NCBI RefSeq assembly: GCF_034531395.1
Contig: NZ_JARVCO010000002.1
Span: 310,001-374,000 of the forward strand
Source of the DNA: Pontiella agarivorans
GTDB lineage: Bacteria; Verrucomicrobiota; Kiritimatiellia; Kiritimatiellales; Pontiellaceae
DNA length: 64,000 nucleotides
Direction of reading: 5' to 3'
This document shows, piece after piece, positions 1-64,000 of the stretch. Position numbers and translations under genes: made by a program. Numbering within the stretch: the stretch's first letter is position 1; each line of letters starts with the position of its first letter. The notes beneath the pieces were generated by a model that saw only the letters and a list, made by a program, of their open reading frames with translations, did not search any database and had not been told where the DNA came from.

Positions 1-109
1 CGGCGGATCCTGGCTTGCGACGAAACAGCAGATTGCGGAGAAACAATGGAATGTGATTACCGCACAGGTTAAAGAAGCATTGGCCAAAGCGGCTGAAGTG
101 AGTGCATAA
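1..109 (+). CDS. eda: KDPG aldolase family protein, 3' end only
   Basis: Only the last 35 codons are present, open from base 2 to the TAA at 107-109. The peptide begins GGSWLATKQQIAEKQW and ends in an Ala-rich helix. The GGSWL...I...W..I pattern matches the C-terminus of bifunctional 4-hydroxy-2-oxoglutarate / 2-keto-3-deoxy-6-phosphogluconate aldolases, cytosolic Entner-Doudoroff and uronate-catabolism enzymes that release pyruvate. The catalytic lysine lies upstream of the window. The assignment rests on this short tail alone. A terminator follows 22 bases downstream, so this is the last gene of its transcript. Confidence 0.6.
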   Translation, partial: GGSWLATKQQIAEKQWNVITAQVKEALAKAAEVSA

Positions 110-130
110 CGCAGTACGCAGTCTGGAAAC

Positions 131-167
131 AACCGCCGTTCTCTTTTGTTGCGTTCGGCGGTTTTTT
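131..167 (+). terminator. Rho-independent terminator after the aldolase gene
   Basis: Inverted repeat AACCGCCG (131-138) pairs with CGGCGGTT (156-163) across a 17-nt loop, and the last stem bases run into six T's. It lies just past the aldolase stop codon. Confidence 0.7.
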
Positions 168-259
168 CGTGAAATTGCGGCGTTTATTTTATGCTGCGCA
201 CGGATGGTCTGGAGGTGGGGCTGACCGTATTTTTTCGCAGATTTGCGGTGGCGAAGCGG

Positions 260-928
260 TCATTCAAAGGCTGTTTTGAATGCTTCGAAGGCTTCTTTCA
301 GGTCGGCCAGTTCCTGTTTGAGGTCGGAGACTTCGTCTTCCAGGGTTTGGATGCGTTCAAGGCGGCTGGGTCCGGTCTGCATTTCGGGGACGGCGATTTC
401 TTCGGGTTCTTCTTCCTGGATTTCGGGCGCGGCGCCGAATAGGTGTGCCCAGCGCCGTTCGCGTTTTCCGGGCTGGCGGGGGAGCTGGACGACAAAGCAG
501 CCTTCTTCATGATTTTTGAGTTCGTGGAGCAGCATTTCAACCTGGTTGGAATCTGCGAGGGCGTGGAGGCGGGAGCAGTGGGCGCGCAGATCCCCGGGTG
601 TTTGCGGGCCGCGGATGAAGAGTTCGCAGAGGATGGCCATCTGGGAGAGTGAAAAACTCCAGTGCTCGGCAACGTTGTGACGGTATTTCATGACGCGGCT
701 TCCGGATGCGGAGACTTCGACGGCGAGTTTGTGCTCGGTGCGGAGTTCAAAGAGCGTTTGTTCCACTGTGGCGGAATCGAGCTCCATGACGGGATAGCGG
801 TTATTCTTCTGATTGCAGGCGTTAACGAGTGCGTTGAGGGTCAGCGGATAGTGATCCGGTGTGGCCATCTCTTTTTCGATGAGGCATCCCAGGACGCGTT
901 GTTCGACGGGGCTGAGTTCAAATTCCAT
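260..928 (-). CDS. yceH: YceH family (DUF480) winged-helix protein
   Basis: This 222-residue protein starts MEFELSPVEQRVLGCLIEKE and contains the TPDHYPLTLNALVNACNQK stretch that typifies the YceH/DUF480 family, predicted tandem winged-helix proteins of unknown function. The C-terminal ~45 residues are acidic and end in a heptad-like coiled coil (LEDEVSDLKQELADLKEAFE), a common family ending. The ATG at 928 is preferred because GGAG lies 8 nt upstream; an in-frame TTG at 949 has no ribosome site. It stands alone, convergent with the aldolase gene. DNA binding is inferred from the fold only. Confidence 0.85.
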   Translation of the reverse strand: MEFELSPVEQRVLGCLIEKEMATPDHYPLTLNALVNACNQKNNRYPVMELDSATVEQTLFELRTEHKLAVEVSASGSRVMKYRHNVAEHWSFSLSQMAILCELFIRGPQTPGDLRAHCSRLHALADSNQVEMLLHELKNHEEGCFVVQLPRQPGKRERRWAHLFGAAPEIQEEEPEEIAVPEMQTGPSRLERIQTLEDEVSDLKQELADLKEAFEAFKTAFE

Positions 929-985
929 TTCGGGTCTCCAATCGGTCAAAATTTAACGGTTCAAAATAGGGGATGCGTGGTGTTA

Positions 986-1017
986 TTTCAATGGTTGGAA
1001 ACTTCCAATCATTGGAA
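986..1017. repeat. Two adjacent TTCCAA..TTGGAA palindromes
   Basis: Two copies of a short palindrome sit side by side: TTTCAATGGTTGGAAA (986-1001, one C missing) and TTCCAATCATTGGAA (1003-1017). The same unit recurs at 5459, 17979, 22993 and 60298, plus degenerate copies near 19165 and 20290 and within some genes. The rest of the 929-1185 gap shows no gene or clear promoter. Confidence 0.7.
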
Positions 1018-1185
1018 AAGAAACGGTAGGCTCAAAAACTGGAGATTCCGGACGTACTGTTCGACGTTGAAGCCCTTAGAAAGAAATGAATCTAAATTGG
1101 CGGGCGGGTCGCATTTCGATTGAACGCACGGGAAAAAACCATTTCAATCCGGAATCGTTCTATAAGTATCGAATTTTGGAGAGTC

Positions 1186-1527
1186 ATGGAACTTTTACGC
1201 ATAGCACATGCTCTGGATGCCGAGTTGATCTGCGGTCCCGATGACTGGGAGAGTATGCAGATTGAGACGGTTTTTGCTTCGGACCTCATGAGTGATGTCC
1301 TGATGAGCGAACGGGAACAGATGCTGCTGATCACCTCGCTGTCGACTGAGCAGTCGATCCGCTCTGCAGGTATTGTCGGATCGGAAGCGGTGGTGATTGC
1401 CAATCATAAAACGGTGACGGAGGGCATGATTGAACTGGCGAAAGAGCAGGATATGACCCTGTTGGTTACCCGCCATCCGAAATATGAAGCTTCGGTGTGC
1501 ATCGGGCGCATTATGGAGCCGCAATGA
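1186..1527 (+). CDS. DRTGG-domain protein (first copy)
   Basis: This 113-residue protein consists of one DRTGG-like domain: an N-terminal helix (LLRIAHALDAELICG), a mid segment with ASDLMSDVL, a hydrophobic strand (QMLLITSL) and the IANHKTVTEGMIELAKEQDM helix. The segment VFASDLMSDVL corresponds to the conserved D-L-L/M-S-D-V element of the family. DRTGG domains occur with CBS domains and in phosphotransacetylase-type proteins and are thought to sense ligands; no activity is established. The ATG at 1186 follows TTGGAGAG. The stop overlaps the next gene's start (ATGA), so translation is probably coupled. Residues 27-113 resemble the protein at 2446-2790. Confidence 0.75.
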   Translation: MELLRIAHALDAELICGPDDWESMQIETVFASDLMSDVLMSEREQMLLITSLSTEQSIRSAGIVGSEAVVIANHKTVTEGMIELAKEQDMTLLVTRHPKYEASVCIGRIMEPQ

Positions 1528-2459
1528 GTCCTGAGGAAAACAGGCAGCCGCTGCAGTCATCGCTTCGGGTTCAGGAGCTGCTGTATGGTCTGCGCATCAG
1601 CGAAGTGATGACCAATAAGGTTTTTGCGGTTTCCAAAAACTGTACGATGCGCGATGTCCGCGTGATTATGCGGAATAATGAAATCAGCGGGGTCCCTGTT
1701 GTGGACAGCAAACGGGTGGTCGGCATTGTGACGATGAACGACCTTATGAATGCGCTCGAAGAGGGGCGGCTGGACGACTGCGTGGTCTCCTGGATGTCGG
1801 GCGAGGTTCAGACGCTGGCCGAAGACATGCCGCTCTCGTTCGCTATTTCGGCGTTCGGGAAATTTTCATTCCGCCAGTTTCCGGTGGTTAATAAGGCGAA
1901 TGAACTGACCGGTATTCTGACGTTTCGGAACATCAACCATGCGTTGATTCGCGAGCTTTCCCGACAGCTGCGTGAAATGGAACAGCAGAACGAAAATCCG
2001 CCGGAACCCGATTCGCTGCAGTTTACTAAAGTGTATCAGTTGGCCCGCTATGATTTTGAAAATGGCGGAAAGGCTTCGAGTGCGATCAAGAAGTTTCTTA
2101 AACTGCGCAGAGTTCCGCCGAAGCTGGTTCGCCGGGTCGCCGTTGCGGGGTATGAGCTGGAAATCAACCTGGTTGCACATTCCATTGGCGGCATGCTGAG
2201 TTTTGATATCAATGATGAGCGCGTTAAAATATCATCGCACGACCGGGGGCCGGGCATTGAAAATGTTGACGATGCACTGACCGAAGGGTTTTCGACGGCG
2301 AACGAGTGGATTCGTTCACAGGGATTTGGCGCGGGCATGGGGCTGCCGAATGTGAAGCGGGTTTCTGATGAGTTTGCCATCGAGTCTGCCGTGGGAATGG
2401 GGACGATGGTGCAGGCGGTCATTTATCTAACACAGGAGAAGGACGATGAAAATAAGTGA
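1524..2459 (+). CDS. CBS-pair regulator with C-terminal HATPase domain
   Basis: This 311-residue cytosolic protein has two CBS motifs at about residues 25-140 (ISEVMTNKVFAV...SGVPVVDSKRVVGIVTMNDL and the FPVVNKANELTGILTFRNI half). A GHKL/anti-sigma-type ATPase domain follows at about 200-305, with AGYELEINLVAHS as N-box equivalent, DRGPGIENV as the G1 motif and GFGAGMGLPNVKR as the G2 loop. There is no phosphoacceptor-His domain, so it resembles anti-sigma serine kinases rather than two-component kinases. CBS domains usually bind adenine nucleotides, so an energy-sensing kinase-like switch is inferred. It overlaps DRTGG genes on both sides (4 and 14 nt). Confidence 0.75.
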   Translation: MSPEENRQPLQSSLRVQELLYGLRISEVMTNKVFAVSKNCTMRDVRVIMRNNEISGVPVVDSKRVVGIVTMNDLMNALEEGRLDDCVVSWMSGEVQTLAEDMPLSFAISAFGKFSFRQFPVVNKANELTGILTFRNINHALIRELSRQLREMEQQNENPPEPDSLQFTKVYQLARYDFENGGKASSAIKKFLKLRRVPPKLVRRVAVAGYELEINLVAHSIGGMLSFDINDERVKISSHDRGPGIENVDDALTEGFSTANEWIRSQGFGAGMGLPNVKRVSDEFAIESAVGMGTMVQAVIYLTQEKDDENK

Positions 2460-2790
2460 TCTTGCTTCGATGGAGCAGTTTACCTGCCTGCAGGAGAAAT
2501 ATGAAGATATCGAAATTGAGGCGGGTTATACCTCCGACCTGCTTAGCGATGTGATGGGAAATGCCGCTGAAAACTCGGTGTTGATTACCATTCAGGCCCA
2601 CAAAAATACGGTTGCGGTTTCTTCGCTCGCGGGTGTGGCCGCCATCATCATCTGCAACAACCGTATCGCTCCGGAAGATATGCTGGCGGCCTCAGCCGAG
2701 GAGGGGATAGCCGTTTTCCAGACCTCGGAAAATCAGTTTAAAACGTCGGCGCTGGTTGCCCGGCATCTTGACGGCAGAGCGGCGGAGTAG
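2446..2790 (+). CDS. DRTGG-domain protein (second copy)
   Basis: This is a 114-residue single-domain DRTGG protein: FTCLQEKYEDIEIEAG, then YTSDLLSDVMGNA, then SVLITIQAHKNTVAVSSL and a helix leading to GIAVFQTSENQF. It is closer to the family consensus than the copy at 1186. Its start lies within the 3' end of the CBS/ATPase gene (14-nt overlap) and is preceded by ACAGGAGAAGGACG, a strong ribosome site. Two DRTGG proteins flanking one ATPase suggest a heteromeric sensory complex; that is inference. Confidence 0.75.
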   Translation: MKISDLASMEQFTCLQEKYEDIEIEAGYTSDLLSDVMGNAAENSVLITIQAHKNTVAVSSLAGVAAIIICNNRIAPEDMLAASAEEGIAVFQTSENQFKTSALVARHLDGRAAE

Positions 2791-2799
2791 GAGCCGGTC

Positions 2800-3489
2800 A
2801 TGCACTATCGTGCTGATTTTCATATCCACAGCTGTCTGTCGCCCTGTGCATCGCTGGAGATGTCGCCGGCATCTATCGTGAAAGCCGCAAAGGCCGCCGG
2901 CCTGAATGCCATTGCGCTGACCGATCATAACTGCGGCTTCAATCTTCCGGCCTTTGGAACAGTTTGCAGTCGTCTGGGCATGGCCTGCCTGTACGGAATG
3001 GAAGTCACGTCCGTGGAGGAGGCGCATATACTTTGTCTGTTTGACCGGCTTGATGCCGCTATGGAGATGGGAGCACGGGTATATGACAGCCTGCCGGATA
3101 TTCCGAATCAGCCTGGAAAATTCGGGGACCAGCCGATTATCGATGAAGACGAAGACATTCTGGGATTTGCTGAAAAATTTCTGATCAGCGCCTCGGGGTT
3201 TGCTGTTTCGTCGCTGGTGGAGGAGGTGCACGCGCTTGGAGGGCTGGTGATTCCGGCGCATATTGATCGACCGGTTTACGGCATTATTGCTCAGCTCGGT
3301 TTTCTGCCCGATGAACCGTTCGATGCCGTGGAGCTGACGGCTTATGGCGATGCCGGGCTGGCGGGCACGTTTCCGGTCATCCGAAGTTCGGATTCACACC
3401 ACTTAAACGGGCTGGGCACTGCGCATACCCGGCTGGAAGCAGAAACGCTTACGGTTGCGCAGGTGCGTTCCAGCCTTTGGAATGCGTGA
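2800..3489 (+). CDS. PHP-domain phosphoesterase
   Basis: This 229-residue PHP protein keeps the metal motifs: DFHIHSCLSPC near the N-terminus (HxH), ALTDHN around residue 43, an E in YGMEVTS, IPAHIDRP around residue 150, and RSSDSHHLN near 195. PHP enzymes hydrolyse phosphoesters in a trinuclear metal site. Short stand-alone members resemble 3',5'-nucleoside bisphosphate phosphatases or histidinol-phosphatase-like enzymes; the substrate cannot be read from sequence. It is the last gene of the DRTGG/CBS-ATPase operon (10-nt gap). From family knowledge, similar DRTGG-ATPase-PHP groups occur next to [FeFe]-hydrogenase genes in anaerobes; no hydrogenase is in this window. Confidence 0.8.
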   Translation: MHYRADFHIHSCLSPCASLEMSPASIVKAAKAAGLNAIALTDHNCGFNLPAFGTVCSRLGMACLYGMEVTSVEEAHILCLFDRLDAAMEMGARVYDSLPDIPNQPGKFGDQPIIDEDEDILGFAEKFLISASGFAVSSLVEEVHALGGLVIPAHIDRPVYGIIAQLGFLPDEPFDAVELTAYGDAGLAGTFPVIRSSDSHHLNGLGTAHTRLEAETLTVAQVRSSLWNA

Positions 3490-3492
3490 GTT

Positions 3493-4260
3493 TTATTTTT
3501 TCTTATCCTTCACAAACAGGGCGTTGCCGTTTCCGCTTTTTCGGCGCTCGATATCGAACAGGCCGATGCCTTCGAACAGGAGCGGAAATGTTTTATAGCC
3601 GAATTCCCGGGGATCGAAATCCGAATGTTGGCGTTTGATGAGACTTCCGCAGGTTGAAGCCCGGGCCCAGCCGTCGTCATCAGCTGTTTCTTCCACGGCG
3701 TTGCGCAGGGTATTCACGAGTTTAGTATTCTGTTTGAGAGTCTGCTGCCGATTGGTTTTGGCCGCGGTTTTTTTTGCGGTTTTCTTGGCGGTCTTTTTCG
3801 GCGGTTCCTCTTCTTCTTCCACATTAAGCAGTTCGGTGAGGATAAAGTCGTCGCAGGCACTGCGGAATGCTTTTGGCGTTTTCTTTTCGCCGACGCCGAA
3901 GACATAGATCTGCGATTCTTTCAGGCGAGAGGCGAGCTTGGTGAAATCGCTGTCGGAGGTAATCAGAGCAAAGGCGTCGTACTGGTTTGAATAGAGCAGG
4001 TCCATGGCATCGATGATCAGTGCGGCATCGGACGAGTTTTTGCCTTGCGTGTAGGAAAACTGCTGGACCGGATTAATGGCCAGATCATTCAGCGGTTGTT
4101 TCCAGTTGATCAGATGTTTGCTGCTCCAGTCACCGTAGGCTTTTTTTACCACAATGTGACCATGTTTGGAGAGCTCGGCCATAACCGCTCCAAGCACTTT
4201 GTATGAAGCGTTTTCGGCATCAATCAGTACGGCAATTTTCTTTGCACTGTCATTATTCAT
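3493..4260 (-). CDS. NYN-domain (LabA/DUF88-like) putative RNase with OST-HTH/LOTUS domain
   Basis: This 255-residue protein has an N-terminal NYN/PIN-like nuclease domain (about 7-140): IAVLIDAENAS, KNSSDAALIIDAMDLL and LITSDSDFTKLASRLKES carry the conserved acidic residues. A low-complexity Lys/Ala/Thr linker (KKTAKKTAKKTAAK) follows, then an OST-HTH/LOTUS domain (about 175-250, GWARASTCGSLIKRQ...FGYKTFPLLFEGIGLFDIE), which usually binds RNA. The architecture suggests RNA cleavage or turnover; substrate unknown. The ATG at 4260 follows AAAGGT and is preferred over an in-frame ATG at 4275 without a ribosome site. It converges on the PHP gene, with 3 bases between stops. Confidence 0.8.
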   Translation of the reverse strand: MNNDSAKKIAVLIDAENASYKVLGAVMAELSKHGHIVVKKAYGDWSSKHLINWKQPLNDLAINPVQQFSYTQGKNSSDAALIIDAMDLLYSNQYDAFALITSDSDFTKLASRLKESQIYVFGVGEKKTPKAFRSACDDFILTELLNVEEEEEPPKKTAKKTAKKTAAKTNRQQTLKQNTKLVNTLRNAVEETADDDGWARASTCGSLIKRQHSDFDPREFGYKTFPLLFEGIGLFDIERRKSGNGNALFVKDKKK

Positions 4261-4376
4261 GGCGTGACCTTTCATTTAAGAAACAGATTGTATTCAAGCG
4301 TTTAATCTATTCGCTTCGCATTGCGAAGTCCGCACAAAGATGGAATGATGAACTCAATTAAGCGAGGTTTAAATTC

Positions 4377-5453
4377 ATGCGTAAACAGGTGTTGAATGAG
4401 TGGGGGTTGAAGGCTGATCCGCTGTTTCTGGCGGCAGGACCGTGCAGTGCGGAAAGTGAAGAGCAGGTGCTGGAAACTGCAAAGGCGCTGGCGGAAGCCG
4501 GCGTGAGTTTTTTGCGGGCAGGTATCTGGAAACCGCGTACGCGGCCGGGCAGTTTTGAGGGCGTTGGTCCGGAGGGCTTGGTTTGGCTCGAGCGGGCTCG
4601 GGCCGAAACCGGGCTTAAAATCGGGACCGAAGTGGCGGAGCCGGCGCATGTGGAAGCGTGTCTGGAGCACCGCCTCGATGTTTTATGGATCGGAGCGCGA
4701 ACCACCACAAATCCGTTTTCGGTGCAGGCGATTGCTGATGCATTGAAAGGTACGGATATTCCTGTTTTTGTGAAGAATCCAATGAGTGCTGATGTGGCCC
4801 TGTGGATGGGGGCTGTTGAGCGTCTGGCCAATGCCGGTTTAACGCGGTTGGGTGCGATTCACCGCGGGGTCAGTTCTTCGCTTGAAATGCGTTACCGCAA
4901 TGCCCCGGCCTGGAAAATGCCGATCGAGTTAATGCGCTGCATGCCGGACCTGCCAATGATCTGTGATCCGAGTCATATCTGTGGAAAGGCCGGGCTGATT
5001 CCGGCCATTGCGCAGGAAGCGATGGATCTGTTGTTTGACGGGTTGATGATTGAGGTGCATCCGAATCCGCCGGAAGCGCTTTCCGATGCCGCTCAGCAAC
5101 TGACGCCGAAACAGTTTTCGGAACTGATTGACGGGTTGCAGCTGCCGCATGAAAAGAGTGAAAGTTCTTCGTTTATCCATCGCATGAGTGCGTTGCGCGA
5201 CGGTGTTGACGAGCTCGACAGTCAAATGCTCGAGCTGCTGGGCCGGCGTATGGACGTTGTGCGTGAAATGGGGGCGCTTAAACGGGAACAGAATATTTCG
5301 ACGCTGCAACTGGACCGCTGGACGGAAATCCTGCAGGACCGTGTGACGCGCGGTGAATTGCTGAATCTTTCAGAGCCTTTTGTGCAGCAGTTGATGCAAT
5401 CCATTCATGAAGAGGCGATCCGTCAGCAGGAGAAGGACCGCATCGGGCTGTAG
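4377..5453 (+). CDS. Bifunctional DAHP synthase / chorismate mutase
   Basis: This 358-residue fusion catalyses the first shikimate step, condensing phosphoenolpyruvate and erythrose 4-phosphate to DAHP, and also carries chorismate mutase for the Phe/Tyr branch. Residues 15-262 form a type-I-beta DAHP synthase: AAGPCSAES, RAGIWKPRTRPGSFEGVG, IGARTTTNP, FVKNPMS, AIHRG and CDPSHICGK. Residues about 270-355 are an AroQ-type mutase (MSALRDGVDELDSQMLELL, then RRMDVVREMGALKRE). This order, synthase then mutase, is typical of Bacteroidetes-like lineages; the mutase often gives allosteric feedback. A palindromic repeat follows the stop codon. Confidence 0.9.
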   Translation: MRKQVLNEWGLKADPLFLAAGPCSAESEEQVLETAKALAEAGVSFLRAGIWKPRTRPGSFEGVGPEGLVWLERARAETGLKIGTEVAEPAHVEACLEHRLDVLWIGARTTTNPFSVQAIADALKGTDIPVFVKNPMSADVALWMGAVERLANAGLTRLGAIHRGVSSSLEMRYRNAPAWKMPIELMRCMPDLPMICDPSHICGKAGLIPAIAQEAMDLLFDGLMIEVHPNPPEALSDAAQQLTPKQFSELIDGLQLPHEKSESSSFIHRMSALRDGVDELDSQMLELLGRRMDVVREMGALKREQNISTLQLDRWTEILQDRVTRGELLNLSEPFVQQLMQSIHEEAIRQQEKDRIGL

Positions 5454-5458
5454 CCGGG

Positions 5459-5475
5459 TTCCAAACATTGGAAAA
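5459..5475. repeat. TTCCAA..TTGGAA palindrome
   Basis: TTCCAAACATTGGAAAA is a copy of the dispersed palindrome, lying exactly between the converging DAHP synthase gene and the beta-helix gene. Its position could allow a weak hairpin in either transcript. Confidence 0.6.
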
Positions 5476-7896
5476 TCAGTGGGGCTGAGCCCGGTATTCT
5501 GCATACTCTTCGGTGTCGATGGTTCCGTCGCTGTTTTTATCAATACGTTGAAAGTTGCTGTGCAGACGGCCGATCACTTCGTCTGCCGTTAACGTTCCGT
5601 TTCGGTCGATGTCGTATTTGCGAAGCAAAGCGCGATAGGCACTGACCTGTTGCGCATGGGCGTCTTTTTCGGCTTCTTCTGTGCTAACAACGGGAATCTG
5701 CCGTCCGAACACCTCGCCGCCGAATGGATCTTTTTGGAGATAAATCAGATAGCTCTGGGATACTTCAATATTCCGTTTTTCACGGGTGTGGATGGAATAG
5801 GTGACCTGCAGCGTCAGTGGTTTGTCGAGGTCGAGCTTGCGGGCCTGCAGGATAAACTCCCGGGGCTCGGAATCGGTCGCAACGGCAGTGACTCGATCCG
5901 CGGAATTGATGGAAGGAGCCACAACGCCAGCCGGTGTGGTGAGCTGATATTTTATGGATTCGCCGAGATTGTTCCATTGTACGTTGAAGAGGGGATCGAT
6001 GTGGAACCCGAGATAGAATTTACCGTTTCCGGACTCAAGCAGTGTTTCAGAGCCTTCGACCCGCGCTTTAACAAAATAGGGGGATCGGGATTGTTCGGGG
6101 GTGATTTTCAAGGGTTGGAAGCGCTCTTCCTGGCTGATTTTAACGCGCGGAACGAGCTGGGATTTGATCATATTGATGGGTTCCATGACCGGTGAAGAAA
6201 GGGTCTCGATGTTGAACGGCTCTGTAACCGGTGCGCTTAATTCGGTCAGTTTTCCGCGCAACGCGGAGTGATCGGCCAGTGAGCCGGCATATACTTCTTC
6301 GCCGGAACGGGAAAAAATGAAAACCTCGGCGCCGTTCTCCATCATGAGCTGCTGTGCGGTTTCGTTGTCCATGGTGTCATAGAGCCAGGGAACGACAGTG
6401 CTCAGCTGTTCTTTGGCAACCACGGTGTGCTGCGCCCGCACTCGCGAAGAAAAGGGTTCGATGTATCCGTTGTTTTCGGGATGTTTGAGGTACTTGTAAA
6501 TATAGTAGAAACGGAGGCCCTGAGGGTAAAAGTCTCGTGCGGCGGCTTCGATGTTGCGGTAGTTGCGGATAAAGTTATCGTCGGTCAGATCGCCGAAAGC
6601 CAGTACGGTGTGCGGGGCATCGGCAATTAGGCTGCGCAGTTTGATTTTAGGGCTTTCTTTGCTCCGGAAAACATATACATCCGGAAGGGTACGGGCTTCC
6701 GGTTCCGGCACGGATTCCGGTTTGGAAAGGTTCGACGGGCGGTTCGCCGCTTCGGCCGCAGCGGCCAGTTTTGCGGCTTCTTCGGGGGAGTCCACGACAT
6801 CCGAAGTTGCATCGGTTCCTATGTTTTCCAACCCTTTTGATCCGCGGTTGCTTACAAAAACGGGCTGGAGTAAAGCGGCCCGTGTGCCGGAACGGGCGGC
6901 AATGGCACCGGCCCCGCGCGGGGAAAGGTTTTTTTCAAACGTGCAGGCGTTGACGATGGGTATAAAAGCGCCGGAAAAGCCCAGGGCACCGCCGTCGTTG
7001 CGAGCGGAGTTCTGATTAAACATACAGTTCGAAAGCAAGAGCTCCATGCCGGCTTCTTGGGTGCTGACCGCCGCAATGGCGCCGCCGAAGTCATCGGTGG
7101 AATTATAGAGAAAAGCGGAATTTTCAATTTCAATCCGGCCCTCATCATTCACGATAACCGCGCCGCCGCGCTTCGGAGCAAAGTTGGAGGAGAATGTGGA
7201 ATCGATAATATTCAGTGAGCTTTTACCGAGAGAGGCAATGGCGCCGCCGGTGTCGGCCGAGTTGGAGTAGAACGTACAGTTTGAGAGGGTCAGTTCGCCG
7301 AGGCTGACCTGAATGGCCCCGCCGGACACCGCACTGTTCTTTTCAAATGTGCAGTTAAAAACGCGGACGTTTCGGCTGCCCGGTACCACGCGCAGTCCAC
7401 CGCCGAATTGGTTTTCAGCAATAGAATCGGCATTGCCGCGCTGGATGATGAATCCATCGATGAGGGTGTCACCGGTAGTGGTCAAGACGTGGTAGGCGTT
7501 GTCGGTGATGGAACCCGCCCGTCCGATGTCGCCGCTGAGTACGGTGCGGTTCGCTTTGGGAATGCGTTGAATGAGATTTGTTTCATTGCCGCGGAATCCC
7601 CCGTAAAGTTCGGTGTTTTCCGGAATCCGGAACGTCGCCTCTTTATTCGATCCTTCCGGTTTGTAGTGCCCGGCACGAATCCAGATCTGTCCGCCGCCGT
7701 TGGTCGAGGCGGCCTCCAGCGCGGTATTCAGCGAAGGAAACGCGCTTAACCAGGATTCGCCGGTGGGAGATTCGCCCTGAAAACCGGAATCGACATAATA
7801 GGTTGCTGCAGCCGCTGTAAAAGCCATGCCGCAGAAAAGAGCAGGGAGGGTCTTATTAATGATTTTGAATAAATGCATACGCAGATTATCTAACAT
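5476..7896 (-). CDS. Secreted beta-helix protein with thioredoxin-like region and C-terminal EF hands
   Basis: This 806-residue exported protein has a signal peptide (hydrophobic LPALFCGMAFTAAAA, cleavage likely near residue 30). Residues about 30-370 form a right-handed parallel beta-helix resembling polymorphic outer-membrane/pectate-lyase repeats, with recurring units such as FNCTFEKNSAVSGGAI, LSNCTFYSNSADTGGAI and VNACTFEKNLSPRGAGAI. Around 410-560 lies a mixed domain (VLAFGDLTDD...EVFIFSRSGEEVYAG) that may be thioredoxin-like. A beta-rich region follows. The last 45 residues hold two EF-hand loops, DIDRNGTLTADE (762-773) and DKNSDGTIDTEE (786-797), which should bind calcium. No catalytic residues are identifiable. 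Surface or envelope binding is inferred. It is monocistronic. Confidence 0.6.
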   Translation of the reverse strand: MLDNLRMHLFKIINKTLPALFCGMAFTAAAATYYVDSGFQGESPTGESWLSAFPSLNTALEAASTNGGGQIWIRAGHYKPEGSNKEATFRIPENTELYGGFRGNETNLIQRIPKANRTVLSGDIGRAGSITDNAYHVLTTTGDTLIDGFIIQRGNADSIAENQFGGGLRVVPGSRNVRVFNCTFEKNSAVSGGAIQVSLGELTLSNCTFYSNSADTGGAIASLGKSSLNIIDSTFSSNFAPKRGGAVIVNDEGRIEIENSAFLYNSTDDFGGAIAAVSTQEAGMELLLSNCMFNQNSARNDGGALGFSGAFIPIVNACTFEKNLSPRGAGAIAARSGTRAALLQPVFVSNRGSKGLENIGTDATSDVVDSPEEAAKLAAAAEAANRPSNLSKPESVPEPEARTLPDVYVFRSKESPKIKLRSLIADAPHTVLAFGDLTDDNFIRNYRNIEAAARDFYPQGLRFYYIYKYLKHPENNGYIEPFSSRVRAQHTVVAKEQLSTVVPWLYDTMDNETAQQLMMENGAEVFIFSRSGEEVYAGSLADHSALRGKLTELSAPVTEPFNIETLSSPVMEPINMIKSQLVPRVKISQEERFQPLKITPEQSRSPYFVKARVEGSETLLESGNGKFYLGFHIDPLFNVQWNNLGESIKYQLTTPAGVVAPSINSADRVTAVATDSEPREFILQARKLDLDKPLTLQVTYSIHTREKRNIEVSQSYLIYLQKDPFGGEVFGRQIPVVSTEEAEKDAHAQQVSAYRALLRKYDIDRNGTLTADEVIGRLHSNFQRIDKNSDGTIDTEEYAEYRAQPH

Positions 7897-8045
7897 GAGC
7901 AGCGAACGCCTCTCAAATCAAAAGGTGTTTCTCTTCAACAGACTAAAAATGAAAACGCCGGAAAAATGCGCAGAAATGAAGGATTCCTTTAAAAACGGCT
8001 TGCCTTGTTTTATGTGGAATCTATACATTCCGCGTTCTTCCACAC

Positions 8046-8134
<89 letters not shown>

Positions 8135-8141
8135 TTTGAAG

Positions 8142-8175
8142 GGGCGCTGATTGTCGAAATCAGCGCCCTTTTTTT
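8142..8175 (+). terminator. Rho-independent terminator after tRNA-Ser
   Basis: GGGCGCTGATT (8142-8152) pairs perfectly with AATCAGCGCCC (8158-8168), followed by seven T's. It starts 9 bases after the CCA end. Confidence 0.9.
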
Positions 8176-8361
8176 ATCATTTCGAGGACGCAGATTCCAT
8201 TGAAGCCTGTGGTCCTAAAATCAGGGGAAAGCGCAGTAAAACATGAACATCCAGGCTGGAATGGATCATGGGATCGTCCATGTTCTTCGGGAGTTCATCT
8301 ATGGAGGAAACCGATGCAACGTGGAGATTATATTCATACTGTTTACATTGGTGAATCTGTA

Positions 8362-9978
8362 ATGAGGAAATTGAGAATGAGAAGGTTTGGATATTTGGGC
8401 CTGTGCCTGGTCGCTGCGGTTTGTGCGGCCAAAGGTGAAAGATACACAGCAACGTGGGACTCATTGGTGAATTATGAGGCCCCCGAATGGTATGAGGATG
8501 CCAAGTTGGGCTTCTGGCCGATCTGGGGTGTTTTTTCTGTTCCGGCATTTAAAGGAGATCATGCGGCGGAATGGTACGGGCGCTGGATGTATTGTAAAGA
8601 AGGGCAGAGCAGCCGAAATAATCAGGGACTGGCGACGCATTTTTATCATAAGCAAACGTATGGCGATCCCGGCACATTCGGCTACAAGGATCTGATCCCG
8701 AAATGGAAGGCTGAACGCTTTGATCCGGATTCCTGGGCGGATCTGTGTGTGGAGGGCGGCGCAAAGTTTTTCTGCACACTGGCCGTGTTTCACGATAGTT
8801 TCTGTCTGTGGGATAGCGATTTGACCGAATGGAATTCGGTTGATATGGGGCCCCAACGCGACATCGTGAAGGAATTAGGTGATGCCATGCGGAAAAGGGG
8901 GCTGAAATACGGGGTATCTAATCATTCGGCGTGGAACTACGGCTTTTTTCAGTGGAACCATATCAATGGTTATGACGCCAGAGATCCGGCCAATCAGGAT
9001 CTTTACGGGAATCCAATTATTCCGGAAGAAGCACGCACCGCCATTATCAAGGAAGGTGAAGATCGTGTGGAGTGGCTGAAGCGGTCGCGCTGGAATCTGA
9101 AACCCAGCGAACGCGATCTGGACCGATGGCTGGAGCGAACCAAAGAAGTTACGGATAAGTATCATCCGGATCTGCACTATTTTGATTGGGGCATGAATCC
9201 GGATACGTTTACTTCCCGCCGGATGGAGTTTGCGGCCCATTATTACAACAAGGCGATGGAGTGGGGCGGTTCGTTTGAAGACCCGGGCGTGGTGCTGAAC
9301 TATAAAAACTGGAAAACCTTTAAGCCGGGTACTGGTGTTCGGGATTTTGAACGTGGCGGCATGAGAGAACTGGCGGACATGGTTTGGCAGACAGACGATT
9401 CTATTTATGATGGCAATAATTGGGGGTATGCCGAAGGGGTGCCCATTAAGCCGACTGATATGATCGTGGATCAGCTGATGGATGTGATCAGTAAACGGGG
9501 CGTACTCATGCTGGCTATTGCTCCCAAAGCGGATGGTACGTTCCCGGAAGATCAGAAACAGTTTATACGGGAACTGGGGGCATGGTTGAAGGTCTGCGGG
9601 GAAGCCGTTTACTGCACAAGGCCTTATGAGATTTATGGAGAGGTTTCCGATACGTGGTATGATAAAGACGATCACGGTCATTTGAAATTTGAAGGCCAGC
9701 CGGATGATATCCGTTTTACCCGGAGCAAGGATAACACCGTTCTTTATGCGACCTTCCTCGCCTGGCCGGGTGAACAGGCCGTTATCAAAACGTTTGCCGG
9801 GGCTGATTTGAAGGGGGTGAAATCTATTTCACTGCTGGGCCGTAAGGGAAAGCTTGATTGGGATATCACGGAGCAGGGCCTGCATATCATGCTGCCGGAA
9901 AAAGCTCCGGAATACGGCATGGCCTATCCGGTGCGGATTGAGTTTGAAGATCAGATTATTTCATCGATCAAAAAATAG
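8362..9978 (+). CDS. Secreted alpha-L-fucosidase (GH29)
   Basis: This 538-residue glycoside hydrolase family 29 protein removes alpha-L-fucose from glycans. A basic-hydrophobic signal peptide (KLRMRRFGYLGLCLVAAVCA) precedes the GH29 barrel: EWYEDAKLGFWPIWGVFSVP, EWYGRWMY, FDPDSWADLCVEGGAKFF and YGVSNHS (family YxSxxEW-like region). DLHYFDWGMNPD carries the Asp expected to be the nucleophile, and LMDVISKRGVLMLAIAPKADG is the conserved end of the barrel. A beta-sandwich tail follows. The ATG at 8362 is chosen because it begins the signal peptide. Secretion fits degradation of fucosylated or sulfated polysaccharide. No sulfatase or transporter is adjacent. Confidence 0.9.
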   Translation: MRKLRMRRFGYLGLCLVAAVCAAKGERYTATWDSLVNYEAPEWYEDAKLGFWPIWGVFSVPAFKGDHAAEWYGRWMYCKEGQSSRNNQGLATHFYHKQTYGDPGTFGYKDLIPKWKAERFDPDSWADLCVEGGAKFFCTLAVFHDSFCLWDSDLTEWNSVDMGPQRDIVKELGDAMRKRGLKYGVSNHSAWNYGFFQWNHINGYDARDPANQDLYGNPIIPEEARTAIIKEGEDRVEWLKRSRWNLKPSERDLDRWLERTKEVTDKYHPDLHYFDWGMNPDTFTSRRMEFAAHYYNKAMEWGGSFEDPGVVLNYKNWKTFKPGTGVRDFERGGMRELADMVWQTDDSIYDGNNWGYAEGVPIKPTDMIVDQLMDVISKRGVLMLAIAPKADGTFPEDQKQFIRELGAWLKVCGEAVYCTRPYEIYGEVSDTWYDKDDHGHLKFEGQPDDIRFTRSKDNTVLYATFLAWPGEQAVIKTFAGADLKGVKSISLLGRKGKLDWDITEQGLHIMLPEKAPEYGMAYPVRIEFEDQIISSIKK

Positions 9979-10542
9979 AAAGCGGGGGATCTGAAGCTGT
10001 TTCCGCTTTATTCATGAAGAAGGAACCCTGCAGGTGAAGATTTTCTTTAATCTGTTTAACAGCTTCTTGATCGCTTCGGCGCAGCTTATTTTTGAGAATC
10101 CGTGCACCGAGCGATCCCGCACATTAAGAGCCGGAGTGTTCGGGCTGAAATTCGCGAAGTGTTTCTGCGCATTGCCCGCGGGGCGAAGCTGCGATTAAAA
10201 AAAGAGTTGGGCCGTATCTGACGGTTAGGACATTGATCAAGAATTTCAGGTTCAAATGGCAGGTGAAGCTTTACGTAAAATCACCCCGCCTTCTACAAAT
10301 CCGCTGCCTGGTCTGTCGAGTATGGCGGTGTGGTGTCGGATTTCACTCTCCAGTTGTTGGTTTCTCCGACATTCGGGGGAGGACCGATTTGGTCCCTTTT
10401 TTTGGGGATTAAAAAAACTGAAATTCATAAGTTATTGAAGATGAGGGGGTATACTTTTTGGGATGATTTTTTGTGGGATCAGGAGGCTGCAGTTGGCTCA
10501 CTCTGAGCTATAGGTGTTTTCAATTACCACGGGAGATGGATC
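9979..10542. other. 564-bp intergenic region, no recognisable gene
   Basis: No convincing gene is seen. A short plus-strand stretch ending at the TGA at 10219-10221 reads as a basic helical peptide (RSVRAEIREVFLRIARGAKL) and could be the 3' remnant of a decayed gene. A small hairpin GGACC-GATTT-GGTCC (10381-10395) followed by a T-run may terminate leftover transcription. The last 50 bases hold a weak sigma-54-like site before rpoN. Confidence 0.4.
10494..10509 (+). promoter_or_regulatory. Weak sigma-54-like site upstream of rpoN
   Basis: TGGCTCACTCTGAGCT has GG and GC at the sigma-54 spacing (12 nt), but the -24 box has T for A and the -12 box is AGCT. It lies 49 nt before the rpoN ATG and would mean self-activation if real. 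Confidence 0.25.
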
Positions 10543-12018
10543 ATGAATACCAACATAAAGATGTATCAAAGTTCAAATGTTACGCAGCAACTCAATCTGG
10601 CACCCCAGTTGTTGAATTGGCTTAAGATTCTTCAAGTGTCTTCTGTTGAACTTTCAGAGTTGGTTGATCGTGAGTTGGTTTCCAATCCGGCTTTGGAGGC
10701 TGCGTCGCCCGAAGAATCACCTATGGCCGATGATATCGGATCGGATGTGCTGGCTTCCTCTGCTGATGGAATTGATCTTTGCCGTTCAGAAGTGGGTGAG
10801 CGGCTCGGGGTGTTGGCCGATATTGATGAGGAGTGGCGTCTTGCGGACGAACCTCGGCTTTCGAGCAGTCATGTGTTGCAGGAAAAGCATGATTTCACGA
10901 TGGATCATATTGCAAGCACTTCCCGTCTGCAGGACGAATTGGAGCAGGCCATTCTTTTTGCTGACCTCAGCGAAACACATGCCGAAGCGGCCCGGATTAT
11001 TGCGGGATCAATTGATGGACGGGGCTATCTGGATGCTTCGCTGGAAGATATTGCGAAGGCGTCCGGGCTGGATGTAAGCGAAATTGCGGTTGTTCTTGAA
11101 AAATTCCAGGCATTGGCGCCTGCCGGAATCGGAGCTCGTGATTTGCGCGAATGTCTTACGCTTCAGTTGAAGGCCATGGATTCGGATACTGAGTTGGCCC
11201 AGATGCTGGTTAATAATTGGCTGGACCACTTAGCGGCAGGCCGGGCGGTTATGGTGGCGGATCACCTTGGAGAGGATGCAGACAAGGTTGAAGCGGCATT
11301 TCGATTGATTCGCACTCTCGATCCGGAGCCGGGAAAGAACGATCCGTCTGTGCCGACCGAATATGTCGAAGCTGATTTGGAAATTCGCTCTAAGAATGGG
11401 GAGTTACACGTTGAATTGCTGGATGAACGCCTGCCTAAACTGCAACTGAGCAGTTATTGCAAGCGTCTGTTGGATGCCCGTCAGGGAAGTAAGGCCGATT
11501 TGGAGTATATTCGTGGAAAAGTGCGGGAAGCCAGTTTCCTGATTCAGGGAATTTCTCAGCGACAGGATACGATGCTGAAAGTTGCGCGTCAGATCGTACG
11601 TGTGCAACAGGAGTTTCTTTCTTCGGAAAACGGTGCGTTGCAGCCGCTCACAATGAATAAAGTGGCCGCTATGATCGGTGTGCATGAAACGACGGTGAGC
11701 CGGGCCATTGCCAATAAATACATCCGCACCGAGCGCGGTCTGATTGAAATGCGCTCTTTCTTTAAAGTGGGATATCGGTGTGCTGACGGCTCATCGGTGA
11801 CGCCGGAGCGGGTTAAAACCCGATTGGAAGCTTTTATTGATGCTGAAGAAGCATTGAAGCCGTTAACCGATGCTCACATTTCGGAACGGTTCAAAAAGGA
11901 GGGGCTGAAAGTGGCTCGTCGTACCGTGGCTAAATATCGTGAAGAGCTGGGCATTCCTTCGTCCAAGGAGCGGTTGATCCGGGCCCGGCGCAGGGAAGAG
12001 CTGGCTATTGCTGTGTAG
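10543..12018 (+). CDS. rpoN: RNA polymerase sigma-54 factor RpoN
   Basis: This 491-residue protein has all three RpoN regions. The Gln/Leu-rich region I (QQLNLAPQLLNWLKILQVSS) is the activator-responsive N-terminus. An acidic region II follows. The core-binding/DNA-binding part holds the HTH (MNKVAAMIGVHETTVSRAI) and the RpoN box ARRTVAKYRE at residues 458-467, which reads the -24 GG. Sigma-54 directs transcription only with an ATP-driven enhancer-binding protein; one candidate is encoded at 32217. About eleven -24/-12 sites lie in this window, almost all before flagellar genes, so flagellar synthesis is its obvious local role. It lies at the head of the locus. Confidence 0.97.
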   Translation: MNTNIKMYQSSNVTQQLNLAPQLLNWLKILQVSSVELSELVDRELVSNPALEAASPEESPMADDIGSDVLASSADGIDLCRSEVGERLGVLADIDEEWRLADEPRLSSSHVLQEKHDFTMDHIASTSRLQDELEQAILFADLSETHAEAARIIAGSIDGRGYLDASLEDIAKASGLDVSEIAVVLEKFQALAPAGIGARDLRECLTLQLKAMDSDTELAQMLVNNWLDHLAAGRAVMVADHLGEDADKVEAAFRLIRTLDPEPGKNDPSVPTEYVEADLEIRSKNGELHVELLDERLPKLQLSSYCKRLLDARQGSKADLEYIRGKVREASFLIQGISQRQDTMLKVARQIVRVQQEFLSSENGALQPLTMNKVAAMIGVHETTVSRAIANKYIRTERGLIEMRSFFKVGYRCADGSSVTPERVKTRLEAFIDAEEALKPLTDAHISERFKKEGLKVARRTVAKYREELGIPSSKERLIRARRREELAIAV

Positions 12019-12137
12019 AGGGATCCGGGTATTCGCTTCGTGCTTAGTGTGTTGTAAAAATGACGGTGTATTTTCTTTTTTAAATAGGTTTTTCCAATAA
12101 AATTTTCGTATTTTAGGGCCGAAGTAAGAAGGGTGAT

Positions 12138-12539
12138 ATGCTTGATTCAGGAACGGATAACGCAACCATTTTGGTGGTGGATGATGAAGAATGTTTGCTG
12201 AATCTGATTCGCATTGTTCTGACGCAGGAAGGATATACGGTATTAGGCGCCGAGTCAGCGGAAGAGGGCTTGCTGATTATGCAGTCCTCTGCGGGAAATA
12301 TTGACCTGTTACTGACGGATATGCGCTTGCCGAATATGAGTGGCGGCGAACTTGCAAAAGAATTTAAAACGGCATATCCCGCGTCGAAGGTGATTTATAT
12401 GACGGCCTATTCTCCTGAAGATGCAACGCTTCGGCTTCCGGGTGAGATCGTACTTTTCAAGCCTTTTTATCCGGAACTTCTTTGCGATATGGTTAAAACC
12501 TCATTGGCCGGTTTGACTTCGCATAAACTGCCCATTTGA
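12138..12539 (+). CDS. Stand-alone response-regulator receiver (CheY-like)
   Basis: A 133-residue single receiver domain: acidic pocket VVDDEE at about 14-18, phosphoacceptor D61 in LLTDMRLP, Thr in YMTAYS and Lys in LFKPF. No output domain. The sequence GGCCGAAGTA about 20 nt before the ATG resembles a sigma-28 -10 element, with TAAAATTT upstream at a spacing one base longer than in the flagellin promoters, so late-class expression is possible but weakly supported. It may interact with the motor switch or a kinase; no specificity can be read. Confidence 0.8.
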   Translation: MLDSGTDNATILVVDDEECLLNLIRIVLTQEGYTVLGAESAEEGLLIMQSSAGNIDLLLTDMRLPNMSGGELAKEFKTAYPASKVIYMTAYSPEDATLRLPGEIVLFKPFYPELLCDMVKTSLAGLTSHKLPI

Positions 12540-12546
12540 TTCTCCA

Positions 12547-12562
12547 TGGCATCGGTCCTGCT
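12547..12562 (+). promoter_or_regulatory. Sigma-54 promoter for flgL
   Basis: TGGCATCGGTCCTGCT has the GG-to-GC distance of 12 nt. The predicted start is near 12573, leaving a 25-nt leader with ACGAGGAG before the flgL GTG. Confidence 0.8.
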
Positions 12563-12597
12563 GCTGTTTGTTTATCTAAAACACGAGGAGTAGAACC

Positions 12598-13515
12598 GTG
12601 CGAATTTCTAATCAGATGTCGAACCAGATGTTGTCGAACAACATTATGGACAATCAGGCAGCGGTATATCGTAAAGAACAGCAAATTGCTTCGGGGAACC
12701 GAATGGAGAAAGCATCCGACGATCCGGTGGCATGGGCTCGCCTTTCCCAGTTGCTGGATCAGCAAGAAGGGCTCGTGCAATATGAGCGAAATGCCCAGTT
12801 GGTTGAATCCCGGTTGCTCTCAGCTGATCAGATGCTGGATTCCATAGGATCGCTCCTTCAAAATGCTTCTGAACTTGCGGTTCAGGCCTCGGACGGTACG
12901 TTGAATGAGGCTGATCGTCAGGTTTTGGGAGCACAGGTGGATGCATTGCTTGAGCAACTGGTGACCCGCGCGAACACGCCGTCTGATGGGGGCGGCTATC
13001 TGTTTGGCGGAATCCAATCCGCGTCTGAGCCTTTTGCGGTGACCCGCAATGCCGATGGTTATATCGACTCGGTGGTCTATGAAGGCGGAAGTGTATCGGC
13101 GATGGTCGAAGTGGCCGCCGGGGATGCGCTGCCGAATCAGCTGGTGGGCGGGGGGGCGGACAACGGAGTGCTGATCTCGAGTTCGACCGATGCTTTTGCG
13201 CCGCTGATTGAAATGCGTGATCGTCTTTTGGCGGGTGAGAATCTGGCCGAAACGACGTTGCAGACTCAGGTGGATGGAGCTGCTGAAAAGGTGATTGTCA
13301 GCCGGGCTTCGGTTGGAGCTTATATAGAGCATCTTTCCTTTGTGAATGAAATCCGGGGCAATCAGGACGTGTCGCTGAAGGAAGATATTTCTGCTCTTGA
13401 GGGCATTGATATAGCTCAGGCGGTAAGTGAGCTCACGGAAAAGCAAACGGCCTATCAGGCGGCGCTGGCTATGGCCACAAAAACCGTCAACATGTCGTTG
13501 TTGAATTATATTTAG
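12598..13515 (+). CDS. flgL: Flagellar hook-filament junction protein FlgL
   Basis: This 305-residue protein joins hook and filament. The N-terminus RISNQMSNQMLSNNIM...IASGNRMEKASDDPVAWARL and the C-terminal coiled coil (AVSELTEKQTAYQAALAMATKTVNMSLLNYI) are typical FlgL D0/D1 segments, and RANTPSDGGGYLFGG matches the conserved centre. It starts with GTG, supported by ACGAGGAG 9-10 nt upstream. A sigma-54 promoter precedes it. Its usual partner flgK is not in the window, so the HAP genes are split. Confidence 0.92.
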   Translation: MRISNQMSNQMLSNNIMDNQAAVYRKEQQIASGNRMEKASDDPVAWARLSQLLDQQEGLVQYERNAQLVESRLLSADQMLDSIGSLLQNASELAVQASDGTLNEADRQVLGAQVDALLEQLVTRANTPSDGGGYLFGGIQSASEPFAVTRNADGYIDSVVYEGGSVSAMVEVAAGDALPNQLVGGGADNGVLISSSTDAFAPLIEMRDRLLAGENLAETTLQTQVDGAAEKVIVSRASVGAYIEHLSFVNEIRGNQDVSLKEDISALEGIDIAQAVSELTEKQTAYQAALAMATKTVNMSLLNYI

Positions 13516-13561
13516 TGGTGGCGGGGTGCTCTTCGGGCAGTGCCGGAAATAACGGGTTCTT

Positions 13562-15565
13562 ATGAAGGAAATGCCGATTGGGTTTAAGTCGCTGGCGATT
13601 AAGCTGACGATATTTATTCTATTGATCAACACGGTGGTTCTATCGGCGTTGGGGGTCTATTATTCGCGCCACTTCGGGCAATATATCGAAAATCAGCTTG
13701 TCGCTCAGTCTCTAATTCCCGGCGTGCTCATGAATGAAAGTTCGCTGAATTATTCGATGGTCCGTGAGCCTGAAGTGCTCGAGCGACTGATTGGCCGGAA
13801 GGTTGATCATGCCATGGTGGTTAGAGCAAGCGGTCGGGTGCTCTACAGTTCTGCCGCACGGGAGGAGGGGGTTAAGTTTCGCGATATTGATCCCGGCAGT
13901 GCAATTTTTGAGCAATTGATGGAGAAGGATGGCGAGCTCCTTATTCGAAAAGATATTTATCGAACGGAGTCCAGCCGCAATATTATCCAGCCGCTTCATA
14001 TCCAGGACACATTGGCCGGCTATCTGTGGATGGCAGTGAACACAGAATACGATATGTACTTTAAGCGGAAGCTGTCTGTGATTTTCTTTCTTGGAACACT
14101 GGTGTGTATTTTGGTTGGAGGTTTTGCTCAGGCATTCATCGTCAACCGTTTGGTTGTTCCGCGGATTCTGCGCTCCGTGCAGTGTCTGCATTCCGTGCAG
14201 AATGGGAATCTGGCGGCCCGGATTCAGGCCGATGCCTCGGGCGACGAGATCGGGGTGTTGGAGCATAGTGTGAACGCTATGGCCTGCGAAATTGAACTGC
14301 GCACTTCCGCGACCGAGGAGGCGACCCATGAAATGGAATTGGCAAAAGAAGCCGCAGAAAATGCCCGTACGGTGGCTGAGCGCGCCAACATGGCAAAAAG
14401 TGAATTTCTTGCCAATACATCGCACGAGATCCGGACACCGCTGAACGGAATTCTGGGGATGTCGGAAATCCTGCTCGACTCGTCTCTCAATCAGCAGCAG
14501 CAGAATCAGGTGGATACGATCCTGAATTTGGGCGAAAATTTATTGGAAACCATAAATAATATTCTAGACCTTTCCTGTGTAGAAAGCGGCCAGGTGGAAA
14601 TCCTGTTTGAACCGCTCGATCTGCATCGGTTCTTTGCTGATCTTGAGCGGGCATTTGTTCCTTCGACGATGAGTTACGGAATTCCACTGGATATTATGAT
14701 CGATCCGGAGATCCCTCGCTATGTCCAGGCTGCCCAAGGGCCACTGCGTCAGATATTGAGCAATTTAATCACCAATGCCTTCAAGTTTACCCGCAAAGGT
14801 GAAATTCGTGTGCGGGTTGAATCGGAGGGGATTGATGCGGAACAGCACGGTTGTCAGGTTCGGTTCGGAGTGGAGGATACCGGTATTGGTATTCCGGAAC
14901 ATGCCCGTGCCAAGATTTTTGAAGCGTTTGCTCAGGCAGACGGTTCCAGTACCCGTCGATATGGCGGGTCCGGACTTGGACTGACTATTTCAAATCAGCT
15001 GGTTTCCCGGATGGGCGGCAATCTGACGGTGGAAAGTGAAGAGGGTAAAGGGTCGTCTTTCATTTTTGAGCTGCCCTTCACCTATCTCGATGCCTTGCCG
15101 AGCGAGAAGGGCGAACGTATATCATCTGAAAATGAATATCAGGATAAAGAGGAGCCTCTTTCCGGTACCAACGTATTGGTCGTTGAAGACAACAAAGTGA
15201 ACCGCCTGATGGCAAAAACCTTTTTGAAGCGAGAAGGCTGTCATGTGGTGGAGGCGGAAAATGGGCAGGAGGCACTGGAGGCACTGGGGCTGGAAAACGG
15301 CCCGGCGGATTCATTACATTCGTTTGATATTATTGTGATGGATATTCAAATGCCGGTTCTCGACGGGCTGGAAGCCACCAAGTTGATTCGGGAGCGCGAG
15401 AATCCGGACCGCCGTGTGCCGATTATTGCTTTTACCGCTCATGCCATGCAGGGCGATAGGGAAACCTTTGTGGCTGCCGGCATGAATGACTATTTGGCCA
15501 AGCCTATGCGCAAGCAGCAGTTGTTGGATATTCTGCAGAAGTATGTTGAACCGGCCATGGCATAA
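13562..15565 (+). CDS. Membrane hybrid sensor histidine kinase
   Basis: This 667-residue inner-membrane kinase has a TM segment at about 12-33, a periplasmic sensor of about 140 residues, a second TM at about 172-198 (SVIFFLGTLVCILVGGFAQA), a HAMP linker, a DHp domain with phosphoacceptor H288 (NTSHEIRTPLNG), a HATPase domain (QILSNLITNAFKF, DTGIGIP, GGSGLGLTIS) and a C-terminal receiver with D594 (VMDIQMPVLDG). It can autophosphorylate and pass phosphate to its own receiver. The final output is unknown; an HPt protein or a nearby receiver could accept. It follows flgL by 46 nt and may be cotranscribed. Confidence 0.9.
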   Translation: MKEMPIGFKSLAIKLTIFILLINTVVLSALGVYYSRHFGQYIENQLVAQSLIPGVLMNESSLNYSMVREPEVLERLIGRKVDHAMVVRASGRVLYSSAAREEGVKFRDIDPGSAIFEQLMEKDGELLIRKDIYRTESSRNIIQPLHIQDTLAGYLWMAVNTEYDMYFKRKLSVIFFLGTLVCILVGGFAQAFIVNRLVVPRILRSVQCLHSVQNGNLAARIQADASGDEIGVLEHSVNAMACEIELRTSATEEATHEMELAKEAAENARTVAERANMAKSEFLANTSHEIRTPLNGILGMSEILLDSSLNQQQQNQVDTILNLGENLLETINNILDLSCVESGQVEILFEPLDLHRFFADLERAFVPSTMSYGIPLDIMIDPEIPRYVQAAQGPLRQILSNLITNAFKFTRKGEIRVRVESEGIDAEQHGCQVRFGVEDTGIGIPEHARAKIFEAFAQADGSSTRRYGGSGLGLTISNQLVSRMGGNLTVESEEGKGSSFIFELPFTYLDALPSEKGERISSENEYQDKEEPLSGTNVLVVEDNKVNRLMAKTFLKREGCHVVEAENGQEALEALGLENGPADSLHSFDIIVMDIQMPVLDGLEATKLIRERENPDRRVPIIAFTAHAMQGDRETFVAAGMNDYLAKPMRKQQLLDILQKYVEPAMA

Positions 15566-15593
15566 AAAAAAGGCCGGGTCATATTTTCCCGGC
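15564..15593 (-). terminator. Terminator for the minus-strand operon
   Basis: Read on the minus strand, GCCGGG pairs with CCCGGC (15573-15578 with 15588-15593) and is followed by eight T's (15564-15571). It ends the transcript of the three minus-strand genes and overlaps the hybrid kinase stop. The stem also forms in the plus direction but lacks a clean T-run there. Confidence 0.65.
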
Positions 15594-15627
15594 GATCTTT
15601 TACATGTTCAAACGATTCTTCGGGGTG

Positions 15628-15900
15628 CTAAAGCTGGTCAATGATGCGGTCGAGTGATGCGGCGTCGAGTTCTACCGGGGCATCACGATCCGAGGAAAAC
15701 CGTTGCAGGATCTCTTCTCTGGGAAGCATCTGTTCTTTGAGTGTTGCAAGACTGCGCGAGAGCAGGAGGGCTTTATCTGATGTGCGAGCCCGATCACATT
15801 CGTTGCCGCTTGACGGGGCATGAGTGGGCTTCGGGAGGTTTGTATGGTAGCCGACGGTTGTGGTTGAGCTCGTGGTGAATCCGATTTCCATTTTCTTCAA
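15628..15900 (-). CDS. Small protein, possible FlgM-like anti-sigma-28
   Basis: A 90-residue protein with a disordered Ser/Thr-rich N-terminus (TTSSTTTVGYHTNLPKPTH) and a helical C-terminus (ALLLSRSLATLKEQMLPREE then VELDAASLDRIIDQL). FlgM proteins share size, a disordered N-terminal half and a C-terminal REE..LD...L..I/L pattern, but identity is too low to assign by eye. It is the last gene of a minus-strand trio placed directly before four sigma-28-type flagellin promoters, and no other flgM is visible. That context, not sequence, drives the suggestion. It could be an unrelated structural or chaperone protein. Confidence 0.35.
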   Translation of the reverse strand: MKKMEIGFTTSSTTTVGYHTNLPKPTHAPSSGNECDRARTSDKALLLSRSLATLKEQMLPREEILQRFSSDRDAPVELDAASLDRIIDQL

Positions 15901-15906
15901 TCCTTA

Positions 15907-16590
15907 TTAAAGCGAAAGCCGGTCGGCCATAACCGTGCCGCACATGTCGGAAACAAAAGCCTGATATGCGGCGGGAGATTTGATTTTAAAGCCCAGGTCG
16001 TCCTTGCTTTCATTTTCGCTTTTATGTGCGTTGCTGTATTCGATGAAATAATCGTAAATGTCGCGGTTTTTCGCATCAAATACGCCCGCGAATTCAGCAC
16101 AGATTTTTCCGGTTCCGGAGTTTATCAACAGCAGGCTGATATCGATACGTTGCGGGTGGTAGGGGATCATTTCGCGCACATTCGGGCAAATGACGTAGGT
16201 GCAATTCATTAAAGCTCCGAGAAAGGCGACTTCTTTAAGATCGAGCGATCCGTCGTTGCGCATGAGATTGCGGTCTTCGATATACGGTGCGTAAGCACTA
16301 TCGGGACGAATGATTTTAAGCGAGGAGGCGAAGCGCCGTTGGGCACCGCCGTAAAGGTGGTGGTAGAAATCAGTTTGAAGGTTTTGATCTTCAATTCCCA
16401 AAGGGGGAAGAAGCAGGATTTGATTGGCGTTAACCGAATCCGGCTGGTCTTTGTTCCAGTCGTAGACATGCATGCGCAACGGTGAATTCTGGTCGGTATT
16501 AATTTCAATCGGCTTGTTGTTCTTCAGGTGCGTACACCCTGCGGTCAAGACGACTAACAGACTGGCAAAACCCCATGTTTTGGACATCAT
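15907..16590 (-). CDS. Hypothetical lipoprotein
   Basis: A 227-residue exported lipoprotein: signal peptide WGFASLLVVLTAGC with lipobox LTAGC, so Cys19 should be lipidated. The mature part has a conserved-looking core (NQILLLPPLGIED, FYHHLYGGAQRRF, ALMNCTYVICPNVREM) with alternating strands and helices. The pattern loosely recalls small outer-membrane lipoproteins that accompany flagella or secretion systems, but I do not recognise the family. It overlaps the upstream gene by 4 nt and ends 6 nt before the FlgM-like gene, so the three are cotranscribed. Confidence 0.6.
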   Translation of the reverse strand: MMSKTWGFASLLVVLTAGCTHLKNNKPIEINTDQNSPLRMHVYDWNKDQPDSVNANQILLLPPLGIEDQNLQTDFYHHLYGGAQRRFASSLKIIRPDSAYAPYIEDRNLMRNDGSLDLKEVAFLGALMNCTYVICPNVREMIPYHPQRIDISLLLINSGTGKICAEFAGVFDAKNRDIYDYFIEYSNAHKSENESKDDLGFKIKSPAAYQAFVSDMCGTVMADRLSL

Positions 16591-16874
16591 TTGGGCTCTC
16601 CTCCCGTTGCATATTGGATATCAAACGTGGATTCGCAACCACAGGGGCAGACCACGTGTAATGCCTTGATTTGACCGTCTTTCATGATCGGGGTCAATTG
16701 GATCTTTTCCGGTTTGGTCCCAATCTCGATCGGATCGGGCTGGAACTGTACCTTGTCGGCTCGAACAATGCCTGTTTGGCGTTGCGACGGCCTGTGTTGG
16801 CTCAGTGACTTATGCGCCATATGGGTTCGGCTGACATAGGTGCTTTTTTCCCATTGTTTCTCAGATGTCTTCAT
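16587..16874 (-). CDS. Small Cys-motif protein, unknown
   Basis: A 95-residue protein with a basic, Ser/His-rich N-terminus and a C-terminal element HVVCPCGCESTFDIQY. The CPCGC cluster could bind a metal as part of a zinc ribbon, but only three cysteines lie close together and no second pair is present. No signal peptide. The family is unrecognised. It is the first gene of the minus-strand trio and its stop overlaps the next start in ATGA. The divergent region upstream (16875-16985) is shared with the first flagellin promoter; I see no clear minus-strand promoter there. Confidence 0.5.
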   Translation of the reverse strand: MKTSEKQWEKSTYVSRTHMAHKSLSQHRPSQRQTGIVRADKVQFQPDPIEIGTKPEKIQLTPIMKDGQIKALHVVCPCGCESTFDIQYATGGEPK

Positions 16875-16943
16875 GATCGCAGGAGAAGCAAGCCCGATGC
16901 CATGGCGGGACGAAGCGTGCGAAATGGATGATACGTGTTAATT

Positions 16944-16958
16944 CGGCAAAAATTGCCG
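16944..16958. promoter_or_regulatory. Conserved palindrome upstream of flagellin 1 promoter
   Basis: CGGCAAAAATTGCCG is a perfect inverted repeat (CGGCAA-AAA-TTGCCG) beginning 42 nt before the sigma-28 -35 box. Near-copies precede the other three tandem flagellin promoters. Confidence 0.45.
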
Positions 16959-16985
16959 GATTGAATGGTTTTTATTTGTCCGGTT

Positions 16986-17012
16986 TAAGTAGTGCGCTCC
17001 AGGGGCCGAATA
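16986..17012 (+). promoter_or_regulatory. Sigma-28 promoter, flagellin 1
   Basis: TAAGTAGT, 11 nt, then GCCGAATA: the FliA-type -35/-10 pair with canonical spacing. The predicted start near 17019 gives a leader of about 94 nt. Confidence 0.8.
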
Positions 17013-17030
17013 ATCAGGCATCCGCAGGAA

Positions 17031-17075
17031 TTTCCGGATGGTCCGGAAAGGCGGATGGGTGGCACAAGGATGTGC
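17031..17075 (+). promoter_or_regulatory. Two-hairpin leader element, flagellin 1
   Basis: Hairpin 1 is TTTCCGGA-TGG-TCCGGAAA (17031-17049). Hairpin 2 is GCACA-AGGA-TGTGC (17062-17075), presenting GGA in the loop within ACAAGGATGT, the CsrA-type target. The Shine-Dalgarno AAGGAGG (17100-17106) lies downstream. Confidence 0.7.
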
Positions 17076-17112
17076 AGCTCGTTTGATAAAACAAGGGCCA
17101 AGGAGGCACAAA

Positions 17113-17973
17113 ATGCAAGTCAGTAATAATATTTCATCATTCAATGTATGGAAAAACTATACCAACAACGTCAGCAGTCTGCGCGACTCGATGTCAAAAC
17201 TTTCGTCAGGAAGTCGCATCAATAACGCAGGTGACGATCCCTCAGGCCTGGCTATGAGTGAACGGCTGCGCACCCAGTCCCGCAACACGGCTGCGGCGGC
17301 GGGCAATGTGGAAAACAAGCTCAATTATCTGCAGACGGCGGATTCATGGATGCAGAAAATGCACGATATGCTCGGTCGTATGGGCGAGCTGGCTGTGATG
17401 TCCAACGATGGGACCAAATCGCAGGTGGATCGCGATATTCTGCAGAAGGAATTCTCGCAGATGCAGGAAGAAATCGTGCGGATTGCGGACGATGCCGGAA
17501 AGTTTAACGGTAACGCACTGTTTGACGGAACGACAATTTCGCAGCAGGTGGGTGCGGATGGCGGACAGACCTTCGATGGTGTGTCTATCGATCTGCAGTC
17601 TACAACGGCGACGGATCTGGACGGAGCTACTGGTGCGGGCACGACGACCTGGGCGGACCTGATTGACGGAACGGTGAATATCTCCACTGCGGCCGCTGCG
17701 GAAGCGGCTGTGGGCGACCTTCAGCTTGGCGTCGATTTCATCAGTAACAAACGTGCGGATGTCGGTGCGGAAATGAAGCGGATGGACCAGACTCTGGACG
17801 GGCTGCGCTCCTACGAAGAAAATATCAGTGCCACCGAAAGCCGGATCCGCGATGTGGATGTGGCCAAGGAAACCGCTGAGATGTCGAAATACAATATTCT
17901 TCAGCAGGTTGGAACAGCGATGTTGGCCCAGGCTAACCAGCTGCCGCAGGGTGTGCTGCAGCTTCTTGGATAA
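17113..17973 (+). CDS. fliC: Flagellin 1
   Basis: A 286-residue flagellin, the filament subunit exported through the flagellar type III apparatus. The N-terminal D0/D1 (QVSNNISSFNVWKNYTNNVS, SKLSSGSRINNAGDDPSGLAMSERLRTQ) and C-terminal D1/D0 (SRIRDVDVAKETAEMSKYNI, ending QLPQGVLQLLG) are nearly identical to the next three copies; the middle (about 125-215) diverges. The ATG at 17113 follows AAGGAGG; an upstream in-frame start at 17038 would read through the leader hairpins and is rejected. It has its own sigma-28 promoter, two-hairpin leader and terminator, so it is a single-gene transcript likely under CsrA/FliW control. Confidence 0.95.
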   Translation: MQVSNNISSFNVWKNYTNNVSSLRDSMSKLSSGSRINNAGDDPSGLAMSERLRTQSRNTAAAAGNVENKLNYLQTADSWMQKMHDMLGRMGELAVMSNDGTKSQVDRDILQKEFSQMQEEIVRIADDAGKFNGNALFDGTTISQQVGADGGQTFDGVSIDLQSTTATDLDGATGAGTTTWADLIDGTVNISTAAAAEAAVGDLQLGVDFISNKRADVGAEMKRMDQTLDGLRSYEENISATESRIRDVDVAKETAEMSKYNILQQVGTAMLAQANQLPQGVLQLLG

Positions 17974-17978
17974 GTTAC

Positions 17979-17994
17979 TTCCAATGGTTGGAAA
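17979..17994. repeat. TTCCAATGG..TTGGAA palindrome at flagellin 1 terminator
   Basis: TTCCAATGGTTGGAAA sits between the flagellin 1 stop and its terminator. Eroded versions occupy the same place after flagellin 2 (TTCCTGAGATTGGAA, 19165-19179) and flagellin 3 (TTCCAGAGATTGGAA, 20290-20304), so the repeat was copied with the gene unit and then diverged. Confidence 0.6.
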
Positions 17995-17996
17995 GG

Positions 17997-18025
17997 CGGG
18001 CTCCGTTTTCGGAGTCCGTTTTTTT
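17997..18025 (+). terminator. Terminator of flagellin 1
   Basis: CGGGCTCCG-TTTT-CGGAGTCCG with one G-T pair, then seven T's. Confidence 0.9.
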
Positions 18026-18051
18026 ATCTTTATTTCAGGCTTTTCGGAAAC

Positions 18052-18066
18052 CGGCAAAAATTACCG
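18052..18066. promoter_or_regulatory. Conserved imperfect palindrome upstream of flagellin 2 promoter
   Basis: CGGCAAAAATTACCG, 16 nt before the -35 box; same element as at 16944, with one mismatch in the inverted repeat. Confidence 0.45.
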
Positions 18067-18082
18067 ATTTGAGCATCTAATT

Positions 18083-18109
18083 TAAGTTCCGGGCTCCGTA
18101 GGCCGAATA
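18083..18109 (+). promoter_or_regulatory. Sigma-28 promoter, flagellin 2
   Basis: TAAGTTCC, 11 nt, GCCGAATA. Confidence 0.8.
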
Positions 18110-18127
18110 ACGTTCTATCCGCAGGAA

Positions 18128-18171
18128 TTTCCGGATGGTCCGGAAAGGCGGGGGGTGGCACAAGGACGTGC
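18128..18171 (+). promoter_or_regulatory. Two-hairpin leader element, flagellin 2
   Basis: Hairpin 1 is TTTCCGGA-TGG-TCCGGAAA (18128-18146). Hairpin 2 is GCAC-AAGGAC-GTGC (18158-18171) containing ACAAGGACGT. The ribosome site CCAAGGAGG follows about 24 nt later. Confidence 0.7.
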
Positions 18172-18208
18172 AGCTCGTTTGATAAAACAAGGGCCAAGGA
18201 GGCACACA

Positions 18209-19159
18209 ATGCAAGTCAGTAATAATATTTCATCATTCAATGTATGGAAAAACTATACCAACAACGTCAGCAGTCTGCGCGACTCGATGTCGAAGTTGTC
18301 TTCCGGCAGCCGCATCAATAACGCAGGTGACGATCCCTCAGGCCTGGCAATGAGTGAACGGCTGCGCACCCAGACCCGCAATACTTCAGCAGCGGCGAGC
18401 AACGTGGAAAACAAGCTCAATTATCTGCAGACCGCAGATTCGTGGATGCAGAAAATGCACGATATGCTCGGTCGTATGGGCGAACTGGCTGTAATGGCCA
18501 ATGACGGGACTAAGTCGACCACGGATAAAGATATTCTGCAGAAAGAATTTGCACAGATGCAGGATGAAATGAAGCGTATTACCGGGGCAACGACAAGCGA
18601 TACCGATGCTGCGGGAAAGTTCAATGGCCTTCGCCTGTTTCAGGCGGTTGATGCGGATACGAGCGGTGCATTGGATGGAGTTATTCAGCAGGTTGGCGCA
18701 GATGGCGGCCAGACGTTTGAAGGCGTTGCACTTGACCTGACGGCTGCGAATACGGACGTGATATATACCGACCTCGGTGCGGACGGTGCGCCCGCTGGAG
18801 GCGACGATACTGTATTTACCTGGGGAAGCCTGCTGACCAGCACGACCGATGGAAGTGGATTGAATATCGGATCCACCGGAGAGCCGGGAATGGCTGTTGG
18901 TGCAATTAATGCCGGGATTGATTACCTCAGTGGAAAACGTGCGGATGTCGGTGCGGAAATGAAACGCATGGACCAGACTCTGGACGGATTGCGCTCCTAC
19001 GAAGAAAATATCAGTGCCACTGAAAGCCGTATCCGCGATGTGGATGTGGCCAAGGAAACCGCTGAAATGTCGAAATACAACATTCTTCAGCAGGTTGGAA
19101 CGGCCATGTTGGCTCAGGCCAACCAGCTGCCGCAGGGTGTGCTGCAGCTTCTCGGCTAA
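18209..19159 (+). CDS. fliC: Flagellin 2
   Basis: At 316 residues this is the longest of the five flagellins. Its first ~95 residues match flagellin 3 almost exactly (TQTRNTSAAASNVENKLNYLQ). The central variable domain is extended (LGADGAPAGGDDTVFTWGSL), which should give the largest surface-exposed loop. The C-terminal D1/D0 is identical in pattern to flagellins 1 and 3 (EMKRMDQTLDGLRSYEENIS, ending LPQGVLQLLG). It is a monocistronic unit with sigma-28 promoter, leader hairpins and terminator. The ATG at 18209 follows CCAAGGAGGCACACA. Confidence 0.95.
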   Translation: MQVSNNISSFNVWKNYTNNVSSLRDSMSKLSSGSRINNAGDDPSGLAMSERLRTQTRNTSAAASNVENKLNYLQTADSWMQKMHDMLGRMGELAVMANDGTKSTTDKDILQKEFAQMQDEMKRITGATTSDTDAAGKFNGLRLFQAVDADTSGALDGVIQQVGADGGQTFEGVALDLTAANTDVIYTDLGADGAPAGGDDTVFTWGSLLTSTTDGSGLNIGSTGEPGMAVGAINAGIDYLSGKRADVGAEMKRMDQTLDGLRSYEENISATESRIRDVDVAKETAEMSKYNILQQVGTAMLAQANQLPQGVLQLLG

Positions 19160-19182
19160 GTTACTTCCTGAGATTGGAAAAG

Positions 19183-19212
19183 GCGGACTCTGTTTTCAGG
19201 GTCCGCTTTTTT
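19183..19212 (+). terminator. Terminator of flagellin 2
   Basis: GCGGACTCTG-TTTT-CAGGGTCCGC, 10 bp with one G-T pair, then six T's. Confidence 0.9.
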
Positions 19213-19238
19213 GTCTGTATTTCAGTTTTTTCGGAAAC

Positions 19239-19253
19239 CGGCAAAAATTACCG
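19239..19253. promoter_or_regulatory. Conserved imperfect palindrome upstream of flagellin 3 promoter
   Basis: CGGCAAAAATTACCG, 16 nt before the -35 box, identical to the flagellin 2 element. Confidence 0.45.
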
Positions 19254-19269
19254 ATTTAAGCCGATTGCT

Positions 19270-19296
19270 TAAGTTCAGGGATCGGTTGGTCGAATA
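19270..19296 (+). promoter_or_regulatory. Sigma-28 promoter, flagellin 3
   Basis: TAAGTTCA, 11 nt, GTCGAATA. Confidence 0.78.
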
Positions 19297-19315
19297 GTTT
19301 CATATCCGCAGGAAT

Positions 19316-19357
19316 TTCCGGAAGGTCCGGAAGGCGGTGAGTGGCACAAGGATGTGC
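19316..19357 (+). promoter_or_regulatory. Two-hairpin leader element, flagellin 3
   Basis: Hairpin 1 is TTCCGGA-AGG-TCCGGAA (19316-19332), shorter by one pair. Hairpin 2 is GCACA-AGGA-TGTGC (19344-19357), identical to flagellin 1. Confidence 0.7.
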
Positions 19358-19393
19358 AGCTCATGAGTATAAAAATCGCCAAGGAGGCACAAA

Positions 19394-20284
19394 ATGCAAG
19401 TCAGCAATAATATTTCATCATTCAATGTATGGAAAAACTATACCAACAACGTCAGCAGTCTGCGCGACTCGATGTCTAAACTTTCGTCTGGAAGCCGTAT
19501 CAATAACGCCGGGGATGATCCTTCCGGCCTCGCCATGAGCGAACGGCTGCGCACCCAGACCCGGAATACTTCAGCAGCAGCGAGCAACGTGGAAAACAAG
19601 CTGAACTATCTGCAGACGGCAGATTCGTGGATGCAGAAAATGCACGATATGCTCGGTCGTATGGGCGAGTTGGCTGTGATGGCTAACGATGACACCAAGT
19701 CGGATACAGATAAGGACATCCTGCAGAAAGAATTCTCCCAGATGCAGCAGGAAATTGAACGCATTGCCGGGGATAGCAATGTGGCAGGAGGGGGCGATGC
19801 GGATGCCGCCGGTAAGTTTAACGGACTGGCCTTGTTTCAGGGCGGAACCCCGATTTCTCAACAGGTGGGTGCAGATGGCGGACAGGTTTTCACTTCCGCA
19901 GCGTCGCTGGATCTTTCCGGCGCATCTACTGAAAACATTGGAACGGGGACCACTTGGGGCGCATTAATCACGTCAGGTGGAGCGCTTGATATTTCTGCAG
20001 GCGGGGATGCGGGTGCGGCCGTAACCGAGGTGAATGCAGCCATCGACTTCATCAGTGGGAAGCGTGCGGATGTCGGTGCGGAAATGAAACGTATGGATCA
20101 GACTCTGGACGGATTGCGCTCTTATGAAGAAAATATCAGTGCTACCGAAAGCCGTATCCGCGATGTGGATGTGGCCAAGGAAACCGCTGAAATGTCGAAA
20201 TACAACATTCTTCAGCAGGTTGGAACAGCGATGTTGGCCCAGGCCAACCAGCTGCCGCAGGGTGTGCTTCAGCTTCTCGGCTAA
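19394..20284 (+). CDS. fliC: Flagellin 3
   Basis: A 296-residue flagellin. D0/D1 segments are shared with flagellin 2. The middle carries a distinct Gly/Ala-rich insert (RIAGDSNVAGGGDADAAGKF) and TSAASLDLSGASTENIGTG. It ends QLPQGVLQLLG. Ribosome site CCAAGGAGGCACAAA, ATG at 19394. It is flanked by its own promoter, leader hairpins and terminator. Filaments of several flagellins are common where subunits are laid down at different positions; the order here cannot be read. Confidence 0.95.
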   Translation: MQVSNNISSFNVWKNYTNNVSSLRDSMSKLSSGSRINNAGDDPSGLAMSERLRTQTRNTSAAASNVENKLNYLQTADSWMQKMHDMLGRMGELAVMANDDTKSDTDKDILQKEFSQMQQEIERIAGDSNVAGGGDADAAGKFNGLALFQGGTPISQQVGADGGQVFTSAASLDLSGASTENIGTGTTWGALITSGGALDISAGGDAGAAVTEVNAAIDFISGKRADVGAEMKRMDQTLDGLRSYEENISATESRIRDVDVAKETAEMSKYNILQQVGTAMLAQANQLPQGVLQLLG

Positions 20285-20308
20285 GTTGCTTCCAGAGATT
20301 GGAAAAAG

Positions 20309-20337
20309 CGGGTTCCGTTTTCGGGGCCCGTTTTTTT
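20309..20337 (+). terminator. Terminator of flagellin 3
   Basis: CGGGTTCCG-TTTT-CGGGGCCCG with two G-T pairs, then seven T's. Confidence 0.9.
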
Positions 20338-20359
20338 ATGCATAGACCTTTTGAGGAAA

Positions 20360-20374
20360 CGGCAAAAATTTCCG
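20360..20374. promoter_or_regulatory. Conserved imperfect palindrome upstream of flagellin 4 promoter
   Basis: CGGCAAAAATTTCCG, 18 nt before the -35 box. It is kept although the surrounding sequence has diverged from copies 1-3. Confidence 0.45.
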
Positions 20375-20392
20375 CTTGGAATGTCGGGAACT

Positions 20393-20419
20393 TAAGAGAA
20401 AGAACCAAGCGGTCGATTA
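20393..20419 (+). promoter_or_regulatory. Sigma-28 promoter, flagellin 4
   Basis: TAAGAGAA, 11 nt, GTCGATTA. Confidence 0.72.
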
Positions 20420-20437
20420 ACCAATTGCCATTAGAAG

Positions 20438-20486
20438 TTTTGGGTGGTCCAGAACGAATGGCAAGCAACACAAGGACGTGTTGCTT
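20438..20486 (+). promoter_or_regulatory. Two-hairpin leader element, flagellin 4 (covarying)
   Basis: Hairpin 1 is TTTTGGG-TGG-TCCAGAA (20438-20454), 7 bp with two G-U pairs: the sequence differs from copies 1-3 but pairing and TGG loop are kept. Hairpin 2 is AAGCAACAC-AAGGAC-GTGTTGCTT (20463-20486 region), a perfect 9-bp stem longer than in the other copies, with the same AAGGAC loop. Confidence 0.75.
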
Positions 20487-20519
20487 TGAAGTAAACTGCA
20501 TATAACCAAGGAGGAAACC

Positions 20520-21401
20520 ATGCAGATCAGTAATAATACCTCGGCGTTCAATGTATGGAAAAACTATACAAACAACGTCAGTAACCTGCGCGACTCAATG
20601 TCAAAGCTGTCTTCCGGCAGTCGCATCAATAACGCAGGCGATGATCCGTCGGGACTGGCCATGAGCGAACGACTGCGTACGCAGTCGCGCAACACGGCCG
20701 CAGCGGCGGGGAATGTGGAAAACAAGTTGAACTACTTGCAGACCGCAGATTCCTGGATGCAGAAAATTCACGACATGCTCGGTCGAATGGGCGAGCTGGC
20801 TGTGATGGCGAACGATGGTACGAAATCAACAACCGATAAAGATGTTCTGCAGAAAGAGTTCAAGCAGATGCAGGATGAAATTTCCCGGATTGTTGACACG
20901 ACCGACGGTGCTGGAAAGTTCAATGGATTGGCTCTGTTTGGCGGTACTGCTGTTTCGCAGCAGGTGGGTGCAGATGGCGGACAGAGCTTTACCGGTGCAG
21001 CGATCGACCTGACTCAGGGCAGTGCGGATACGCTTGCCGGGGGCAGCAAGTGGGGCGACCTGATCAACAGTGGTCTGGCCGATGCGGCTTCCGGTTTGAT
21101 TGCAATTTCCGGTTCAGAAGGTGATGCCGGAGAGGCTGTGTCTGTAATCAATGAAGGAATCGATTATATCAGCACGAAACGTGCGGATATCGGTGCTGAA
21201 ATGAAACGTATGGACCAGACCCTGGACGGGCTGCGCTCCTACGAAGAAAACATCAGTGCCACCGAAAGTCGGATCCGCGATGTGGATGTGGCCAAGGAAA
21301 CCGCAGAGATGTCCAAGTACAGCATCCTGCAGCAGGTCGGAACGGCAATGTTGGCGCAAGCGAATCAGTTGCCGCAGGGCGTGCTTCAGCTTCTGGGCTA
21401 A
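20520..21401 (+). CDS. fliC: Flagellin 4
   Basis: A 293-residue flagellin, slightly apart from copies 1-3: it begins MQISNNTSAFNVWKNYTNNV and ends in SILQQVGTAMLAQANQLPQG..., and its leader has diverged outside the hairpins. The variable centre contains TQGSADTLAGGSKWGDLIN. The N-terminus is shared with flagellin 5, so it may be the ancestral type of the tandem. The ATG at 20520 follows CCAAGGAGGAAACC. Confidence 0.95.
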   Translation: MQISNNTSAFNVWKNYTNNVSNLRDSMSKLSSGSRINNAGDDPSGLAMSERLRTQSRNTAAAAGNVENKLNYLQTADSWMQKIHDMLGRMGELAVMANDGTKSTTDKDVLQKEFKQMQDEISRIVDTTDGAGKFNGLALFGGTAVSQQVGADGGQSFTGAAIDLTQGSADTLAGGSKWGDLINSGLADAASGLIAISGSEGDAGEAVSVINEGIDYISTKRADIGAEMKRMDQTLDGLRSYEENISATESRIRDVDVAKETAEMSKYSILQQVGTAMLAQANQLPQGVLQLLG

Positions 21402-21417
21402 GCATTCCCTGCTAAAA

Positions 21418-21452
21418 GAAGACGGGACCATTAATCGAACGGTCCCGTCTTC
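21418..21452 (+). terminator. Hairpin terminator after flagellin 4
   Basis: GAAGACGGGACC (21418-21429) pairs perfectly with GGTCCCGTCTTC (21441-21452). A strong 12-bp stem, but no T-run follows, so termination efficiency is uncertain. Confidence 0.65.
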
Positions 21453-21483
21453 GGGCCCCGGGGCATTGGTTGTTTTGGGGCTG

Positions 21484-21499
21484 CGGCATTCATCCTGCT
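21484..21499 (+). promoter_or_regulatory. Sigma-54 promoter for fliD
   Basis: CGGCATTCATCCTGCT: correct GG-GC distance (12 nt), first T of the -24 box replaced by C. Predicted start near 21510, leader about 33 nt. Confidence 0.65.
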
Positions 21500-21542
21500 T
21501 TAGATCAGGATGAATTAACGTATGAACGTTTGAGGATCGGCC

Positions 21543-22979
21543 ATGGGAATACATGTTGGAGGGTTATCTTCGGGAACGGACTACGCAGGCATGATTGAAC
21601 AACTCATGGCGGCGCGTCGGATTCCGATTGATACATTGGATAATAAGCGAATAGAGCTCGACTACGATATGGGAGCGTGGTCGCAGTTGAATACGTTGGC
21701 GTCTTCGCTGACGTCCTCGCTGGACACGCTTCGCGGATTTGATCTCTGGCGCAGTATGTCATCTGAATCCTCTGTGGAAAGCGTGGTAACCGCTTCTGCC
21801 GCGACCGCTTCGGCAGAACAGCAGTATTCGCTGGTGGTCTCCAATCTGGCCAAGGCACAAAGTATTTCTTCTGATATCGTGGATACCCCAACCGATCTTA
21901 TTGGTGGTGGTTACGCATCGGAAGGTGATGTGTTTGAAATCGAGGGCGAGGAAATTACGATTGAAGCGGGGGAAACGCTGACCTCATTACGCACCAAAAT
22001 CAACAGTGCGGCACTTGAGATGCCGGATGAAACGCGGGTGCAGGCCAGTATCGTCAACAACCATCTCGTATTGACCCGCGCGAATACCGGGGCTGATTCA
22101 ATTTCGCTTTCCGATACAACCGGAACGGTCCTGCAAAATATAGGGATACTGGATGCTTCGGCTGCGATTAAAAATGAAAATGTTGCCGGTGAGAATGCGG
22201 AATTCACGGTCAATGGAATTTCGGTGGTGCGCACATCAAATGACAAACTCACCGATGTTATTGAAGGGCTGACCCTCAACTTAAAAGGGGTGGGGGCATC
22301 CACGCTGGATATTCATGCCGACCGCGAAGCGGTTAAACTTGCTATTTCTGAGTTTGTGGAAAATTACAATGCATTAGCTGCGGTGGTGGATGATTACAGC
22401 AGTGTGGAATTGGGGGGGAGTTCAGAGCTGGCTGTGAAAGGCGAGTTATATGGCGATTCCCTTTTGAGTTCCATTCGACTGGATCTGCGGCGTATGGCGA
22501 CGGGGTCGAAATCCGCCGCACTCGATGAAACCAATGCCGCATATTCTTATAATGGCGAGACCGGCATCATGGATAATTTGTCGGATATCGGTATTTGGAC
22601 CTCCGGTGAAACCAATCAGCTCAGTATTGTGGACAGCAGTCGGCTGGATGACATGCTGGAATACGAATTCTCCAATATGGAGCAGCTGTTTAAAGGGGTT
22701 TACGACGAAGAGGCGGTTGCATATACGAACGGAGTTGCTTCCGATATGTATCGTTATGCCGATAAAATCAGTGCATCACTTACGGGAGATATTGCCGAAC
22801 GTATTGAGTCGATGACTGAAAAGTATGATGATTATTCTGCTGAGATGACGGAGTTGGAGGCGGCTCTGGAAGATTATGAGCAAACGCTTTGGGATCAGTT
22901 TACCGCTATGGAAGATGCGCTTGCCAATATGGAATATCAGATGAGCTACATCGAATCCATGTTCAGTTCAGGTAGTTAG
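21543..22979 (+). CDS. fliD: Flagellar filament cap protein FliD
   Basis: This 478-residue cap protein promotes flagellin polymerisation at the filament tip. The N-terminus GIHVGGLSSGTDYAGMIEQLMAA is the classic FliD start, followed by LANLAKAQS-like D1 (LVVSNLAKAQSIS). A central region with GESITIEAGETLTSLRTKIN-type motif (EITIEAGETLTSLRTKINSA) follows, and a C-terminal coiled coil (LEAALEDYEQTLWDQFTAMEDALANM) ends the protein. Expression from a sigma-54 site places it in the middle class, before the flagellins. Confidence 0.95.
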   Translation: MGIHVGGLSSGTDYAGMIEQLMAARRIPIDTLDNKRIELDYDMGAWSQLNTLASSLTSSLDTLRGFDLWRSMSSESSVESVVTASAATASAEQQYSLVVSNLAKAQSISSDIVDTPTDLIGGGYASEGDVFEIEGEEITIEAGETLTSLRTKINSAALEMPDETRVQASIVNNHLVLTRANTGADSISLSDTTGTVLQNIGILDASAAIKNENVAGENAEFTVNGISVVRTSNDKLTDVIEGLTLNLKGVGASTLDIHADREAVKLAISEFVENYNALAAVVDDYSSVELGGSSELAVKGELYGDSLLSSIRLDLRRMATGSKSAALDETNAAYSYNGETGIMDNLSDIGIWTSGETNQLSIVDSSRLDDMLEYEFSNMEQLFKGVYDEEAVAYTNGVASDMYRYADKISASLTGDIAERIESMTEKYDDYSAEMTELEAALEDYEQTLWDQFTAMEDALANMEYQMSYIESMFSSGS

Positions 22980-22992
22980 TCAATCCATTCTG

Positions 22993-23009
22993 TTTCCAAT
23001 CCCTGGAAG
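22993..23009. repeat. TTTCCAATCCCTGGAAG palindrome
   Basis: A copy of the dispersed palindrome between fliD and the next sigma-54 promoter. Confidence 0.5.
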
Positions 23010-23023
23010 TCCGGAATTTCCCG

Positions 23024-23039
23024 TGGCATCTCCTTTGCT
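23024..23039 (+). promoter_or_regulatory. Sigma-54 promoter for the asparagine-synthetase-like gene
   Basis: TGGCATCTCCTTTGCT, with GG-GC spacing 12 and the consensus TTGC -12 box. Predicted start near 23050, just before AAGGAG and the ATG at 23066. Confidence 0.82.
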
Positions 23040-23065
23040 TCATGTAAGCAAAGGAGAAATGTCCA

Positions 23066-25027
23066 ATGTGTGGAATTGCCGGTTTTTTCAGCTGGGATTC
23101 AAATGCGCCGGTTCCTTCCCGCCCCCTGCGGCGTGCGTCGGAACGAATGGCGTTGCGGGGTCCGGATGCAGATGGTTTCTATGAACAGAGCGGAGTGGGG
23201 TTTGCTCATCGTCGACTGACGGTGATCGATCTGACCGGTGGCTGGCAACCGCTCGAGGACCGCGCTTCCGGGGTTTGTCTCACGTATAACGGTGAGATCT
23301 ATAATTTCAGAGAACTGCGCACACAACTGGTCGGACTCGGGCATACATTCGAAACGCAATGCGATACCGAAGTGCTGTTGCACGCCTATCTTCAGTGGGG
23401 GCGGGCGTGTACGGAACGGTTTGTCGGTATTTTCGCCTTTGCCATTTATGATCCGCAGGAAGAACTGCTTTTTCTGGCGCGTGACCGCATGGGGGCCAAG
23501 CCGCTCTATTATGCCCAAACCGATGAAGGTGTTGCATTTGCTTCAACGGTGGCGGCGTTGCGGGCCTTTGACGGGATCGGGTCGGATATTGAATTCGATG
23601 CCGTATTGCACTATTTCAGTTCAATTCGTACCACGATGGGGTCACGCACTTTGTTGCGGGATGTCCAAACCCTGGAAGCCGGTTTTCAGTTAACGGCCCG
23701 GCGCGTAAATCGATCGGTTGAGTTTCAGCGATATTGGGAATTTCCGATTGTTCCGGAATCTGAAAAAGAGGCGCCGCCGTTGAGTGAAGCGGTGGAAACC
23801 GTTCGTTCGCTGGTGGAAGAGGCGGTGGCCGGGCAGCTCGTGAGCGATGTCCCGCTGGGCGGCTTTCTCAGCGGCGGGATTGACTCCTCTCTGATTGCTT
23901 CGCTGGCGTCGAAGCAAGGCGCGTATGGCGCCTATAATGTCGGCTACGGGGAACACGGGTGCAATGAATGGCCGTATGTTCGAATGGCGGCGGAGTTTGC
24001 GGAAATCCAATGTCGGGAAATTCATCTCAATTCCGACGGATTTGTCGATGCCTGGATTTTTTTGATGAAAGAAAAGGGCTTGCCGCTCAGTACGCCGAAC
24101 GAGATCCCGATTTGGCAGCTGGCCCGTTCGCTGCGGGAGGATTATACCGTGGCGTTGAGTGGCGAGGGAGCGGACGAGGTGTTCGGCGGGTATGTGACAC
24201 CGTATTTTTCGGCGTATGATTTTGACCGTGCGAAACGAAAGCCGTCCGATGCGCCGGGGTCCGTGGAGCGGGCGCTGCTGCGGCTTTACGGACAGGACTG
24301 CCTGCCGGGGCATGTGGCGCATCACTTCCTGTTGAATTCCTGGATGGCACCGGCGACGCAACAGGTTTTGCTTCAGCCGGATCTGTCCGCGCGGTTCCCG
24401 GCTGTTTGGGATTTTTATCAGGGCCTGTTCGATCGGTTTGAGGGGTGCTCGACATTGGATAAACATATGCATCTGCATGCGCGCATTAATTTAGAAGGGC
24501 TTCTGAATCGGGTGGATTCAAGCACCATGTCGGCTTCGGTGGAAGCACGTGTGCCTTTTACTGATCACCGTATTGCGGATTATCTCTATCGATTGCCGAA
24601 CGAGTACCGGATGGCATGGCGCGACGAATCCGCACGCCAGCAGGGGCGCGTGATGAATGTTGCAGAAATCGACTCGCGTAATTTGGTCGAGAGTAAGCTG
24701 CTGCTGCGCCGCGCCTTTCGGGACGAAGTTCCGCCGGAAATTATGAATCGTCGGAAGGTCAGCTTTCCGGTGCCGTTCCGGGAGTGGTTCGGAGGGGCGC
24801 TGCGTGATTTTGCCGGGGATACGCTTTCTTCTTCCTGTTTGGTGGGCGAAATGGTGCAGCGGCCTGTTTTGACGGAGCTTATTGACGGTGCTGATGATCC
24901 CGGTTACGCCATGCAGCTTTGGCCGCTTGTTAATCTGGCGCTTTGGGAGCAAAACGGATTACACCCGGAGGAGGGGGCGCCGGATCCTGTGGCATCTGAA
25001 CTGCTAAACTCAACTTGTCTTACTTAA
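23066..25027 (+). CDS. asnB: Asparagine synthase (glutamine-hydrolysing) homologue
   Basis: This 653-residue two-domain amidotransferase has an N-terminal class II glutaminase starting MCGIAGFFSW with catalytic Cys2, and Arg/Asn/Asp residues in HRRLTVIDL, YNGEIYNF and CDTEVLLHAY. An ATP-pyrophosphatase synthetase domain carries the PP-loop SGGIDSS at 269-275 and ALSGEGADEVFGGY. Asn synthases use Gln, Asp and ATP; homologues also amidate other carboxylates on peptides or sugars. It sits between fliD and fliW under its own sigma-54 promoter, so a role in flagellin or glycan modification is inferred, not shown. Confidence 0.85.
   Translation: MCGIAGFFSWDSNAPVPSRPLRRASERMALRGPDADGFYEQSGVGFAHRRLTVIDLTGGWQPLEDRASGVCLTYNGEIYNFRELRTQLVGLGHTFETQCDTEVLLHAYLQWGRACTERFVGIFAFAIYDPQEELLFLARDRMGAKPLYYAQTDEGVAFASTVAALRAFDGIGSDIEFDAVLHYFSSIRTTMGSRTLLRDVQTLEAGFQLTARRVNRSVEFQRYWEFPIVPESEKEAPPLSEAVETVRSLVEEAVAGQLVSDVPLGGFLSGGIDSSLIASLASKQGAYGAYNVGYGEHGCNEWPYVRMAAEFAEIQCREIHLNSDGFVDAWIFLMKEKGLPLSTPNEIPIWQLARSLREDYTVALSGEGADEVFGGYVTPYFSAYDFDRAKRKPSDAPGSVERALLRLYGQDCLPGHVAHHFLLNSWMAPATQQVLLQPDLSARFPAVWDFYQGLFDRFEGCSTLDKHMHLHARINLEGLLNRVDSSTMSASVEARVPFTDHRIADYLYRLPNEYRMAWRDESARQQGRVMNVAEIDSRNLVESKLLLRRAFRDEVPPEIMNRRKVSFPVPFREWFGGALRDFAGDTLSSSCLVGEMVQRPVLTELIDGADDPGYAMQLWPLVNLALWEQNGLHPEEGAPDPVASELLNSTCLT
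24990..25005 (+). promoter_or_regulatory. Sigma-54 promoter for fliW-csrA
   Basis: TGGCATCTGAACTGCT lies inside the last codons of the asnB-like gene; GG-GC distance 12. Predicted start near 25016, 28 nt before the fliW ATG. It would drive fliW, csrA and possibly flagellin 5. Confidence 0.75.
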
Positions 25028-25043
25028 ATTGAAAGGGATACAG

Positions 25044-25568
25044 ATGAATAAAACCAATGAAACGCCGGATCCGATGGTGTTGGAGACCGAAACCCGCACT
25101 GTCCGCATTCCGGTGAGCGATGGCAACATTTTCACGTTCCCGGACGGAGTCCCCGCCTTCGAGGACTACAAGCAGTTTGTGCTGTATTGCAATACAGATA
25201 TGCAGCCGTTCTTTTTTATGAAATCAATCGGAATTTCGCCGGAAGTTTCCTTTGTCTGTCTTGATCCATTTCTGGTTTGTCCGGACTATCAGGTTCGGGT
25301 GGGGCCATCGGATTTGCAGGCGCTTAATCTGCAGCGCGGTGAGGATGCATTTATCTTTTCATTCGTAACTGTGCGCGATGACCCCAGCGAAATCACTGCA
25401 AATCTGCAGGGGCCGGTGATTCTGAATATGAAGAACAGTCAGGGCCGTCAGATCATCAGCGAAGGGACCCGGCATGATGTTCGTTTCCGTGTTTGGGATG
25501 CGTTGATGCAATCCCGGGAAACATCGGATTCTGCTGAAGATGATTTGACTGCAACACAGTGCCGTTAG
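25044..25568 (+). CDS. fliW: Flagellar assembly factor FliW
   Basis: A 174-residue FliW. In Bacillus and Campylobacter FliW binds flagellin and CsrA competitively: free flagellin frees CsrA to repress flagellin mRNA, and exported flagellin lets FliW sequester CsrA. Family motifs are FTFPDGVPAFEDYKQFVLY, SFVCLDPFLVCPDYQV and NLQGPVILNMKNSQGRQII. The ATG at 25044 follows GAAAGGGA; an in-frame TTG 15 nt upstream lies within the ribosome site and is rejected. It is followed by csrA at 26 nt, the canonical pair. Confidence 0.93.
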   Translation: MNKTNETPDPMVLETETRTVRIPVSDGNIFTFPDGVPAFEDYKQFVLYCNTDMQPFFFMKSIGISPEVSFVCLDPFLVCPDYQVRVGPSDLQALNLQRGEDAFIFSFVTVRDDPSEITANLQGPVILNMKNSQGRQIISEGTRHDVRFRVWDALMQSRETSDSAEDDLTATQCR

Positions 25569-25594
25569 ACGGAATTTAAGCCAAGGAGGGCTAC

Positions 25595-25822
25595 ATGTTG
25601 ATTCTGACAAGGAAGTCGAATGAAAGCGTTATGCTGCGAGACGATATTGAGGTCAAAGTACTCAGCGTGCGCGGTGATCAGGTTAGTTTGGGATTTTCGG
25701 CTCCGGCTGAAATGAACATCTACCGAAAAGAAATTTTTGAAGCGATTCTGGCCGCCAATAAAGAAGCGGCGGACCAATCGAATGCGTCTCTGGATGCCCT
25801 GTGCGGGATGTTCGGGCAATAG
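25595..25822 (+). CDS. csrA: Carbon storage regulator CsrA
   Basis: A 75-residue CsrA, an RNA-binding dimer that blocks ribosome access at GGA-containing hairpins. MLILTRKSNESVMLRDDIEV and VKVLSVRGDQVSLGF match the beta1-beta4 core, and NIYRKEIFEAI contains the key Arg at the beta5/alpha junction. The C-terminal extension is longer than in enteric CsrA, as in FliW-dependent CsrA proteins, where it contacts FliW. Ribosome site CCAAGGAGGG. Likely RNA targets, four flagellin leaders with ACAAGGA(T/C)GT hairpins, lie within 9 kb. Confidence 0.96.
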   Translation: MLILTRKSNESVMLRDDIEVKVLSVRGDQVSLGFSAPAEMNIYRKEIFEAILAANKEAADQSNASLDALCGMFGQ

Positions 25823-25848
25823 ATGCAGGTTGAATAAAGGATAGAACG

Positions 25849-26712
25849 ATGCAGATATCGAATAATACAACGGCGTTCAACGTCTGGAAAAATTATAACA
25901 GCAATATTGAAGGTCTTCAGAATTCGATGGCCAAATTATCGTCCGGCAGCCGCATAGAAAATGCCGGTGATGATGCTTCCGGACTGGCCATGAGCGAACG
26001 GCTGCGTACGCAGTCGCGTAATACGTCCGCTGCAGCAGGCAATGTGGAAAACAAATTGAACTATCTGCAGACGGCCGATTCCTGGATGCAGAAAATGCAC
26101 GATATGCTCGGCCGTATGGGGGAGCTTGCGGTGATGGCCAACGATGGCACGAAGTCGGATATCGATCGCACGGTATTGCAGCAGGAGTTTGCTCAGATGC
26201 AGGATGAAATTGCCCGCATCACTACCGGGGCCAATGCCGCCGGAAAATTTAATGGCGTTGCTCTTTTTCAGGGCGGTCCCGGCATTATGCAGCAGGTGGG
26301 AGCCGACGGGGGGCAGACCTTTTCTTCCGCCGCAGTGGATTTGACGACAGCCAGTGCTGACGATTTGGGCAATGGAACAACGTGGGGCGAATTGATTGAC
26401 AGCGCGGGGAGCATTACTATTTCAGCGCAACCCGATGCTGAAACCGCCGTTACTGAATTGCAGTTGGGAATCGATTTCCTGAGTGGAAAACGGGCGGATG
26501 TCGGGGCTGAGATGAATCGCATGGAGCAGACGCTGGACGGGCTGCGAAGTTATGAAGAAAATATCATGGCCACAGAAAGCCGGATTCGCGACGTGGACGT
26601 TGCAAAGGAAACGTCTGAAATGACGAAGTATCAGATTCTTCAGCAGGTCGGTACCGCCATGTTGGCGCAGGCCAATCAGCTTCCCGGGAATGTTATGCAA
26701 CTGTTTGGCTGA
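25849..26712 (+). CDS. fliC: Flagellin 5 (divergent, downstream of csrA)
   Basis: A 287-residue flagellin. D0/D1 are clearly of the same family but differ in SNIEGLQNSMAKLSSGSRIE, EMNRMEQTLDGL and an ending QLPGNVMQLFG in place of LPQGVLQLLG. It begins 26 nt after the csrA stop with AAAGGAT as ribosome site. It has no sigma-28 promoter, no two-hairpin leader and no terminator of the type used by copies 1-4. It is probably read from the fliW-csrA sigma-54 transcript, hence made earlier and free of the CsrA leader switch. It may form the hook-proximal filament; that is inference. Confidence 0.93.
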   Translation: MQISNNTTAFNVWKNYNSNIEGLQNSMAKLSSGSRIENAGDDASGLAMSERLRTQSRNTSAAAGNVENKLNYLQTADSWMQKMHDMLGRMGELAVMANDGTKSDIDRTVLQQEFAQMQDEIARITTGANAAGKFNGVALFQGGPGIMQQVGADGGQTFSSAAVDLTTASADDLGNGTTWGELIDSAGSITISAQPDAETAVTELQLGIDFLSGKRADVGAEMNRMEQTLDGLRSYEENIMATESRIRDVDVAKETSEMTKYQILQQVGTAMLAQANQLPGNVMQLFG

Positions 26713-26777
26713 AATTGATGTGTGCCTCGCGGAAAGATTCCCGGACGAGGTAGCAAACCGGTTTGGATATAGATGAT

Positions 26778-27479
26778 ATGAAAGCAGATGTCAGTAAAGG
26801 TACGGTGCTCATGGTATTTGCCGTTGTATTGCTCTCGGGCAGGAATCTGTCGGCAGTTCCTGTGGAGGTTCCGGTGGGAGCGCCCTCTCGGTTACAGACC
26901 TTGGAACGTAAAGCGAGTGAGTATGAACGCTACAAGGCGCAGTATCTTGAAATTCAGGAACTGTTCGACAACATGCTGGCTCTTCTTCCGGTCGATGAAG
27001 AAGAAGAGGCTGTGCCTACTCCCGAGACCGGATACGGAATGCTGTCCAACTTGCTTGAAAAAGCAAATCAATCGGATGCATTGGGTCGGGAACTTAAACG
27101 AGTGCAAGCGGAGAAAGAGCACATTCGGAAGCAGTACGAAGCCTTGAAAGAAGAGCATGAAGAGATGAAGGCTTCGTTTGCAAGCACAGCAGACGTCATT
27201 CAGGCACTGGAGACCGAATCTGAAAAATGGAAAGTCAAATCGGAAGGGTTGCGAGAGACCATAGAGCGGTTGCTTTTGGGTGAATTTGAGTATTACGAGG
27301 TGAAAGAAGGCGATTCACTGCAAAGTATTGCCGCCAACCCCATGGTCTATGGAGATCCTCTGCGCGCCACCTGGCTGCGGCAGGCCAACCATCGTCAGGT
27401 CGAGAATCCCGATAATTTATCTCCCGGTGAAGTTCTGGTTGTGCCCCGATTCCCAAGGAACGGATCGTATGAATTTTAG
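26778..27479 (+). CDS. Exported coiled-coil protein with C-terminal LysM domain
   Basis: A 233-residue protein with signal peptide (GTVLMVFAVVLLSGRNLSA), a long acidic coiled coil (about 45-165; LKRVQAEKEHIRKQYEALKE) and a C-terminal LysM-like domain (YYEVKEGDSLQSIAANPMVY...NPDNLSPGEVLVVP). LysM binds peptidoglycan. The coiled coil could span periplasm, for instance near the motor. The start is set at ATG 26778; an in-frame TTG at 26763 is possible. It is the first gene of a regulatory cluster downstream of flagellin 5. Confidence 0.65.
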   Translation: MKADVSKGTVLMVFAVVLLSGRNLSAVPVEVPVGAPSRLQTLERKASEYERYKAQYLEIQELFDNMLALLPVDEEEEAVPTPETGYGMLSNLLEKANQSDALGRELKRVQAEKEHIRKQYEALKEEHEEMKASFASTADVIQALETESEKWKVKSEGLRETIERLLLGEFEYYEVKEGDSLQSIAANPMVYGDPLRATWLRQANHRQVENPDNLSPGEVLVVPRFPRNGSYEF

Positions 27480-27495
27480 CAACAAGGATGAGGCC

Positions 27496-28224
27496 ATGGA
27501 ATTGAATGCCAAGGTGCTGGTATTGGACGATGAGCCGCTGGTCCGGTTGCTGATCTGTTCAAAACTGGAGCAGGCCGGAGCGCAGGTGAGCGAGGCCGGT
27601 TGTTGTGCTGATGCACTCAAGCTGATGAGGAACACCCGGTTCGATGCCGCGTTGTTTGACTATCGTTTGCCGGATGGAAACGGAATTGATGTGGTTCGTC
27701 TTTTGCGCAAGGAGGGGTTCGAATTACCTATTGCAATGCTCAGCGGAGAGGCGGCAGATCTCGAAGAGAAAACCGTGAATGATCTCGGTATTTGTGCCGT
27801 ATTTCCGAAACCGCCCGATGTGGCACTGATTGCAAGAACGCTGGCGCGAGAGGCAGGTTGTTCAACGATTAAGGAAACGGTAAGGGTGGGGCGCTATGTG
27901 TATGTTAAAGCCGATCCCGCCGATACGCAAAACTGGTCCGAGTGGGCGGGTAATGATTGGCTGGCGGTTGATTTTTCAGCATGGCCTTCCGATTCATTGC
28001 CGTCGGCAATGATCGATTTCATTCGCATGCCGCGTCGTGGAATGGCCGTGGTGGGTGCAACGCCGGCTTTGTGTGAATATTTTGATGCGCTGGATTTGAA
28101 TATTGAATTTGCCGCCGGGATTGATGAGTTGGCCGCGCTTTCGCGGCGTCCGACAACGCCGTTGGAACGCGCTGCTCTTTTGGAATCGGTACAACCGGGG
28201 AAATTGACGGAATCTCATGCGTAA
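27496..28224 (+). CDS. Response regulator with unknown C-terminal domain
   Basis: A 242-residue protein. Residues 5-120 form a receiver (VLVLDDEPLVRLL, phosphoacceptor D55 in LFDYRLPDG, MLSGEAADL, FPKPP). The remaining ~120 residues (GRYVYVKADPADTQNWSEWA...DWLAVDFSAWP...) match no output domain I recognise and lack an HTH. The ATG at 27496 has AAGGATGAGG at good spacing; an ATG at 27469 overlapping the LysM gene is an alternative. Its 3' end overlaps the TPR gene by 8 nt. Confidence 0.7.
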   Translation: MELNAKVLVLDDEPLVRLLICSKLEQAGAQVSEAGCCADALKLMRNTRFDAALFDYRLPDGNGIDVVRLLRKEGFELPIAMLSGEAADLEEKTVNDLGICAVFPKPPDVALIARTLAREAGCSTIKETVRVGRYVYVKADPADTQNWSEWAGNDWLAVDFSAWPSDSLPSAMIDFIRMPRRGMAVVGATPALCEYFDALDLNIEFAAGIDELAALSRRPTTPLERAALLESVQPGKLTESHA

Positions 28225-30454
28225 AATAGTCATCATTTTAGGGCTGGTGCTCTGTGCCGTTGTAATGGAAGGCCTTGTTTTTTTTGCAAGTTCGCGGATG
28301 CCGGCTGAAGCTGAAATTCCTGAACTGGAAGAGCCGTCCTCTTCAACGTTTGATGAAATGCTGGCCAACGCGGCTCTCTATAAGGAGCAGCGGCGGTTTG
28401 ACGTGGCCCGTGAATTTGTCCGTCTGGCCCTTGATCGGGCAGCGACCCGGCATGAGCGTGCTTTAGCCGGCCACCAAATGGGGGGGTTGTTATTTGAAGA
28501 CTATCTTCGGGGCGGAAGCTCCCGCCCCGGTGCAGCGGTTTTGTATCTTCAGGCGGCATTTGATGAGTACGATCAGGAGTTTGCTTTACAGGCGGAAGTC
28601 GGGCTGGAATTGCTGGATGTTCTGGAAGAGATGGGCGACGAACCGCACTTCCTGGAATATCTGGAAAGGATGATTACAACGGCCGAAGAACCGGAATGCC
28701 TGATCAAGTTATGGCGCCGTAAATTTGAGTTTCTGATGAATTCAAATCGGGGCTGGCGCGAATTAACTATAGCGTTGGCCACTGCGGAAGCGATACCGCT
28801 CCAGTCGGCGGAGTGGGCGGATCTTCTGGCGGATGTAAAGCTGCATTCCCGCGAAAAGCTGTTGGCCGACGACAGCTGGCTTGAAGCTTATGCCCTGACA
28901 GAGGGCGGAGAAGGACTGGCTGCCTACAGGATGCGGATCTTTCATGAAATTCGAAAGAAGCTGGAGCGGATTATCGAATTCGGGGAAAAAGAACAGCAGG
29001 AAGAGGCCTTGTTGCGGTTGGCCAATGCAATGGTGTCGGTTGAAAAGTATGAAGAAGCTCAAACGTATCTGACGGATTTTCTTGAAAGGGAGCCGACGCA
29101 TAACTTAACCGAAGCGCTTATGCTGTTGAGTCGGATTTCGCGGGTTCAGGGCGAGGTTGCCTACGCGGCCGAACTGGCCGAATTGCTCATCCGGCGATTT
29201 GATTTTAACGCGCACTCGCAAGCGGAAATTCTTCAGGTTGTAGAGCTGTTGGAAGAACATGAACTGTATGAAGACGCTTTAGGGCTATTGCAGGGTTGTT
29301 TCAGTTTCGGCGATCCCGCAGGTCGGGAGTTCGGACCGCTGATTGCCCGAGCTGCGGTGCTTGAAGAGCGGCTCGGCGATCATGATCATGCGTTGAATTA
29401 TATGAATCAGCTTCAGCAGTCAGATGCGAATGATGCATTTGCAATGGCATTTTCTAAGTTGATAGATCTGAACATGGCCGAAGGAAACTATGAGGTGGTT
29501 GAAGATTGGGTGCTTCGGTTTATCGGTCGAATTCCTGAGCGCTCCGCAGCTTATCAGAATTCCTTGTTTTCGTTGTTTGAGGCGAAATATTGGCTGGACC
29601 GCCCCGTACTTGAACAGCTGTTTGTTGGATCGGCTGCCATTCAGAATATTCCCGAAGATCCGCGTGTGGGTTCGGTGGAGTTGCGTATGGCCCGGTACAT
29701 TGAGGATATGAAACTGACTGATCTGGCGGTTTCCTACTATAACCGGATCGGTTTGCTTAATTTTTTCCAGGGCAATGAACACAATGCAACATTCAATGAT
29801 AATATCAGTGAACAGGCGATGCTCGGAAAAGCCCGGTGTTTGAAAAAGCAGGGAGACTGGTCGGCGGCGGATCATCTTTTCAGAGAATTATGCAACCGGA
29901 CAACGTCTCCATTGGTTAAATCGGAAGCGGCAGTGGGGTGGGCGGAACTCGCCAAGCGTTTCGGGCAAAAAAAGGAAGCCGCGCGGCGCTACGACCTGGC
30001 CTATGTTCAGATGCTGTCTGCTCCGGATCAGGTGCGCTATACGTTGGGACGTTTAAATTTGCAGGGGGATGAAAAATTTCGTGATCCCGCTGTTATGGAG
30101 GATAATCTTTCTTTGTTTCTCAATTTGCCGGACGGCGAACGGCGCAAGGCTTTGGCGGCTTATTTCAACGATACGTTTGATTATTTGTACGAGGCCGGAG
30201 ATGAACGGGCAATGTTGCGCCTGATTGATCTAGCATACCAGTCTGATTACGCCGAATGGCTGCCGATTCAGAGTTATGTGCTCCGGCTCTATGAAGACCG
30301 GTTTCAGACCGAAACACTCGAAGGACTGGGCCGCACACTGCGTGAAAAGGGCGAAATTGCGGATGCTTCTCTTGCCGAACTTGCGCAGGTGGTTGATCAG
30401 ATGGAGTTTTTAGTCGCAACAGTGAAAAAACATCGGAAAAAGGTCGTGGAATGA
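28217..30454 (+). CDS. Membrane-anchored TPR-repeat protein
   Basis: A 745-residue protein with one N-terminal TM segment (IVIILGLVLCAVVMEGLVFF), followed by an all-helical periplasmic domain with many degenerate TPR units such as FDEMLANAALYKEQRRFDVA, KLERIIEFGEKEQQEEALLR and EAQTYLTDFLEREPTHNLTE. TPR arrays scaffold protein complexes. I recognise no subfamily. Placement between receiver and kinase genes in the flagellar cluster suggests an envelope scaffold or sensor input, by inference. It overlaps its neighbours at both ends (8 and 4 nt), so it is firmly in the operon. Confidence 0.65.
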   Translation: MRKIVIILGLVLCAVVMEGLVFFASSRMPAEAEIPELEEPSSSTFDEMLANAALYKEQRRFDVAREFVRLALDRAATRHERALAGHQMGGLLFEDYLRGGSSRPGAAVLYLQAAFDEYDQEFALQAEVGLELLDVLEEMGDEPHFLEYLERMITTAEEPECLIKLWRRKFEFLMNSNRGWRELTIALATAEAIPLQSAEWADLLADVKLHSREKLLADDSWLEAYALTEGGEGLAAYRMRIFHEIRKKLERIIEFGEKEQQEEALLRLANAMVSVEKYEEAQTYLTDFLEREPTHNLTEALMLLSRISRVQGEVAYAAELAELLIRRFDFNAHSQAEILQVVELLEEHELYEDALGLLQGCFSFGDPAGREFGPLIARAAVLEERLGDHDHALNYMNQLQQSDANDAFAMAFSKLIDLNMAEGNYEVVEDWVLRFIGRIPERSAAYQNSLFSLFEAKYWLDRPVLEQLFVGSAAIQNIPEDPRVGSVELRMARYIEDMKLTDLAVSYYNRIGLLNFFQGNEHNATFNDNISEQAMLGKARCLKKQGDWSAADHLFRELCNRTTSPLVKSEAAVGWAELAKRFGQKKEAARRYDLAYVQMLSAPDQVRYTLGRLNLQGDEKFRDPAVMEDNLSLFLNLPDGERRKALAAYFNDTFDYLYEAGDERAMLRLIDLAYQSDYAEWLPIQSYVLRLYEDRFQTETLEGLGRTLREKGEIADASLAELAQVVDQMEFLVATVKKHRKKVVE

Positions 30455-30798
30455 CTGAACATAAAATCAGCAACTGTATAGATCACATTCAGACCCTCTG
30501 TGAACAACTGAATCGTGATAATGAACGGGTCAAACAGCAAGGGCGCATGGCGACCTTGGCCGAAGCCCGGCAGATGGATAAACTTTCCTTAGCTCTGATA
30601 GAAGAAATCCGAAGTCTTCCCCCCAATGCCTGCAGTCTGTTGGAAAATCCAGAGCAACAACATCGGGCGAGAGCCGTTATGGCTTCGGTTCGCACGATGT
30701 TGGAGCACGTGGCTCAGCCGGCTCTGTTATCCAGCTCAAAAGAGAAGCGGATTCCTCCGGCGGCATCACGGCGGATGGAAGCCTACGGCACTTGTTAA
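30451..30798 (+). CDS. Small helical protein, unknown (possible FlgN-like chaperone)
   Basis: A 115-residue helical cytosolic protein (ISNCIDHIQTLCEQLNRDNE, MDKLSLALIEEIRSLP). The early L..L...L.RDNE helix and the short length recall FlgN-type export chaperones, but the similarity is not diagnostic and no FlgK is encoded nearby. The start overlaps the TPR gene stop (ATGA), so it is cotranscribed. The C-terminal ~25 residues are basic and probably unstructured. Confidence 0.45.
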   Translation: MTEHKISNCIDHIQTLCEQLNRDNERVKQQGRMATLAEARQMDKLSLALIEEIRSLPPNACSLLENPEQQHRARAVMASVRTMLEHVAQPALLSSSKEKRIPPAASRRMEAYGTC

Positions 30799-30813
30799 GC
30801 AGGAAGAAATGAG

Positions 30814-31428
30814 ATGGATATGATGGAAACAGCACTTGTGGTGGATGAGGATTTTTTAATGCGCGGCTATGCACTCGACCGTCTTAAGCAGGAAGGTGTT
30901 TATGCGATAGAAGCGTCTTCCGGAAAAGAACTGTTACGCCTGCAGGCAAGTCAGAAATTCGATCTTGTATTTGCCGATCTGGATATTTTTCAGACCGCTG
31001 ACGGAGTGTTTAATAGAGAACCGGATACGATTTATGTGGTGATGACTTCGTTTCGTAATGTGGACAAGGCCATTCAACTGGTCAGCAGCGGGAAAGTGTA
31101 TGACTATTTGGTAAAACCTTTCTCGCCTGAACAGGTCTCCGTCATCATTTCACGGACCCGGGAGTTGCTCCGGCTGCGTGCTCAGATTGAGTTGCTTGAA
31201 AAAAAAGCGGCTCCGGCCGATCGAAGGCCTCAGCCGATGGCGTCGCCGGGAGTTTCCTCGGAATCGACAACCAATCTGCAGGACCTCGAGCGCCAAACTA
31301 TAATGCGGGTATTGCACGAAACCCGCGGCAGCCGAACTGTGATGGCTGAAAAGCTGGGAATCAGTGTTCGTACTTTGCGGAATAAGTTGACCCAATATAA
31401 GCAGGATGCGTCGATACAGCTCCCCTGA
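30814..31428 (+). CDS. Receiver-Fis-HTH response regulator lacking the AAA+ domain
   Basis: A 204-residue protein with receiver residues 5-120 (VVDED, D55 in FADLDIF, VMTSFRNVD, YLVKPF), a short linker, and a C-terminal Fis-type HTH (about 155-198; IMRVLHETRGSRTVMAEKLG, ISVRTLRNKL). This is the NtrC/FlrC layout without the central sigma-54-activating AAA+ module, so it cannot open sigma-54 complexes by itself. It may bind DNA to modulate the activator at 32217, as RegA/PrrA-type regulators do. The receiver diverges around the phosphorylation site, so control may be atypical. Confidence 0.75.
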   Translation: MDMMETALVVDEDFLMRGYALDRLKQEGVYAIEASSGKELLRLQASQKFDLVFADLDIFQTADGVFNREPDTIYVVMTSFRNVDKAIQLVSSGKVYDYLVKPFSPEQVSVIISRTRELLRLRAQIELLEKKAAPADRRPQPMASPGVSSESTTNLQDLERQTIMRVLHETRGSRTVMAEKLGISVRTLRNKLTQYKQDASIQLP

Positions 31429-31547
31429 TTGCTGATAGGATCAATCACGTTTATATTCGATAAATTGAAAAGTCCGCTTGTGTTTACTTTTTAGCTAGAT
31501 ACTGTTTGTCGGGATTTTCTGTATTGAATGTAGTAGGGAGACGCGGT

Positions 31548-32204
31548 GTGATTTTAGATGCTGATGGAACGGGACGAATGGTGCGGCTTTTGCGGCATCG
31601 GTTATTGAATGTTGTATCCGGTTTGAAATCGGCCAATAGTTTGTTGGCTTCTGAACTTGATGATCGGCTTACGGCGCGGGAGCGCGAATATTTCCCGCTG
31701 ATGGACAAGGAATACGATAAGATATCCGACATCGTCGGGCGTATTGAGGCTCTTTTCGGTATTCTGCCGAAGTCGGAATTCGTTCCGTTGCAGGATGCTT
31801 TGTCCATGGTGGTGACGAATCTGAGAGAAACCTTCCCTATGGCAGAGATCCGGCTGGATATTGTTTGCAAAGATTCCGAGCAATTGGTGTGCAAGACGAC
31901 GATCGAAACCGTGCTGCATGAAGCGGTGGGCAATGCCTACGAAATTTCGAGAAAACCCGTTAAAATCGTGATTTGCGATGTTGATGATCGGCTTTCAATT
32001 CGTGTTTTAGATCAGGGGGAGGTTCTATCAACGGAGGTTCAGGATATGGCCTTTGAGCCTTTTTATTCAACACGCAGCCGGCATTTAGGAGTGGGGTTAT
32101 CCATTGTCAAACGGCTGGTTGAGCATCGTAGTGGAACGGTATCTATCGGTGTTGAAAATGATGAAAACGTGGTGGAATTTATTCTGCCTCGCATGAGTTT
32201 ATAG
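31548..32204 (+). CDS. Cytosolic histidine kinase (FlrB/FleS-like position)
   Basis: A compact 218-residue kinase with no sensor domain. H17 in LLRHRLLNVVSGLKSANSLL is the likely phosphoacceptor. The ATPase part has N-box HEAVGNAYEIS, FYSTRSRHLGVGLSIVKRLV and a VEFILP end. The G1 box is reduced to VLDQGEV. The start is GTG 31548 with GGGAG 7 nt upstream; a TTG at 31506 would add 14 unlikely residues. It lies 12 nt before the sigma-54 activator gene, matching FlrB-FlrC and FleS-FleR pairs that control middle flagellar genes. Confidence 0.75.
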   Translation: MILDADGTGRMVRLLRHRLLNVVSGLKSANSLLASELDDRLTAREREYFPLMDKEYDKISDIVGRIEALFGILPKSEFVPLQDALSMVVTNLRETFPMAEIRLDIVCKDSEQLVCKTTIETVLHEAVGNAYEISRKPVKIVICDVDDRLSIRVLDQGEVLSTEVQDMAFEPFYSTRSRHLGVGLSIVKRLVEHRSGTVSIGVENDENVVEFILPRMSL

Positions 32205-32216
32205 GAGACAGAGGTT

Positions 32217-33599
32217 ATGGGGAAAACTGAAAGTTTCACCGATATCAAAGTACTGGTAGTGGAAGACGATGATCTGCTGCGCCGGGTCATGTATGACCGA
32301 TTGACGGCGAGTGAATGCGAAGTGATGGCCGCGGATTCACTGCATGATGCTCACCGGTTACTCGCTTCTGCTTCGTTCGATATTATGATCACTGATATTC
32401 GGTTGCCTGATGGAAGCGGGTTGGACCTGCTGGAGGAACAGCGGGAAGCGGCTCCGGAGATGGCGATTGTGGTTATGACGGCATTTGCCGATGTGGATAC
32501 TGCGGTCTCCGCCCTGAAGCAGGGCGCATTTGACTATCTTTCAAAACCATTTGAAGACGAGCAATTGTATAAAATTTTACGAAACCTTAAAGACAAGAGT
32601 AAGCTGACGCGGAAAGTGGAAACACTTAAGGATTATTCCTTGCGCGAGTTCGAAGGGTTTGTGCAGTTTGATCAAATGATCGGCACATCAGCGATGACTG
32701 AAATTTTCAATATGGCGGGACGGGTGGCCAAAAGCGGTGCCACGGTGCTGATTCTCGGGGAGAGTGGAGCGGGGAAAGGCATGTTGTCCAAAGCCATTCA
32801 TCGTTCCAGTCCGCGCGTAAAAGAACCGTTTGTTGAAATTAACTGTTCGGCGATTCCTGAACACCTGCTTGAAAGCGAACTTTTCGGATATGAATCGGGT
32901 GCGTTCACGGATGCGAAAAATAAAAAACTCGGTCTCTTTGAAGTGGCCGAAGGCGGTACCATCTTTTTAGATGAGATCGGTGATATGGATTTAGCCCTGC
33001 AGGCCAAGGTGCTCAAGGTTCTGGAAGACCGGGAATTCCGGCGTCTCGGAGCATTACGTCCGACGCAAGTGGATGTCCGGATTATTGCGGCGACAAACCG
33101 TAATCTCAAAGAACTGGTTAAGGAAGGAACCTTCAGAGAGGATTTATTCTATCGACTGTCTGTTGTGCCCATCAAAGTTCCTCCATTGCGGAATCATCCG
33201 AACAGTATCGAACCGATGGCCAATTATTTTCTGCAGTTGTTCGCGAAGCAGATGGGGCGTGTTGTGCAAGGATTTGAGGCCGATGCATTGAGCATGCTTC
33301 GTGCATACAATTGGCCGGGCAATGTACGTGAACTGCGCAATGTCATTGAACGGGGGTTGATTCTGAGTGACGGTGACTACATTAAAGCTTCTGCTCTGAA
33401 TCTGGACGTGGGAGCGGCACCGGCAAGCGCCGAAGAGGGATCCAATCTGACTGAGCTGCTACCGTTGGCGGAAATAGAAAAACGACATATTAAACGGGTC
33501 TTGAAAACGTTAGAGGGCAACCGTAAGGCTGCGGCAGAAGTGTTGCAGATTCACCGGACGACGCTGTACAAGAAAATAGAAGTCTACGAGCTGGGATAG
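32217..33599 (+). CDS. flrC: Sigma-54-dependent response regulator (FlrC/FleR type)
   Basis: A 460-residue NtrC-family activator. Receiver (10-125) with D60 in ITDIRLPDG and Lys in YLSKPFED. AAA+ domain (about 150-385) with Walker A GESGAGKG (181-188), sigma-54 contact loop GAFTDA (228-233) in place of the usual GAFTGA, Walker B GGTIFLDEIGDM, and arginine-finger region REDLFYRLSVVPI. A C-terminal Fis-type HTH (about 415-455, NRKAAAEVLQIHRTTLYKKI) binds enhancers. It would hydrolyse ATP to open sigma-54 promoters. It is the only complete activator in the window, so it is the best candidate for all flagellar -24/-12 sites. Confidence 0.93.
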   Translation: MGKTESFTDIKVLVVEDDDLLRRVMYDRLTASECEVMAADSLHDAHRLLASASFDIMITDIRLPDGSGLDLLEEQREAAPEMAIVVMTAFADVDTAVSALKQGAFDYLSKPFEDEQLYKILRNLKDKSKLTRKVETLKDYSLREFEGFVQFDQMIGTSAMTEIFNMAGRVAKSGATVLILGESGAGKGMLSKAIHRSSPRVKEPFVEINCSAIPEHLLESELFGYESGAFTDAKNKKLGLFEVAEGGTIFLDEIGDMDLALQAKVLKVLEDREFRRLGALRPTQVDVRIIAATNRNLKELVKEGTFREDLFYRLSVVPIKVPPLRNHPNSIEPMANYFLQLFAKQMGRVVQGFEADALSMLRAYNWPGNVRELRNVIERGLILSDGDYIKASALNLDVGAAPASAEEGSNLTELLPLAEIEKRHIKRVLKTLEGNRKAAAEVLQIHRTTLYKKIEVYELG

Positions 33600-33682
33600 T
33601 TTCGAGATTCGGATGAAGGCTGTTGACGGGCGGTCTGAATCAAACAGAGGGACCTCATAAATTCTTCCCGTGTTGGTTTTCA

Positions 33683-33698
33683 TGGCATCTGGACTGCT
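33683..33698 (+). promoter_or_regulatory. Sigma-54 promoter for fliS
   Basis: TGGCATCTGGACTGCT, GG-GC distance 12. Predicted start near 33709, 27 nt before the fliS ATG. Confidence 0.8.
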
Positions 33699-33735
33699 AA
33701 CAAAAGAGCAGATTAGAAAGAAGGATGTAAAAGTC

Positions 33736-34173
33736 ATGGCAGAATTGAACCAATATCAGAAAGCGGCAGTGAATACGGCTACTGCGATGGAACTTGTATT
33801 GATGGTATACGATGAGTGCATTCGAAGTCTGGAGAAGGCGGAAGAGGCGTTTAAACTGGAAGGACCTGAGCGCATTGAACCCATCGGAAATCATTTGAGA
33901 CATGCTCAGGATGCGATTACTGAGTTGTCTGTTTCTTTGGATCTGGAACGCGGCGGAGAAATTGCTGAGAACCTTAATCGCCTGTACGATTTCATGAGAA
34001 ATCATCTGAGTCAGGCCAATCTCAAGAAAGAACTGCAGCCGGTACAGGATGTTAAAGAGATGATGGTGGATCTGCGCGGTGCCTGGAGTCAGGTTGCCGA
34101 GCAAGCACCCATGTTGGCCCCGGAGCCTCCTGGAGGAAATCGAGGCAATGGAAGGATCACTCTCGCGGGCTAG
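33736..34173 (+). CDS. fliS: Flagellin export chaperone FliS
   Basis: A 145-residue FliS that binds the flagellin C-terminus to prevent premature polymerisation. QYQKAAVNTATAMELVLMVYDECIRSLEKAEEA is the diagnostic N-terminal helix region, followed by HLRHAQDAITELSVSLDLERGGEIAENLNRLYDFM. The ATG at 33736 is chosen: an open in-frame extension to 33670 would start upstream of the predicted transcription start. AAGGA lies 10 nt upstream. The 3' end overlaps the next gene by 26 nt. Confidence 0.93.
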   Translation: MAELNQYQKAAVNTATAMELVLMVYDECIRSLEKAEEAFKLEGPERIEPIGNHLRHAQDAITELSVSLDLERGGEIAENLNRLYDFMRNHLSQANLKKELQPVQDVKEMMVDLRGAWSQVAEQAPMLAPEPPGGNRGNGRITLAG

Positions 34174-34480
34174 CGATATCATGACGTTGCTCGAACAGCT
34201 TGAACAAATTGAGAATCGGCTGGAACGTTCGTTCCGTCTAGGCCGTTTTGATACCTTTAATCAATTATTGTCTGATCGCTTTGTCGTGTTGAAGAAAGCG
34301 CGTCAATTGCCGGAAAATGAGGTTTTTTTTGAGCGGGCGCGTCAGCAGAGTAATCGCTGGAATGAACTGCTTAGAAAGCGGGTTCGCGAGCATCGTCAGC
34401 GGCAAATGCAGGAGAAGACGATCCAGGGCTACGGCAGGGAAGTGCCGAAGTCGGGGCGCATGCTCAATCGTTCGGTATAG
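34148..34480 (+). CDS. Small helical protein, FliT-like export chaperone candidate
   Basis: A 110-residue, charged, all-helical protein (DIMTLLEQLEQIENRLERSF, WNELLRKRVREHRQRQMQEK). Size, helical make-up and position directly after fliS fit FliT, the FliD chaperone, but FliT sequences are too variable for a sure call. The ATG at 34148 lies inside the fliS 3' end with GGAGGAA 11 nt upstream, suggesting coupled translation. Confidence 0.5.
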   Translation: MEGSLSRASDIMTLLEQLEQIENRLERSFRLGRFDTFNQLLSDRFVVLKKARQLPENEVFFERARQQSNRWNELLRKRVREHRQRQMQEKTIQGYGREVPKSGRMLNRSV

Positions 34481-34506
34481 TCTTTTCTTTGGTCGCTTAA
34501 GTCCCG

Positions 34507-34522
34507 TGGCATCGGGCCTGCT
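34507..34522 (+). promoter_or_regulatory. Sigma-54 promoter for fliO operon
   Basis: TGGCATCGGGCCTGCT, GG-GC distance 12. The fliO ATG (34534) lies 13 nt after the -12 C, so the mRNA should begin at or within a few nt of the start codon. Confidence 0.82.
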
Positions 34523-34533
34523 TTAATGCAGGT

Positions 34534-34830
34534 ATGGAAACGAATGGAATGGGAATGGGGGACGGCAGCCTGGAAATCATCCGCATGATGGTTTCGCTCG
34601 TTATTGTTCTGGGGATGATGTATGCGGCCTACTATTGGCTGAAACGGCGCGGCACCATGCCTGGTGCGACGCAAAAGCGTTTGCGGGTTATTGAGCGTCT
34701 GCCGATTGATACCCGGCGAAGTATCCTGCTGCTGCAAATCGATGGGGAGGAAATGCTCGTCGGGGTAGGCAGTGATAGCATCTCTCCCATCAAGAGTCTC
34801 AAACAAGAGGTCGGGAATGATGAAGCGTAA
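34534..34830 (+). CDS. fliO: Flagellar export gate protein FliO
   Basis: A 98-residue bitopic inner-membrane protein. One TM segment (MVSLVIVLGMMYAAYYWL) is followed by a cytosolic KRRG...RLRVIERLPIDTRRSILLLQID tail, the FliO signature. FliO assists FliP ring assembly. The ATG abuts the predicted sigma-54 start with no spaced ribosome site. It overlaps fliP by 14 nt. Unusually, FliO starts the fliOPQR-flhB cluster and is 25 kb from fliMN. Confidence 0.85.
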   Translation: METNGMGMGDGSLEIIRMMVSLVIVLGMMYAAYYWLKRRGTMPGATQKRLRVIERLPIDTRRSILLLQIDGEEMLVGVGSDSISPIKSLKQEVGNDEA

Positions 34831-35581
34831 GCGCATATTGTTTCTCATGTTTCTTTGTTTCGGTGCATGCTTTGCCGCCTGGGGGCAGCAAGCCAGTTCA
34901 TTGACAGCACCGGGTTTGAATATTCAGATCGGTACGCCGGGCGAAGATGCTGAAGGGCTCGGACAGGCCATCCGAATTGTGCTGTTGCTGACTGTGCTCA
35001 GTCTTGCGCCCTCGTTTGTAATCCTTACCACTTCATTCACCCGTATCTTGGTGGTGTTCGGTTTCTTGCGGCGTGCACTGGGAACCCAGTCCGCACCGCC
35101 GACACAGGTTTTGGCGGGGTTGTCGCTTTTTCTGACTATTTTCATCATGCTCCCGGTTTGGAAGCAGATTGATAAAGAAGCCATTAAGCCATATCAGGCG
35201 AAAGAACTTTCCGCTGAAAAAGCCTGGGAGGCCGGCTTCAAGCCGCTTCGTAAATTCATGGCGAGCCAAACCGGAGAAACAGAATTTGCTTTGTTTGTGG
35301 AGCTTGGCGGAACGCAGGTTCAGGAAATGGAGCAGGCCGAAATGAGTCTGCTGGTTCCGGCATTTATTCTGAGTGAGCTTAAGACCGCTTTTAAACTCGG
35401 TTTTCTGATCTATCTTCCCTTTCTGCTGATTGATCTGGTTACGGCCACGGTATTGATGTCGCTGGGGATGATGATGCTGCCGCCGATGATGGTATCGCTT
35501 CCGATCAAAATTCTGTTTTTTGTATTGGCCGACGGATGGACGGTTTTGATCCGGGGCATTTTAGCGAGTTTCATGGGATAA
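34817..35581 (+). CDS. fliP: Flagellar export gate protein FliP
   Basis: A 254-residue core export-gate subunit. A cleavable signal (FLMFLCFGACFAAWGQ) is followed by TM helices with LAPSFVILTTSFTRILVVFGFLR, GLSLFLTIFIMLPVW, PAFILSELKTAFKLGF and SLGMMMLPPMMVSLPIKI, all highly conserved in FliP. Five FliP with FliQ and FliR form the helical gate. The start is ATG 34817 (or 34820), with AGAGG 8 nt upstream. Confidence 0.96.
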   Translation: MMKRKRILFLMFLCFGACFAAWGQQASSLTAPGLNIQIGTPGEDAEGLGQAIRIVLLLTVLSLAPSFVILTTSFTRILVVFGFLRRALGTQSAPPTQVLAGLSLFLTIFIMLPVWKQIDKEAIKPYQAKELSAEKAWEAGFKPLRKFMASQTGETEFALFVELGGTQVQEMEQAEMSLLVPAFILSELKTAFKLGFLIYLPFLLIDLVTATVLMSLGMMMLPPMMVSLPIKILFFVLADGWTVLIRGILASFMG

Positions 35582-35585
35582 AACG

Positions 35586-35849
35586 ATGACGCCTGAAGCT
35601 GCACTTGAAGTTTGTCATTTTACGCTCGTTACAGCGGCCAAGTTGTCGGCGCCCTATCTTTTGGCCACGGTGATTATCGGGGTTTTAATGAATATTCTGC
35701 AGACTGTGACGCAGCTCAAAGATCAGTCACTCTCCTTTATTCCCAAAGTCGCTGTTGTGGGCGTGGTGGGGCTGTTGGCACTTCCCTGGGAACTTACGGT
35801 GCTGATGGGTTACTTTAATTATATTATTGAACTGTTCGGTTCGGTTTAA
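35586..35849 (+). CDS. fliQ: Flagellar export gate protein FliQ
   Basis: An 87-residue protein with two TM hairpin helices (LLATVIIGVLMNILQTVTQL and VAVVGVVGLLALPWELTVLM). LKDQSLSFIPK is the conserved cytosolic link. It packs around FliP5R1. It begins 4 nt after fliP. Confidence 0.95.
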   Translation: MTPEAALEVCHFTLVTAAKLSAPYLLATVIIGVLMNILQTVTQLKDQSLSFIPKVAVVGVVGLLALPWELTVLMGYFNYIIELFGSV

Positions 35850-35858
35850 GGCGAAGCC

Positions 35859-36641
35859 ATGCATCTGCATCTTCCTCTCTATCCAATAACCCTTTTGCTG
35901 GTGCTGTTTCGCTTTGCGGCCCTCGTCGGTATGACCGCCATTTTCGGTCGGAAACTCATCTCGGTTCGGATTCGTATGGCCATCGCTATGGCGTTGACCT
36001 GGTTTGCCGCTTCACACCTTCCGCCGGAATGGGCGGCACACTGTCAGCGTATTACCACCATCGGGGCTTTGGTGATGGCCGTGCTGGGTGAACTCCTGCT
36101 CGGCGCAGCGATGGGGCTGGTTTGTGATATGTTTTTTGCCGTGCTGAATATGACCGGTTTAATCATCGGCCGCGAAAGTTCGCTCATGATGGCCCGTATG
36201 ATGGATCCGGCCAGCGGGGAGGACGATATTATTGTCAGTACGCTGTTCGGCCTGCTGCTGTCCTTGCTGATTTTGCTGTGGGATGGCCATCTGTTTTTGA
36301 TCAAGCTCGTGATGCAGAGCTTTCAGGTCTTACCGCCGGGATTCGCTTGGTTCCGGAAGGAAATATTCGAAATGTACACGCTGCTCGGGAGCGACATTTT
36401 TGCCTGGGGGGTTCGTTTTGCGCTGCCCGCGATGGTTGGTGGGTTGCTGGTTGCTGTGGCGATGGGGTTGATGGCTAAAATGGCTCCTGAATTTAATGTG
36501 TTGTTTTTATCTCTTCCTATACGCCTTGCGGTGGGTATCGGCCTGCTGACTATCTTTTTGCTCTATGGCCGTGATCCGCTGTATCACGTGTTTGAAACGA
36601 TGCTGTTCCACATGAAATATGTTCTGTTGGGAGGGGTTTAG
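35859..36641 (+). CDS. fliR: Flagellar export gate protein FliR
   Basis: A 260-residue polytopic protein: RFAALVGMTAIFGRK start, LLLGAAMGLVCDMFFAVLNM, ESSLMMARMMDPASG, ALPAMVGGLLVAVAMGLMAKMAPEFNVLFLSLPIR. These are standard FliR motifs. One FliR completes the FliP5R1 gate. Spacing to flhB is 2 nt. Confidence 0.95.
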   Translation: MHLHLPLYPITLLLVLFRFAALVGMTAIFGRKLISVRIRMAIAMALTWFAASHLPPEWAAHCQRITTIGALVMAVLGELLLGAAMGLVCDMFFAVLNMTGLIIGRESSLMMARMMDPASGEDDIIVSTLFGLLLSLLILLWDGHLFLIKLVMQSFQVLPPGFAWFRKEIFEMYTLLGSDIFAWGVRFALPAMVGGLLVAVAMGLMAKMAPEFNVLFLSLPIRLAVGIGLLTIFLLYGRDPLYHVFETMLFHMKYVLLGGV

Positions 36642-36643
36642 TC

Positions 36644-37744
36644 ATGGCTTTTCTCTATCCCGAAGAAGGTGCGGACGGAAAAACGGAGCGTGGCACCGAG
36701 AAAAAGCGTAAGGATGTGCGCAAAGACGGCAAGGTGGTACTTTCGAATGAGGTGGTTACGGTGGCCGTCATTGTCTGTGCCATTCTTGTTTTTATGATTA
36801 CGTTGCCGATGTTGCGACACTATTTAACCGGCTTCATACTCAACTGGACGCAGGTGGACGTTACGGGCAGTTGGAATATTGACCTTGTGCAGGGACTCGT
36901 CACACAGGGGACCTTGCTCTGTGCGCTCGGAATCATGCCCATCGGGTTGGCGGTGATGTTCGGCTCCATCGTCGCCAGTGTGGCTCAAACCAAACCGTTT
37001 TTTCAGACCGAAGCACTGAAGCTTAACTTCAAGGCCTTAAGTCCATCCGCCGGCGCGAAGGAGCTTTTCTCGAAGGACAGCATCGTTAAGCTGGTGCTGT
37101 CCATGCTGAAAGTAATTGTGATTTCACTGGTTGTGTGGGGGGTGGTACGCCAACACATCGGGGAACTGGCATTCCTGCATCGGCTGAGTATTACTGAAGC
37201 GCTTCAGTGGTTTATGATTCTGTTTTACCGCATTGTCTGGCGCGTGCTGATCCTTTTCACTTTTGTGGCTGTGCTTGACTGGATCAAAGAAAAGCGCAAG
37301 TTCGAAAAAAGCATCATGATGACCAGGCAGGAAGTGCGGGATGAGCACAAAAACCAGGAATCCAGTCCGCAAATGAAGCAGCACCTGCGTCGTAAAATGC
37401 GCGAATTATCTACGGCCCGTATGATGGCGTCTGTACCGGATGCCACGGTGGTGATCACCAACCCGACCTTTCTGGCTATTGCGATTAAATACGATTCAGC
37501 CAACGGCGGGGGCCCCGTTGTGGTGGCTAAAGGTAAACGCCTGTCTGCCAAACGTATCCGTCGACTCGCGGAAGAAAACGGGATTGCTGTAATTGAGCGA
37601 AAACCGCTCGCACGCGCTATGTACAATAAGGTCGAAGTCGGAAAGCCGGTACCTGCGGCTTACTATCAATCCATCGCGGAACTGCTGGCTTATCTCTACC
37701 GTATGGGCGATGCCCGAATCCGGACACAGCTGGCGCGTCGATGA
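36644..37744 (+). CDS. flhB: Flagellar export specificity switch FlhB (NPTF variant)
   Basis: A 366-residue inner-membrane protein that switches export from rod-hook to filament substrates after self-cleavage between Asn and Pro of its NPTH motif. The N-terminal GKTERGTEKKRKDVRKDGKV and four TM helices are normal. The cleavage motif reads NPTF at residues 273-276 (VVITNPTFLAIAIKYD): the His is Phe. The rest of FlhB-CC (VVVAKGKRLSAKRIRRLAEE, ERKPLARAMYNKVEVG) is intact. Cleavage may be slower or differ; see findings. Confidence 0.95.
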   Translation: MAFLYPEEGADGKTERGTEKKRKDVRKDGKVVLSNEVVTVAVIVCAILVFMITLPMLRHYLTGFILNWTQVDVTGSWNIDLVQGLVTQGTLLCALGIMPIGLAVMFGSIVASVAQTKPFFQTEALKLNFKALSPSAGAKELFSKDSIVKLVLSMLKVIVISLVVWGVVRQHIGELAFLHRLSITEALQWFMILFYRIVWRVLILFTFVAVLDWIKEKRKFEKSIMMTRQEVRDEHKNQESSPQMKQHLRRKMRELSTARMMASVPDATVVITNPTFLAIAIKYDSANGGGPVVVAKGKRLSAKRIRRLAEENGIAVIERKPLARAMYNKVEVGKPVPAAYYQSIAELLAYLYRMGDARIRTQLARR

Positions 37745-37768
37745 GGTGAAATACTGGTTTTTGGCCTT

Positions 37769-37784
37769 TGGCATCGGGACTGCT
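37769..37784 (+). promoter_or_regulatory. Sigma-54 promoter for flhA
   Basis: TGGCATCGGGACTGCT, GG-GC distance 12; flhA ATG 13 nt after the -12 C, again predicting an almost leaderless mRNA. Confidence 0.8.
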
Positions 37785-37795
37785 TTACATGTGGT

Positions 37796-39898
37796 ATGTT
37801 GAATATTCGTAAATCAGATATCGTAACTTCGCTGGTCCTTTTACTGGTTCTGGCGGTCATGTTCATCCCGATTCCCACGCCGCTGCTAGACATGCTGCTG
37901 GTTATCAATATTGCCGTCAGTATTCTGATGATGGTCTATATTATCAGCATTAAGGATCCTTTGGAATTTTCCTCCTTTCCGACGGTGCTGTTGCTGGTGA
38001 CGCTGATGCGGCTTTCGGTGAATGTTTCTTCCACCCGGCAGATTCTGCTCAATGCCTTTGCCGGTGATGTGATTGAATCATTTGGCGATTTTGTTGCGGG
38101 AGGTAACTACCTGGTCGGTCTGGTTATTTTTGCCATTATTGTGGTCATCAATTTTAAGGTAATTACGAAGGGTTCCGGTCGTATTGCCGAAGTGGCGGCC
38201 CGCTTCACGCTGGATGCACTTCCGGGAAAACAGATGAGTGTTGATGCCGACCTTAATCAGGGAATCATTGACGAGAAAGAAGCGATTGCACGCCGTGAAA
38301 AACTGGTCAAGGAAACGGATTTCTACGGGGCGATGGACGGGGCCAGTAAATTTGTCAGCGGCGATGCCATGGCGGGTTTGATTATTATTGTTCTTAACAT
38401 TATCGCCGGCTTCGCCATTGGAATGACGCAAAAGGGTATGGGGGCCGGCGAAGCACTCTCTCGCTATACCATCCTCACCATCGGTGACGGCCTGGTGTCG
38501 CAAATTCCGGCACTGGTTATCTCCACAGCTGCCGGTGTGCTTGTGACCCGTGCTACGAGCGACGGCGACCTGGGTATGGAAGTTAAAGGACAGCTTTTCT
38601 GTCAGCCGCGCCCGATGATGCTAACCGGCGGTATGTTGGTTGCTGCCGGGCTTGTTCCCGGACTGCCTTTTTTCCCGTTTATGCTCATTGGAGTAATTTC
38701 CGGCGGTATGGGCTACGCGTTGAATGTGAAACAAAAACGCGATGGGGGGAAACCTGCACTTGCCGACGGGAGTGTTGCCGGGCAGCTTGATTCTGCCTCT
38801 GCGGGAGTTCCGGCCGTTGCAAAGCCCGCTGCCGAGCCAACCGCTAAAGCCTATAAAGACATTTTGAATATCGCAGCTATGGAACTGAAAATCGGGTTCG
38901 GACTGGTCCATCTGGTAGACCGCCAGCAGGGCGGTAACCTGATTGACCGTATCGGTAATGTCCGCCAACAGGTGGCCGAGGCCATGGGAATTATTGTTCC
39001 GCCGGTGAATGTGCAGGATGATATGGGACTGGCCAGTAATGAATATCGCGTATTGGTTCGCGGGTTGGAGGTGGCGCGCTACACGATGGCCTCGGGTTGC
39101 CTGCTCGCCATCGATCCTTCCGGAGAGGTGGAGCTTGAGGGCTTTCAGAAAGCAAAGGATCCGTCTTTTGGGTTCAATGCTTATTGGGTACCGGAAGGGC
39201 GTCGCAGTGTGGCCGAGGCTCGCGGCCTGACGTTAGTTGATTCCGCCAGTGTGATCACCACGCATCTGTCAACCCTTGTGCGGTCCCATGCAGCCGATCT
39301 GCTGGGGCGTCAGGATGTCAGCGATCTGATTGATCAGGTCAAGGATCACCACAAAGCAGTCGTTGAGGAGCTGATTCCCAGTAAACTGGAGATCGGTTCT
39401 GTACATCGCGTGCTTCAGGAGCTGCTGAAGGAGCAGGTATCCATTCGCGATCTGCCCACCATTCTCGAAACACTGGCCGACAGCGCCGCGCAAACCAAAG
39501 ACATCGGTTTGCTGACCGAGCTTAGTCGTCACGCTTTGGGGGGTACCATTGTTCAGCCTTACCTTACGCCTGACGGTATGCTTAAAGCGATTGGTCTGCA
39601 TCCAGATCTGGAGCAATTGTTGAAAGAGTCAGGTACCGCCATCGGAGCGACCACCACCTTGCGAATGGATCCGGAACTTGCGCGTGGCGTGCTCGATCAT
39701 ATCAGCACCGCTGTCGGGGCTGCTCGGGAAGCCGGTGCTGAGCCTGTTTTAATCGCGAGCCCTGCCGTGCGGCGGCTGGCCAAGCAGCTGGCTCAGTGCG
39801 AAATAAAAACCCTGCCGGTTCTCTCGCTGGGTGAGATTCCCGAATGGGTGAACGTTGATATCATCAACATGATTCCTGCACCAGCTAAAGCCGCCTAG
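37796..39898 (+). CDS. flhA: Flagellar export gate protein FlhA
   Basis: A 700-residue export-gate protein. Eight TM helices in the first ~330 residues with VLLLVTLMRLSVNVSSTRQI and the FHIPEP-like GKQMSVDADLNQGIIDEKEA. The cytosolic domain (about 360-695) binds chaperone-substrate complexes (MELKIGFGLVHLVD, VLQELLKEQVSIRDLPTILE). FlhA conducts protons and selects substrates. The start is placed at ATG 37796, which lacks a spaced ribosome site and coincides with the sigma-54 start. Confidence 0.96.
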   Translation: MLNIRKSDIVTSLVLLLVLAVMFIPIPTPLLDMLLVINIAVSILMMVYIISIKDPLEFSSFPTVLLLVTLMRLSVNVSSTRQILLNAFAGDVIESFGDFVAGGNYLVGLVIFAIIVVINFKVITKGSGRIAEVAARFTLDALPGKQMSVDADLNQGIIDEKEAIARREKLVKETDFYGAMDGASKFVSGDAMAGLIIIVLNIIAGFAIGMTQKGMGAGEALSRYTILTIGDGLVSQIPALVISTAAGVLVTRATSDGDLGMEVKGQLFCQPRPMMLTGGMLVAAGLVPGLPFFPFMLIGVISGGMGYALNVKQKRDGGKPALADGSVAGQLDSASAGVPAVAKPAAEPTAKAYKDILNIAAMELKIGFGLVHLVDRQQGGNLIDRIGNVRQQVAEAMGIIVPPVNVQDDMGLASNEYRVLVRGLEVARYTMASGCLLAIDPSGEVELEGFQKAKDPSFGFNAYWVPEGRRSVAEARGLTLVDSASVITTHLSTLVRSHAADLLGRQDVSDLIDQVKDHHKAVVEELIPSKLEIGSVHRVLQELLKEQVSIRDLPTILETLADSAAQTKDIGLLTELSRHALGGTIVQPYLTPDGMLKAIGLHPDLEQLLKESGTAIGATTTLRMDPELARGVLDHISTAVGAAREAGAEPVLIASPAVRRLAKQLAQCEIKTLPVLSLGEIPEWVNVDIINMIPAPAKAA

Positions 39899-39905
39899 TG
39901 TAGAA

Positions 39906-40802
39906 ATGATCAACATGGAACATAAAATGGAACCAAAAGAACAAACCGCTGAAGCCACGGTATCCCGTCAGTTGCGTTGTCTTGCAATTGGCAGTGGGAA
40001 AGGGGGCGTCGGAAAAACCGTCATCTCTGTCGGACTTTCCGTGGCCTTGGTTGAAATGGGGTATCGTGTATTACTGTTTGATGCGGATCTGGGCTTGGCG
40101 AATGTTGACCTGCAAATTGGAATTGATCCGGTTTTTACCTTGCAGGATGTGGTCTACGGCGAATGTCCGCTTGAACAAGCTGTGGCATCGGTTCCCGGAG
40201 GTCCTGACGTTTTAGCCGCCTCATCCGGAGCCCGCGAGATGGCGACCATGAGCGAGTCGCGTCGGGAAATGCTGGTTGATGATCTGATCAGGTTTTCCGC
40301 CGGATATGATTTTCTGATTATTGATACCGAGGCGGGCATTGGTGCCGGTGCCATTGCTTTCCTGCAAGCCATGCCGCAAGTCAATGTGGTGGTGGCCAAT
40401 GAGCCGACTTCTGTGATGGATGCATATTCGCTGATCAAAATACTTTCTGCAGAACCTGTTCCGCCGGAAATCCGGTTGGTGGTTAACAGCGTGAAAACCG
40501 AAGAAGAAGGGCAGCGCCTGGCGATGCGTCTGAACGAAACCATGAAACGTTTTCTGGGGCGCACCATCGAGATCGCCGGAATCGTGTTGTACGATTCTGT
40601 CGTGGGCGATGCGATTCGGGCGCGGCGCAGTGTGGTTCATTTTGCTCCGCAGTCTGCTCCGGCGATTGGACTGCGGCATCTGGCCCATTCCATCGTGTCT
40701 TCTAATAAGGCGCGCGATTTTGGTAAGCCGATGGATCGGAGTGCATTTGGAAATATGGCAACAGTGGGGCAAAGCGGTGCCGGCTCGGAGGACGAGAAAT
40801 GA
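39906..40802 (+). CDS. flhG: MinD-like ATPase FlhG (FleN)
   Basis: A 298-residue ParA/MinD-type ATPase that controls flagellar number. Deviant Walker A GSGKGGVGKTVIS, switch II FDADLGLANVDLQIG, and the DFLIIDTEAGIG Walker B are present. FlhG usually acts with the SRP-like GTPase FlhF, encoded between flhA and flhG in many bacteria; here flhA is followed directly by flhG and no flhF is in the window. A DQAxxLR-type N-terminal activator motif is not evident. It overlaps the next gene by 4 nt. Confidence 0.9.
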   Translation: MINMEHKMEPKEQTAEATVSRQLRCLAIGSGKGGVGKTVISVGLSVALVEMGYRVLLFDADLGLANVDLQIGIDPVFTLQDVVYGECPLEQAVASVPGGPDVLAASSGAREMATMSESRREMLVDDLIRFSAGYDFLIIDTEAGIGAGAIAFLQAMPQVNVVVANEPTSVMDAYSLIKILSAEPVPPEIRLVVNSVKTEEEGQRLAMRLNETMKRFLGRTIEIAGIVLYDSVVGDAIRARRSVVHFAPQSAPAIGLRHLAHSIVSSNKARDFGKPMDRSAFGNMATVGQSGAGSEDEK

Positions 40803-41059
40803 GTGCTGTATTAGTTAATCTCGCGATGGCCGTTGGTTCCTTGTTCAGCATATTTACACTGGTGATCGGCTTGTTACGGGGCGTGCCGATCTGGACCGGA
40901 CTGTTCCGTGCATCTATTGTGATGGCAATTGGGACCGTTGTGGTTATGGCCTTTTTTCGTTTTTTCAATGTGGTTCTCTTTCGTTTTCTTGCAGAAAAAC
41001 TTAAGGAACATCGTGAGCGGGAAGCTGTCCGGGATCCTGAAGGGATACCTAAAGGATGA
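40799..41059 (+). CDS. Small two-TM protein between flhG and fliA
   Basis: An 86-residue membrane protein: two predicted TM helices (VNLAMAVGSLFSIFTLVIGL and ASIVMAIGTVVVMAFFRFF) and a basic cytosolic tail. The family is not recognised. It overlaps flhG and fliA by 4 nt each, so it is translated as part of the flhA-fliA operon. Co-operonic placement suggests a flagellar role of unknown kind. Confidence 0.6.
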   Translation: MSAVLVNLAMAVGSLFSIFTLVIGLLRGVPIWTGLFRASIVMAIGTVVVMAFFRFFNVVLFRFLAEKLKEHREREAVRDPEGIPKG

Positions 41060-41841
41060 TCGCCGGAGCACCAGTTAAGCCGCCGGTTGTGATCAAGCAG
41101 TCTCATGAGGCACTTTGGGATGCGTTTCAAAATAACGGTGCAGAGGTTATAGACGCGCTGATTGAGGCCTATATGCCGCTCGCCCACCGGGCTCTGGAGC
41201 GTATCTCGATGCGATTGCCTTCGCATATTGCTGTCGATGATCTTTTGCAGGCGGCACTCGTTGGACTCTATAAAGCGGTTCTGGACTTTGATTCAACACG
41301 CGGCGTGCCTTTCGAAGGCTATGCCTATCCCCGTATCCGAGGAGCTATTCTGGATGAATTGCGTTCCTGTGATTCGCTTTCCCGCAGTAAACGCAAGCGG
41401 GTGGATCAGGTGGAACAGGTGATTTCTGAATGGATGAAAGAGTACGGCGAGATGCCTGCTGAAGAAGAAATCGCTGCCGAACTGGGGATGAGTATTGCGG
41501 AATTCAATCAGTTAATGGATGAAGCCAAACCTCTGTGTTCGCTGGATGCCGGCGGGGTCGATATGAAACCGCTGCATGAAACTCTTGCGGATCCGAACGG
41601 AGCATCGGAAGAGGGGGCTCACCGACACGATCTTCAACGGCTGCTGCGTATCGGATTCAGTAAGCTTGATCAGCGAGAACAGAAGATTCTTTATCTCTAC
41701 TATTTTGAAGAACTTCGTTTGAGTGAGATCGCCATACTTTTCGACCTGACTGAAGCGAGAATTTCACAAATCCATGCGTTGAGCGTCGTACGTCTGCGAG
41801 CCGTTTTGCTCGATCAGTTCCCCTCGGAATTTGCGGCTTAA
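41056..41841 (+). CDS. fliA: Flagellar sigma-28 factor FliA
   Basis: A 261-residue sigma-70-family factor with regions 2, 3 and 4: MPLAHRALERISMRLPSHIA, AALVGLYKAVLDFDSTRGVPFEGYAYPRIRGAILDELR (the -10 binding region 2.4), and a region 4 HTH (LYYFEELRLSEIAILFDLTE). It should read TAAG-N11-GYCGAWTA promoters found before flagellins 1-4. It is the end of the sigma-54-driven flhA operon, giving a sigma-54-then-sigma-28 cascade. Confidence 0.95.
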   Translation: MIAGAPVKPPVVIKQSHEALWDAFQNNGAEVIDALIEAYMPLAHRALERISMRLPSHIAVDDLLQAALVGLYKAVLDFDSTRGVPFEGYAYPRIRGAILDELRSCDSLSRSKRKRVDQVEQVISEWMKEYGEMPAEEEIAAELGMSIAEFNQLMDEAKPLCSLDAGGVDMKPLHETLADPNGASEEGAHRHDLQRLLRIGFSKLDQREQKILYLYYFEELRLSEIAILFDLTEARISQIHALSVVRLRAVLLDQFPSEFAA

Positions 41842-41934
41842 TCCAAGGAACCGCTGTTCCGGATTATCCATAAAACCGACGGCACCATTTGGAGCTTGAT
41901 GGGGATTTGTTTTTTTTGGGGAGATAAAATCATA

Positions 41935-41950
41935 AGGCATGAATCGTGCT
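41935..41950 (+). promoter_or_regulatory. Sigma-54-like promoter for signalling operon
   Basis: AGGCATGAATCGTGCT keeps the GG-GC spacing and GCAT/TGCT boxes; the first T is A. Predicted start near 41961. The rest of the 41842-42014 gap shows no gene. Confidence 0.55.
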
Positions 41951-42014
41951 TTGCTAGTAAATGCGGACCCGAAATAACGTATGGCAGGGAGGGGTTACCG
42001 GATGGCGGGGTTTG

Positions 42015-43676
42015 ATGGAGAATAACAGTCAAGAACAGGAAATGGACAAAGGGTGCATTCTGATTGTGGACGACAGTCCTGCTATGCAACACCACCTCAA
42101 GACTTTATTGGGTAAAGCCGGCTATGAGCTTCATCTCGCGGCTCTGGGGGAAGACGCGTGCGTGCTCGCAAAACGAATTCGGCCTCATTTGATTCTGCTG
42201 GATGTCATGTTGCCGGATATGTCCGGTTATGAAGTTTGTAAATCGCTCAAACAAACGGAAGAAACCCGCGATATTCCGGTGGTATTTGTGAGTAGCATTA
42301 CCGAGGTCGAGGAACGGATAAAAGGACTGAAACTGGGGGCTCTTGACTTTATTGCGAAGCCGATTGAGAAGAAAATTTTACTCACTAAAACCGACACGTA
42401 TGTTCGGCTCTGCCGTGATGACCGTATGCTGAAGTCGATGCATGCTGAGCTTCAGGTTTCCTATTCCAAGCACAAGCAGTTTTCTCTTGCTCTGGACAAT
42501 GCCTCTGAAGCCGTGGTCTTTACCGATACGCAGGGACAGATCACCTATTTCAATTATTTATTTCAATTGCTGACCCAGTATTCCCCCGAAACCGAAGCGG
42601 ATCGGATGCTGGCCAATTATTTTATCAATCCGGCAAATCTTCAGACCGAATTATATAGAGTCTCATTAAAGAGTACTCCTTCTACGGTTGAATCCCGGAT
42701 GAAAAACAGTACGAGGGAATTTCCGGTCATCATTAAGTGCTCGGCAATTTTGGATGAAAGTGGATGTCCGAAGGGCTTAATGCTGGTGATTCAAGATCAG
42801 ACCGAGCGGATCAAATCCGATGCAGAACGTAAAAGTCTGGAGATGGAATTGTTCCATGCTCAAAAACTCGAAGCCGTGGGCCAGTTGGCATCGGGTATTG
42901 CCCATGAAATCAATACGCCGGTTCAATTTATTGGCGATAACATACACTTTATTCAGGATTCGCTGGTTCAGTTGTTCGATCTTCAGCAGGTGCAGGCAAA
43001 GCTTTTGGAAGCGGCGAAATCGGCAGGATTGGATGCCGCTCTGACGGATGCGGTTGAACAGGCACAGGTCAATGCCGATTTGGACTATCTTCTCGAGGAA
43101 TTGCCCCTTGCCATTTCGCAGTCGCTGGAAGGGGTTGACCGTGTGGCCTCAATCGTACTGGCCATGAAGGAATTTGCTCATCCCGGAACGACAGAGAAAG
43201 CGCCCGCCTGTTTGCAGGAAGCCATTGAAACGACATTAACCGTGGCACGTAACAAGTGGAAGTATGTCGCTACGGTGGAAACTGATTTCGACGATGCGCT
43301 TCCGCCGGTTCCATGCCTGATAAGTGAATTCAATCAGGTCATCCTTAATTTGGTCGTTAACGCCTGTGATGCCATCAGTGATATTGTGGAGGGCACCGGT
43401 GAGAAGGGGCATATACTGATTTCGACGCGATTGGCGGGAGCTCATGCGGAAGTGAGCGTGCGGGATAGCGGTGGTGGTATCCCTGAAAAAATACAAAGCC
43501 GGATATTCGATCCGTTTTTTACAACCAAAGATGTTGGTCGCGGATCCGGCCAGGGGCTGGCTATTGCTCGGGAAGTCATTGTGAATAAGCACGGTGGTAA
43601 ATTCTTTTTTGAGACTGAAGTGGGGGAGGGTACAACATTTATAATTCAGCTTCCTTTGGAGTCAGATCATGGATGA
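42015..43676 (+). CDS. Receiver-PAS-histidine kinase
   Basis: A 553-residue cytosolic kinase with an N-terminal receiver (D63 in LLDVMLPDMSG), a PAS domain (about 165-275; SLALDNASEAVVFTDTQGQI), a DHp domain with H297 (LASGIAHEINTPVQFI) and a HATPase domain (QVILNLVVNACDAI, DSGGGIP, GRGSGQGLAI). The AHEINTP-QFI... kinase type often pairs with stand-alone receivers. The start ATG 42015 is supported by GGCGGGG; an ATG at 41961 coincides with the promoter start. It overlaps the next gene by 8 nt. Confidence 0.85.
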   Translation: MENNSQEQEMDKGCILIVDDSPAMQHHLKTLLGKAGYELHLAALGEDACVLAKRIRPHLILLDVMLPDMSGYEVCKSLKQTEETRDIPVVFVSSITEVEERIKGLKLGALDFIAKPIEKKILLTKTDTYVRLCRDDRMLKSMHAELQVSYSKHKQFSLALDNASEAVVFTDTQGQITYFNYLFQLLTQYSPETEADRMLANYFINPANLQTELYRVSLKSTPSTVESRMKNSTREFPVIIKCSAILDESGCPKGLMLVIQDQTERIKSDAERKSLEMELFHAQKLEAVGQLASGIAHEINTPVQFIGDNIHFIQDSLVQLFDLQQVQAKLLEAAKSAGLDAALTDAVEQAQVNADLDYLLEELPLAISQSLEGVDRVASIVLAMKEFAHPGTTEKAPACLQEAIETTLTVARNKWKYVATVETDFDDALPPVPCLISEFNQVILNLVVNACDAISDIVEGTGEKGHILISTRLAGAHAEVSVRDSGGGIPEKIQSRIFDPFFTTKDVGRGSGQGLAIAREVIVNKHGGKFFFETEVGEGTTFIIQLPLESDHG

Positions 43677-44904
43677 AAACAGCACAATGGAGGCGGTAAC
43701 AGCTAAAAAGAAAATTCTGTTCGTCGACGATGAACCTAATATTTTACAGGGGTTCCGGCGGCTGTTACGGAATCACCGCACTCGATGGGATATGGAATTT
43801 GTGGCATCGGGACAGGAGGCGCTGGAGAAACTGGCGACGGACGATTTCGATATTATTGTGACGGATCTGTGCATGCCGACGATGAGCGGTGTGAACTTGC
43901 TTGATCAAGTGAAGACGCTGTATCCGAATATGATCCGCTTCATTCTTTCCGGTCATGCGGATTCGGATATGATCATGCAATCGGTCGGTGTGGCCCATCA
44001 GTTTTTAGCGAAACCTTGCGATGCGGAACTTTTTCAGGAAGCCATTACACGGGCAGTTCATTTGCAAAAGCTGCTTCATCCCAAACAGGTTCAGAGCATC
44101 ATTCAGGACGGGGCGTCGTTGCCCACGTTGCCGGAACTTTATCAGGAATTGACCGCGGTTTTACAATCGCGCAACAGCAATGCTGAAAAAATAAGCGCAG
44201 TTATTTCAAAGGATGTATCCATTACAGCGAAGGTGCTGCAATTGGTCAATTCCGCCTTTTTCGGCCTCACGCGAAGGGTCGACAGTATTCCTCAGGCTGT
44301 GGGACTTCTCGGAGCGGGGACGATCAGTAATATCGTTATGATCTCCCAGGTGTTCGGGGAATTTGATCCCGGCAAGGTGGAAGAGTTCGGTATTCGCGAT
44401 ATTTATGCGCATTCGCTTACCGTCGGTTCTTATGCTGCCCGCCTGGTCAAGGCGGTCGGGCATTCCCGTAAATCAATTGATGAAGCGATGCTGGCCGGCA
44501 TGGTGCATGAGCTCGGTAAACTTGTGTTGATCAACAGTAATAATGAGACGTGGCTGGAACTCTATCGTAATCGCAAGCAGTTGACCCAACCGTTCTGTGA
44601 GGCGGAGCGCGAGGCACTGGGCACCACCTATGCCGAAGTCGGTGCCTATCTGATTGGCTTGTGGGGACTGTCTAATTATGTGGTAGAAGCTGTGGCCGAT
44701 CATATTCGTCCGGCGACTGCATTGAGTTCGGGAAGTTTCGGTTCGCTGGCGGCACTTCATTTGGCCAATGGTTTTTATTCGCATCAGAATCCGGATTTTG
44801 AAGGGAAATCCCCGCTCGATATGGATTATCTTGAATCGCTGGGGATTGTTGATCGGATTGATGAATTTCAACAACTATGCGCTGTCGGCGCGGATGAAAA
44901 ATGA
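43669..44904 (+). CDS. Receiver-HDOD response regulator
   Basis: A 411-residue protein: receiver (13-130; D66 in IVTDLCMPTMSG) fused to an HDOD domain (about 140-345; SLPTLPELYQELTAVLQS, ISKDVSITAKVLQLVNSAFF, AMLAGMVHELGKLVLI). HDOD is a non-canonical HD-type fold that usually acts as a signalling scaffold rather than a phosphodiesterase. It is second in the operon with a kinase upstream, so it is a likely phosphoacceptor. The output is unknown. Confidence 0.85.
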   Translation: MDENSTMEAVTAKKKILFVDDEPNILQGFRRLLRNHRTRWDMEFVASGQEALEKLATDDFDIIVTDLCMPTMSGVNLLDQVKTLYPNMIRFILSGHADSDMIMQSVGVAHQFLAKPCDAELFQEAITRAVHLQKLLHPKQVQSIIQDGASLPTLPELYQELTAVLQSRNSNAEKISAVISKDVSITAKVLQLVNSAFFGLTRRVDSIPQAVGLLGAGTISNIVMISQVFGEFDPGKVEEFGIRDIYAHSLTVGSYAARLVKAVGHSRKSIDEAMLAGMVHELGKLVLINSNNETWLELYRNRKQLTQPFCEAEREALGTTYAEVGAYLIGLWGLSNYVVEAVADHIRPATALSSGSFGSLAALHLANGFYSHQNPDFEGKSPLDMDYLESLGIVDRIDEFQQLCAVGADEK

Positions 44905-44954
44905 CGGTTTGAATGCCGGCGGAAGCATCGGACCAGTAAAAAAAGGTTTATATT

Positions 44955-46091
44955 TTGAAAAACCAGATTCTCTTTGTAGATGATGAACAGAATGTTCTCG
45001 ACGGTATCCGGCGTCAATTACGCAGGCAGTTCGAGATCGACACTGCTCTTGGGCCTGATGAAGGACTCAGATACATTGAAGAGGGAAAGTCATATGCAGT
45101 GGTTGTATCGGATATGCGCATGCCGGGTATGGATGGCATCAGCTTCCTCAACCGGGTGGCACAGCTGTCGCCTTTCACCGTGCGCATGATGCTCACGGGT
45201 AATGCTGACCAAAAGACCGCCAGTGACGCCGTTAACAAGGGGAATATCTTCCGGTTTATGAACAAGCCCTGTCCGACGGAAACCATGTCCATGCATCTGA
45301 AGGATGCCCTGCTGCAGTTCGAATTGGTTCATGCTGAAAAGGAACTGTTGGAAAAAACTCTTAAAGGCAGTATCGAGGTATTGGTCGAGATTCTTGCACT
45401 GACGAATCCTGTAGCTTTCAGTCGTGCCGAACGGATCAAATACTATATGTCTCAGTGCGTGCTGGCTCTGGGCAGGCATGATCTTTGGAAGTTTGAGGTG
45501 GCCGCCATGTTTTCGCAAATGGGCTATGTGACTATCCCCACTGATATCATGGAAAAATCTTTTGCGGGAATGGAACTGACTGATACCGAGTCGGCTATGA
45601 TTACTGAGCACGCAAAGGATACCCATCGAATGATTGATAAGATTCCCCGTCTTGAGGATGTGGGAAAAATGATTGAGGTTATGGATTCCGATGATTGCGG
45701 AGAATGCGAAGGGGATGTCGTTGCTCTTGGCGGCCAGCTTCTGCGGACCATCATTGAATTTGACAGGCTGATGTTGCAGGGAGCGCGGCCCTATCAGGCG
45801 CTGCATACCATGCGGCAAGGGGCAGTCCCTTTCAACGAGCGTCTGCTCAAACTTCTTGAAGAAGTTCAGCCGCCTCAAATCGAAAAAACCGTTAAGTGTA
45901 TCCACGTTCAGGATTTACATATCGGTATGGTGTTGGCCGAGGACATCCGTAATACCAGTAATACTTTGATTGTGAGTAAAGGCCAGTCGGTCAATGGTTT
46001 GATGCAACGGCACTTGGGGAATTTTCTTCGGCAGAAAACCATTGGCGAAAAAATTCGCGTATATGAAGAACGGCAGGTTTTTACCGTATGA
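44955..46091 (+). CDS. Receiver fused to a degenerate HD-GYP domain
   Basis: A 378-residue protein: receiver (5-120; D53 in VVSDMRMPGMDG) followed by an HD-GYP-like fold (about 135-290). The metal-binding HD of the family's LLHDIGKIGIP is replaced: FSQMGYVTIP, with S187-Q188 in the HD position. A TEHAKDTHRMIDKIP helix retains one His of the EH..H pattern. It is therefore probably not a c-di-GMP phosphodiesterase but a phospho-dependent scaffold. A C-terminal ~70-residue domain (CIHVQDLHIGMVLAEDIRN) resembles the DUF3391/HD-GYP accessory element. TTG start 44955 with AGG upstream. Confidence 0.7.
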   Translation: MKNQILFVDDEQNVLDGIRRQLRRQFEIDTALGPDEGLRYIEEGKSYAVVVSDMRMPGMDGISFLNRVAQLSPFTVRMMLTGNADQKTASDAVNKGNIFRFMNKPCPTETMSMHLKDALLQFELVHAEKELLEKTLKGSIEVLVEILALTNPVAFSRAERIKYYMSQCVLALGRHDLWKFEVAAMFSQMGYVTIPTDIMEKSFAGMELTDTESAMITEHAKDTHRMIDKIPRLEDVGKMIEVMDSDDCGECEGDVVALGGQLLRTIIEFDRLMLQGARPYQALHTMRQGAVPFNERLLKLLEEVQPPQIEKTVKCIHVQDLHIGMVLAEDIRNTSNTLIVSKGQSVNGLMQRHLGNFLRQKTIGEKIRVYEERQVFTV

Positions 46092-46104
46092 TCGGGATGT
46101 CGTT

Positions 46105-46806
46105 ATGAAAGAAATCTTTCGAATTCTGATCGTCGACGACGATGCAAGCTTCAGGAGCGCGCAAAAGCGCAACGTACGGCGTATGCACCTGCGCATGAAT
46201 GTGCAAGTGGAAATTCTCGAGGCGGCGAACGGGAGCGAAGCGTTGGAAATGATTAAGTCCCAATCGCCTGGATGCGTCCTGCTTGATCATAATATGCCTG
46301 GCGGTTCCGGGTTGAGCTGTCTGAAAAACATGCTGGATTATGATCCGGGACTGGCCATCATTATGCTGACAGGGCAGGGGTCCGAACAGCTGGCAGTCGA
46401 TGCCATGAAAAATGGAGCAATGGACTATCTGGTTAAAGGTTCCATCTCGCCCGATGAGCTTCGACGTGCCATCCTCAATGCCATTGAAAAAGTTGAATTA
46501 AGGCGAACTATCGAGAGCCAGCGTGAAGAGTTGCTGGATGCTGAGCGTCAGCGAGTCATGATTGAGAGTCTGGGAACCGCCTGCCACCATATCGGGCAGC
46601 CCGCTACGGTGATCAATGCCTACCTGCAAATGATGGAACAGCAGGAAACCGATGGCGAAACGAGAGAAATGATTGCGGCCTGCATGAAAGCCTCCGAGGC
46701 GATGGCCGAGATTCTTCAGAAGCTCCAGTTTGTCAGTCAATATCGTGAAACCCCCTACCTTCCGGGATCAGAGCATGTCGGCGACGCCATTATTGCATTA
46801 GACTGA
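46105..46806 (+). CDS. Receiver with kinase-like DHp helix but no ATPase domain
   Basis: A 233-residue protein: receiver (4-125; D61 in LLDHNMPGGSG) plus a C-terminal helical segment with H161-H162 in LGTACHHIGQPATVINAYL, the X-region of a DHp dimerisation domain. No N-, G1- or G2-box follows. It could receive phosphate from the kinase at 42015 or act as a phosphotransfer intermediate. An ATG at 46105 is chosen; the open frame continues upstream to 46042 inside the previous gene without a ribosome site. Confidence 0.65.
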   Translation: MKEIFRILIVDDDASFRSAQKRNVRRMHLRMNVQVEILEAANGSEALEMIKSQSPGCVLLDHNMPGGSGLSCLKNMLDYDPGLAIIMLTGQGSEQLAVDAMKNGAMDYLVKGSISPDELRRAILNAIEKVELRRTIESQREELLDAERQRVMIESLGTACHHIGQPATVINAYLQMMEQQETDGETREMIAACMKASEAMAEILQKLQFVSQYRETPYLPGSEHVGDAIIALD

Positions 46807-46832
46807 AACACGAATTTTCCCTCCCGTCTCTG

Positions 46833-46848
46833 TGGCATTGAGACTGCT
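46833..46848 (+). promoter_or_regulatory. Sigma-54 promoter for flgB operon
   Basis: TGGCATTGAGACTGCT, GG-GC distance 12; flgB ATG 13 nt after the -12 C. AGGGAGG sits only 2-3 nt from the ATG, too near to serve as a normal ribosome site. Confidence 0.8.
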
Positions 46849-46859
46849 TTAAGGGAGGC

Positions 46860-47210
46860 ATGAATGAAACAGTTGAAATTCTAGGCAAGCTGATGGATGC
46901 AACCGCGCTCCGTCAGAAAGTGCTTTCCAATAACCTGGCCAATGCCAATACCCCCGGATATATCCGAAAGGATGTCGAGTTCAGTGCGGCTTTGGCCGAT
47001 GCACTGGATGACGGTGTTGATGATATTCGTAAGGTACAGCCCGAAGTGATTTCCGATACCGATGCTCCGTTGGATAGCCGGGGAAACAGCGTTTCACTTC
47101 AAAAGGAAATGGGCGAAATTGCCCAGAATGCACTGCTTTATGATTTCGCCGCGGAAATGACAGGACAAAAATTCAACCTGCTCCGCAAAGCCATTTCAGG
47201 AACTAAGTAG
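46860..47210 (+). CDS. flgB: Flagellar proximal rod protein FlgB
   Basis: A 116-residue rod protein starting MNETVEILGKLMDATALRQK, with the family motif VLSNNLANANTPGYIRKDV and C-terminal AQNALLYDFAAEMTGQKFNLLRKAI. It is exported and forms the base of the rod above the MS ring. It heads the operon flgB-flgC-fliE-F-G-H-I-J-motE-fliK. The ATG lies at the predicted transcription start. Confidence 0.94.
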   Translation: MNETVEILGKLMDATALRQKVLSNNLANANTPGYIRKDVEFSAALADALDDGVDDIRKVQPEVISDTDAPLDSRGNSVSLQKEMGEIAQNALLYDFAAEMTGQKFNLLRKAISGTK

Positions 47211-47221
47211 CGAGGATCACC

Positions 47222-47650
47222 ATGTCTGAAATTACACTGATGCCAGGAGTCAATATTTCCGCCTCGGGGCTCGATGCCGAGAGCCGACGGATGGAAGTTA
47301 TTGCGAACAACGTTGCAAATGCCCAGACCACCCGGGGGCCGGATGGAAAAGTTTTTCAACGCAAGGATGTCGTATTCGGCCAGCGGCTCGATGCCGCGCT
47401 CGGAGAAGGAGAGCTTGGCGGTGTCGATGTTCTCGACATTGTCGCAGATACCTCACCGGGTCGGCAGGTTTACCGTCCGGGGCATCCGGATGCCAATGCG
47501 GACGGAATGCTCGAAATGCCTAATGTGAACTCGGTGGCTGAAATGGTGGATATGATGAGTGCCTCACGCGCATTCGAAGCCAACTTGTCCGCCATGAAAA
47601 CCTCGCGAACCATGGCGGCTAAAGCCCTTGGGATCATGAGCGGAAAGTAG
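47222..47650 (+). CDS. flgC: Flagellar proximal rod protein FlgC
   Basis: A 142-residue rod protein: NISASGLDAESRRMEVIANNVANAQT at the N-terminus, VYRPGHPDANADGMLEMPNV in the centre and a MVDMMSASRAFEANLSAMKT tail, all standard. It starts 11 nt after flgB with CGAGGATC before the ATG. Confidence 0.95.
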   Translation: MSEITLMPGVNISASGLDAESRRMEVIANNVANAQTTRGPDGKVFQRKDVVFGQRLDAALGEGELGGVDVLDIVADTSPGRQVYRPGHPDANADGMLEMPNVNSVAEMVDMMSASRAFEANLSAMKTSRTMAAKALGIMSGK

Positions 47651-47660
47651 AGGGATTATC

Positions 47661-47969
47661 GTGGATATTTCAGCGTTATCATTGAATGGCCCTTCGCAAC
47701 TGGGCCCCCTGCCGGGAGCCGCCGCGCGTCCGGTTGCGCCGGCGGCCGAACAGGGCTTCGGGGACATTCTGACCAATTTGGTAGACAAAGTGGATGGAAT
47801 GCAGAAAGCCGCCGATGCTTCCGTGGGCGATGTGGTTTCGGGAAAAGTGACTGATGTCCACCAGGTGGCAGTGAAGGTGCAGGAGGCCGGGGTGGCTTTC
47901 GATTTGATGCTGGGTGTGCGCAACCGGCTGATGGATGCGTACCAGGAACTGATAAAGATGCAGGCGTAG
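47661..47969 (+). CDS. fliE: Flagellar hook-basal body protein FliE
   Basis: A 102-residue protein linking MS ring and rod. The N-terminus is Pro/Ala-rich. FGDILTNLVDKVDGMQKAAD and VHQVAVKVQEAGVAFDLMLGVRNRLMDAYQELIKM match FliE. GTG start, with AGAGGGAT 7-8 nt upstream. Confidence 0.92.
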   Translation: MDISALSLNGPSQLGPLPGAAARPVAPAAEQGFGDILTNLVDKVDGMQKAADASVGDVVSGKVTDVHQVAVKVQEAGVAFDLMLGVRNRLMDAYQELIKMQA

Positions 47970-47984
47970 GGAGTTTACAGAGAT

Positions 47985-49538
47985 ATGCGAGAGCCTTTAA
48001 ACATGCTATCAAAACAAGTCCGTGAAATCTGGCGGCAGTTCGGGGTGTCACAGCGGATGAGTGTCATCATGTCGCTTATCGTGGCCGTGACTGCCCTTGG
48101 AGCTTTGCTCTACTGGGGAACACGACCGGATTTCCGTGTACTGTACAGTAACCTTACGCTGACCGACTCCGCCCAAATGAGGGAGAAACTCGAAGAAGCG
48201 AAAATTCCCGTCAAACTCGGCCAGTCCGGTATGACCATTTCTGTACCGGCCTCGAAGCTTTACACGGCTCGTCTGATGCTGGCATCCGAGGGCCTTCCCG
48301 GCGATTCCTCCACCGGATTTGAATTGTTTGAGCAGCCCAAATTCGGGCTCACCGACTTTGCGCAGAAGGTTAATTATCAACGGGCATTGCAGGGCGAACT
48401 CGAACGTACAGTAGCCGCGATGCAGGGTATTCGTGCCGCGCGGGTTATGCTGGTGCTGCCTAAAGAACATCTCTTTTCCTCTGAGGAGGAGCGCCGCGCA
48501 CAGGCGTCGGTCATGCTTACTCTCAATGGTTCAACCGCGATTAGTGATGCACAGGTTCAGAGCATTGTTCATCTGTTGGCCAGTTCGGTTCAGAATCTCG
48601 ATCCGACGCAGGTCACCGTGACGGATCAGTCCGGCCATTTGCTGACGCGTTCACACAGTGCGGATAATGTGATGGAACACGGCAACGAGCAATTGGATGT
48701 GCAGGAGCGCACGGAGCAACGGCTGGTTGCAAAGGCTCAGGATATTCTCGACCGGGCACTGGGCATGGGAAATTCCATTGTCCGGGTCAATGTTGATCTG
48801 GATTTCAGCGATACAGAGCAGCGGAATGAAATGTTTGATGCCGAAAACCGTGTGGCAACGTCTGAGCGGATTATTTCCGAAGACAAATCCGCCGGTGGCG
48901 GGGATCGTGCCGGCGGCCGGGCAGGCATTGTGGCCAATGTGTCGGTCGGAAATCCCACGGATATGAAACTCGACTCCAGCAGCAATAAAGATTCGAGCGA
49001 AGAGATTTATACCGAATATGTGGTGCCTTCGAATGTGAGTATGGTTCGGCAGAAGGGCATCCGCGTTGAACAGCTTTCGGTGGCGGTTTGTCTGGCGCAG
49101 AATGGGGACACGCCTCGCACCGAGGCGGAAATCAACGCGATTTCCGAGCTGGTTTCGAATGCGTTGGGAGTGAATCCCTCACGTTCGGACACGATTCACG
49201 TTACCGAAATGCCCTTCGTTGCGCCGCCGCAACCCGAGAAGCTGGAGTGGTGGGAGCGATTGCCTGTGAGTTACGATACGGTGTTTAAAGGTATGGGCGG
49301 GCTGGTGGCGCTGTGCATTGTCTTTGGAGCAAGCCGTAAAGTGAAACGGGCCTTGTTGGTGAGTACACCATCCCTCGATACGCCGATTAATGAAGCGCGC
49401 CAGGAAGAGCAGGAGCGCATCATTAAGGAAGAGCCTCAGGATATGGAAACGTATATTGAAACTGTCGATCAACTGGCCAGAAACCATCCCCAAACGGTTG
49501 CGGCATGGATTACGAACGCAGCGGAATGGAATGGATAG
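47985..49538 (+). CDS. fliF: Flagellar MS-ring protein FliF
   Basis: A 517-residue MS-ring subunit. TM1 (MSVIMSLIVAVTALGALLYW), two ring-building motifs with YSNLTLTDSAQMREKLEEAKIPVKL and ARVMLVLPKEHLFSSEEERRAQASVML, a variable loop, TM2 (GMGGLVALCIVFGA) and a C-terminal FliG-binding helix (ETVDQLARNHPQTVAAWITN). Start ATG 47985; an internal ATG at 48003 is possible. Confidence 0.96.
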   Translation: MREPLNMLSKQVREIWRQFGVSQRMSVIMSLIVAVTALGALLYWGTRPDFRVLYSNLTLTDSAQMREKLEEAKIPVKLGQSGMTISVPASKLYTARLMLASEGLPGDSSTGFELFEQPKFGLTDFAQKVNYQRALQGELERTVAAMQGIRAARVMLVLPKEHLFSSEEERRAQASVMLTLNGSTAISDAQVQSIVHLLASSVQNLDPTQVTVTDQSGHLLTRSHSADNVMEHGNEQLDVQERTEQRLVAKAQDILDRALGMGNSIVRVNVDLDFSDTEQRNEMFDAENRVATSERIISEDKSAGGGDRAGGRAGIVANVSVGNPTDMKLDSSSNKDSSEEIYTEYVVPSNVSMVRQKGIRVEQLSVAVCLAQNGDTPRTEAEINAISELVSNALGVNPSRSDTIHVTEMPFVAPPQPEKLEWWERLPVSYDTVFKGMGGLVALCIVFGASRKVKRALLVSTPSLDTPINEARQEEQERIIKEEPQDMETYIETVDQLARNHPQTVAAWITNAAEWNG

Positions 49539-50564
49539 GTGAGCGGGGTGAACGTGTCTGAACAAGGATTGGTTTCTCAACAAATGACACCGGAAAAACG
49601 GGTGGCGGTCGTGCTGGCCAGCCTGGATCCGGATGTGGCGGCAAAAGTGATGAGCGAGCTGGACCCGCATATCATGACCAAGGCCGCGGAAAGTATTCGC
49701 AATCTGGGAATTGTGCCCGGGAACTTATATAAAAAAGCGCTGGCCGAAAGTGTGCAGGAGCTTAAGGCCTATGGCGATGCCGTTCATGGAAACGATAGTC
49801 TGGCTGTCGGGTTGCTCAGTAAAGTCGTGGGCGAACAGCAAGCGGCTTCCATGCTTGAACTCGGCCAGATGGCCGGAAACCGATTCGGTGCACTGGTCTC
49901 CCGCAAACCGGAAGAGATTGCGAGGATGCTGGCGGCGGAATCTTCGAGTGTGATTGCTGTGGTCCTGCGTTTCCTTCCATCGCAACTGGCATCGGAAACG
50001 CTTTCCCATATTAAAGAAGAAATCCGGAATAAGGTGGTGATACAGATTGCGACCGCAGAGCTTCCGCCGGAGCGGGTTATTGACCAGATTGAACAGCATC
50101 TGGTGGCGCGATTGCCGGCTTCTGTCAAACGAAAGCAGGATGATACGGAGCGCATCGATTCGCTGGTTTCCATTATGCAGCGCTCTTCGAAAGAAGTCGC
50201 GGATGCCATGCTCGATGAACTGGGTAAGCAGGATCCTGCATTGGCCGACCTCGTTCGTGATCGGATGTTTGTATTTGAAGATATTGCCCGTCTGGATGAT
50301 GCCGCAGTGCGGCGGATTATGCAGGAGCTTGAGAACGGCGTCCTTTCCACGGCACTGCGCAAAGCTTCGGATGAGGTACGCGACCGTTTCCTGAGTAATA
50401 TGTCGCGTCGCGCAGCCGACGGTCTGCAGGAAGAAATGGAATACGCCGGGAAGATGCCTTTCTCTGAAGTGCTCGCCAAACAAAAACAGGTTGTGCAGGT
50501 GGCCCGGTCGTTGGCGGAACAGGGCGAAATCAAGATCGGCTCTTCGGAGGAGGAATATGTCTAA
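49539..50564 (+). CDS. fliG: Flagellar motor switch protein FliG
   Basis: A 341-residue rotor protein that interacts with MotA. It keeps the EHPQ-like and charged torque helix: FVFEDIARLDDAAVRRIMQE, LRKASDEVRDRFLSNMSRRA. The N-terminal EKRVAVVLASLDPDVAAKVM domain binds FliF. GTG 49539 directly follows the fliF stop; GTG 49548 is an alternative start. Confidence 0.95.
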   Translation: MSGVNVSEQGLVSQQMTPEKRVAVVLASLDPDVAAKVMSELDPHIMTKAAESIRNLGIVPGNLYKKALAESVQELKAYGDAVHGNDSLAVGLLSKVVGEQQAASMLELGQMAGNRFGALVSRKPEEIARMLAAESSSVIAVVLRFLPSQLASETLSHIKEEIRNKVVIQIATAELPPERVIDQIEQHLVARLPASVKRKQDDTERIDSLVSIMQRSSKEVADAMLDELGKQDPALADLVRDRMFVFEDIARLDDAAVRRIMQELENGVLSTALRKASDEVRDRFLSNMSRRAADGLQEEMEYAGKMPFSEVLAKQKQVVQVARSLAEQGEIKIGSSEEEYV

Positions 50565-51174
50565 CACGATTTTCATGGATTCGAACGTTTTGGCTTTTGT
50601 GCCAGCTTCGCCGGAAGAAGAGACCTGTTCTCAGTCGGACCAGGTTGATACCGCCGAGCTCGAACGCGAGTTGCGGGCTGCGCTCGAAGCTGAATATGAA
50701 GAGCGGCTGGAACGCGAAGTTGCGGCCCGGCTGGCCGGAGAGCGAGAACGTTTCGACCGCACTCTGAATCAATGTACCACTAATTTTGATCGGTGCATTG
50801 GAACGTTGCGTAAAGAGATTCAGGCCAATGTGGTCGATCTCTCGATTCGCATGGCGGAGGTTATTGTCCGGCACGAATTACCCGATCGGGACATGCTGCA
50901 TAACCTGATTGTGAAAACCCTCGAGCCGGTTTCGGATCTGCAGGGCGCTCTGGTGCGCCTCAGTTCCAGTGATTGGAATTTATTCGGTGAGCAGATCAGC
51001 AACGGCGACCATTTGGGCGTGGGCAGTACCGTGCAGTTTGCAGAAGACCCGAATCTGGCAGCCGGCGATGTGATTGTGGAGAGCCGGAATGGAATTTTTG
51101 ATGCCCGTTTAAATGAACGTCTAAAGCTGTTGAAGGAAACCCTGCATGAACGTAGCGGAAGAAAACACCCGTAA
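50557..51174 (+). CDS. fliH: Flagellar assembly protein FliH
   Basis: A 205-residue regulator of the FliI ATPase. An acidic N-terminus leads into a coiled coil (ELERELRAALEAEYEERLER) and a C-terminal globular domain (VDLSIRMAEVIVRHELPDRD, VGSTVQFAEDPNLAAGDVIV) resembling V-ATPase subunit E. ATG 50557 has GGAGGAGGAA; 8-nt overlap with fliG and 29-nt overlap with fliI. Confidence 0.88.
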   Translation: MSNTIFMDSNVLAFVPASPEEETCSQSDQVDTAELERELRAALEAEYEERLEREVAARLAGERERFDRTLNQCTTNFDRCIGTLRKEIQANVVDLSIRMAEVIVRHELPDRDMLHNLIVKTLEPVSDLQGALVRLSSSDWNLFGEQISNGDHLGVGSTVQFAEDPNLAAGDVIVESRNGIFDARLNERLKLLKETLHERSGRKHP

Positions 51175-52486
51175 TTTATTGGACTTCGACGATCTCTTCC
51201 AAGGGCTGGAAGCATCGACGCTGGCCCGCTCCGAAGGGCGCGTGGTGGAAGTGGCCGGGCTGACCGTGAAATCGGTTGGACCGCATGCTTCGATTGGCGA
51301 TTTGGTGTGGATTGAACCGCTCTATGGTGAGGGCCATCGTCGTATTCCGTGTGAGGTGGTGGGGTTCCACGATCGCTATGTGGTTTCGATGCCGGTGGAA
51401 CGCCTCGGCCGGATTCACCCCGGGGCACGGGTCATCCCGGGTGGACGCATGAAAGTGGGGGTTGGCAAGGAATTGCTGGGCCGGGTGGTGGATTTTATGG
51501 GACGTCCGATTGACGAAGGGCCAGAGCTGGAAGGATTGCAGCAGGTCGATATTGAACGTGATGCACCGCCGGCGATGAGAAGGCAATCGCTGTCCTCTGT
51601 TTTTGAAACCGGTGTGCGTGCCATTGATGGGGTGCTGACGCTGGCCAAGGGGCAGCGCGTAGGGATTTTTGCAGGAAGCGGCGTGGGCAAGAGTGTGCTG
51701 ATGGGCAGTCTGGCTCGTAATGCGCGTTCGGGTGTGAATGTCATTGCGCTCATTGGAGAACGCGGCCGTGAGGTGAAAGAATTTATTGCCCGGAATCTGG
51801 GAGAAGAGGGATTGCGACGCACCGTGGTGGTGGCGGTTACTTCCGATCAGTCACCGGTCAGTCGGCTGAAAGGGGCTTCGACAGCCATGACCATTGCGGA
51901 GTATTTCCGGGATCAGGGTGAAGATGTGATGTTGATGATGGATTCGGTGACGCGCTATGCGATGGCGCAGCGCGAAATTGGTCTGGCGGTGGGGGAGCCG
52001 CCCACGACGCGCGGTTATCCGCCGAGTGTGTTCAGTCTGTTGCCGCAACTGCTCGAACGGGCGGGGGCATCGGATGTGGGAACCATTACCGCATTCTATA
52101 CGGTTCTGGTTGAATCCGACGATATGAACGATCCGATTGGCGACAGCGTTCGTGGAATTCTCGACGGGCACATTGTGCTTTCGCGAAAAATTGCTTCCAT
52201 GGGACATTATCCCGCAATTGATGTTCCGGTGAGTCTGAGCCGTTTAATGAACGATATTGCAACGCCCGAACACAAAGAGCTTTCATCTAAATTACGTTCA
52301 TTGCTGGCCGTTTATCAAAAGGCACAGGATCTGGTGAATGTGGGCGCCTATGTGGCGGGGAGTAATCCGCAGATCGATGAATCGCTGGCCCGGATTGAGG
52401 GAATTAATTCGTTTTTACAGCAGAAGCCCGAAGAGCGCGAGGGATTCGAAGCCATGCAGCAGATGCTTAAGGCGGTGCTGGCATGA
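51146..52486 (+). CDS. fliI: Flagellum-specific ATPase FliI
   Basis: A 446-residue hexameric export ATPase of the F1-beta type. Walker A AGSGVGKSVLM, GERGREVKEF, Walker B VMLMMDSVTRYA, and DDMNDPIGDSVRGILDGHIVLSR are conserved. The N-terminal DLFQGLEASTLA (F18-E22) is encoded by a copy of the short palindrome (51197-51211); see findings. Confidence 0.96.
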   Translation: MNVAEENTRNLLDFDDLFQGLEASTLARSEGRVVEVAGLTVKSVGPHASIGDLVWIEPLYGEGHRRIPCEVVGFHDRYVVSMPVERLGRIHPGARVIPGGRMKVGVGKELLGRVVDFMGRPIDEGPELEGLQQVDIERDAPPAMRRQSLSSVFETGVRAIDGVLTLAKGQRVGIFAGSGVGKSVLMGSLARNARSGVNVIALIGERGREVKEFIARNLGEEGLRRTVVVAVTSDQSPVSRLKGASTAMTIAEYFRDQGEDVMLMMDSVTRYAMAQREIGLAVGEPPTTRGYPPSVFSLLPQLLERAGASDVGTITAFYTVLVESDDMNDPIGDSVRGILDGHIVLSRKIASMGHYPAIDVPVSLSRLMNDIATPEHKELSSKLRSLLAVYQKAQDLVNVGAYVAGSNPQIDESLARIEGINSFLQQKPEEREGFEAMQQMLKAVLA

Positions 52487-52932
52487 AAAAGTTTTCCTTC
52501 ACATTTCAGTATTTGCTGGATGCACATCGTGCCAAAGAACAGGCCGCGGAACATGCGTTGCGGATGGCTGGGTCCGCACTTGCGGAGGCGGAACAGGCGC
52601 TTGCTGCTATGTCGGAAACCGGTGCTCGACAGACGCGGGCGCTTGAGCAAATGACGGGTGTGGTACGGCCGTTGGATTATTCAATTTATCGTGAAAGTGT
52701 CGATTTTATCCATCAGCAGATTGCGGCGTTAAAACAAGTCTGCAGCTCGAAGGCGGAGGCCGTGGAGGAATGCCGTGCAGCGCTCCGCAAGGAAGTGACC
52801 TCGCGGCGTATTCTTGAAAATCTCTGTGACCGGGAGCGAGTCGAATGGGCGGAGGCGCTTCGGGCCGAAGAGCAAAAACAGATGGATGAGTTGGCCGTGG
52901 TTCGTTGGAGCCGGCAGGAGGTTGGGGTATGA
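52483..52932 (+). CDS. fliJ: Flagellar export protein FliJ
   Basis: A 149-residue antiparallel coiled-coil stalk of the export ATPase: FSFTFQYLLDAHRAKEQAAE start and RRILENLCDRERVEWAEALR second helix. Sequence conservation is low, as usual for FliJ; identity rests on N-terminus, length and location after fliI (4-nt overlap). Confidence 0.85.
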   Translation: MKKFSFTFQYLLDAHRAKEQAAEHALRMAGSALAEAEQALAAMSETGARQTRALEQMTGVVRPLDYSIYRESVDFIHQQIAALKQVCSSKAEAVEECRAALRKEVTSRRILENLCDRERVEWAEALRAEEQKQMDELAVVRWSRQEVGV

Positions 52933-53522
52933 AAATATGGTGTTTGATGCTGAGTCTGGTGGTTGCTGTTTTATCCGGTCTGCTGGCTTTTACAGCGCAG
53001 TCCGGACATTTGCCGTTGCAGAAGGCCCGGGAGACCGACTCTGCCTCTGTGCAGGAAGAGCCCCGGTCTGTCACGCCGCTGATCAGTTCGCAGATGGGTC
53101 TGGTTGATGAGTTGGTGGAATCATTGCAAGCGGCGCACGAAGATTTAGATGCAGCCAAACTGCGTCTCGATAAGCGCGAAAAAAATCTTCAGGAACTTTA
53201 TTCGACCTATCTCAAACTCCGGAAAGAGACCGGAATGCTGATGGATAATTTGGAAAATCAGCTCGTCAAGGTGGATGAGAAAGAGGCCCGGAATTTCAAG
53301 AAGCTTTCCGGGGTCTATTCCAAAATGGAACCTGCTTCGGCGGCACAATCGCTCAAGCATATGGAGGCGGAGCGGGTGGCTTTGATTCTCAGTCAGATGG
53401 ATAGCCGTGCGATGGCTGCGATTATGGATGAAGCGGTGACGATTTCGGTGGATGGCAGTGAATATGTCGCGCAGTGGTCGGATGCCATGCGGCGGCTGGA
53501 CGATGGCAAGGATGACGCATGA
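52929..53522 (+). CDS. motE: MotE-family periplasmic flagellar chaperone
   Basis: A 197-residue protein with an N-terminal signal anchor (IWCLMLSLVVAVLSGLLAF), a long coiled coil (about 60-120; DLDAAKLRLDKREKNLQELY) and a C-terminal MgtE_N-like domain (YSKMEPASAAQSLKHMEAER, VALILSQMDSRAMAAIMDEA). This is the MotE/FlbB layout; MotE proteins stabilise MotC or stator parts in several diderms. ATG 52929 overlaps fliJ by 4 nt; 4-nt overlap with fliK. Confidence 0.82.
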   Translation: MKIWCLMLSLVVAVLSGLLAFTAQSGHLPLQKARETDSASVQEEPRSVTPLISSQMGLVDELVESLQAAHEDLDAAKLRLDKREKNLQELYSTYLKLRKETGMLMDNLENQLVKVDEKEARNFKKLSGVYSKMEPASAAQSLKHMEAERVALILSQMDSRAMAAIMDEAVTISVDGSEYVAQWSDAMRRLDDGKDDA

Positions 53523-54481
53523 TGAATGTTGACTCTACTGTGGTGAATGCCGCTCCCAAAAACCCAAAGGCACTGAAAAAGTCGGGAGATGAAGCTGAAG
53601 ATGCATCGGGTGCTGAATTTGCGCTTTTCTTAGCCGAACCGGAAACGGCAGAAGTTCCGGGTTCCCAGGGGTTGGAAGAATCTCCGGTGGCAGAAATTCC
53701 GGTTTTCCAAGGGGGGGAAGAATCTGCGGTGGCTGAGGGAGGACTTTTCCAGGGGCTGGAAAAAAAATCGGCGAAAGCGGGTGAGGTTGTGCCGGATCCG
53801 GAAGAGGTTTTCTCCCCGAAAAGGGAACCGTTTCCGGATGGTGAAGATCCGTTTGCATCAGCTGTTTTTATGCCGATTACAGAGCTTCAGGTGTTGCGTC
53901 AGGTGGGGATGAATTCGCAGCTGGAATCGGCCGTGGAACCGGAGTCGGCGGCTTCGATAGCGGCTCTGGAAGGGAAGTCTGCTGTAATCTCCGATGCGAT
54001 TACCCGAGCACCTGTTCAGCAGGAGGTTCCGGTGTTGCAACCCAGTTTAGTGAGCGAAAAAACGATCCGTCTTGAGCAATTGGCTGATCGGTTTGATCAA
54101 CGGTTGCTTTCTATGGTTCAGCGTAATGAAAAGGTGATGCGGATCACAGTACACCCCGCCACGATGGGGCGTTTGACGGTTTTGTGTCGGGAGGAAAATT
54201 CAAAACTTTCGGTCGAGATTGTTGCGCAGAACAGTGGGGTCCGGGAATTAATTGCCGGGCAGGAGGGGGCGGTTCGCCGGCTGATGCAGGAGCATTCGGT
54301 CGAGCTGGGCAGTTTTGATGTTTTGATGGATCAGGGACAAAGCGGGGGGCGGAATTTTGGTTCCAGTCCGGGCTCAGGACACCGCGAGGCCCGTGGCACC
54401 GCTCCTGCTTCGAACGAAGAGGAAGAACTGCATGCGCATCGGGTGATGCATAAAAGCGGTGCAGTTTCTTTGATTGCTTAA
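53519..54481 (+). CDS. fliK: Flagellar hook-length control protein FliK
   Basis: A 320-residue exported ruler. Residues 1-170 are low-complexity, with three in-frame palindrome copies encoding SQGLEE, FQGGEE and FQGLEK (about 48-86). The C-terminal Flg_hook domain (about 175-270) reads MRITVHPATMGRLTVLCREE...LRE-like helix...LGSFDVLM, the part that contacts FlhB. The sigma-54 promoter of flgD lies inside its 3' end. Confidence 0.88.
   Translation: MMNVDSTVVNAAPKNPKALKKSGDEAEDASGAEFALFLAEPETAEVPGSQGLEESPVAEIPVFQGGEESAVAEGGLFQGLEKKSAKAGEVVPDPEEVFSPKREPFPDGEDPFASAVFMPITELQVLRQVGMNSQLESAVEPESAASIAALEGKSAVISDAITRAPVQQEVPVLQPSLVSEKTIRLEQLADRFDQRLLSMVQRNEKVMRITVHPATMGRLTVLCREENSKLSVEIVAQNSGVRELIAGQEGAVRRLMQEHSVELGSFDVLMDQGQSGGRNFGSSPGSGHREARGTAPASNEEEELHAHRVMHKSGAVSLIA
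54394..54409 (+). promoter_or_regulatory. Sigma-54 promoter for flgD, inside fliK
   Basis: TGGCACCGCTCCTGCT is the only TGGCAC copy among the strong sites and has correct 12-nt spacing. Predicted start near 54420, leader 73 nt to the flgD ATG. Confidence 0.75.
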
Positions 54482-54492
54482 CGAGGTATACC

Positions 54493-54936
54493 ATGGAAAT
54501 AGAAAGCCTATACGAAAGAAGCAGCGCAACGACGACCGCTCTAACCGGCGTCGCCGGCGGTGAGCTTGGTAAAAATGAATTCCTGCAGATGCTGGTGACG
54601 CAGATGCAAAGCCAGGATCCAATGGAACCGATGGACAATGCTCAGATGACCGCCCAGTTGGCGCAATTCAGCGCTCTGGAACAGATGGAAAATCTAAATT
54701 CCCAGTTCGAGGGCTTTCAGCAAAGTTCAACGGCAGCAATGTCGCTGATGAATTCAGGCCAGCCTGTGGTCATGGAATTGAGTGATGGATCCAGCGTTGA
54801 AGGCGTACTGGAAAAGGTACAGTGGATGGGTGGCGAAACACAATTTGTGGTGGATGGGACGACCTACTCCAGCGGAGATGTAACCAGTTTGCAGACAGCT
54901 GAAACTCCAGCTGATCCTGCGGAAGAAACGGCATAA
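54493..54936 (+). CDS. flgD: Flagellar hook assembly cap FlgD
   Basis: A 147-residue hook-capping protein. LGKNEFLQMLVTQMQSQDPMEPMDNAQMTAQLAQFSALEQ is the canonical N-terminal domain, here followed by a short beta domain (VVMELSDGSSVEGVLEKV). Shorter than enteric FlgD (about 230), as in many bacteria. Confidence 0.95.
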   Translation: MEIESLYERSSATTTALTGVAGGELGKNEFLQMLVTQMQSQDPMEPMDNAQMTAQLAQFSALEQMENLNSQFEGFQQSSTAAMSLMNSGQPVVMELSDGSSVEGVLEKVQWMGGETQFVVDGTTYSSGDVTSLQTAETPADPAEETA

Positions 54937-54955
54937 CGTCGTAAGGAGAAATAGC

Positions 54956-55762
54956 ATGATAAATAGTATGTGGAGTGGCGTTTCAGGTTTACGTGCGCAT
55001 CAAACGAGCATGGATGTGATTGGTAATGATATTGCCAATGTTAACACGGTTGCTTTTAAGCAGAGCGATATTTCGTTTGAGGACGCGTTTTATAATTCGA
55101 TGGGGTCTCCAACGGCCGACACGGCCGGTAAGCAGGTGGGAATGGGCGTGAATGTCGGTAAGATTACGCAGGATTTCACCGGGGGGCTGTTGCAGTCCAC
55201 CGGAGTTCCTACCAATCTGGGCATTTCGGGCGACGGTTTTTTTGTTCTGAAGGATGCTGCGGGGTTGCAGACCACCTATTCCCGGGCCGGTGATTTTGAA
55301 TTCAACTATGATTCAGGGGCCGATGCGCTTAATTTGCGGGGGCCGGATGGAAAATATTTATATGGAACGATCGGTGCAGCCTCCGGTTCAGCCAGTTCCA
55401 TGATTGCGCTGCCGGGGGATATTCAGGACATGATGATTTCGAGCAGCGGCCAGATTTCGTATATCGATTCGACGGGTTCGCTGGTGGAAAATGCGTACAC
55501 GGTGGATATTGCGACCTTCCCGGGAGAGACCGGCCTTGCACAGCTCGGCGGTAATCAATATGCCGAAACCGCCGCATCGGGACAGCCAGATTTTGATTCT
55601 ACGGACCACACTATTGTGCAGGGTTATCTCGAAAACTCAAATGTGGACCTGGCGAAAGAGTTCACGGAAATGATTGTGGCTGAACGTGGGTTTCAAGCCA
55701 ATTCCCGTACGGTGACCACTTCGGATTCGATGCTGCAGGAGCTTTTGAGTCTGAAACGCTAG
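54956..55762 (+). CDS. flgE: Flagellar hook protein FlgE (short form)
   Basis: A 268-residue hook subunit, shorter than the ~400 of enteric FlgE. N-terminal MWSGVSGLRAHQTSMDVIGNDIANVNTVAFKQSD is of FlgE type. LGISGDGFFVLKD follows, and the C-terminus is LENSNVDLAKEFTEMIVAERGFQANSRTVTT. The outer D2 region is small (about 125-200). Gene order flgD-flgE-flbD supports FlgE over a rod protein. CGTAAGGAG lies before the ATG. Confidence 0.88.
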   Translation: MINSMWSGVSGLRAHQTSMDVIGNDIANVNTVAFKQSDISFEDAFYNSMGSPTADTAGKQVGMGVNVGKITQDFTGGLLQSTGVPTNLGISGDGFFVLKDAAGLQTTYSRAGDFEFNYDSGADALNLRGPDGKYLYGTIGAASGSASSMIALPGDIQDMMISSSGQISYIDSTGSLVENAYTVDIATFPGETGLAQLGGNQYAETAASGQPDFDSTDHTIVQGYLENSNVDLAKEFTEMIVAERGFQANSRTVTTSDSMLQELLSLKR

Positions 55763-55800
55763 GCCGAATCGTTGGGAAACAGGAAGAAGGAGAGTAGGAC

Positions 55801-56019
55801 ATGATCAAGGTAACCGACCTGCACGGGGTTGAATATTCGCTGAATGCGGAACAGATCGAGAAAGTAGAGCAGAATCCGGATACCCAGATCATGCTGCTGA
55901 ACGGACATCGTTATTATGTGCGTGAATCCATTGATGAGATTATGGCGCGGGTTGTTCAGTATCGGGCGGACTGTAACGCAGCTCGATCGGTACCGGTTGC
56001 CGAAGGGCAAAAGGAGTAA
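55801..56019 (+). CDS. flbD: Flagellar protein FlbD
   Basis: A 72-residue FlbD: IKVTDLHGVEYSLNAEQIEK, NGHRYYVRESIDEIMARV. A small protein of spirochaete/firmicute-type loci between flgE and motA, of unknown precise role. It ends 6 nt before motA. Confidence 0.9.
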   Translation: MIKVTDLHGVEYSLNAEQIEKVEQNPDTQIMLLNGHRYYVRESIDEIMARVVQYRADCNAARSVPVAEGQKE

Positions 56020-56025
56020 TAATCC

Positions 56026-56790
56026 ATGGATATTGGAAGCATAGTTGGTGCAGTGCTGGGATGGCTGCTGGTTTTTATTGCTATTGCGATGGGCGGGGGA
56101 AGCGGTTTTTTCAACGCGCCGTCGATTCTTATTACCGTGGGTGGGGCCATTGCCGCGACTCTGATTCACTATCCGCTGCCGCAGGTGATGGCTGTGGTCA
56201 AAGTGGCGCGTAAGGCTCTGTTCGTTAAGGAACAGGATTATATGACCCTCTACGATCAGCTGACCGACTATGCGGTGCGGGCGCGCCGCGACGGCTTGCT
56301 GGCGCTGGAAGGGGATATTGAGCAGCTTACCGATCCCTTTATGAAAAAAGGTTTTCAGATGGCGGTCGATGGTAACACCATGGAGGTGCTGCGCTCTGTG
56401 CTGGAAGACGATCTGGCCGCTATGCAGGAACGTCATATTGTCGGGCAGGGCATTTTCAAGGCATTGGGTAACTATGCGCCGGCCTTTGGGATGATCGGTA
56501 CTCTGGTGGGTCTGGTGGCCATGTTGCAGAATATGTCCGATCCGAAATCATTGGGTAGCGGTATGGCGGTGGCTTTGCTGACCACAATGTATGGAGCCAT
56601 GGTTGCCAACCTGGTTGCGCTGCCGACGGCAGGAAAGCTTGAGCAGCGCACGATGGAAGAAGTGGCCCTGAAAACAATGGTGATCGAAGGTATTGTGGCC
56701 ATTCAGGAAGGGCACAGTCCCCGCATTGTTGAGGAAAAACTTCGTGCGTTCATTCCGCCGAGTATTCGCCAGAAAACGATAAAAGACTAG
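56026..56790 (+). CDS. motA: Stator protein MotA
   Basis: A 254-residue four-TM stator subunit. GIVGAVLGW-like start, GGAIAATLIHYPL, APAFGMIGTLVGLVAMLQNM and LLTTMYGAMVANLVALP are family motifs. The cytosolic loop carries charged residues that contact FliG (YDQLTDYAVRARRDGLLALE). It forms a pentamer around MotB. Confidence 0.95.
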   Translation: MDIGSIVGAVLGWLLVFIAIAMGGGSGFFNAPSILITVGGAIAATLIHYPLPQVMAVVKVARKALFVKEQDYMTLYDQLTDYAVRARRDGLLALEGDIEQLTDPFMKKGFQMAVDGNTMEVLRSVLEDDLAAMQERHIVGQGIFKALGNYAPAFGMIGTLVGLVAMLQNMSDPKSLGSGMAVALLTTMYGAMVANLVALPTAGKLEQRTMEEVALKTMVIEGIVAIQEGHSPRIVEEKLRAFIPPSIRQKTIKD

Positions 56791-56804
56791 GTCGGGAAGA
56801 GTCG

Positions 56805-57581
56805 ATGCGCAAACGTAAAGAACCAGATCAGGAGGGTTGCGCCTTATGGATTGTGACCTTTGGCGACGCGATGTCGCTGCTGGTTGCATTTTTCGTGATG
56901 CTGGTGTCGTTTGCTGACTTCGAGGAGCACTCCCTGCAAAATATGATGGGGGCTCTTAAAGGCGGTTTGCGGGCCGTTCCGCTCCCCATGGCAACGACGG
57001 TCGGCCGTGTGGAGACGCTGACCGAAACGGACGCCAGTGAGACGGAGGTTTCGAAGAATGCTTCGACCGCGATGGTCGAATCGAGCCAAGAGGTGCTTCG
57101 GAATAGCCCTGCCCGGAAAATTATTAAATCCAATTCGCCGGACTATTATCTGCATTTGCTGAAAAGCGGTGTTGCATTGGTGGTCACCCGTAACTCCGCA
57201 TTTAAGTCGGGAACCGCTGAGCTGTTGACGCCGGATCATGAAGCGTGGCAGGTGGCGACTGATCTGATGCATTCCGTAGAGAGCGAAATTCGTGTTGCGG
57301 TCACGCTGCCCGAAAACGTGCCGGTTCGACTGGAGGGATATACCACTTCGTGGGGGCTTGGAATCGAGCAGGCGCTGGCCATTCAGGAGCTGTTGTTTCA
57401 GAATGGCGGTGACCGTAAAAAAATAAGCACTTCTGTTCGGGTTGTCCGGACGATGCCTTCCGGCGAGGCGGCGGATGGTACGGTTGAAATCCGTTTTATC
57501 GGCGCCACTGAATCGAAGCTGAATACGATGCCCGGAAAAATCCTGCGCGGGGCATGGCGTGAGCAGGGAACCATGGAATAG
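56805..57581 (+). CDS. motB: Stator protein MotB (first, with Asp)
   Basis: A 258-residue MotB: short N-terminus, TM WIVTFGDAMSLLVAFFVMLV with D21 as the proton-binding residue, then plug/linker and a periplasmic OmpA-like part that is poorly conserved (VPVRLEGYTTSWGLGIEQAL). A Ser/Thr/Glu-rich linker (60-105) follows the TM. It is the functional MotB candidate beside motA. Confidence 0.9.
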   Translation: MRKRKEPDQEGCALWIVTFGDAMSLLVAFFVMLVSFADFEEHSLQNMMGALKGGLRAVPLPMATTVGRVETLTETDASETEVSKNASTAMVESSQEVLRNSPARKIIKSNSPDYYLHLLKSGVALVVTRNSAFKSGTAELLTPDHEAWQVATDLMHSVESEIRVAVTLPENVPVRLEGYTTSWGLGIEQALAIQELLFQNGGDRKKISTSVRVVRTMPSGEAADGTVEIRFIGATESKLNTMPGKILRGAWREQGTME

Positions 57582-57591
57582 GAAGCGACCA

Positions 57592-58302
57592 ATGGGCAGA
57601 AAAATTAGAAAACCGAAGGAGGAGCTCGCGCCTTCTTATTTTGTCCAGTTCGCTGCACTGTGGTGCATCCTGCTTGGTTTTTTTGTGATGCTGCTCAGCC
57701 TGGGAAGCACACAGATGGGGCCGGGGTCCGATGGGATGGGCGAGGTGCGCGATGCGTTCGGAAGTACCGGCGGTCTGGGGCTGCTTCCTTTTGCTAAGAA
57801 TGCCTTGTTCGGCCGCCATGATGGGGGGGCAAGCTCATTTCGAATTCGTAAGAGCGCCCCGAATCAGACGGCGGAGGTTGATGGATACATTCGTGGTATG
57901 CTCTGGAAAAAAGGGTTGTCCAATATCTCCATGGTTTCCGTGGTGCATACTCATGATTCTTCGACGGTGATTTTGCAGATTCCGATTGATTTTGTGGGGA
58001 ATGAACATCTGGGCCGGGAATCCGTGACGCTGCTCGAAATGCTGGGAGAGGTTTTTCTCAGCTTACGTGAATATGAGATGGAGGTCATGGCGGTGTGTGA
58101 TGATGCAGCGGATCCAACCGCCCGTCAGCGATTGGCTCTGTTGCGCGCAGCGGTGGTGGCCCGTTTTCTTACTGAAACAGCAGGGTTGTTGCCGGAACAT
58201 GTACACGCAGTCGGATTATCCGACACGTGGATGCTCGATTTGCATGGCATCGAGCATGTTAATGGACATGTATTGATTTCAATCAAACAGGAATACCCGT
58301 AA
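57592..58302 (+). CDS. MotB paralogue lacking the proton-binding Asp
   Basis: A 236-residue MotB-like protein directly after motB (10-nt gap). The TM reads SYFVQFAALWCILLGFFVML; aligned to MotB the Asp position is A22. The rest keeps the family plan (LRDAFG-like EVRDAFGSTGG, OmpA-type LLRAAVVARFLTETAGLLPE). It may form mixed MotB dimers or a non-conducting stator part. ATG 57592 is preferred over an in-frame upstream start inside motB. Confidence 0.8.
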   Translation: MGRKIRKPKEELAPSYFVQFAALWCILLGFFVMLLSLGSTQMGPGSDGMGEVRDAFGSTGGLGLLPFAKNALFGRHDGGASSFRIRKSAPNQTAEVDGYIRGMLWKKGLSNISMVSVVHTHDSSTVILQIPIDFVGNEHLGRESVTLLEMLGEVFLSLREYEMEVMAVCDDAADPTARQRLALLRAAVVARFLTETAGLLPEHVHAVGLSDTWMLDLHGIEHVNGHVLISIKQEYP

Positions 58303-58345
58303 CGGGACCGAACAGATTTTTTGAACAGGAAGGCTGGAACAGTAT

Positions 58346-58840
58346 ATGGCTGAAGAAAACGACATTGATAAAAGCGGGACGGAAAACGAGGGGACCGGAA
58401 AGAAAGGTAAGGGAGTCATTCTCATTGCTGTTCTGGGCGTCGTTTTGATTGCAGGAGGCATTGGGACCGGACTTGTGCTGGGGAAAAAATCGCGGCCGGT
58501 TGTTACTGTGCCGAAGAAAAATCCCGATACACCGGTCATTGTTCAATTCAAAGATCTCTACGTCAATATTGCAGAAACCAAGGCCACCCGAGTGCTCAAG
58601 CTTACCGTGGTGCTGGAGCTCAGCGAAGAAAAACTCACCACGCCGCTGGAGGCGCATCGAGCCATCATTCGCGACCTGATATCCGAAGCGGCTTCGCGGA
58701 TGACGATCGATGAACTGGAAGGGCGCAACGGCCGGAGTATTCTGAAACGTGAAATTAAAAATCGCGTTAATGATTTAGTGCGCGACCGAATGGCCGGCGC
58801 GGTGATTGATGTTTATTTTTCGGACTTTTTAATTCAGTAA
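58346..58840 (+). CDS. fliL: Flagellar basal-body protein FliL
   Basis: A 164-residue bitopic protein with one TM (GVILIAVLGVVLIAGGIGTGLVLG) and a periplasmic SPFH-like domain (VQFKDLYVNIAETKATRVLKLTVVLEL, RDLISEAASRMTIDELEG). FliL rings surround stators. 5 nt before fliM. Confidence 0.93.
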   Translation: MAEENDIDKSGTENEGTGKKGKGVILIAVLGVVLIAGGIGTGLVLGKKSRPVVTVPKKNPDTPVIVQFKDLYVNIAETKATRVLKLTVVLELSEEKLTTPLEAHRAIIRDLISEAASRMTIDELEGRNGRSILKREIKNRVNDLVRDRMAGAVIDVYFSDFLIQ

Positions 58841-58845
58841 ATCCC

Positions 58846-59826
58846 ATGGCTGATCAAGAACATAACCTGTCGCCCGATGAAATGGCTGCGCTGCGCGATG
58901 TTGCCGTTCCGGAAGTTGATGCAGCGGATGCCGGAGAGCGGGCTGCCCGAATCCAGGTGACCTCGTATAATTTCCGCCAACCCGGTCGGCTGAGCTCAGC
59001 TCAGTTGCGGGCATTGAAAATGGTTCATGAATTTTTTGCCAAGGGCCTTTCGGAGGTACCCCCGAGCGGGGTCAATCTTCCGTTTGAGCTCGGGCTGTTG
59101 TCGGTGGAGACCATCTCGTACAGCAATTTTATGGGATCGTTGGGAAATCCGTGTTTCATGGCACAGCTTTCGAGTCGTTTTGAGCAACCGGTATTAATGG
59201 AAATTGATCTCCGGGTAGTGCACATGCTCATTGCGCATATTCTTGGAAATAAGGATGAGGAACGTGAGGAAGAAGGTAGAAAGCTGACTTCCATTGAGCA
59301 GGGAATTGCCGGCAATTGGCTGGAAGGGCTTTTGCCGCTTTTGGGCGAATCCTGGACGCTGTCGGCCCCGGTTGATTTCGGACTCAAAAGCATTGAATGC
59401 GATCCGCGATTTGTACAGGTGATGCCGGACGACAGTCCGGTTGTGAGCCTGACTTTCCGGTTGCAGGTTGGAACCGTGAAAGGACAGCTCACACTGTGCT
59501 ATCCGCTTGAGCCTCTCCAGGAAATGCTTGAAGGCATGAGTGTACGGATGAGCGGGGGCGACGAGGATGATGTTGAGCAGAGCGGCGACAGCACCTTGGT
59601 TTCTTTGAAGGGCATCCCTTTTGAATTACGTGCCGAATTGGGACACAGCCACATACGGGCCAGTCAGCTGGCAACACTCAGAAAGGGCGATGTGCTTTGT
59701 CTGGATCGGTCGATTCATGATCCGGTGGATGTGTTGCTGGGGGATAATGTGGTATTTGAAGCCGGTCTGGGGAAAAAAGGCGACAATCTGGCCTTGCAGA
59801 TCCGTAAACGGCGCAAGGATCGATAA
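58846..59826 (+). CDS. fliM: Flagellar motor switch protein FliM
   Basis: A 326-residue C-ring subunit. NLSPDEMAALRDV resembles the EIDALL-type CheY-binding N-terminus. YNFRQPGRLSSAQLRALKMVHE and VDFGLKSIECDPRFVQVMPDD match the middle domain. The C-terminal SPOA domain (LKGIPFELRAELGHSHIRAS) packs with FliN. Confidence 0.93.
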   Translation: MADQEHNLSPDEMAALRDVAVPEVDAADAGERAARIQVTSYNFRQPGRLSSAQLRALKMVHEFFAKGLSEVPPSGVNLPFELGLLSVETISYSNFMGSLGNPCFMAQLSSRFEQPVLMEIDLRVVHMLIAHILGNKDEEREEEGRKLTSIEQGIAGNWLEGLLPLLGESWTLSAPVDFGLKSIECDPRFVQVMPDDSPVVSLTFRLQVGTVKGQLTLCYPLEPLQEMLEGMSVRMSGGDEDDVEQSGDSTLVSLKGIPFELRAELGHSHIRASQLATLRKGDVLCLDRSIHDPVDVLLGDNVVFEAGLGKKGDNLALQIRKRRKDR

Positions 59827-59845
59827 CGATTTAGGAGACGGTATA

Positions 59846-60217
59846 ATGAGTGCAGAAATGAATAATGAACAAACGACAGCAGCGGATCAGGTTGAAGTGC
59901 ATCCGGTTTCGCCTGCACCGCTGACTGAACCTGTCGAAGGTGCGAGTGAGGTATCTGAAGAAGTTAATCTCAATATGATTATGGACATTCCGGTCGATGT
60001 GCACGTTGAGGTCGGACGTACCAGTTTGCCGGTGAGAGAATTTCTCCGGCTCGGTGTGGGGTCCGTGCTTCAGCTCGATCGGCTGGTCGGTGAATCTGCT
60101 GACCTGATAATTAACGGTAAACTGGTCGGCCGCGGTGACGTGGTGGTGGTTGACGAGACTTTTGGAATCCGAATTTCCGAATTGGCGGGCGAGAAGGAAC
60201 TGATGTCTTCCTGGTAG
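59846..60217 (+). CDS. fliN: Flagellar motor switch protein FliN
   Basis: A 123-residue C-ring protein. An acidic N-terminal half precedes an SPOA domain: NLNMIMDIPVDVHVEVGRTSLPVREFLRLGVGSVLQLDRLVGE...FGIRISEL. ATG 59846 follows TAGGAGACGG; an upstream open frame to 59621 is inside fliM and not used. Last gene of the operon. Confidence 0.94.
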   Translation: MSAEMNNEQTTAADQVEVHPVSPAPLTEPVEGASEVSEEVNLNMIMDIPVDVHVEVGRTSLPVREFLRLGVGSVLQLDRLVGESADLIINGKLVGRGDVVVVDETFGIRISELAGEKELMSSW

Positions 60218-60244
60218 GCTTTCCGTGCGGCGTATTAATGCCCG

Positions 60245-60278
60245 ACGGCTCTGCACGGTGTGCGGGGCCGTTTTTTTT
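60245..60278 (+). terminator. Terminator after fliN
   Basis: ACGGC (60245-60249) pairs with GCCGT (60267-60271) around an inner GCAC/GTGC pairing, followed by eight T's. Confidence 0.75.
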
Positions 60279-60297
60279 GTTTCCTGTCTTTGGAAAA

Positions 60298-60314
60298 TTT
60301 TCCAGGGATTGGAA
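60298..60314. repeat. TTTTCCAGGGATTGGAA palindrome
   Basis: A dispersed palindrome copy between the fliN terminator and the flgF promoter; it is preceded by TTGGAAAA, giving a second, overlapping inverted repeat. Confidence 0.5.
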
Positions 60315-60324
60315 GCCGATCCTG

Positions 60325-60340
60325 TGGCATCGGCCCTGCT
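60325..60340 (+). promoter_or_regulatory. Sigma-54 promoter for flgF operon
   Basis: TGGCATCGGCCCTGCT, GG-GC distance 12; flgF ATG 13 nt after the -12 C. Confidence 0.82.
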
Positions 60341-60351
60341 TAAACTGGGGC

Positions 60352-61068
60352 ATGAACTCAGGATTTTATAATGCAGCCATACAGATGGCAACGGGCAGTG
60401 TGCAGGATATGGAAGTCCATACCGAAAATCTGGCCAACAGCACCATGCCGGGCTACAAGCGTCTGGAGTCGAGTCATACCGTTTTCGCTGATGTACTGGA
60501 TTCGCAGGTTGGTGCCGCGAAAGAGCCGACGAATCCGATTTCGGTAAATCACAATCAGGGCGCTTTACGTTCTACTGAACGGTCGCTCGATTTTGCGATT
60601 GAGGGCGATGGTTTTTTTGTCGTTTCCGACGGGGGACAGGACTATTTAACGCGGAATGGAAGTTTCCGCGTTTCGGCGGATGGGACCATCGTGAATTCCC
60701 TTGGCATGGCGGTGCAGACCTCGACCGGTGATTTGCGGATTCCCCCGGGGCAGAATGCGGCGCAGCTGGTGATCGACGATAAGTTGAACCTGCGGGCGGG
60801 CAATAAGGTTATTGGAACGCTGAAGATCGAGTCGGTTGAGGATATCTCCGCGTTGGATCAGGCCGGTACAACCTTGTTTGTGAATAACGGGGTGGAAACC
60901 GTCGATCCAGAATGCAAGGTGCTGAATGGGTATCTGGAACAGAGCAATACGGCCATTTTTGAAGAAATGGTGGGAATGATGACGACCATGCGCAACTACG
61001 AAGCATGTCAGAAAATGCTGCAGACGGTAGATGATGCGGAAGAAAAGATGATGAGCAAGCTCGTTTAG
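60352..61068 (+). CDS. flgF: Flagellar rod protein FlgF
   Basis: A 238-residue rod protein: FYNAAIQMATGSVQDMEVHTENLANSTMPGYKRLE and SLDFAIEGDGFFVV; C-terminal LEQSNTAIFEEMVGMMTTMRNYEACQKML. The ATG at 60352 is chosen over an in-frame extension to 60238 that would cross the terminator and promoter. Heads the flgF-G-A-H-I operon. Confidence 0.9.
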   Translation: MNSGFYNAAIQMATGSVQDMEVHTENLANSTMPGYKRLESSHTVFADVLDSQVGAAKEPTNPISVNHNQGALRSTERSLDFAIEGDGFFVVSDGGQDYLTRNGSFRVSADGTIVNSLGMAVQTSTGDLRIPPGQNAAQLVIDDKLNLRAGNKVIGTLKIESVEDISALDQAGTTLFVNNGVETVDPECKVLNGYLEQSNTAIFEEMVGMMTTMRNYEACQKMLQTVDDAEEKMMSKLV

Positions 61069-61086
61069 CGAGCCAAGGAGAACGTT

Positions 61087-61869
61087 ATGGAAAGAGCAAT
61101 GTGGTCATCGGTTACGGGAATGAGAGCGTCGGAAATGTCGCTCGACAACATCGCTAATAATCTAGCGAATATTAACACTACGGCCTATAAGCCGGGAAAA
61201 GTGGCCTTTCAGGATATGCTGTATTCCACGCTAACCACCCCGGGAGCTACGAACGGGGATAGTGAGATCCCGGCGGGGATTCAGCTGGGGCATGGCACGA
61301 AGGTGGCGGAAATATCCAAACAATTCACCCAGGGTGCACTGAGGGAAACCGGCGGTGATCTGGATCTGGCCATCGAAGGACAGGGCTTTTTCGAGGTCGT
61401 CATGCCGGACGGCACTTCGGCGTATACCCGTGACGGTTCTTTCCGGGCGACCTCGACCGGTGATGTGGTTACCGTGGAAGGGTATCGGGTTGCCAATTTT
61501 CCGTCCATTCCCAGCGGCACCACAGAGGTTACGCTGGCACCGGACGGTTCGGTTACGATGCTGGTGAACGGCTCCTCGGTTTCCGGGCAGCAGATTTCGT
61601 TGGCGCGCTTTGCCAATCCGGAGGGGCTGCGCAGCATGGGGCACAATTTATATATGGAGACGGATGCCAGCGGAACCGCGGAAACCGGGCTGACGCCGGG
61701 CGAGAACGGGATGGGGCAGATTATGCAGCGCTATCTGGAAACATCCAGCGTGAATGCCGCCGAAGAGTTGGTGAACATGATCTTGACGCAGCGGGCCTAT
61801 GAGGCCAACTCAAAGGCCATTAAAGCCAGCGATGAGATGTCGTCGATCGCAAATAATTTACAGAGATAA
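61087..61869 (+). CDS. flgG: Flagellar distal rod protein FlgG
   Basis: A 260-residue distal rod subunit. MWSSVTGMRASEMSLDNIANNLANINTTAYKPGKVAFQD, GDLDLAIEGQGFFEV and the C-terminal LETSSVNAAEELVNMILTQRAYEANSKAIKASDEM are canonical. AGCCAAGGAGAACGTT before the ATG. Confidence 0.95.
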   Translation: MERAMWSSVTGMRASEMSLDNIANNLANINTTAYKPGKVAFQDMLYSTLTTPGATNGDSEIPAGIQLGHGTKVAEISKQFTQGALRETGGDLDLAIEGQGFFEVVMPDGTSAYTRDGSFRATSTGDVVTVEGYRVANFPSIPSGTTEVTLAPDGSVTMLVNGSSVSGQQISLARFANPEGLRSMGHNLYMETDASGTAETGLTPGENGMGQIMQRYLETSSVNAAEELVNMILTQRAYEANSKAIKASDEMSSIANNLQR

Positions 61870-61872
61870 ATC

Positions 61873-62817
61873 ATGAAACGGTTTTTATTCATTTTGATCG
61901 TGCTGGGTGGTTTTACCGTTAGTCTCCGGGCGGAAACCATGATGTTTTTGAAGAGCTCTGTTGAGGTGAATGGCAAGGATGTTCTGCTGGGCGACCTGGT
62001 GGTGGATTCAAAACTTATTCCGAAGGATTGGGCGGCCCGTCGTGTCATGGCAGCTCCGCCGGCAGGCGAAGCGACCTATTATTCCCTTACGGCGGTGGCC
62101 CAGGGATTGGCTCGTTACGAGGATATGACGCGCGTGACGCTGAGCGGTGAGCCTGTGCTGACCATTGCCCGGCGGGATCGGGTGATGGAAAAGGATGAAT
62201 TCTATAAACCGCTGTGCGATTACCTCAGCAAGAACGAGCCTTGGAAAAATAACGATTTCGATGTCAATATTCTGAATATTCCCCGCAATACGCGAATCCC
62301 CGCGGGCGAAACCACGTTTGAAATCAAGCAGTTCGACCGGAAAACGTCAAAAGGCTATAGCGTGGCCTATGTCTCGGTGATGGTGGATGGCATGGAGGAA
62401 GTCGAAGTGCCTGTGGGGATCGAAATTCAGTTTCTCAGCGAGGTGTGGGTGGTGGCGAGAAATCTCGAGCGCGGACACATTCTTACTGAATCCGACTTGC
62501 GCAGTGAAATGCACGCGATCGACTCCAACGGAAATTATTTATCGAGTCAGGAACAGGTGACCGGGTATGAAGTTTCCCGTGCACTAACTGCCGGAGACCT
62601 GCTCCGCAGCAATGCGGTAAGTAAGCCGCTGTGCGTCAAACGAGGTGACTGGGTGGCGATTAATGCGCTCAGCAAAAATTTACATGTCACCTTGCGCGGG
62701 AAGGCGATGGCGAATGGCCGTCTGGGCGACCGCATTATGTGTGTTAACGAACGTTCCCAACGTCAGGTACTGGTTGAATTAACCGGTTCGGGCAACGGGG
62801 TATTGGTCCGATTGTAG
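61873..62817 (+). CDS. flgA: P-ring assembly chaperone FlgA
   Basis: A 314-residue periplasmic chaperone with signal peptide (FLFILIVLGGFTVSLRA). The C-terminal SAF/ChapFlgA part contains VVARNLERGHILTESDLRSEM, VTGYEVSRALTAGDLLRSNAV and KRGDWVAINALSKNLHVTLRGKAMANGRLGD. It chaperones FlgI. Confidence 0.92.
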   Translation: MKRFLFILIVLGGFTVSLRAETMMFLKSSVEVNGKDVLLGDLVVDSKLIPKDWAARRVMAAPPAGEATYYSLTAVAQGLARYEDMTRVTLSGEPVLTIARRDRVMEKDEFYKPLCDYLSKNEPWKNNDFDVNILNIPRNTRIPAGETTFEIKQFDRKTSKGYSVAYVSVMVDGMEEVEVPVGIEIQFLSEVWVVARNLERGHILTESDLRSEMHAIDSNGNYLSSQEQVTGYEVSRALTAGDLLRSNAVSKPLCVKRGDWVAINALSKNLHVTLRGKAMANGRLGDRIMCVNERSQRQVLVELTGSGNGVLVRL

Positions 62818-62825
62818 GAGGTGTT

Positions 62826-63416
62826 ATGAAACGAATTATTGCATGTGTGCTCTGTCTGGCAACGGCGGCAATGGCTGAAGAAGGCGGGTTGGCTAAGCGG
62901 ATGTATGCCGACCGTACTGCGCGTCAGGTCGGCGATCTGGTGACCGTTGCAATTGAGGAGCAATCTTCCGTTCAGAAAGATGCTTCCGACGATCGCAGCA
63001 AGTCTGCAGATGGGAATATGTCGTTCAATTTTCCGGGGATGGAAGCCAATGGAAAAGCCATGTGGGATGCGCTCAGATTGCCGGAATGGTCTGTAGGGGC
63101 CTCCAAAAATTATTCCGCTTCCGGAGGCAAAGCGAGTTCCGATGCTTTTTCTGCATCGATTACGGTGCACATCACTGAAAAGCTGCCGAACGGGAACTTA
63201 ATGATTATGGGGGACCGTAAGGTGAATATCGATGGCGATATTATTCTGTTTACCCTCAGCGGAATGATTCGGCCTGACGATATTAACCGCTCGAATACCG
63301 TACTTTCTTCACGGATTGCCGGGGCAGCGATTACCTATGAAACCGTGGGTGAGTTTGGCAAAAGCCAACGCAAAGGGCTGTTTTCACGTACGCTGGATTG
63401 GATTATCCCGTTTTAG
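62826..63416 (+). CDS. flgH: L-ring protein FlgH (no lipobox)
   Basis: A 196-residue L-ring protein: MYADRTARQVGDLVTVAIEEQSSVQK, ASSDAFSASITVHITEKLPNGNLMIMGDRKVNIDGD, FTLSGMIRPDDINRSNTVLSSRIAGA. The signal (IIACVLCLATAAMAEE) has no LxGC-type lipobox near its cleavage site, so the usual lipid anchor seems missing. Confidence 0.93.
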   Translation: MKRIIACVLCLATAAMAEEGGLAKRMYADRTARQVGDLVTVAIEEQSSVQKDASDDRSKSADGNMSFNFPGMEANGKAMWDALRLPEWSVGASKNYSASGGKASSDAFSASITVHITEKLPNGNLMIMGDRKVNIDGDIILFTLSGMIRPDDINRSNTVLSSRIAGAAITYETVGEFGKSQRKGLFSRTLDWIIPF

Positions 63417-63422
63417 GAACTG

Positions 63423-64000
63423 ATGAAAATGAAAACGCAAAAAAATAGTAACCGGCTGCTTTCAATATGTTGCGTAGCCTTGTTTCTGTTGGCCCTCCCG
63501 GTGAGTGCCCAGCTTGGTGCGGCGCAGGTTCGGCTCAAAGACCTGGTTCGGATTCAAGGAGTTGAACGGATTGATCTCGTTGGATATGGAGTGGTGGTTG
63601 GTCTGAATAAGACCGGGGACAAGGATATCGAACTGGCCAAGCGGACGGTATCAAACTTGATGAAAAACTTTAATATATTCATCGATTCAAGTGATATCAG
63701 CAGTAAAAACGTGGCGGTTGTCATGGTTACGGCGTCCGTCGAGCCGTTTCATCGCAGAGGCGACCGGGTGGGTATTCAGGTGGCTTCCATGGGCGATGCC
63801 ACATCGTTGCAGGGGGGGATTTTGTTAATGACTCCTCTGTTGGATCCTGACGGAAAAACCTACGCCATAGCGCAAGGCGCACTGGTTGTTGGTGGTTATA
63901 GCGCCGGCGTAGGCGGTCCGGGGGGCTCCACAGAAACAAAAAATTTCCCGACGGTCGGCCGTATCCCCAATGGAGCAACCTTGAAATTTGACCACGATGT
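63423..64000 (+). CDS. flgI: P-ring protein FlgI, 5' part
   Basis: The frame stays open from ATG 63423 to the window end (192 codons read). A signal peptide (LLSICCVALFLLALPVSAQ) is followed by VRLKDLVRIQGVERIDLVGYGVVVGLNKTGD, NVAVVMVTASVEPFHRRGDR, VASMGDATSLQGGILLMTPL and AQGALVVGGYSAGV, unmistakable FlgI. AGGAAC lies before the ATG. A second in-frame ATG is at 63429. Confidence 0.95.
   Translation, partial: MKMKTQKNSNRLLSICCVALFLLALPVSAQLGAAQVRLKDLVRIQGVERIDLVGYGVVVGLNKTGDKDIELAKRTVSNLMKNFNIFIDSSDISSKNVAVVMVTASVEPFHRRGDRVGIQVASMGDATSLQGGILLMTPLLDPDGKTYAIAQGALVVGGYSAGVGGPGGSTETKNFPTVGRIPNGATLKFDHD

What the first reader, a model, noticed from the sequence alone, without database searches (positions are those of the whole stretch)
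42015..46806. A four-gene phosphorelay-like operon inside the flagellar locus without che genes
Receiver-PAS-kinase, receiver-HDOD, receiver-degenerate HD-GYP, and receiver-DHp helix without ATPase form one operon under a sigma-54-like site. Four receivers and one catalytic kinase, with no CheA/W/methyl-accepting proteins nearby, suggest a branched relay feeding the motor or the regulator at 32217. The last protein (H161/H162, no ATP site) could be the phosphotransfer hub.
Basis: partly seen in the sequence, partly recalled or inferred. Interest (0 to 1): 0.58.

Follow-up and report, generated by a model that had tools for sequence, protein, structure and literature searches.

The report
Flagellum-linked four-receiver signalling operon
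Next to its flagellum genes this marine bacterium, which shows no sign of the usual chemotaxis machinery, carries one signalling enzyme and three switch proteins whose output parts look non-enzymatic; relatives of one of these switches occur almost only in bacteria that have flagellum genes, so the set probably helps to control the flagellum.

Summary
The four genes are real, intact and under purifying selection: REC-PAS-kinase, REC-HDOD, REC-dead HD-GYP, and REC-DHp without ATPase. The genome (Pontiella agarivorans NLcol2) has no CheW and no MCP match anywhere, which strengthens "no che". Three things change the reading. (1) The address is recent: in two of five flagellated Pontiella genomes the intact cassette lies outside the flagellar locus, and flgB keeps its own sigma-54-type promoter in all five. 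(2) The tie to flagella is still strong: relatives of the dead HD-GYP protein occur in 19 of 48 FliG-bearing and 0 of 339 other genomes of a phylum-wide sample (not corrected for phylogeny), often in a kinase / REC-HDOD / REC-dead-HD-GYP cluster, once beside flgG-flgA and once beside cheW-MCP-cheB. (3) The last protein belongs to an apparently undescribed family of ATPase-less DHp domains with a near-invariant CHHxxQP motif (profile matches in 147 of 288 genomes of the class). Best reading: a flagellum-coupled branched two-component switch whose outputs act by protein contact. A phosphotransfer role for the last protein is plausible but unproven; the motor or regulator 32217 as target is unsupported. 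Published cells were non-motile.

The parts
42015..43676 (+). P1, 553 aa: REC-PAS-DHp-HATPase histidine kinase (H-box GIAHEINTP), the only complete kinase of the operon (an ORF start at 41961 also exists; the 42015 start aligns with relatives)
   Evidence: dN/dS 0.073-0.085
43669..44904 (+). P2, 411 aa: REC-HDOD response regulator
   Evidence: (HDOD E 2.7e-48); dN/dS 0.104-0.154
44955..46091 (+). P3, 378 aa: REC-dead HD-GYP (HD_5) response regulator; its HD domain family tracks flagella across the phylum
   Evidence: dN/dS 0.067-0.089
46105..46806 (+). P4, 233 aa: REC followed by a two-helix DHp-like hairpin without ATPase; motif C160-H161-H162-I-G-Q165-P166
   Evidence: dN/dS 0.055-0.061
41935..41950 (+). 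sigma-54-like site upstream of P1 (AGGCATGAATCGTGCT), poorly conserved
   Evidence: same site in G020, degraded in G011, another site in G021, none in G016
46833..46848 (+). sigma-54-type site of flgB (TGGCATTGAGACTGCT), between the cassette and flgB, present in all five flagellated Pontiella genomes whether or not the cassette is upstream
41056..41841 (+). whiG-type sigma factor gene (name recalled), upstream neighbour; whiG and flgB are about 67 bp apart in G021 and 95 bp in G016, where no cassette lies between
46860..47210 (+). flgB (name recalled), downstream neighbour
31506..33599 (+). HATPase protein (31506-32204) next to the NtrC-type regulator (32217-33599): the regulator's likely own kinase

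Best explanation
This is the Pontiella form of a flagellum-coupled two-component module that recurs across the window's phylum. Shown: a kinase, a REC-HDOD and a REC-dead-HD-GYP protein form its usual core, with REC-DHp(HH) added in the window's class; strong relatives of the dead HD-GYP protein are confined to FliG-bearing genomes except one that is 59% complete; all four proteins are under purifying selection. Inferred: P1 autophosphorylates on its H-box histidine in response to a cytoplasmic signal read by its PAS domain and passes phosphate to the receivers of P2, P3 and P4. P2 and P3 have no DNA-binding domain and (P3) no catalytic residues, so phosphorylation switches protein contacts, most likely with flagellar regulators or c-di-GMP enzymes, which sets flagellar synthesis or use. 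P4 is a receiver-gated DHp dimer that takes phosphate from, or returns it to, the other receivers (phosphotransfer or phosphatase/sink), tuning the branch. Sensors vary between lineages (REC-PAS here; HAMP, Cache, PAS or GAF elsewhere) while the outputs stay.
For: P4 orthologues and FliG occur in the same 5 of 28 genus genomes. rpoB rejects these five as one clade (AU p 1e-4), and cassette and flagella go together in 3 of 3 independent pairs, too few for significance. In G021 and G016 the cassette is not linked to the flagellar locus yet is present. Class sample: strong P3-HD matches in 9 of 15 FliG+ and 1 of 273 FliG- genomes; genomes with only weak, generic HD-GYP matches are FliG+ in 2 of 41. 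Phylum sample: 19 of 48 against 0 of 339. Kinase / REC-HDOD / REC-dead-HD-GYP gene clusters in G058, G138, G071, G082, G533, G531, G512 and G340; beside flgG-flgA in G058, beside cheW-MCP-cheB in G531. dN/dS 0.055-0.154 for P1-P4. Variable sensors. Degenerate HD-GYP regulators act through other enzymes in HnoD (PMC6335343, passage) and, as proposed, NosR (PMC12570481, passages); HDOD proteins alter swimming in several bacteria (PMC11004494, PMC6543031, passages).
Against: No phosphotransfer, binding or motility datum exists for any of these proteins. P. agarivorans showed no motility or flagella in culture (PMC10880615, passages). Twenty-nine of 48 FliG+ genomes lack the strong P3-HD, so it is not needed for flagella. 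Kinase and dead HD-GYP occur without HDOD in four loci read in family f56, and in G530, G509 and G528 the cluster is incomplete or dispersed. The tests across genomes are not corrected for shared ancestry beyond the genus. G137 (59% complete, no FliG found) has HDOD + dead HD-GYP.
Confidence: 0.62

Rival explanations
1. Branched phosphorelay with P4 as the phosphotransfer hub feeding the motor or the 32217 regulator.
For: P4 keeps a histidine at the HisKA acceptor position and a DHp-like hairpin; CHHxxQP in 31 of 34 members read without motif selection; a G058 relative passes the HisKA cut-off (32.2 vs 26.9 bits).
Against: The acidic residue that follows the acceptor His in HisKA kinases (recalled; E in P1) is H in P4; the known DHp-type phosphotransferases ChpT and Spo0B keep it (recalled). 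32217 has its own kinase-like neighbour. No CheY-type link to the motor was found; outside the class the core clusters read have no P4.
Confidence: 0.25
2. P4 is not a phosphotransferase but a pairing partner or reader: its DHp hairpin pairs with the DHp of P1 (as RetS pairs with GacS) or binds a phosphorylated receiver (as the pseudokinase DivL does), and its own receiver gates this.
For: Foldseek places the DHp model among kinase DHp domains, the RetS-GacS co-complex included (E 0.045-0.43). DivL reads DivK~P without kinase activity (PMC4211667, passages).
Against: The near-invariance of both histidines suggests chemistry rather than docking alone; DivL has lost its histidine.
Confidence: 0.25
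3. The module is a general c-di-GMP or lifestyle (biofilm) controller, Hno/NosR-like, that tracks flagella only because motile species carry more signalling genes.
For: P3 and P2 match the NosR family model best (180.5 and 122.1 bits, cut-off 400). Hno and Nos systems control biofilm formation. The Fisher tests here ignore phylogeny and genome size.
Against: Generic HD-GYP matches do not track flagella (FliG+ in 2 of 41 against 9 of 10). Large non-flagellated genomes of the genus (G002 8.7 Mb, G028 7.4 Mb) lack the cassette too. Physical links to flagellar or che genes exist in G000/G011/G020, G058 and G531.
Confidence: 0.2
4. A passenger cassette that dropped into the flagellar locus by chance and has no role in motility.
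For: It sits upstream of an undisturbed flgB promoter, and elsewhere in G021 and G016; its gene tree (G000+G020, 99/98) conflicts with rpoB (G000+G011, 100/99).
Against: Exact match of presence with flagella in the genus, and the class and phylum association.
Confidence: 0.08

Closest known systems
HnoK/HnoS-HnoB/HnoC/HnoD network (Shewanella oneidensis)
   Same: Kinase input branching to three response regulators, one with a degenerate HD-GYP output that acts by contact (passage of PMC6335343).
   Different: Hno has an EAL enzyme and a DNA-binding regulator; here the other outputs are HDOD and an ATPase-less DHp, and the association is with flagella.
NosR of the nosRPK operon (NCBIfam NF053512)
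   Same: REC + degenerate HD-GYP beside a histidine kinase gene; nosK and nosP deletion raises swimming and biofilm (passages of PMC12570481).
   Different: P3 scores 180.5 bits against a cut-off of 400; the operon also holds HDOD and DHp regulators and no gene of NosP kind (judged from the four genes' domains).
LvrB and other hybrid response regulators (REC-DHp-CA)
   Same: REC followed by DHp; LvrB is among P4's NCBIfam and Foldseek matches.
   Different: LvrB keeps the ATPase domain and autokinase activity (PMC5863495, abstract and passages); P4 ends after the hairpin.
ChpT / Spo0B DHp-type phosphotransferases
   Same: DHp used as relay histidine by a protein that is not a kinase (ChpT: abstract in listing; Spo0B recalled).
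   Different: They keep a degenerate CA-like domain and an acidic residue after His (recalled); P4 has a receiver in front, no CA, and HH.
SadB, GsmR and other HDOD proteins that affect flagella
   Same: HDOD output linked to flagellar expression or swimming (passages of PMC6543031 and PMC11004494).
   Different: SadB has a YbaK-like partner domain rather than a receiver.

Membership tests
Chemotaxis (Che) system | CheW-domain proteins (CheW, CheA) in the genome | tested here: not met
   PF01584: none in G000; also none in G011, G020, G021; 6 in G016
Chemotaxis (Che) system | methyl-accepting chemotaxis proteins | tested here: not met
   PF00015: none in G000
Two-component receivers (P1-P4) | receiver domain with its acceptor aspartate and switch residues | tested here: met
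   Response_reg above cut-off in all four; DD, acceptor D, T/S and K positions kept in the alignments; which residues these are is recalled
HD-GYP c-di-GMP phosphodiesterase (P3) | HD pair and HHxxxDGxGYP motifs (recalled) | tested here: not met
   HD aligns to SQ or SH, and GYP to a gap or unrelated residues, in the 7 relatives aligned
NosR family NF053512 (P3) | curated cut-off of 400 bits | tested here: not met
   180.5 bits
Hno network | EAL phosphodiesterase and DNA-binding regulator as co-targets of the kinase | tested here: not met
   Neither domain occurs in the four genes; elsewhere in the genome not searched
HisKA DHp domain (P4 C-terminal part) | Pfam HisKA above its cut-off, and DHp hairpin fold | tested here: inconclusive
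   P4 21.2-23.5 bits, cut-off 26.9; 8 of 14 A1 members match at E <= 0.01; the G058 relative passes with 32.2 bits; the two-helix model's first 14 Foldseek matches are kinase DHp domains, but at E 0.045-0.23
Histidine kinase / hybrid response regulator (P4) | HATPase_c (CA) domain after the DHp | tested here: not met
   No HATPase in P4; none follows the DHp in the relatives printed
Phosphorelay histidine phosphotransferase (P4) | phosphate transfer through H161 | not testable with these tools
   His position conserved in 31 of 34 members; activity needs biochemistry

The most novel reading that the evidence does not exclude
A second sensory pathway for flagella, distinct from CheA-CheY, is spread through the phylum: a variable sensor kinase acts on REC-HDOD and REC-dead-HD-GYP proteins that steer flagellar output by contact alone, and in the window's class a new kind of ATPase-less receiver-gated DHp domain (CHHxxQP) serves as its phosphate hub. 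In the che-less Pontiella lineage it is the main sensory input left to the flagellum.
Probability: 0.22. Interest if true: 0.8.

Novelty: new variant of a known kind. Interest (0 to 1): 0.55.

Why it matters
It gives a testable candidate for how flagella could be controlled where chemotaxis genes are missing, and it links HDOD and dead HD-GYP regulators, whose mechanism is poorly known, to flagella over a whole phylum by presence and absence. The CHHxxQP family of ATPase-less DHp domains (soluble REC-DHp, membrane HAMP-DHp, REC-TM-DHp, DHp-REC and others) would, if it moves phosphate, be a separate kind of relay protein in PVC bacteria.

Tried and rejected
Rejected: location as proof of function (cassette elsewhere in G021 and G016). 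Rejected: cassette as a plain substitute for che (CheW+ genomes G016, G058, G071, G082 and G138 carry the cassette or its core). Rejected as uninformative: decay of the CheY-binding N-terminus of FliM. The motif is LSPDEMAALR in G000, G020 and G011 and LSSEEIAALR in G021, but LSNDEMAALS in CheW+ G016 and LSPEELSALR in CheW+ G037, while CheW-less G168 keeps LSQDEVDAL; for G138, G186 and G195 the script picked a wrong frame, so only 12 of 15 were read. Weak: common sigma-54 control of the cassette. The terminator scan found nothing decisive: 9 sites, 6.3 expected, none in the P4-flgB gap. VIA-align on full-length P4 tested only the receiver part, residues 2-138. Papers: searches listed no paper that I could see, from titles and starts of abstracts, on this module or on ATPase-less HH-DHp domains; searches gave the Pontiella agarivorans, Hno and HDOD papers used above.
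Full report
WHAT IS THERE. The window is part of a 4,436,865-bp, 12-contig genome; these figures equal those published for Pontiella agarivorans NLcol2 (passages of PMC10880615; lineage). P1 (42015-43676) is REC-PAS-HisKA-HATPase; P2 (43669-44904) REC-HDOD; P3 (44955-46091, TTG start) REC-HD_5; P4 (46105-46806) REC plus a weak HisKA match and no ATPase. All four receivers keep the acceptor aspartate and the switch residues in the alignments. dN/dS between G000 and G020 or G011 is 0.055-0.154 for the four genes, so all are kept by selection. The published cells showed no motility and no flagella although flagellar genes are present.

NO CHE, GENOME-WIDE. There is no CheW-domain match and no MCP match anywhere in the genome, with the searches ringing in 7 of 14 control genomes. 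Among the 15 FliG-bearing genomes of the class sample, G000, G011, G020 and G021 (96-97% complete) and G168 (79% complete) have no CheW match; the other 10 have 1-11. CheR, CheB and CheD were not searched in the window's genome.

LOCATION IS RECENT. In G000, G011 and G020 the cassette lies between whiG and flgB. In G021 and G016 the same four genes, in the same order and contiguous, lie on other contigs beside unrelated genes, and whiG and flgB are about 67 and 95 bp apart. The flgB site (TGGCATTGAGACTGCT; TGGCATTGGGTCTGCT in G016) stands directly before flgB in all five, so the cassette sits upstream of a promoter it does not disturb. P1-P4 are 44-65% identical in comparisons that involve the G021 or G016 copies, while FlhA, FliG, FlhG, WhiG and FlgB are 61-95% identical in the same comparisons. 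The cassette tree joins G000 with G020 (99/98) whereas rpoB joins G000 with G011 (100/99); transfer between species is one explanation. rpoB is a single gene, and the flagellar genes themselves do not decide (58/81 for G000+G011).

TIE TO FLAGELLA. In the genus (28 genomes) P4 orthologues (E <= 6e-84) and FliG above cut-off occur in the same five genomes; G006 has a FliG match below the cut-off and was counted negative. rpoB of 27 of these genomes (G010 had none) rejects the five as one clade (AU p 1e-4); cassette and flagella change together in 3 of 3 independent pairs, which cannot reach significance. For P3 the alignment A2 of the dead HD domain (7 rows) gives a clear gap in the class sample: 10 genomes with best E <= 1.4e-66, the next genome at 6e-12. 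Nine of the 10 are FliG+ (of 15 FliG+); G137, one of 273 FliG- genomes and 59% complete, is the exception. Without the genus it is 4 of 10 FliG+ against 1 of 250. The 41 genomes with only weak, generic HD-GYP matches include 2 FliG+, so this is not a property of HD domains at large. In the phylum sample of 387 genomes 19 have strong matches (E <= 4e-33, next genome 1e-16); all 19 are among the 48 FliG+ genomes, none among the other 339 (Fisher p 1.5e-19, uncorrected for ancestry). The 48 include G320 and G428, whose FliG matches are weak. The two samples share genomes; the 12 strong genomes outside the class belong to 8 families. The groups are the tool's; I take them to be GTDB's class Kiritimatiellia and phylum Verrucomicrobiota (recalled).

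CORE AND VARIANTS. Kinase, REC-HDOD and REC-dead-HD-GYP genes lie together in G058 (two places), G138, G071, G082 (contig ends there; its dead HD-GYP gene is placed), G533, G531, G512 and G340 (order differs in G340). G530, G509 and G137 show HDOD with dead HD-GYP, G528 is dispersed, G482 is a short contig, four loci of family f56 have kinase and dead HD-GYP without HDOD, and the others read (a second G340 copy, G349, a second G512 copy) are less clear. P4-type genes complete the set in Pontiella, G058, G138 and G071; G045 and G176, which have no FliG match, have a kinase, a receiver protein and a P4-type gene without the dead HD-GYP protein. In G058 the set starts about 1.2 kb after flgG-flgA. 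In G531 it abuts a cluster with CheW, an MCP and CheB. In the f56 locus L291 a more distant REC-HD_5 protein sits among CheR, CheB and CheD genes divergent from flgB-flgC-fliF-fliG; L290, L292, L293 and L294 look alike but were not domain-checked. The kinases carry different sensors: HAMP, Cache, PAS or GAF, against REC-PAS in Pontiella.

P4 AND ITS DOMAIN FAMILY. P4's C-terminal part is shared with membrane proteins (two membrane stretches and a HAMP-like stretch, by reading) that also end after the hairpin. A profile of 14 such domains (A1) matches 147 of 288 genomes of the class at E <= 0.001. Among the best matches the arrangements are REC-DHp, TM-DHp, REC-TM-DHp, a kinase-like part before TM-DHp, and DHp-REC; none of those printed has an ATPase after the DHp, and weaker matches were not all read. 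The motif CHHxxQP is present in 31 of 34 domains read without selecting for it; the 3 exceptions are the membrane paralogues of G000, G011 and G020. In the named genome collection the pattern CHH[IL]GQPA gave 116 stretches, 91 confirmed; the 80 kept loci bear titles of Pontiella-, Kiritimatiella-, Lentisphaera- or Verrucomicrobia-type bacteria or the PVC group, or name no lineage. AlphaFold gives a receiver plus a 65- and a 27-residue helix (mean pLDDT 83.7); the DHp part alone gives the same hairpin (80.1), whose first 14 Foldseek matches are kinase DHp domains, though at E 0.045-0.23. The fold is therefore likely, not proven; a G058 relative passes the HisKA cut-off.

HOW IT PROBABLY WORKS. 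Shown: composition, conservation, association with flagella, loss of the HD-GYP catalytic motifs in P3, absence of DNA-binding or known enzymatic output domains in P2-P4. Inferred: P1 feeds the three receivers; P2 and P3 act by contact, as HnoD does (passage) and NosR is proposed to do (passages); HDOD proteins alter swimming or flagellar genes in Pseudomonas, Xanthomonas and Campylobacter (passages). The target may be flagellar gene expression, the motor, or a c-di-GMP enzyme; nothing here decides. The NtrC-type regulator at 32217 has a HATPase protein next to it, so it is not an obvious target. P4 could pass or remove phosphate at H161, or pair with or read other DHp or receiver domains; DivL (passages) and the RetS-GacS structure (listed) are precedents for the latter.

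VERDICT. The operon is tied to the flagellum less by its address than by its distribution. I file it as a new variant of two-component signalling: it is not a chemotaxis system, not a member of the NosR family by its cut-off, and P4 is not a histidine kinase.

Noticed in passing
L144:1138-1896 (G000 C10 near 267473), L145, L143: The membrane-anchored DHp paralogues of P. agarivorans and two relatives have lost the CHHxxQP motif (WQKMSRLT, WQKLSRLT, YKRLDKPT), while the paralogue of G016 keeps it; an ORF that may be an Hpt protein (by reading only) follows L144.
   Followed up: partly
window 12547, 16887(-), 23024, 24990, 33683, 34507, 37769, 46833, 60325: Stereotyped sigma-54-type sites close to TGGCATC-N4-CTGCT recur before flagellar genes; an RpoN-like protein lies at 10543-12018 (name from reading the sequence).
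   Followed up: partly
window 17038-21401 and 25849-26712: Five flagellin-like genes, four in a row, with near-identical ends and variable middles, in a species reported as non-motile.
   Followed up: no
window 1497-2459: Protein with two CBS domains and an anti-sigma-type HATPase, between short ORFs at 1120-1527 and 2446-2790 that resemble each other by eye.
   Followed up: no
L290-L294 (family f56), L291:10033-13925: In genomes of family f56 a REC-HD_5 protein sits between cheB and cheD, divergent from flgB (domain-checked in L291 only): a second REC-HD protein tied to chemotaxis genes.
   Followed up: partly
rpoB of G000 and G002-G028: Flagella are scattered on the rpoB tree of this genus and the cassette tree disagrees with rpoB, which points to loss or exchange of flagellar loci between species.
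   Followed up: partly
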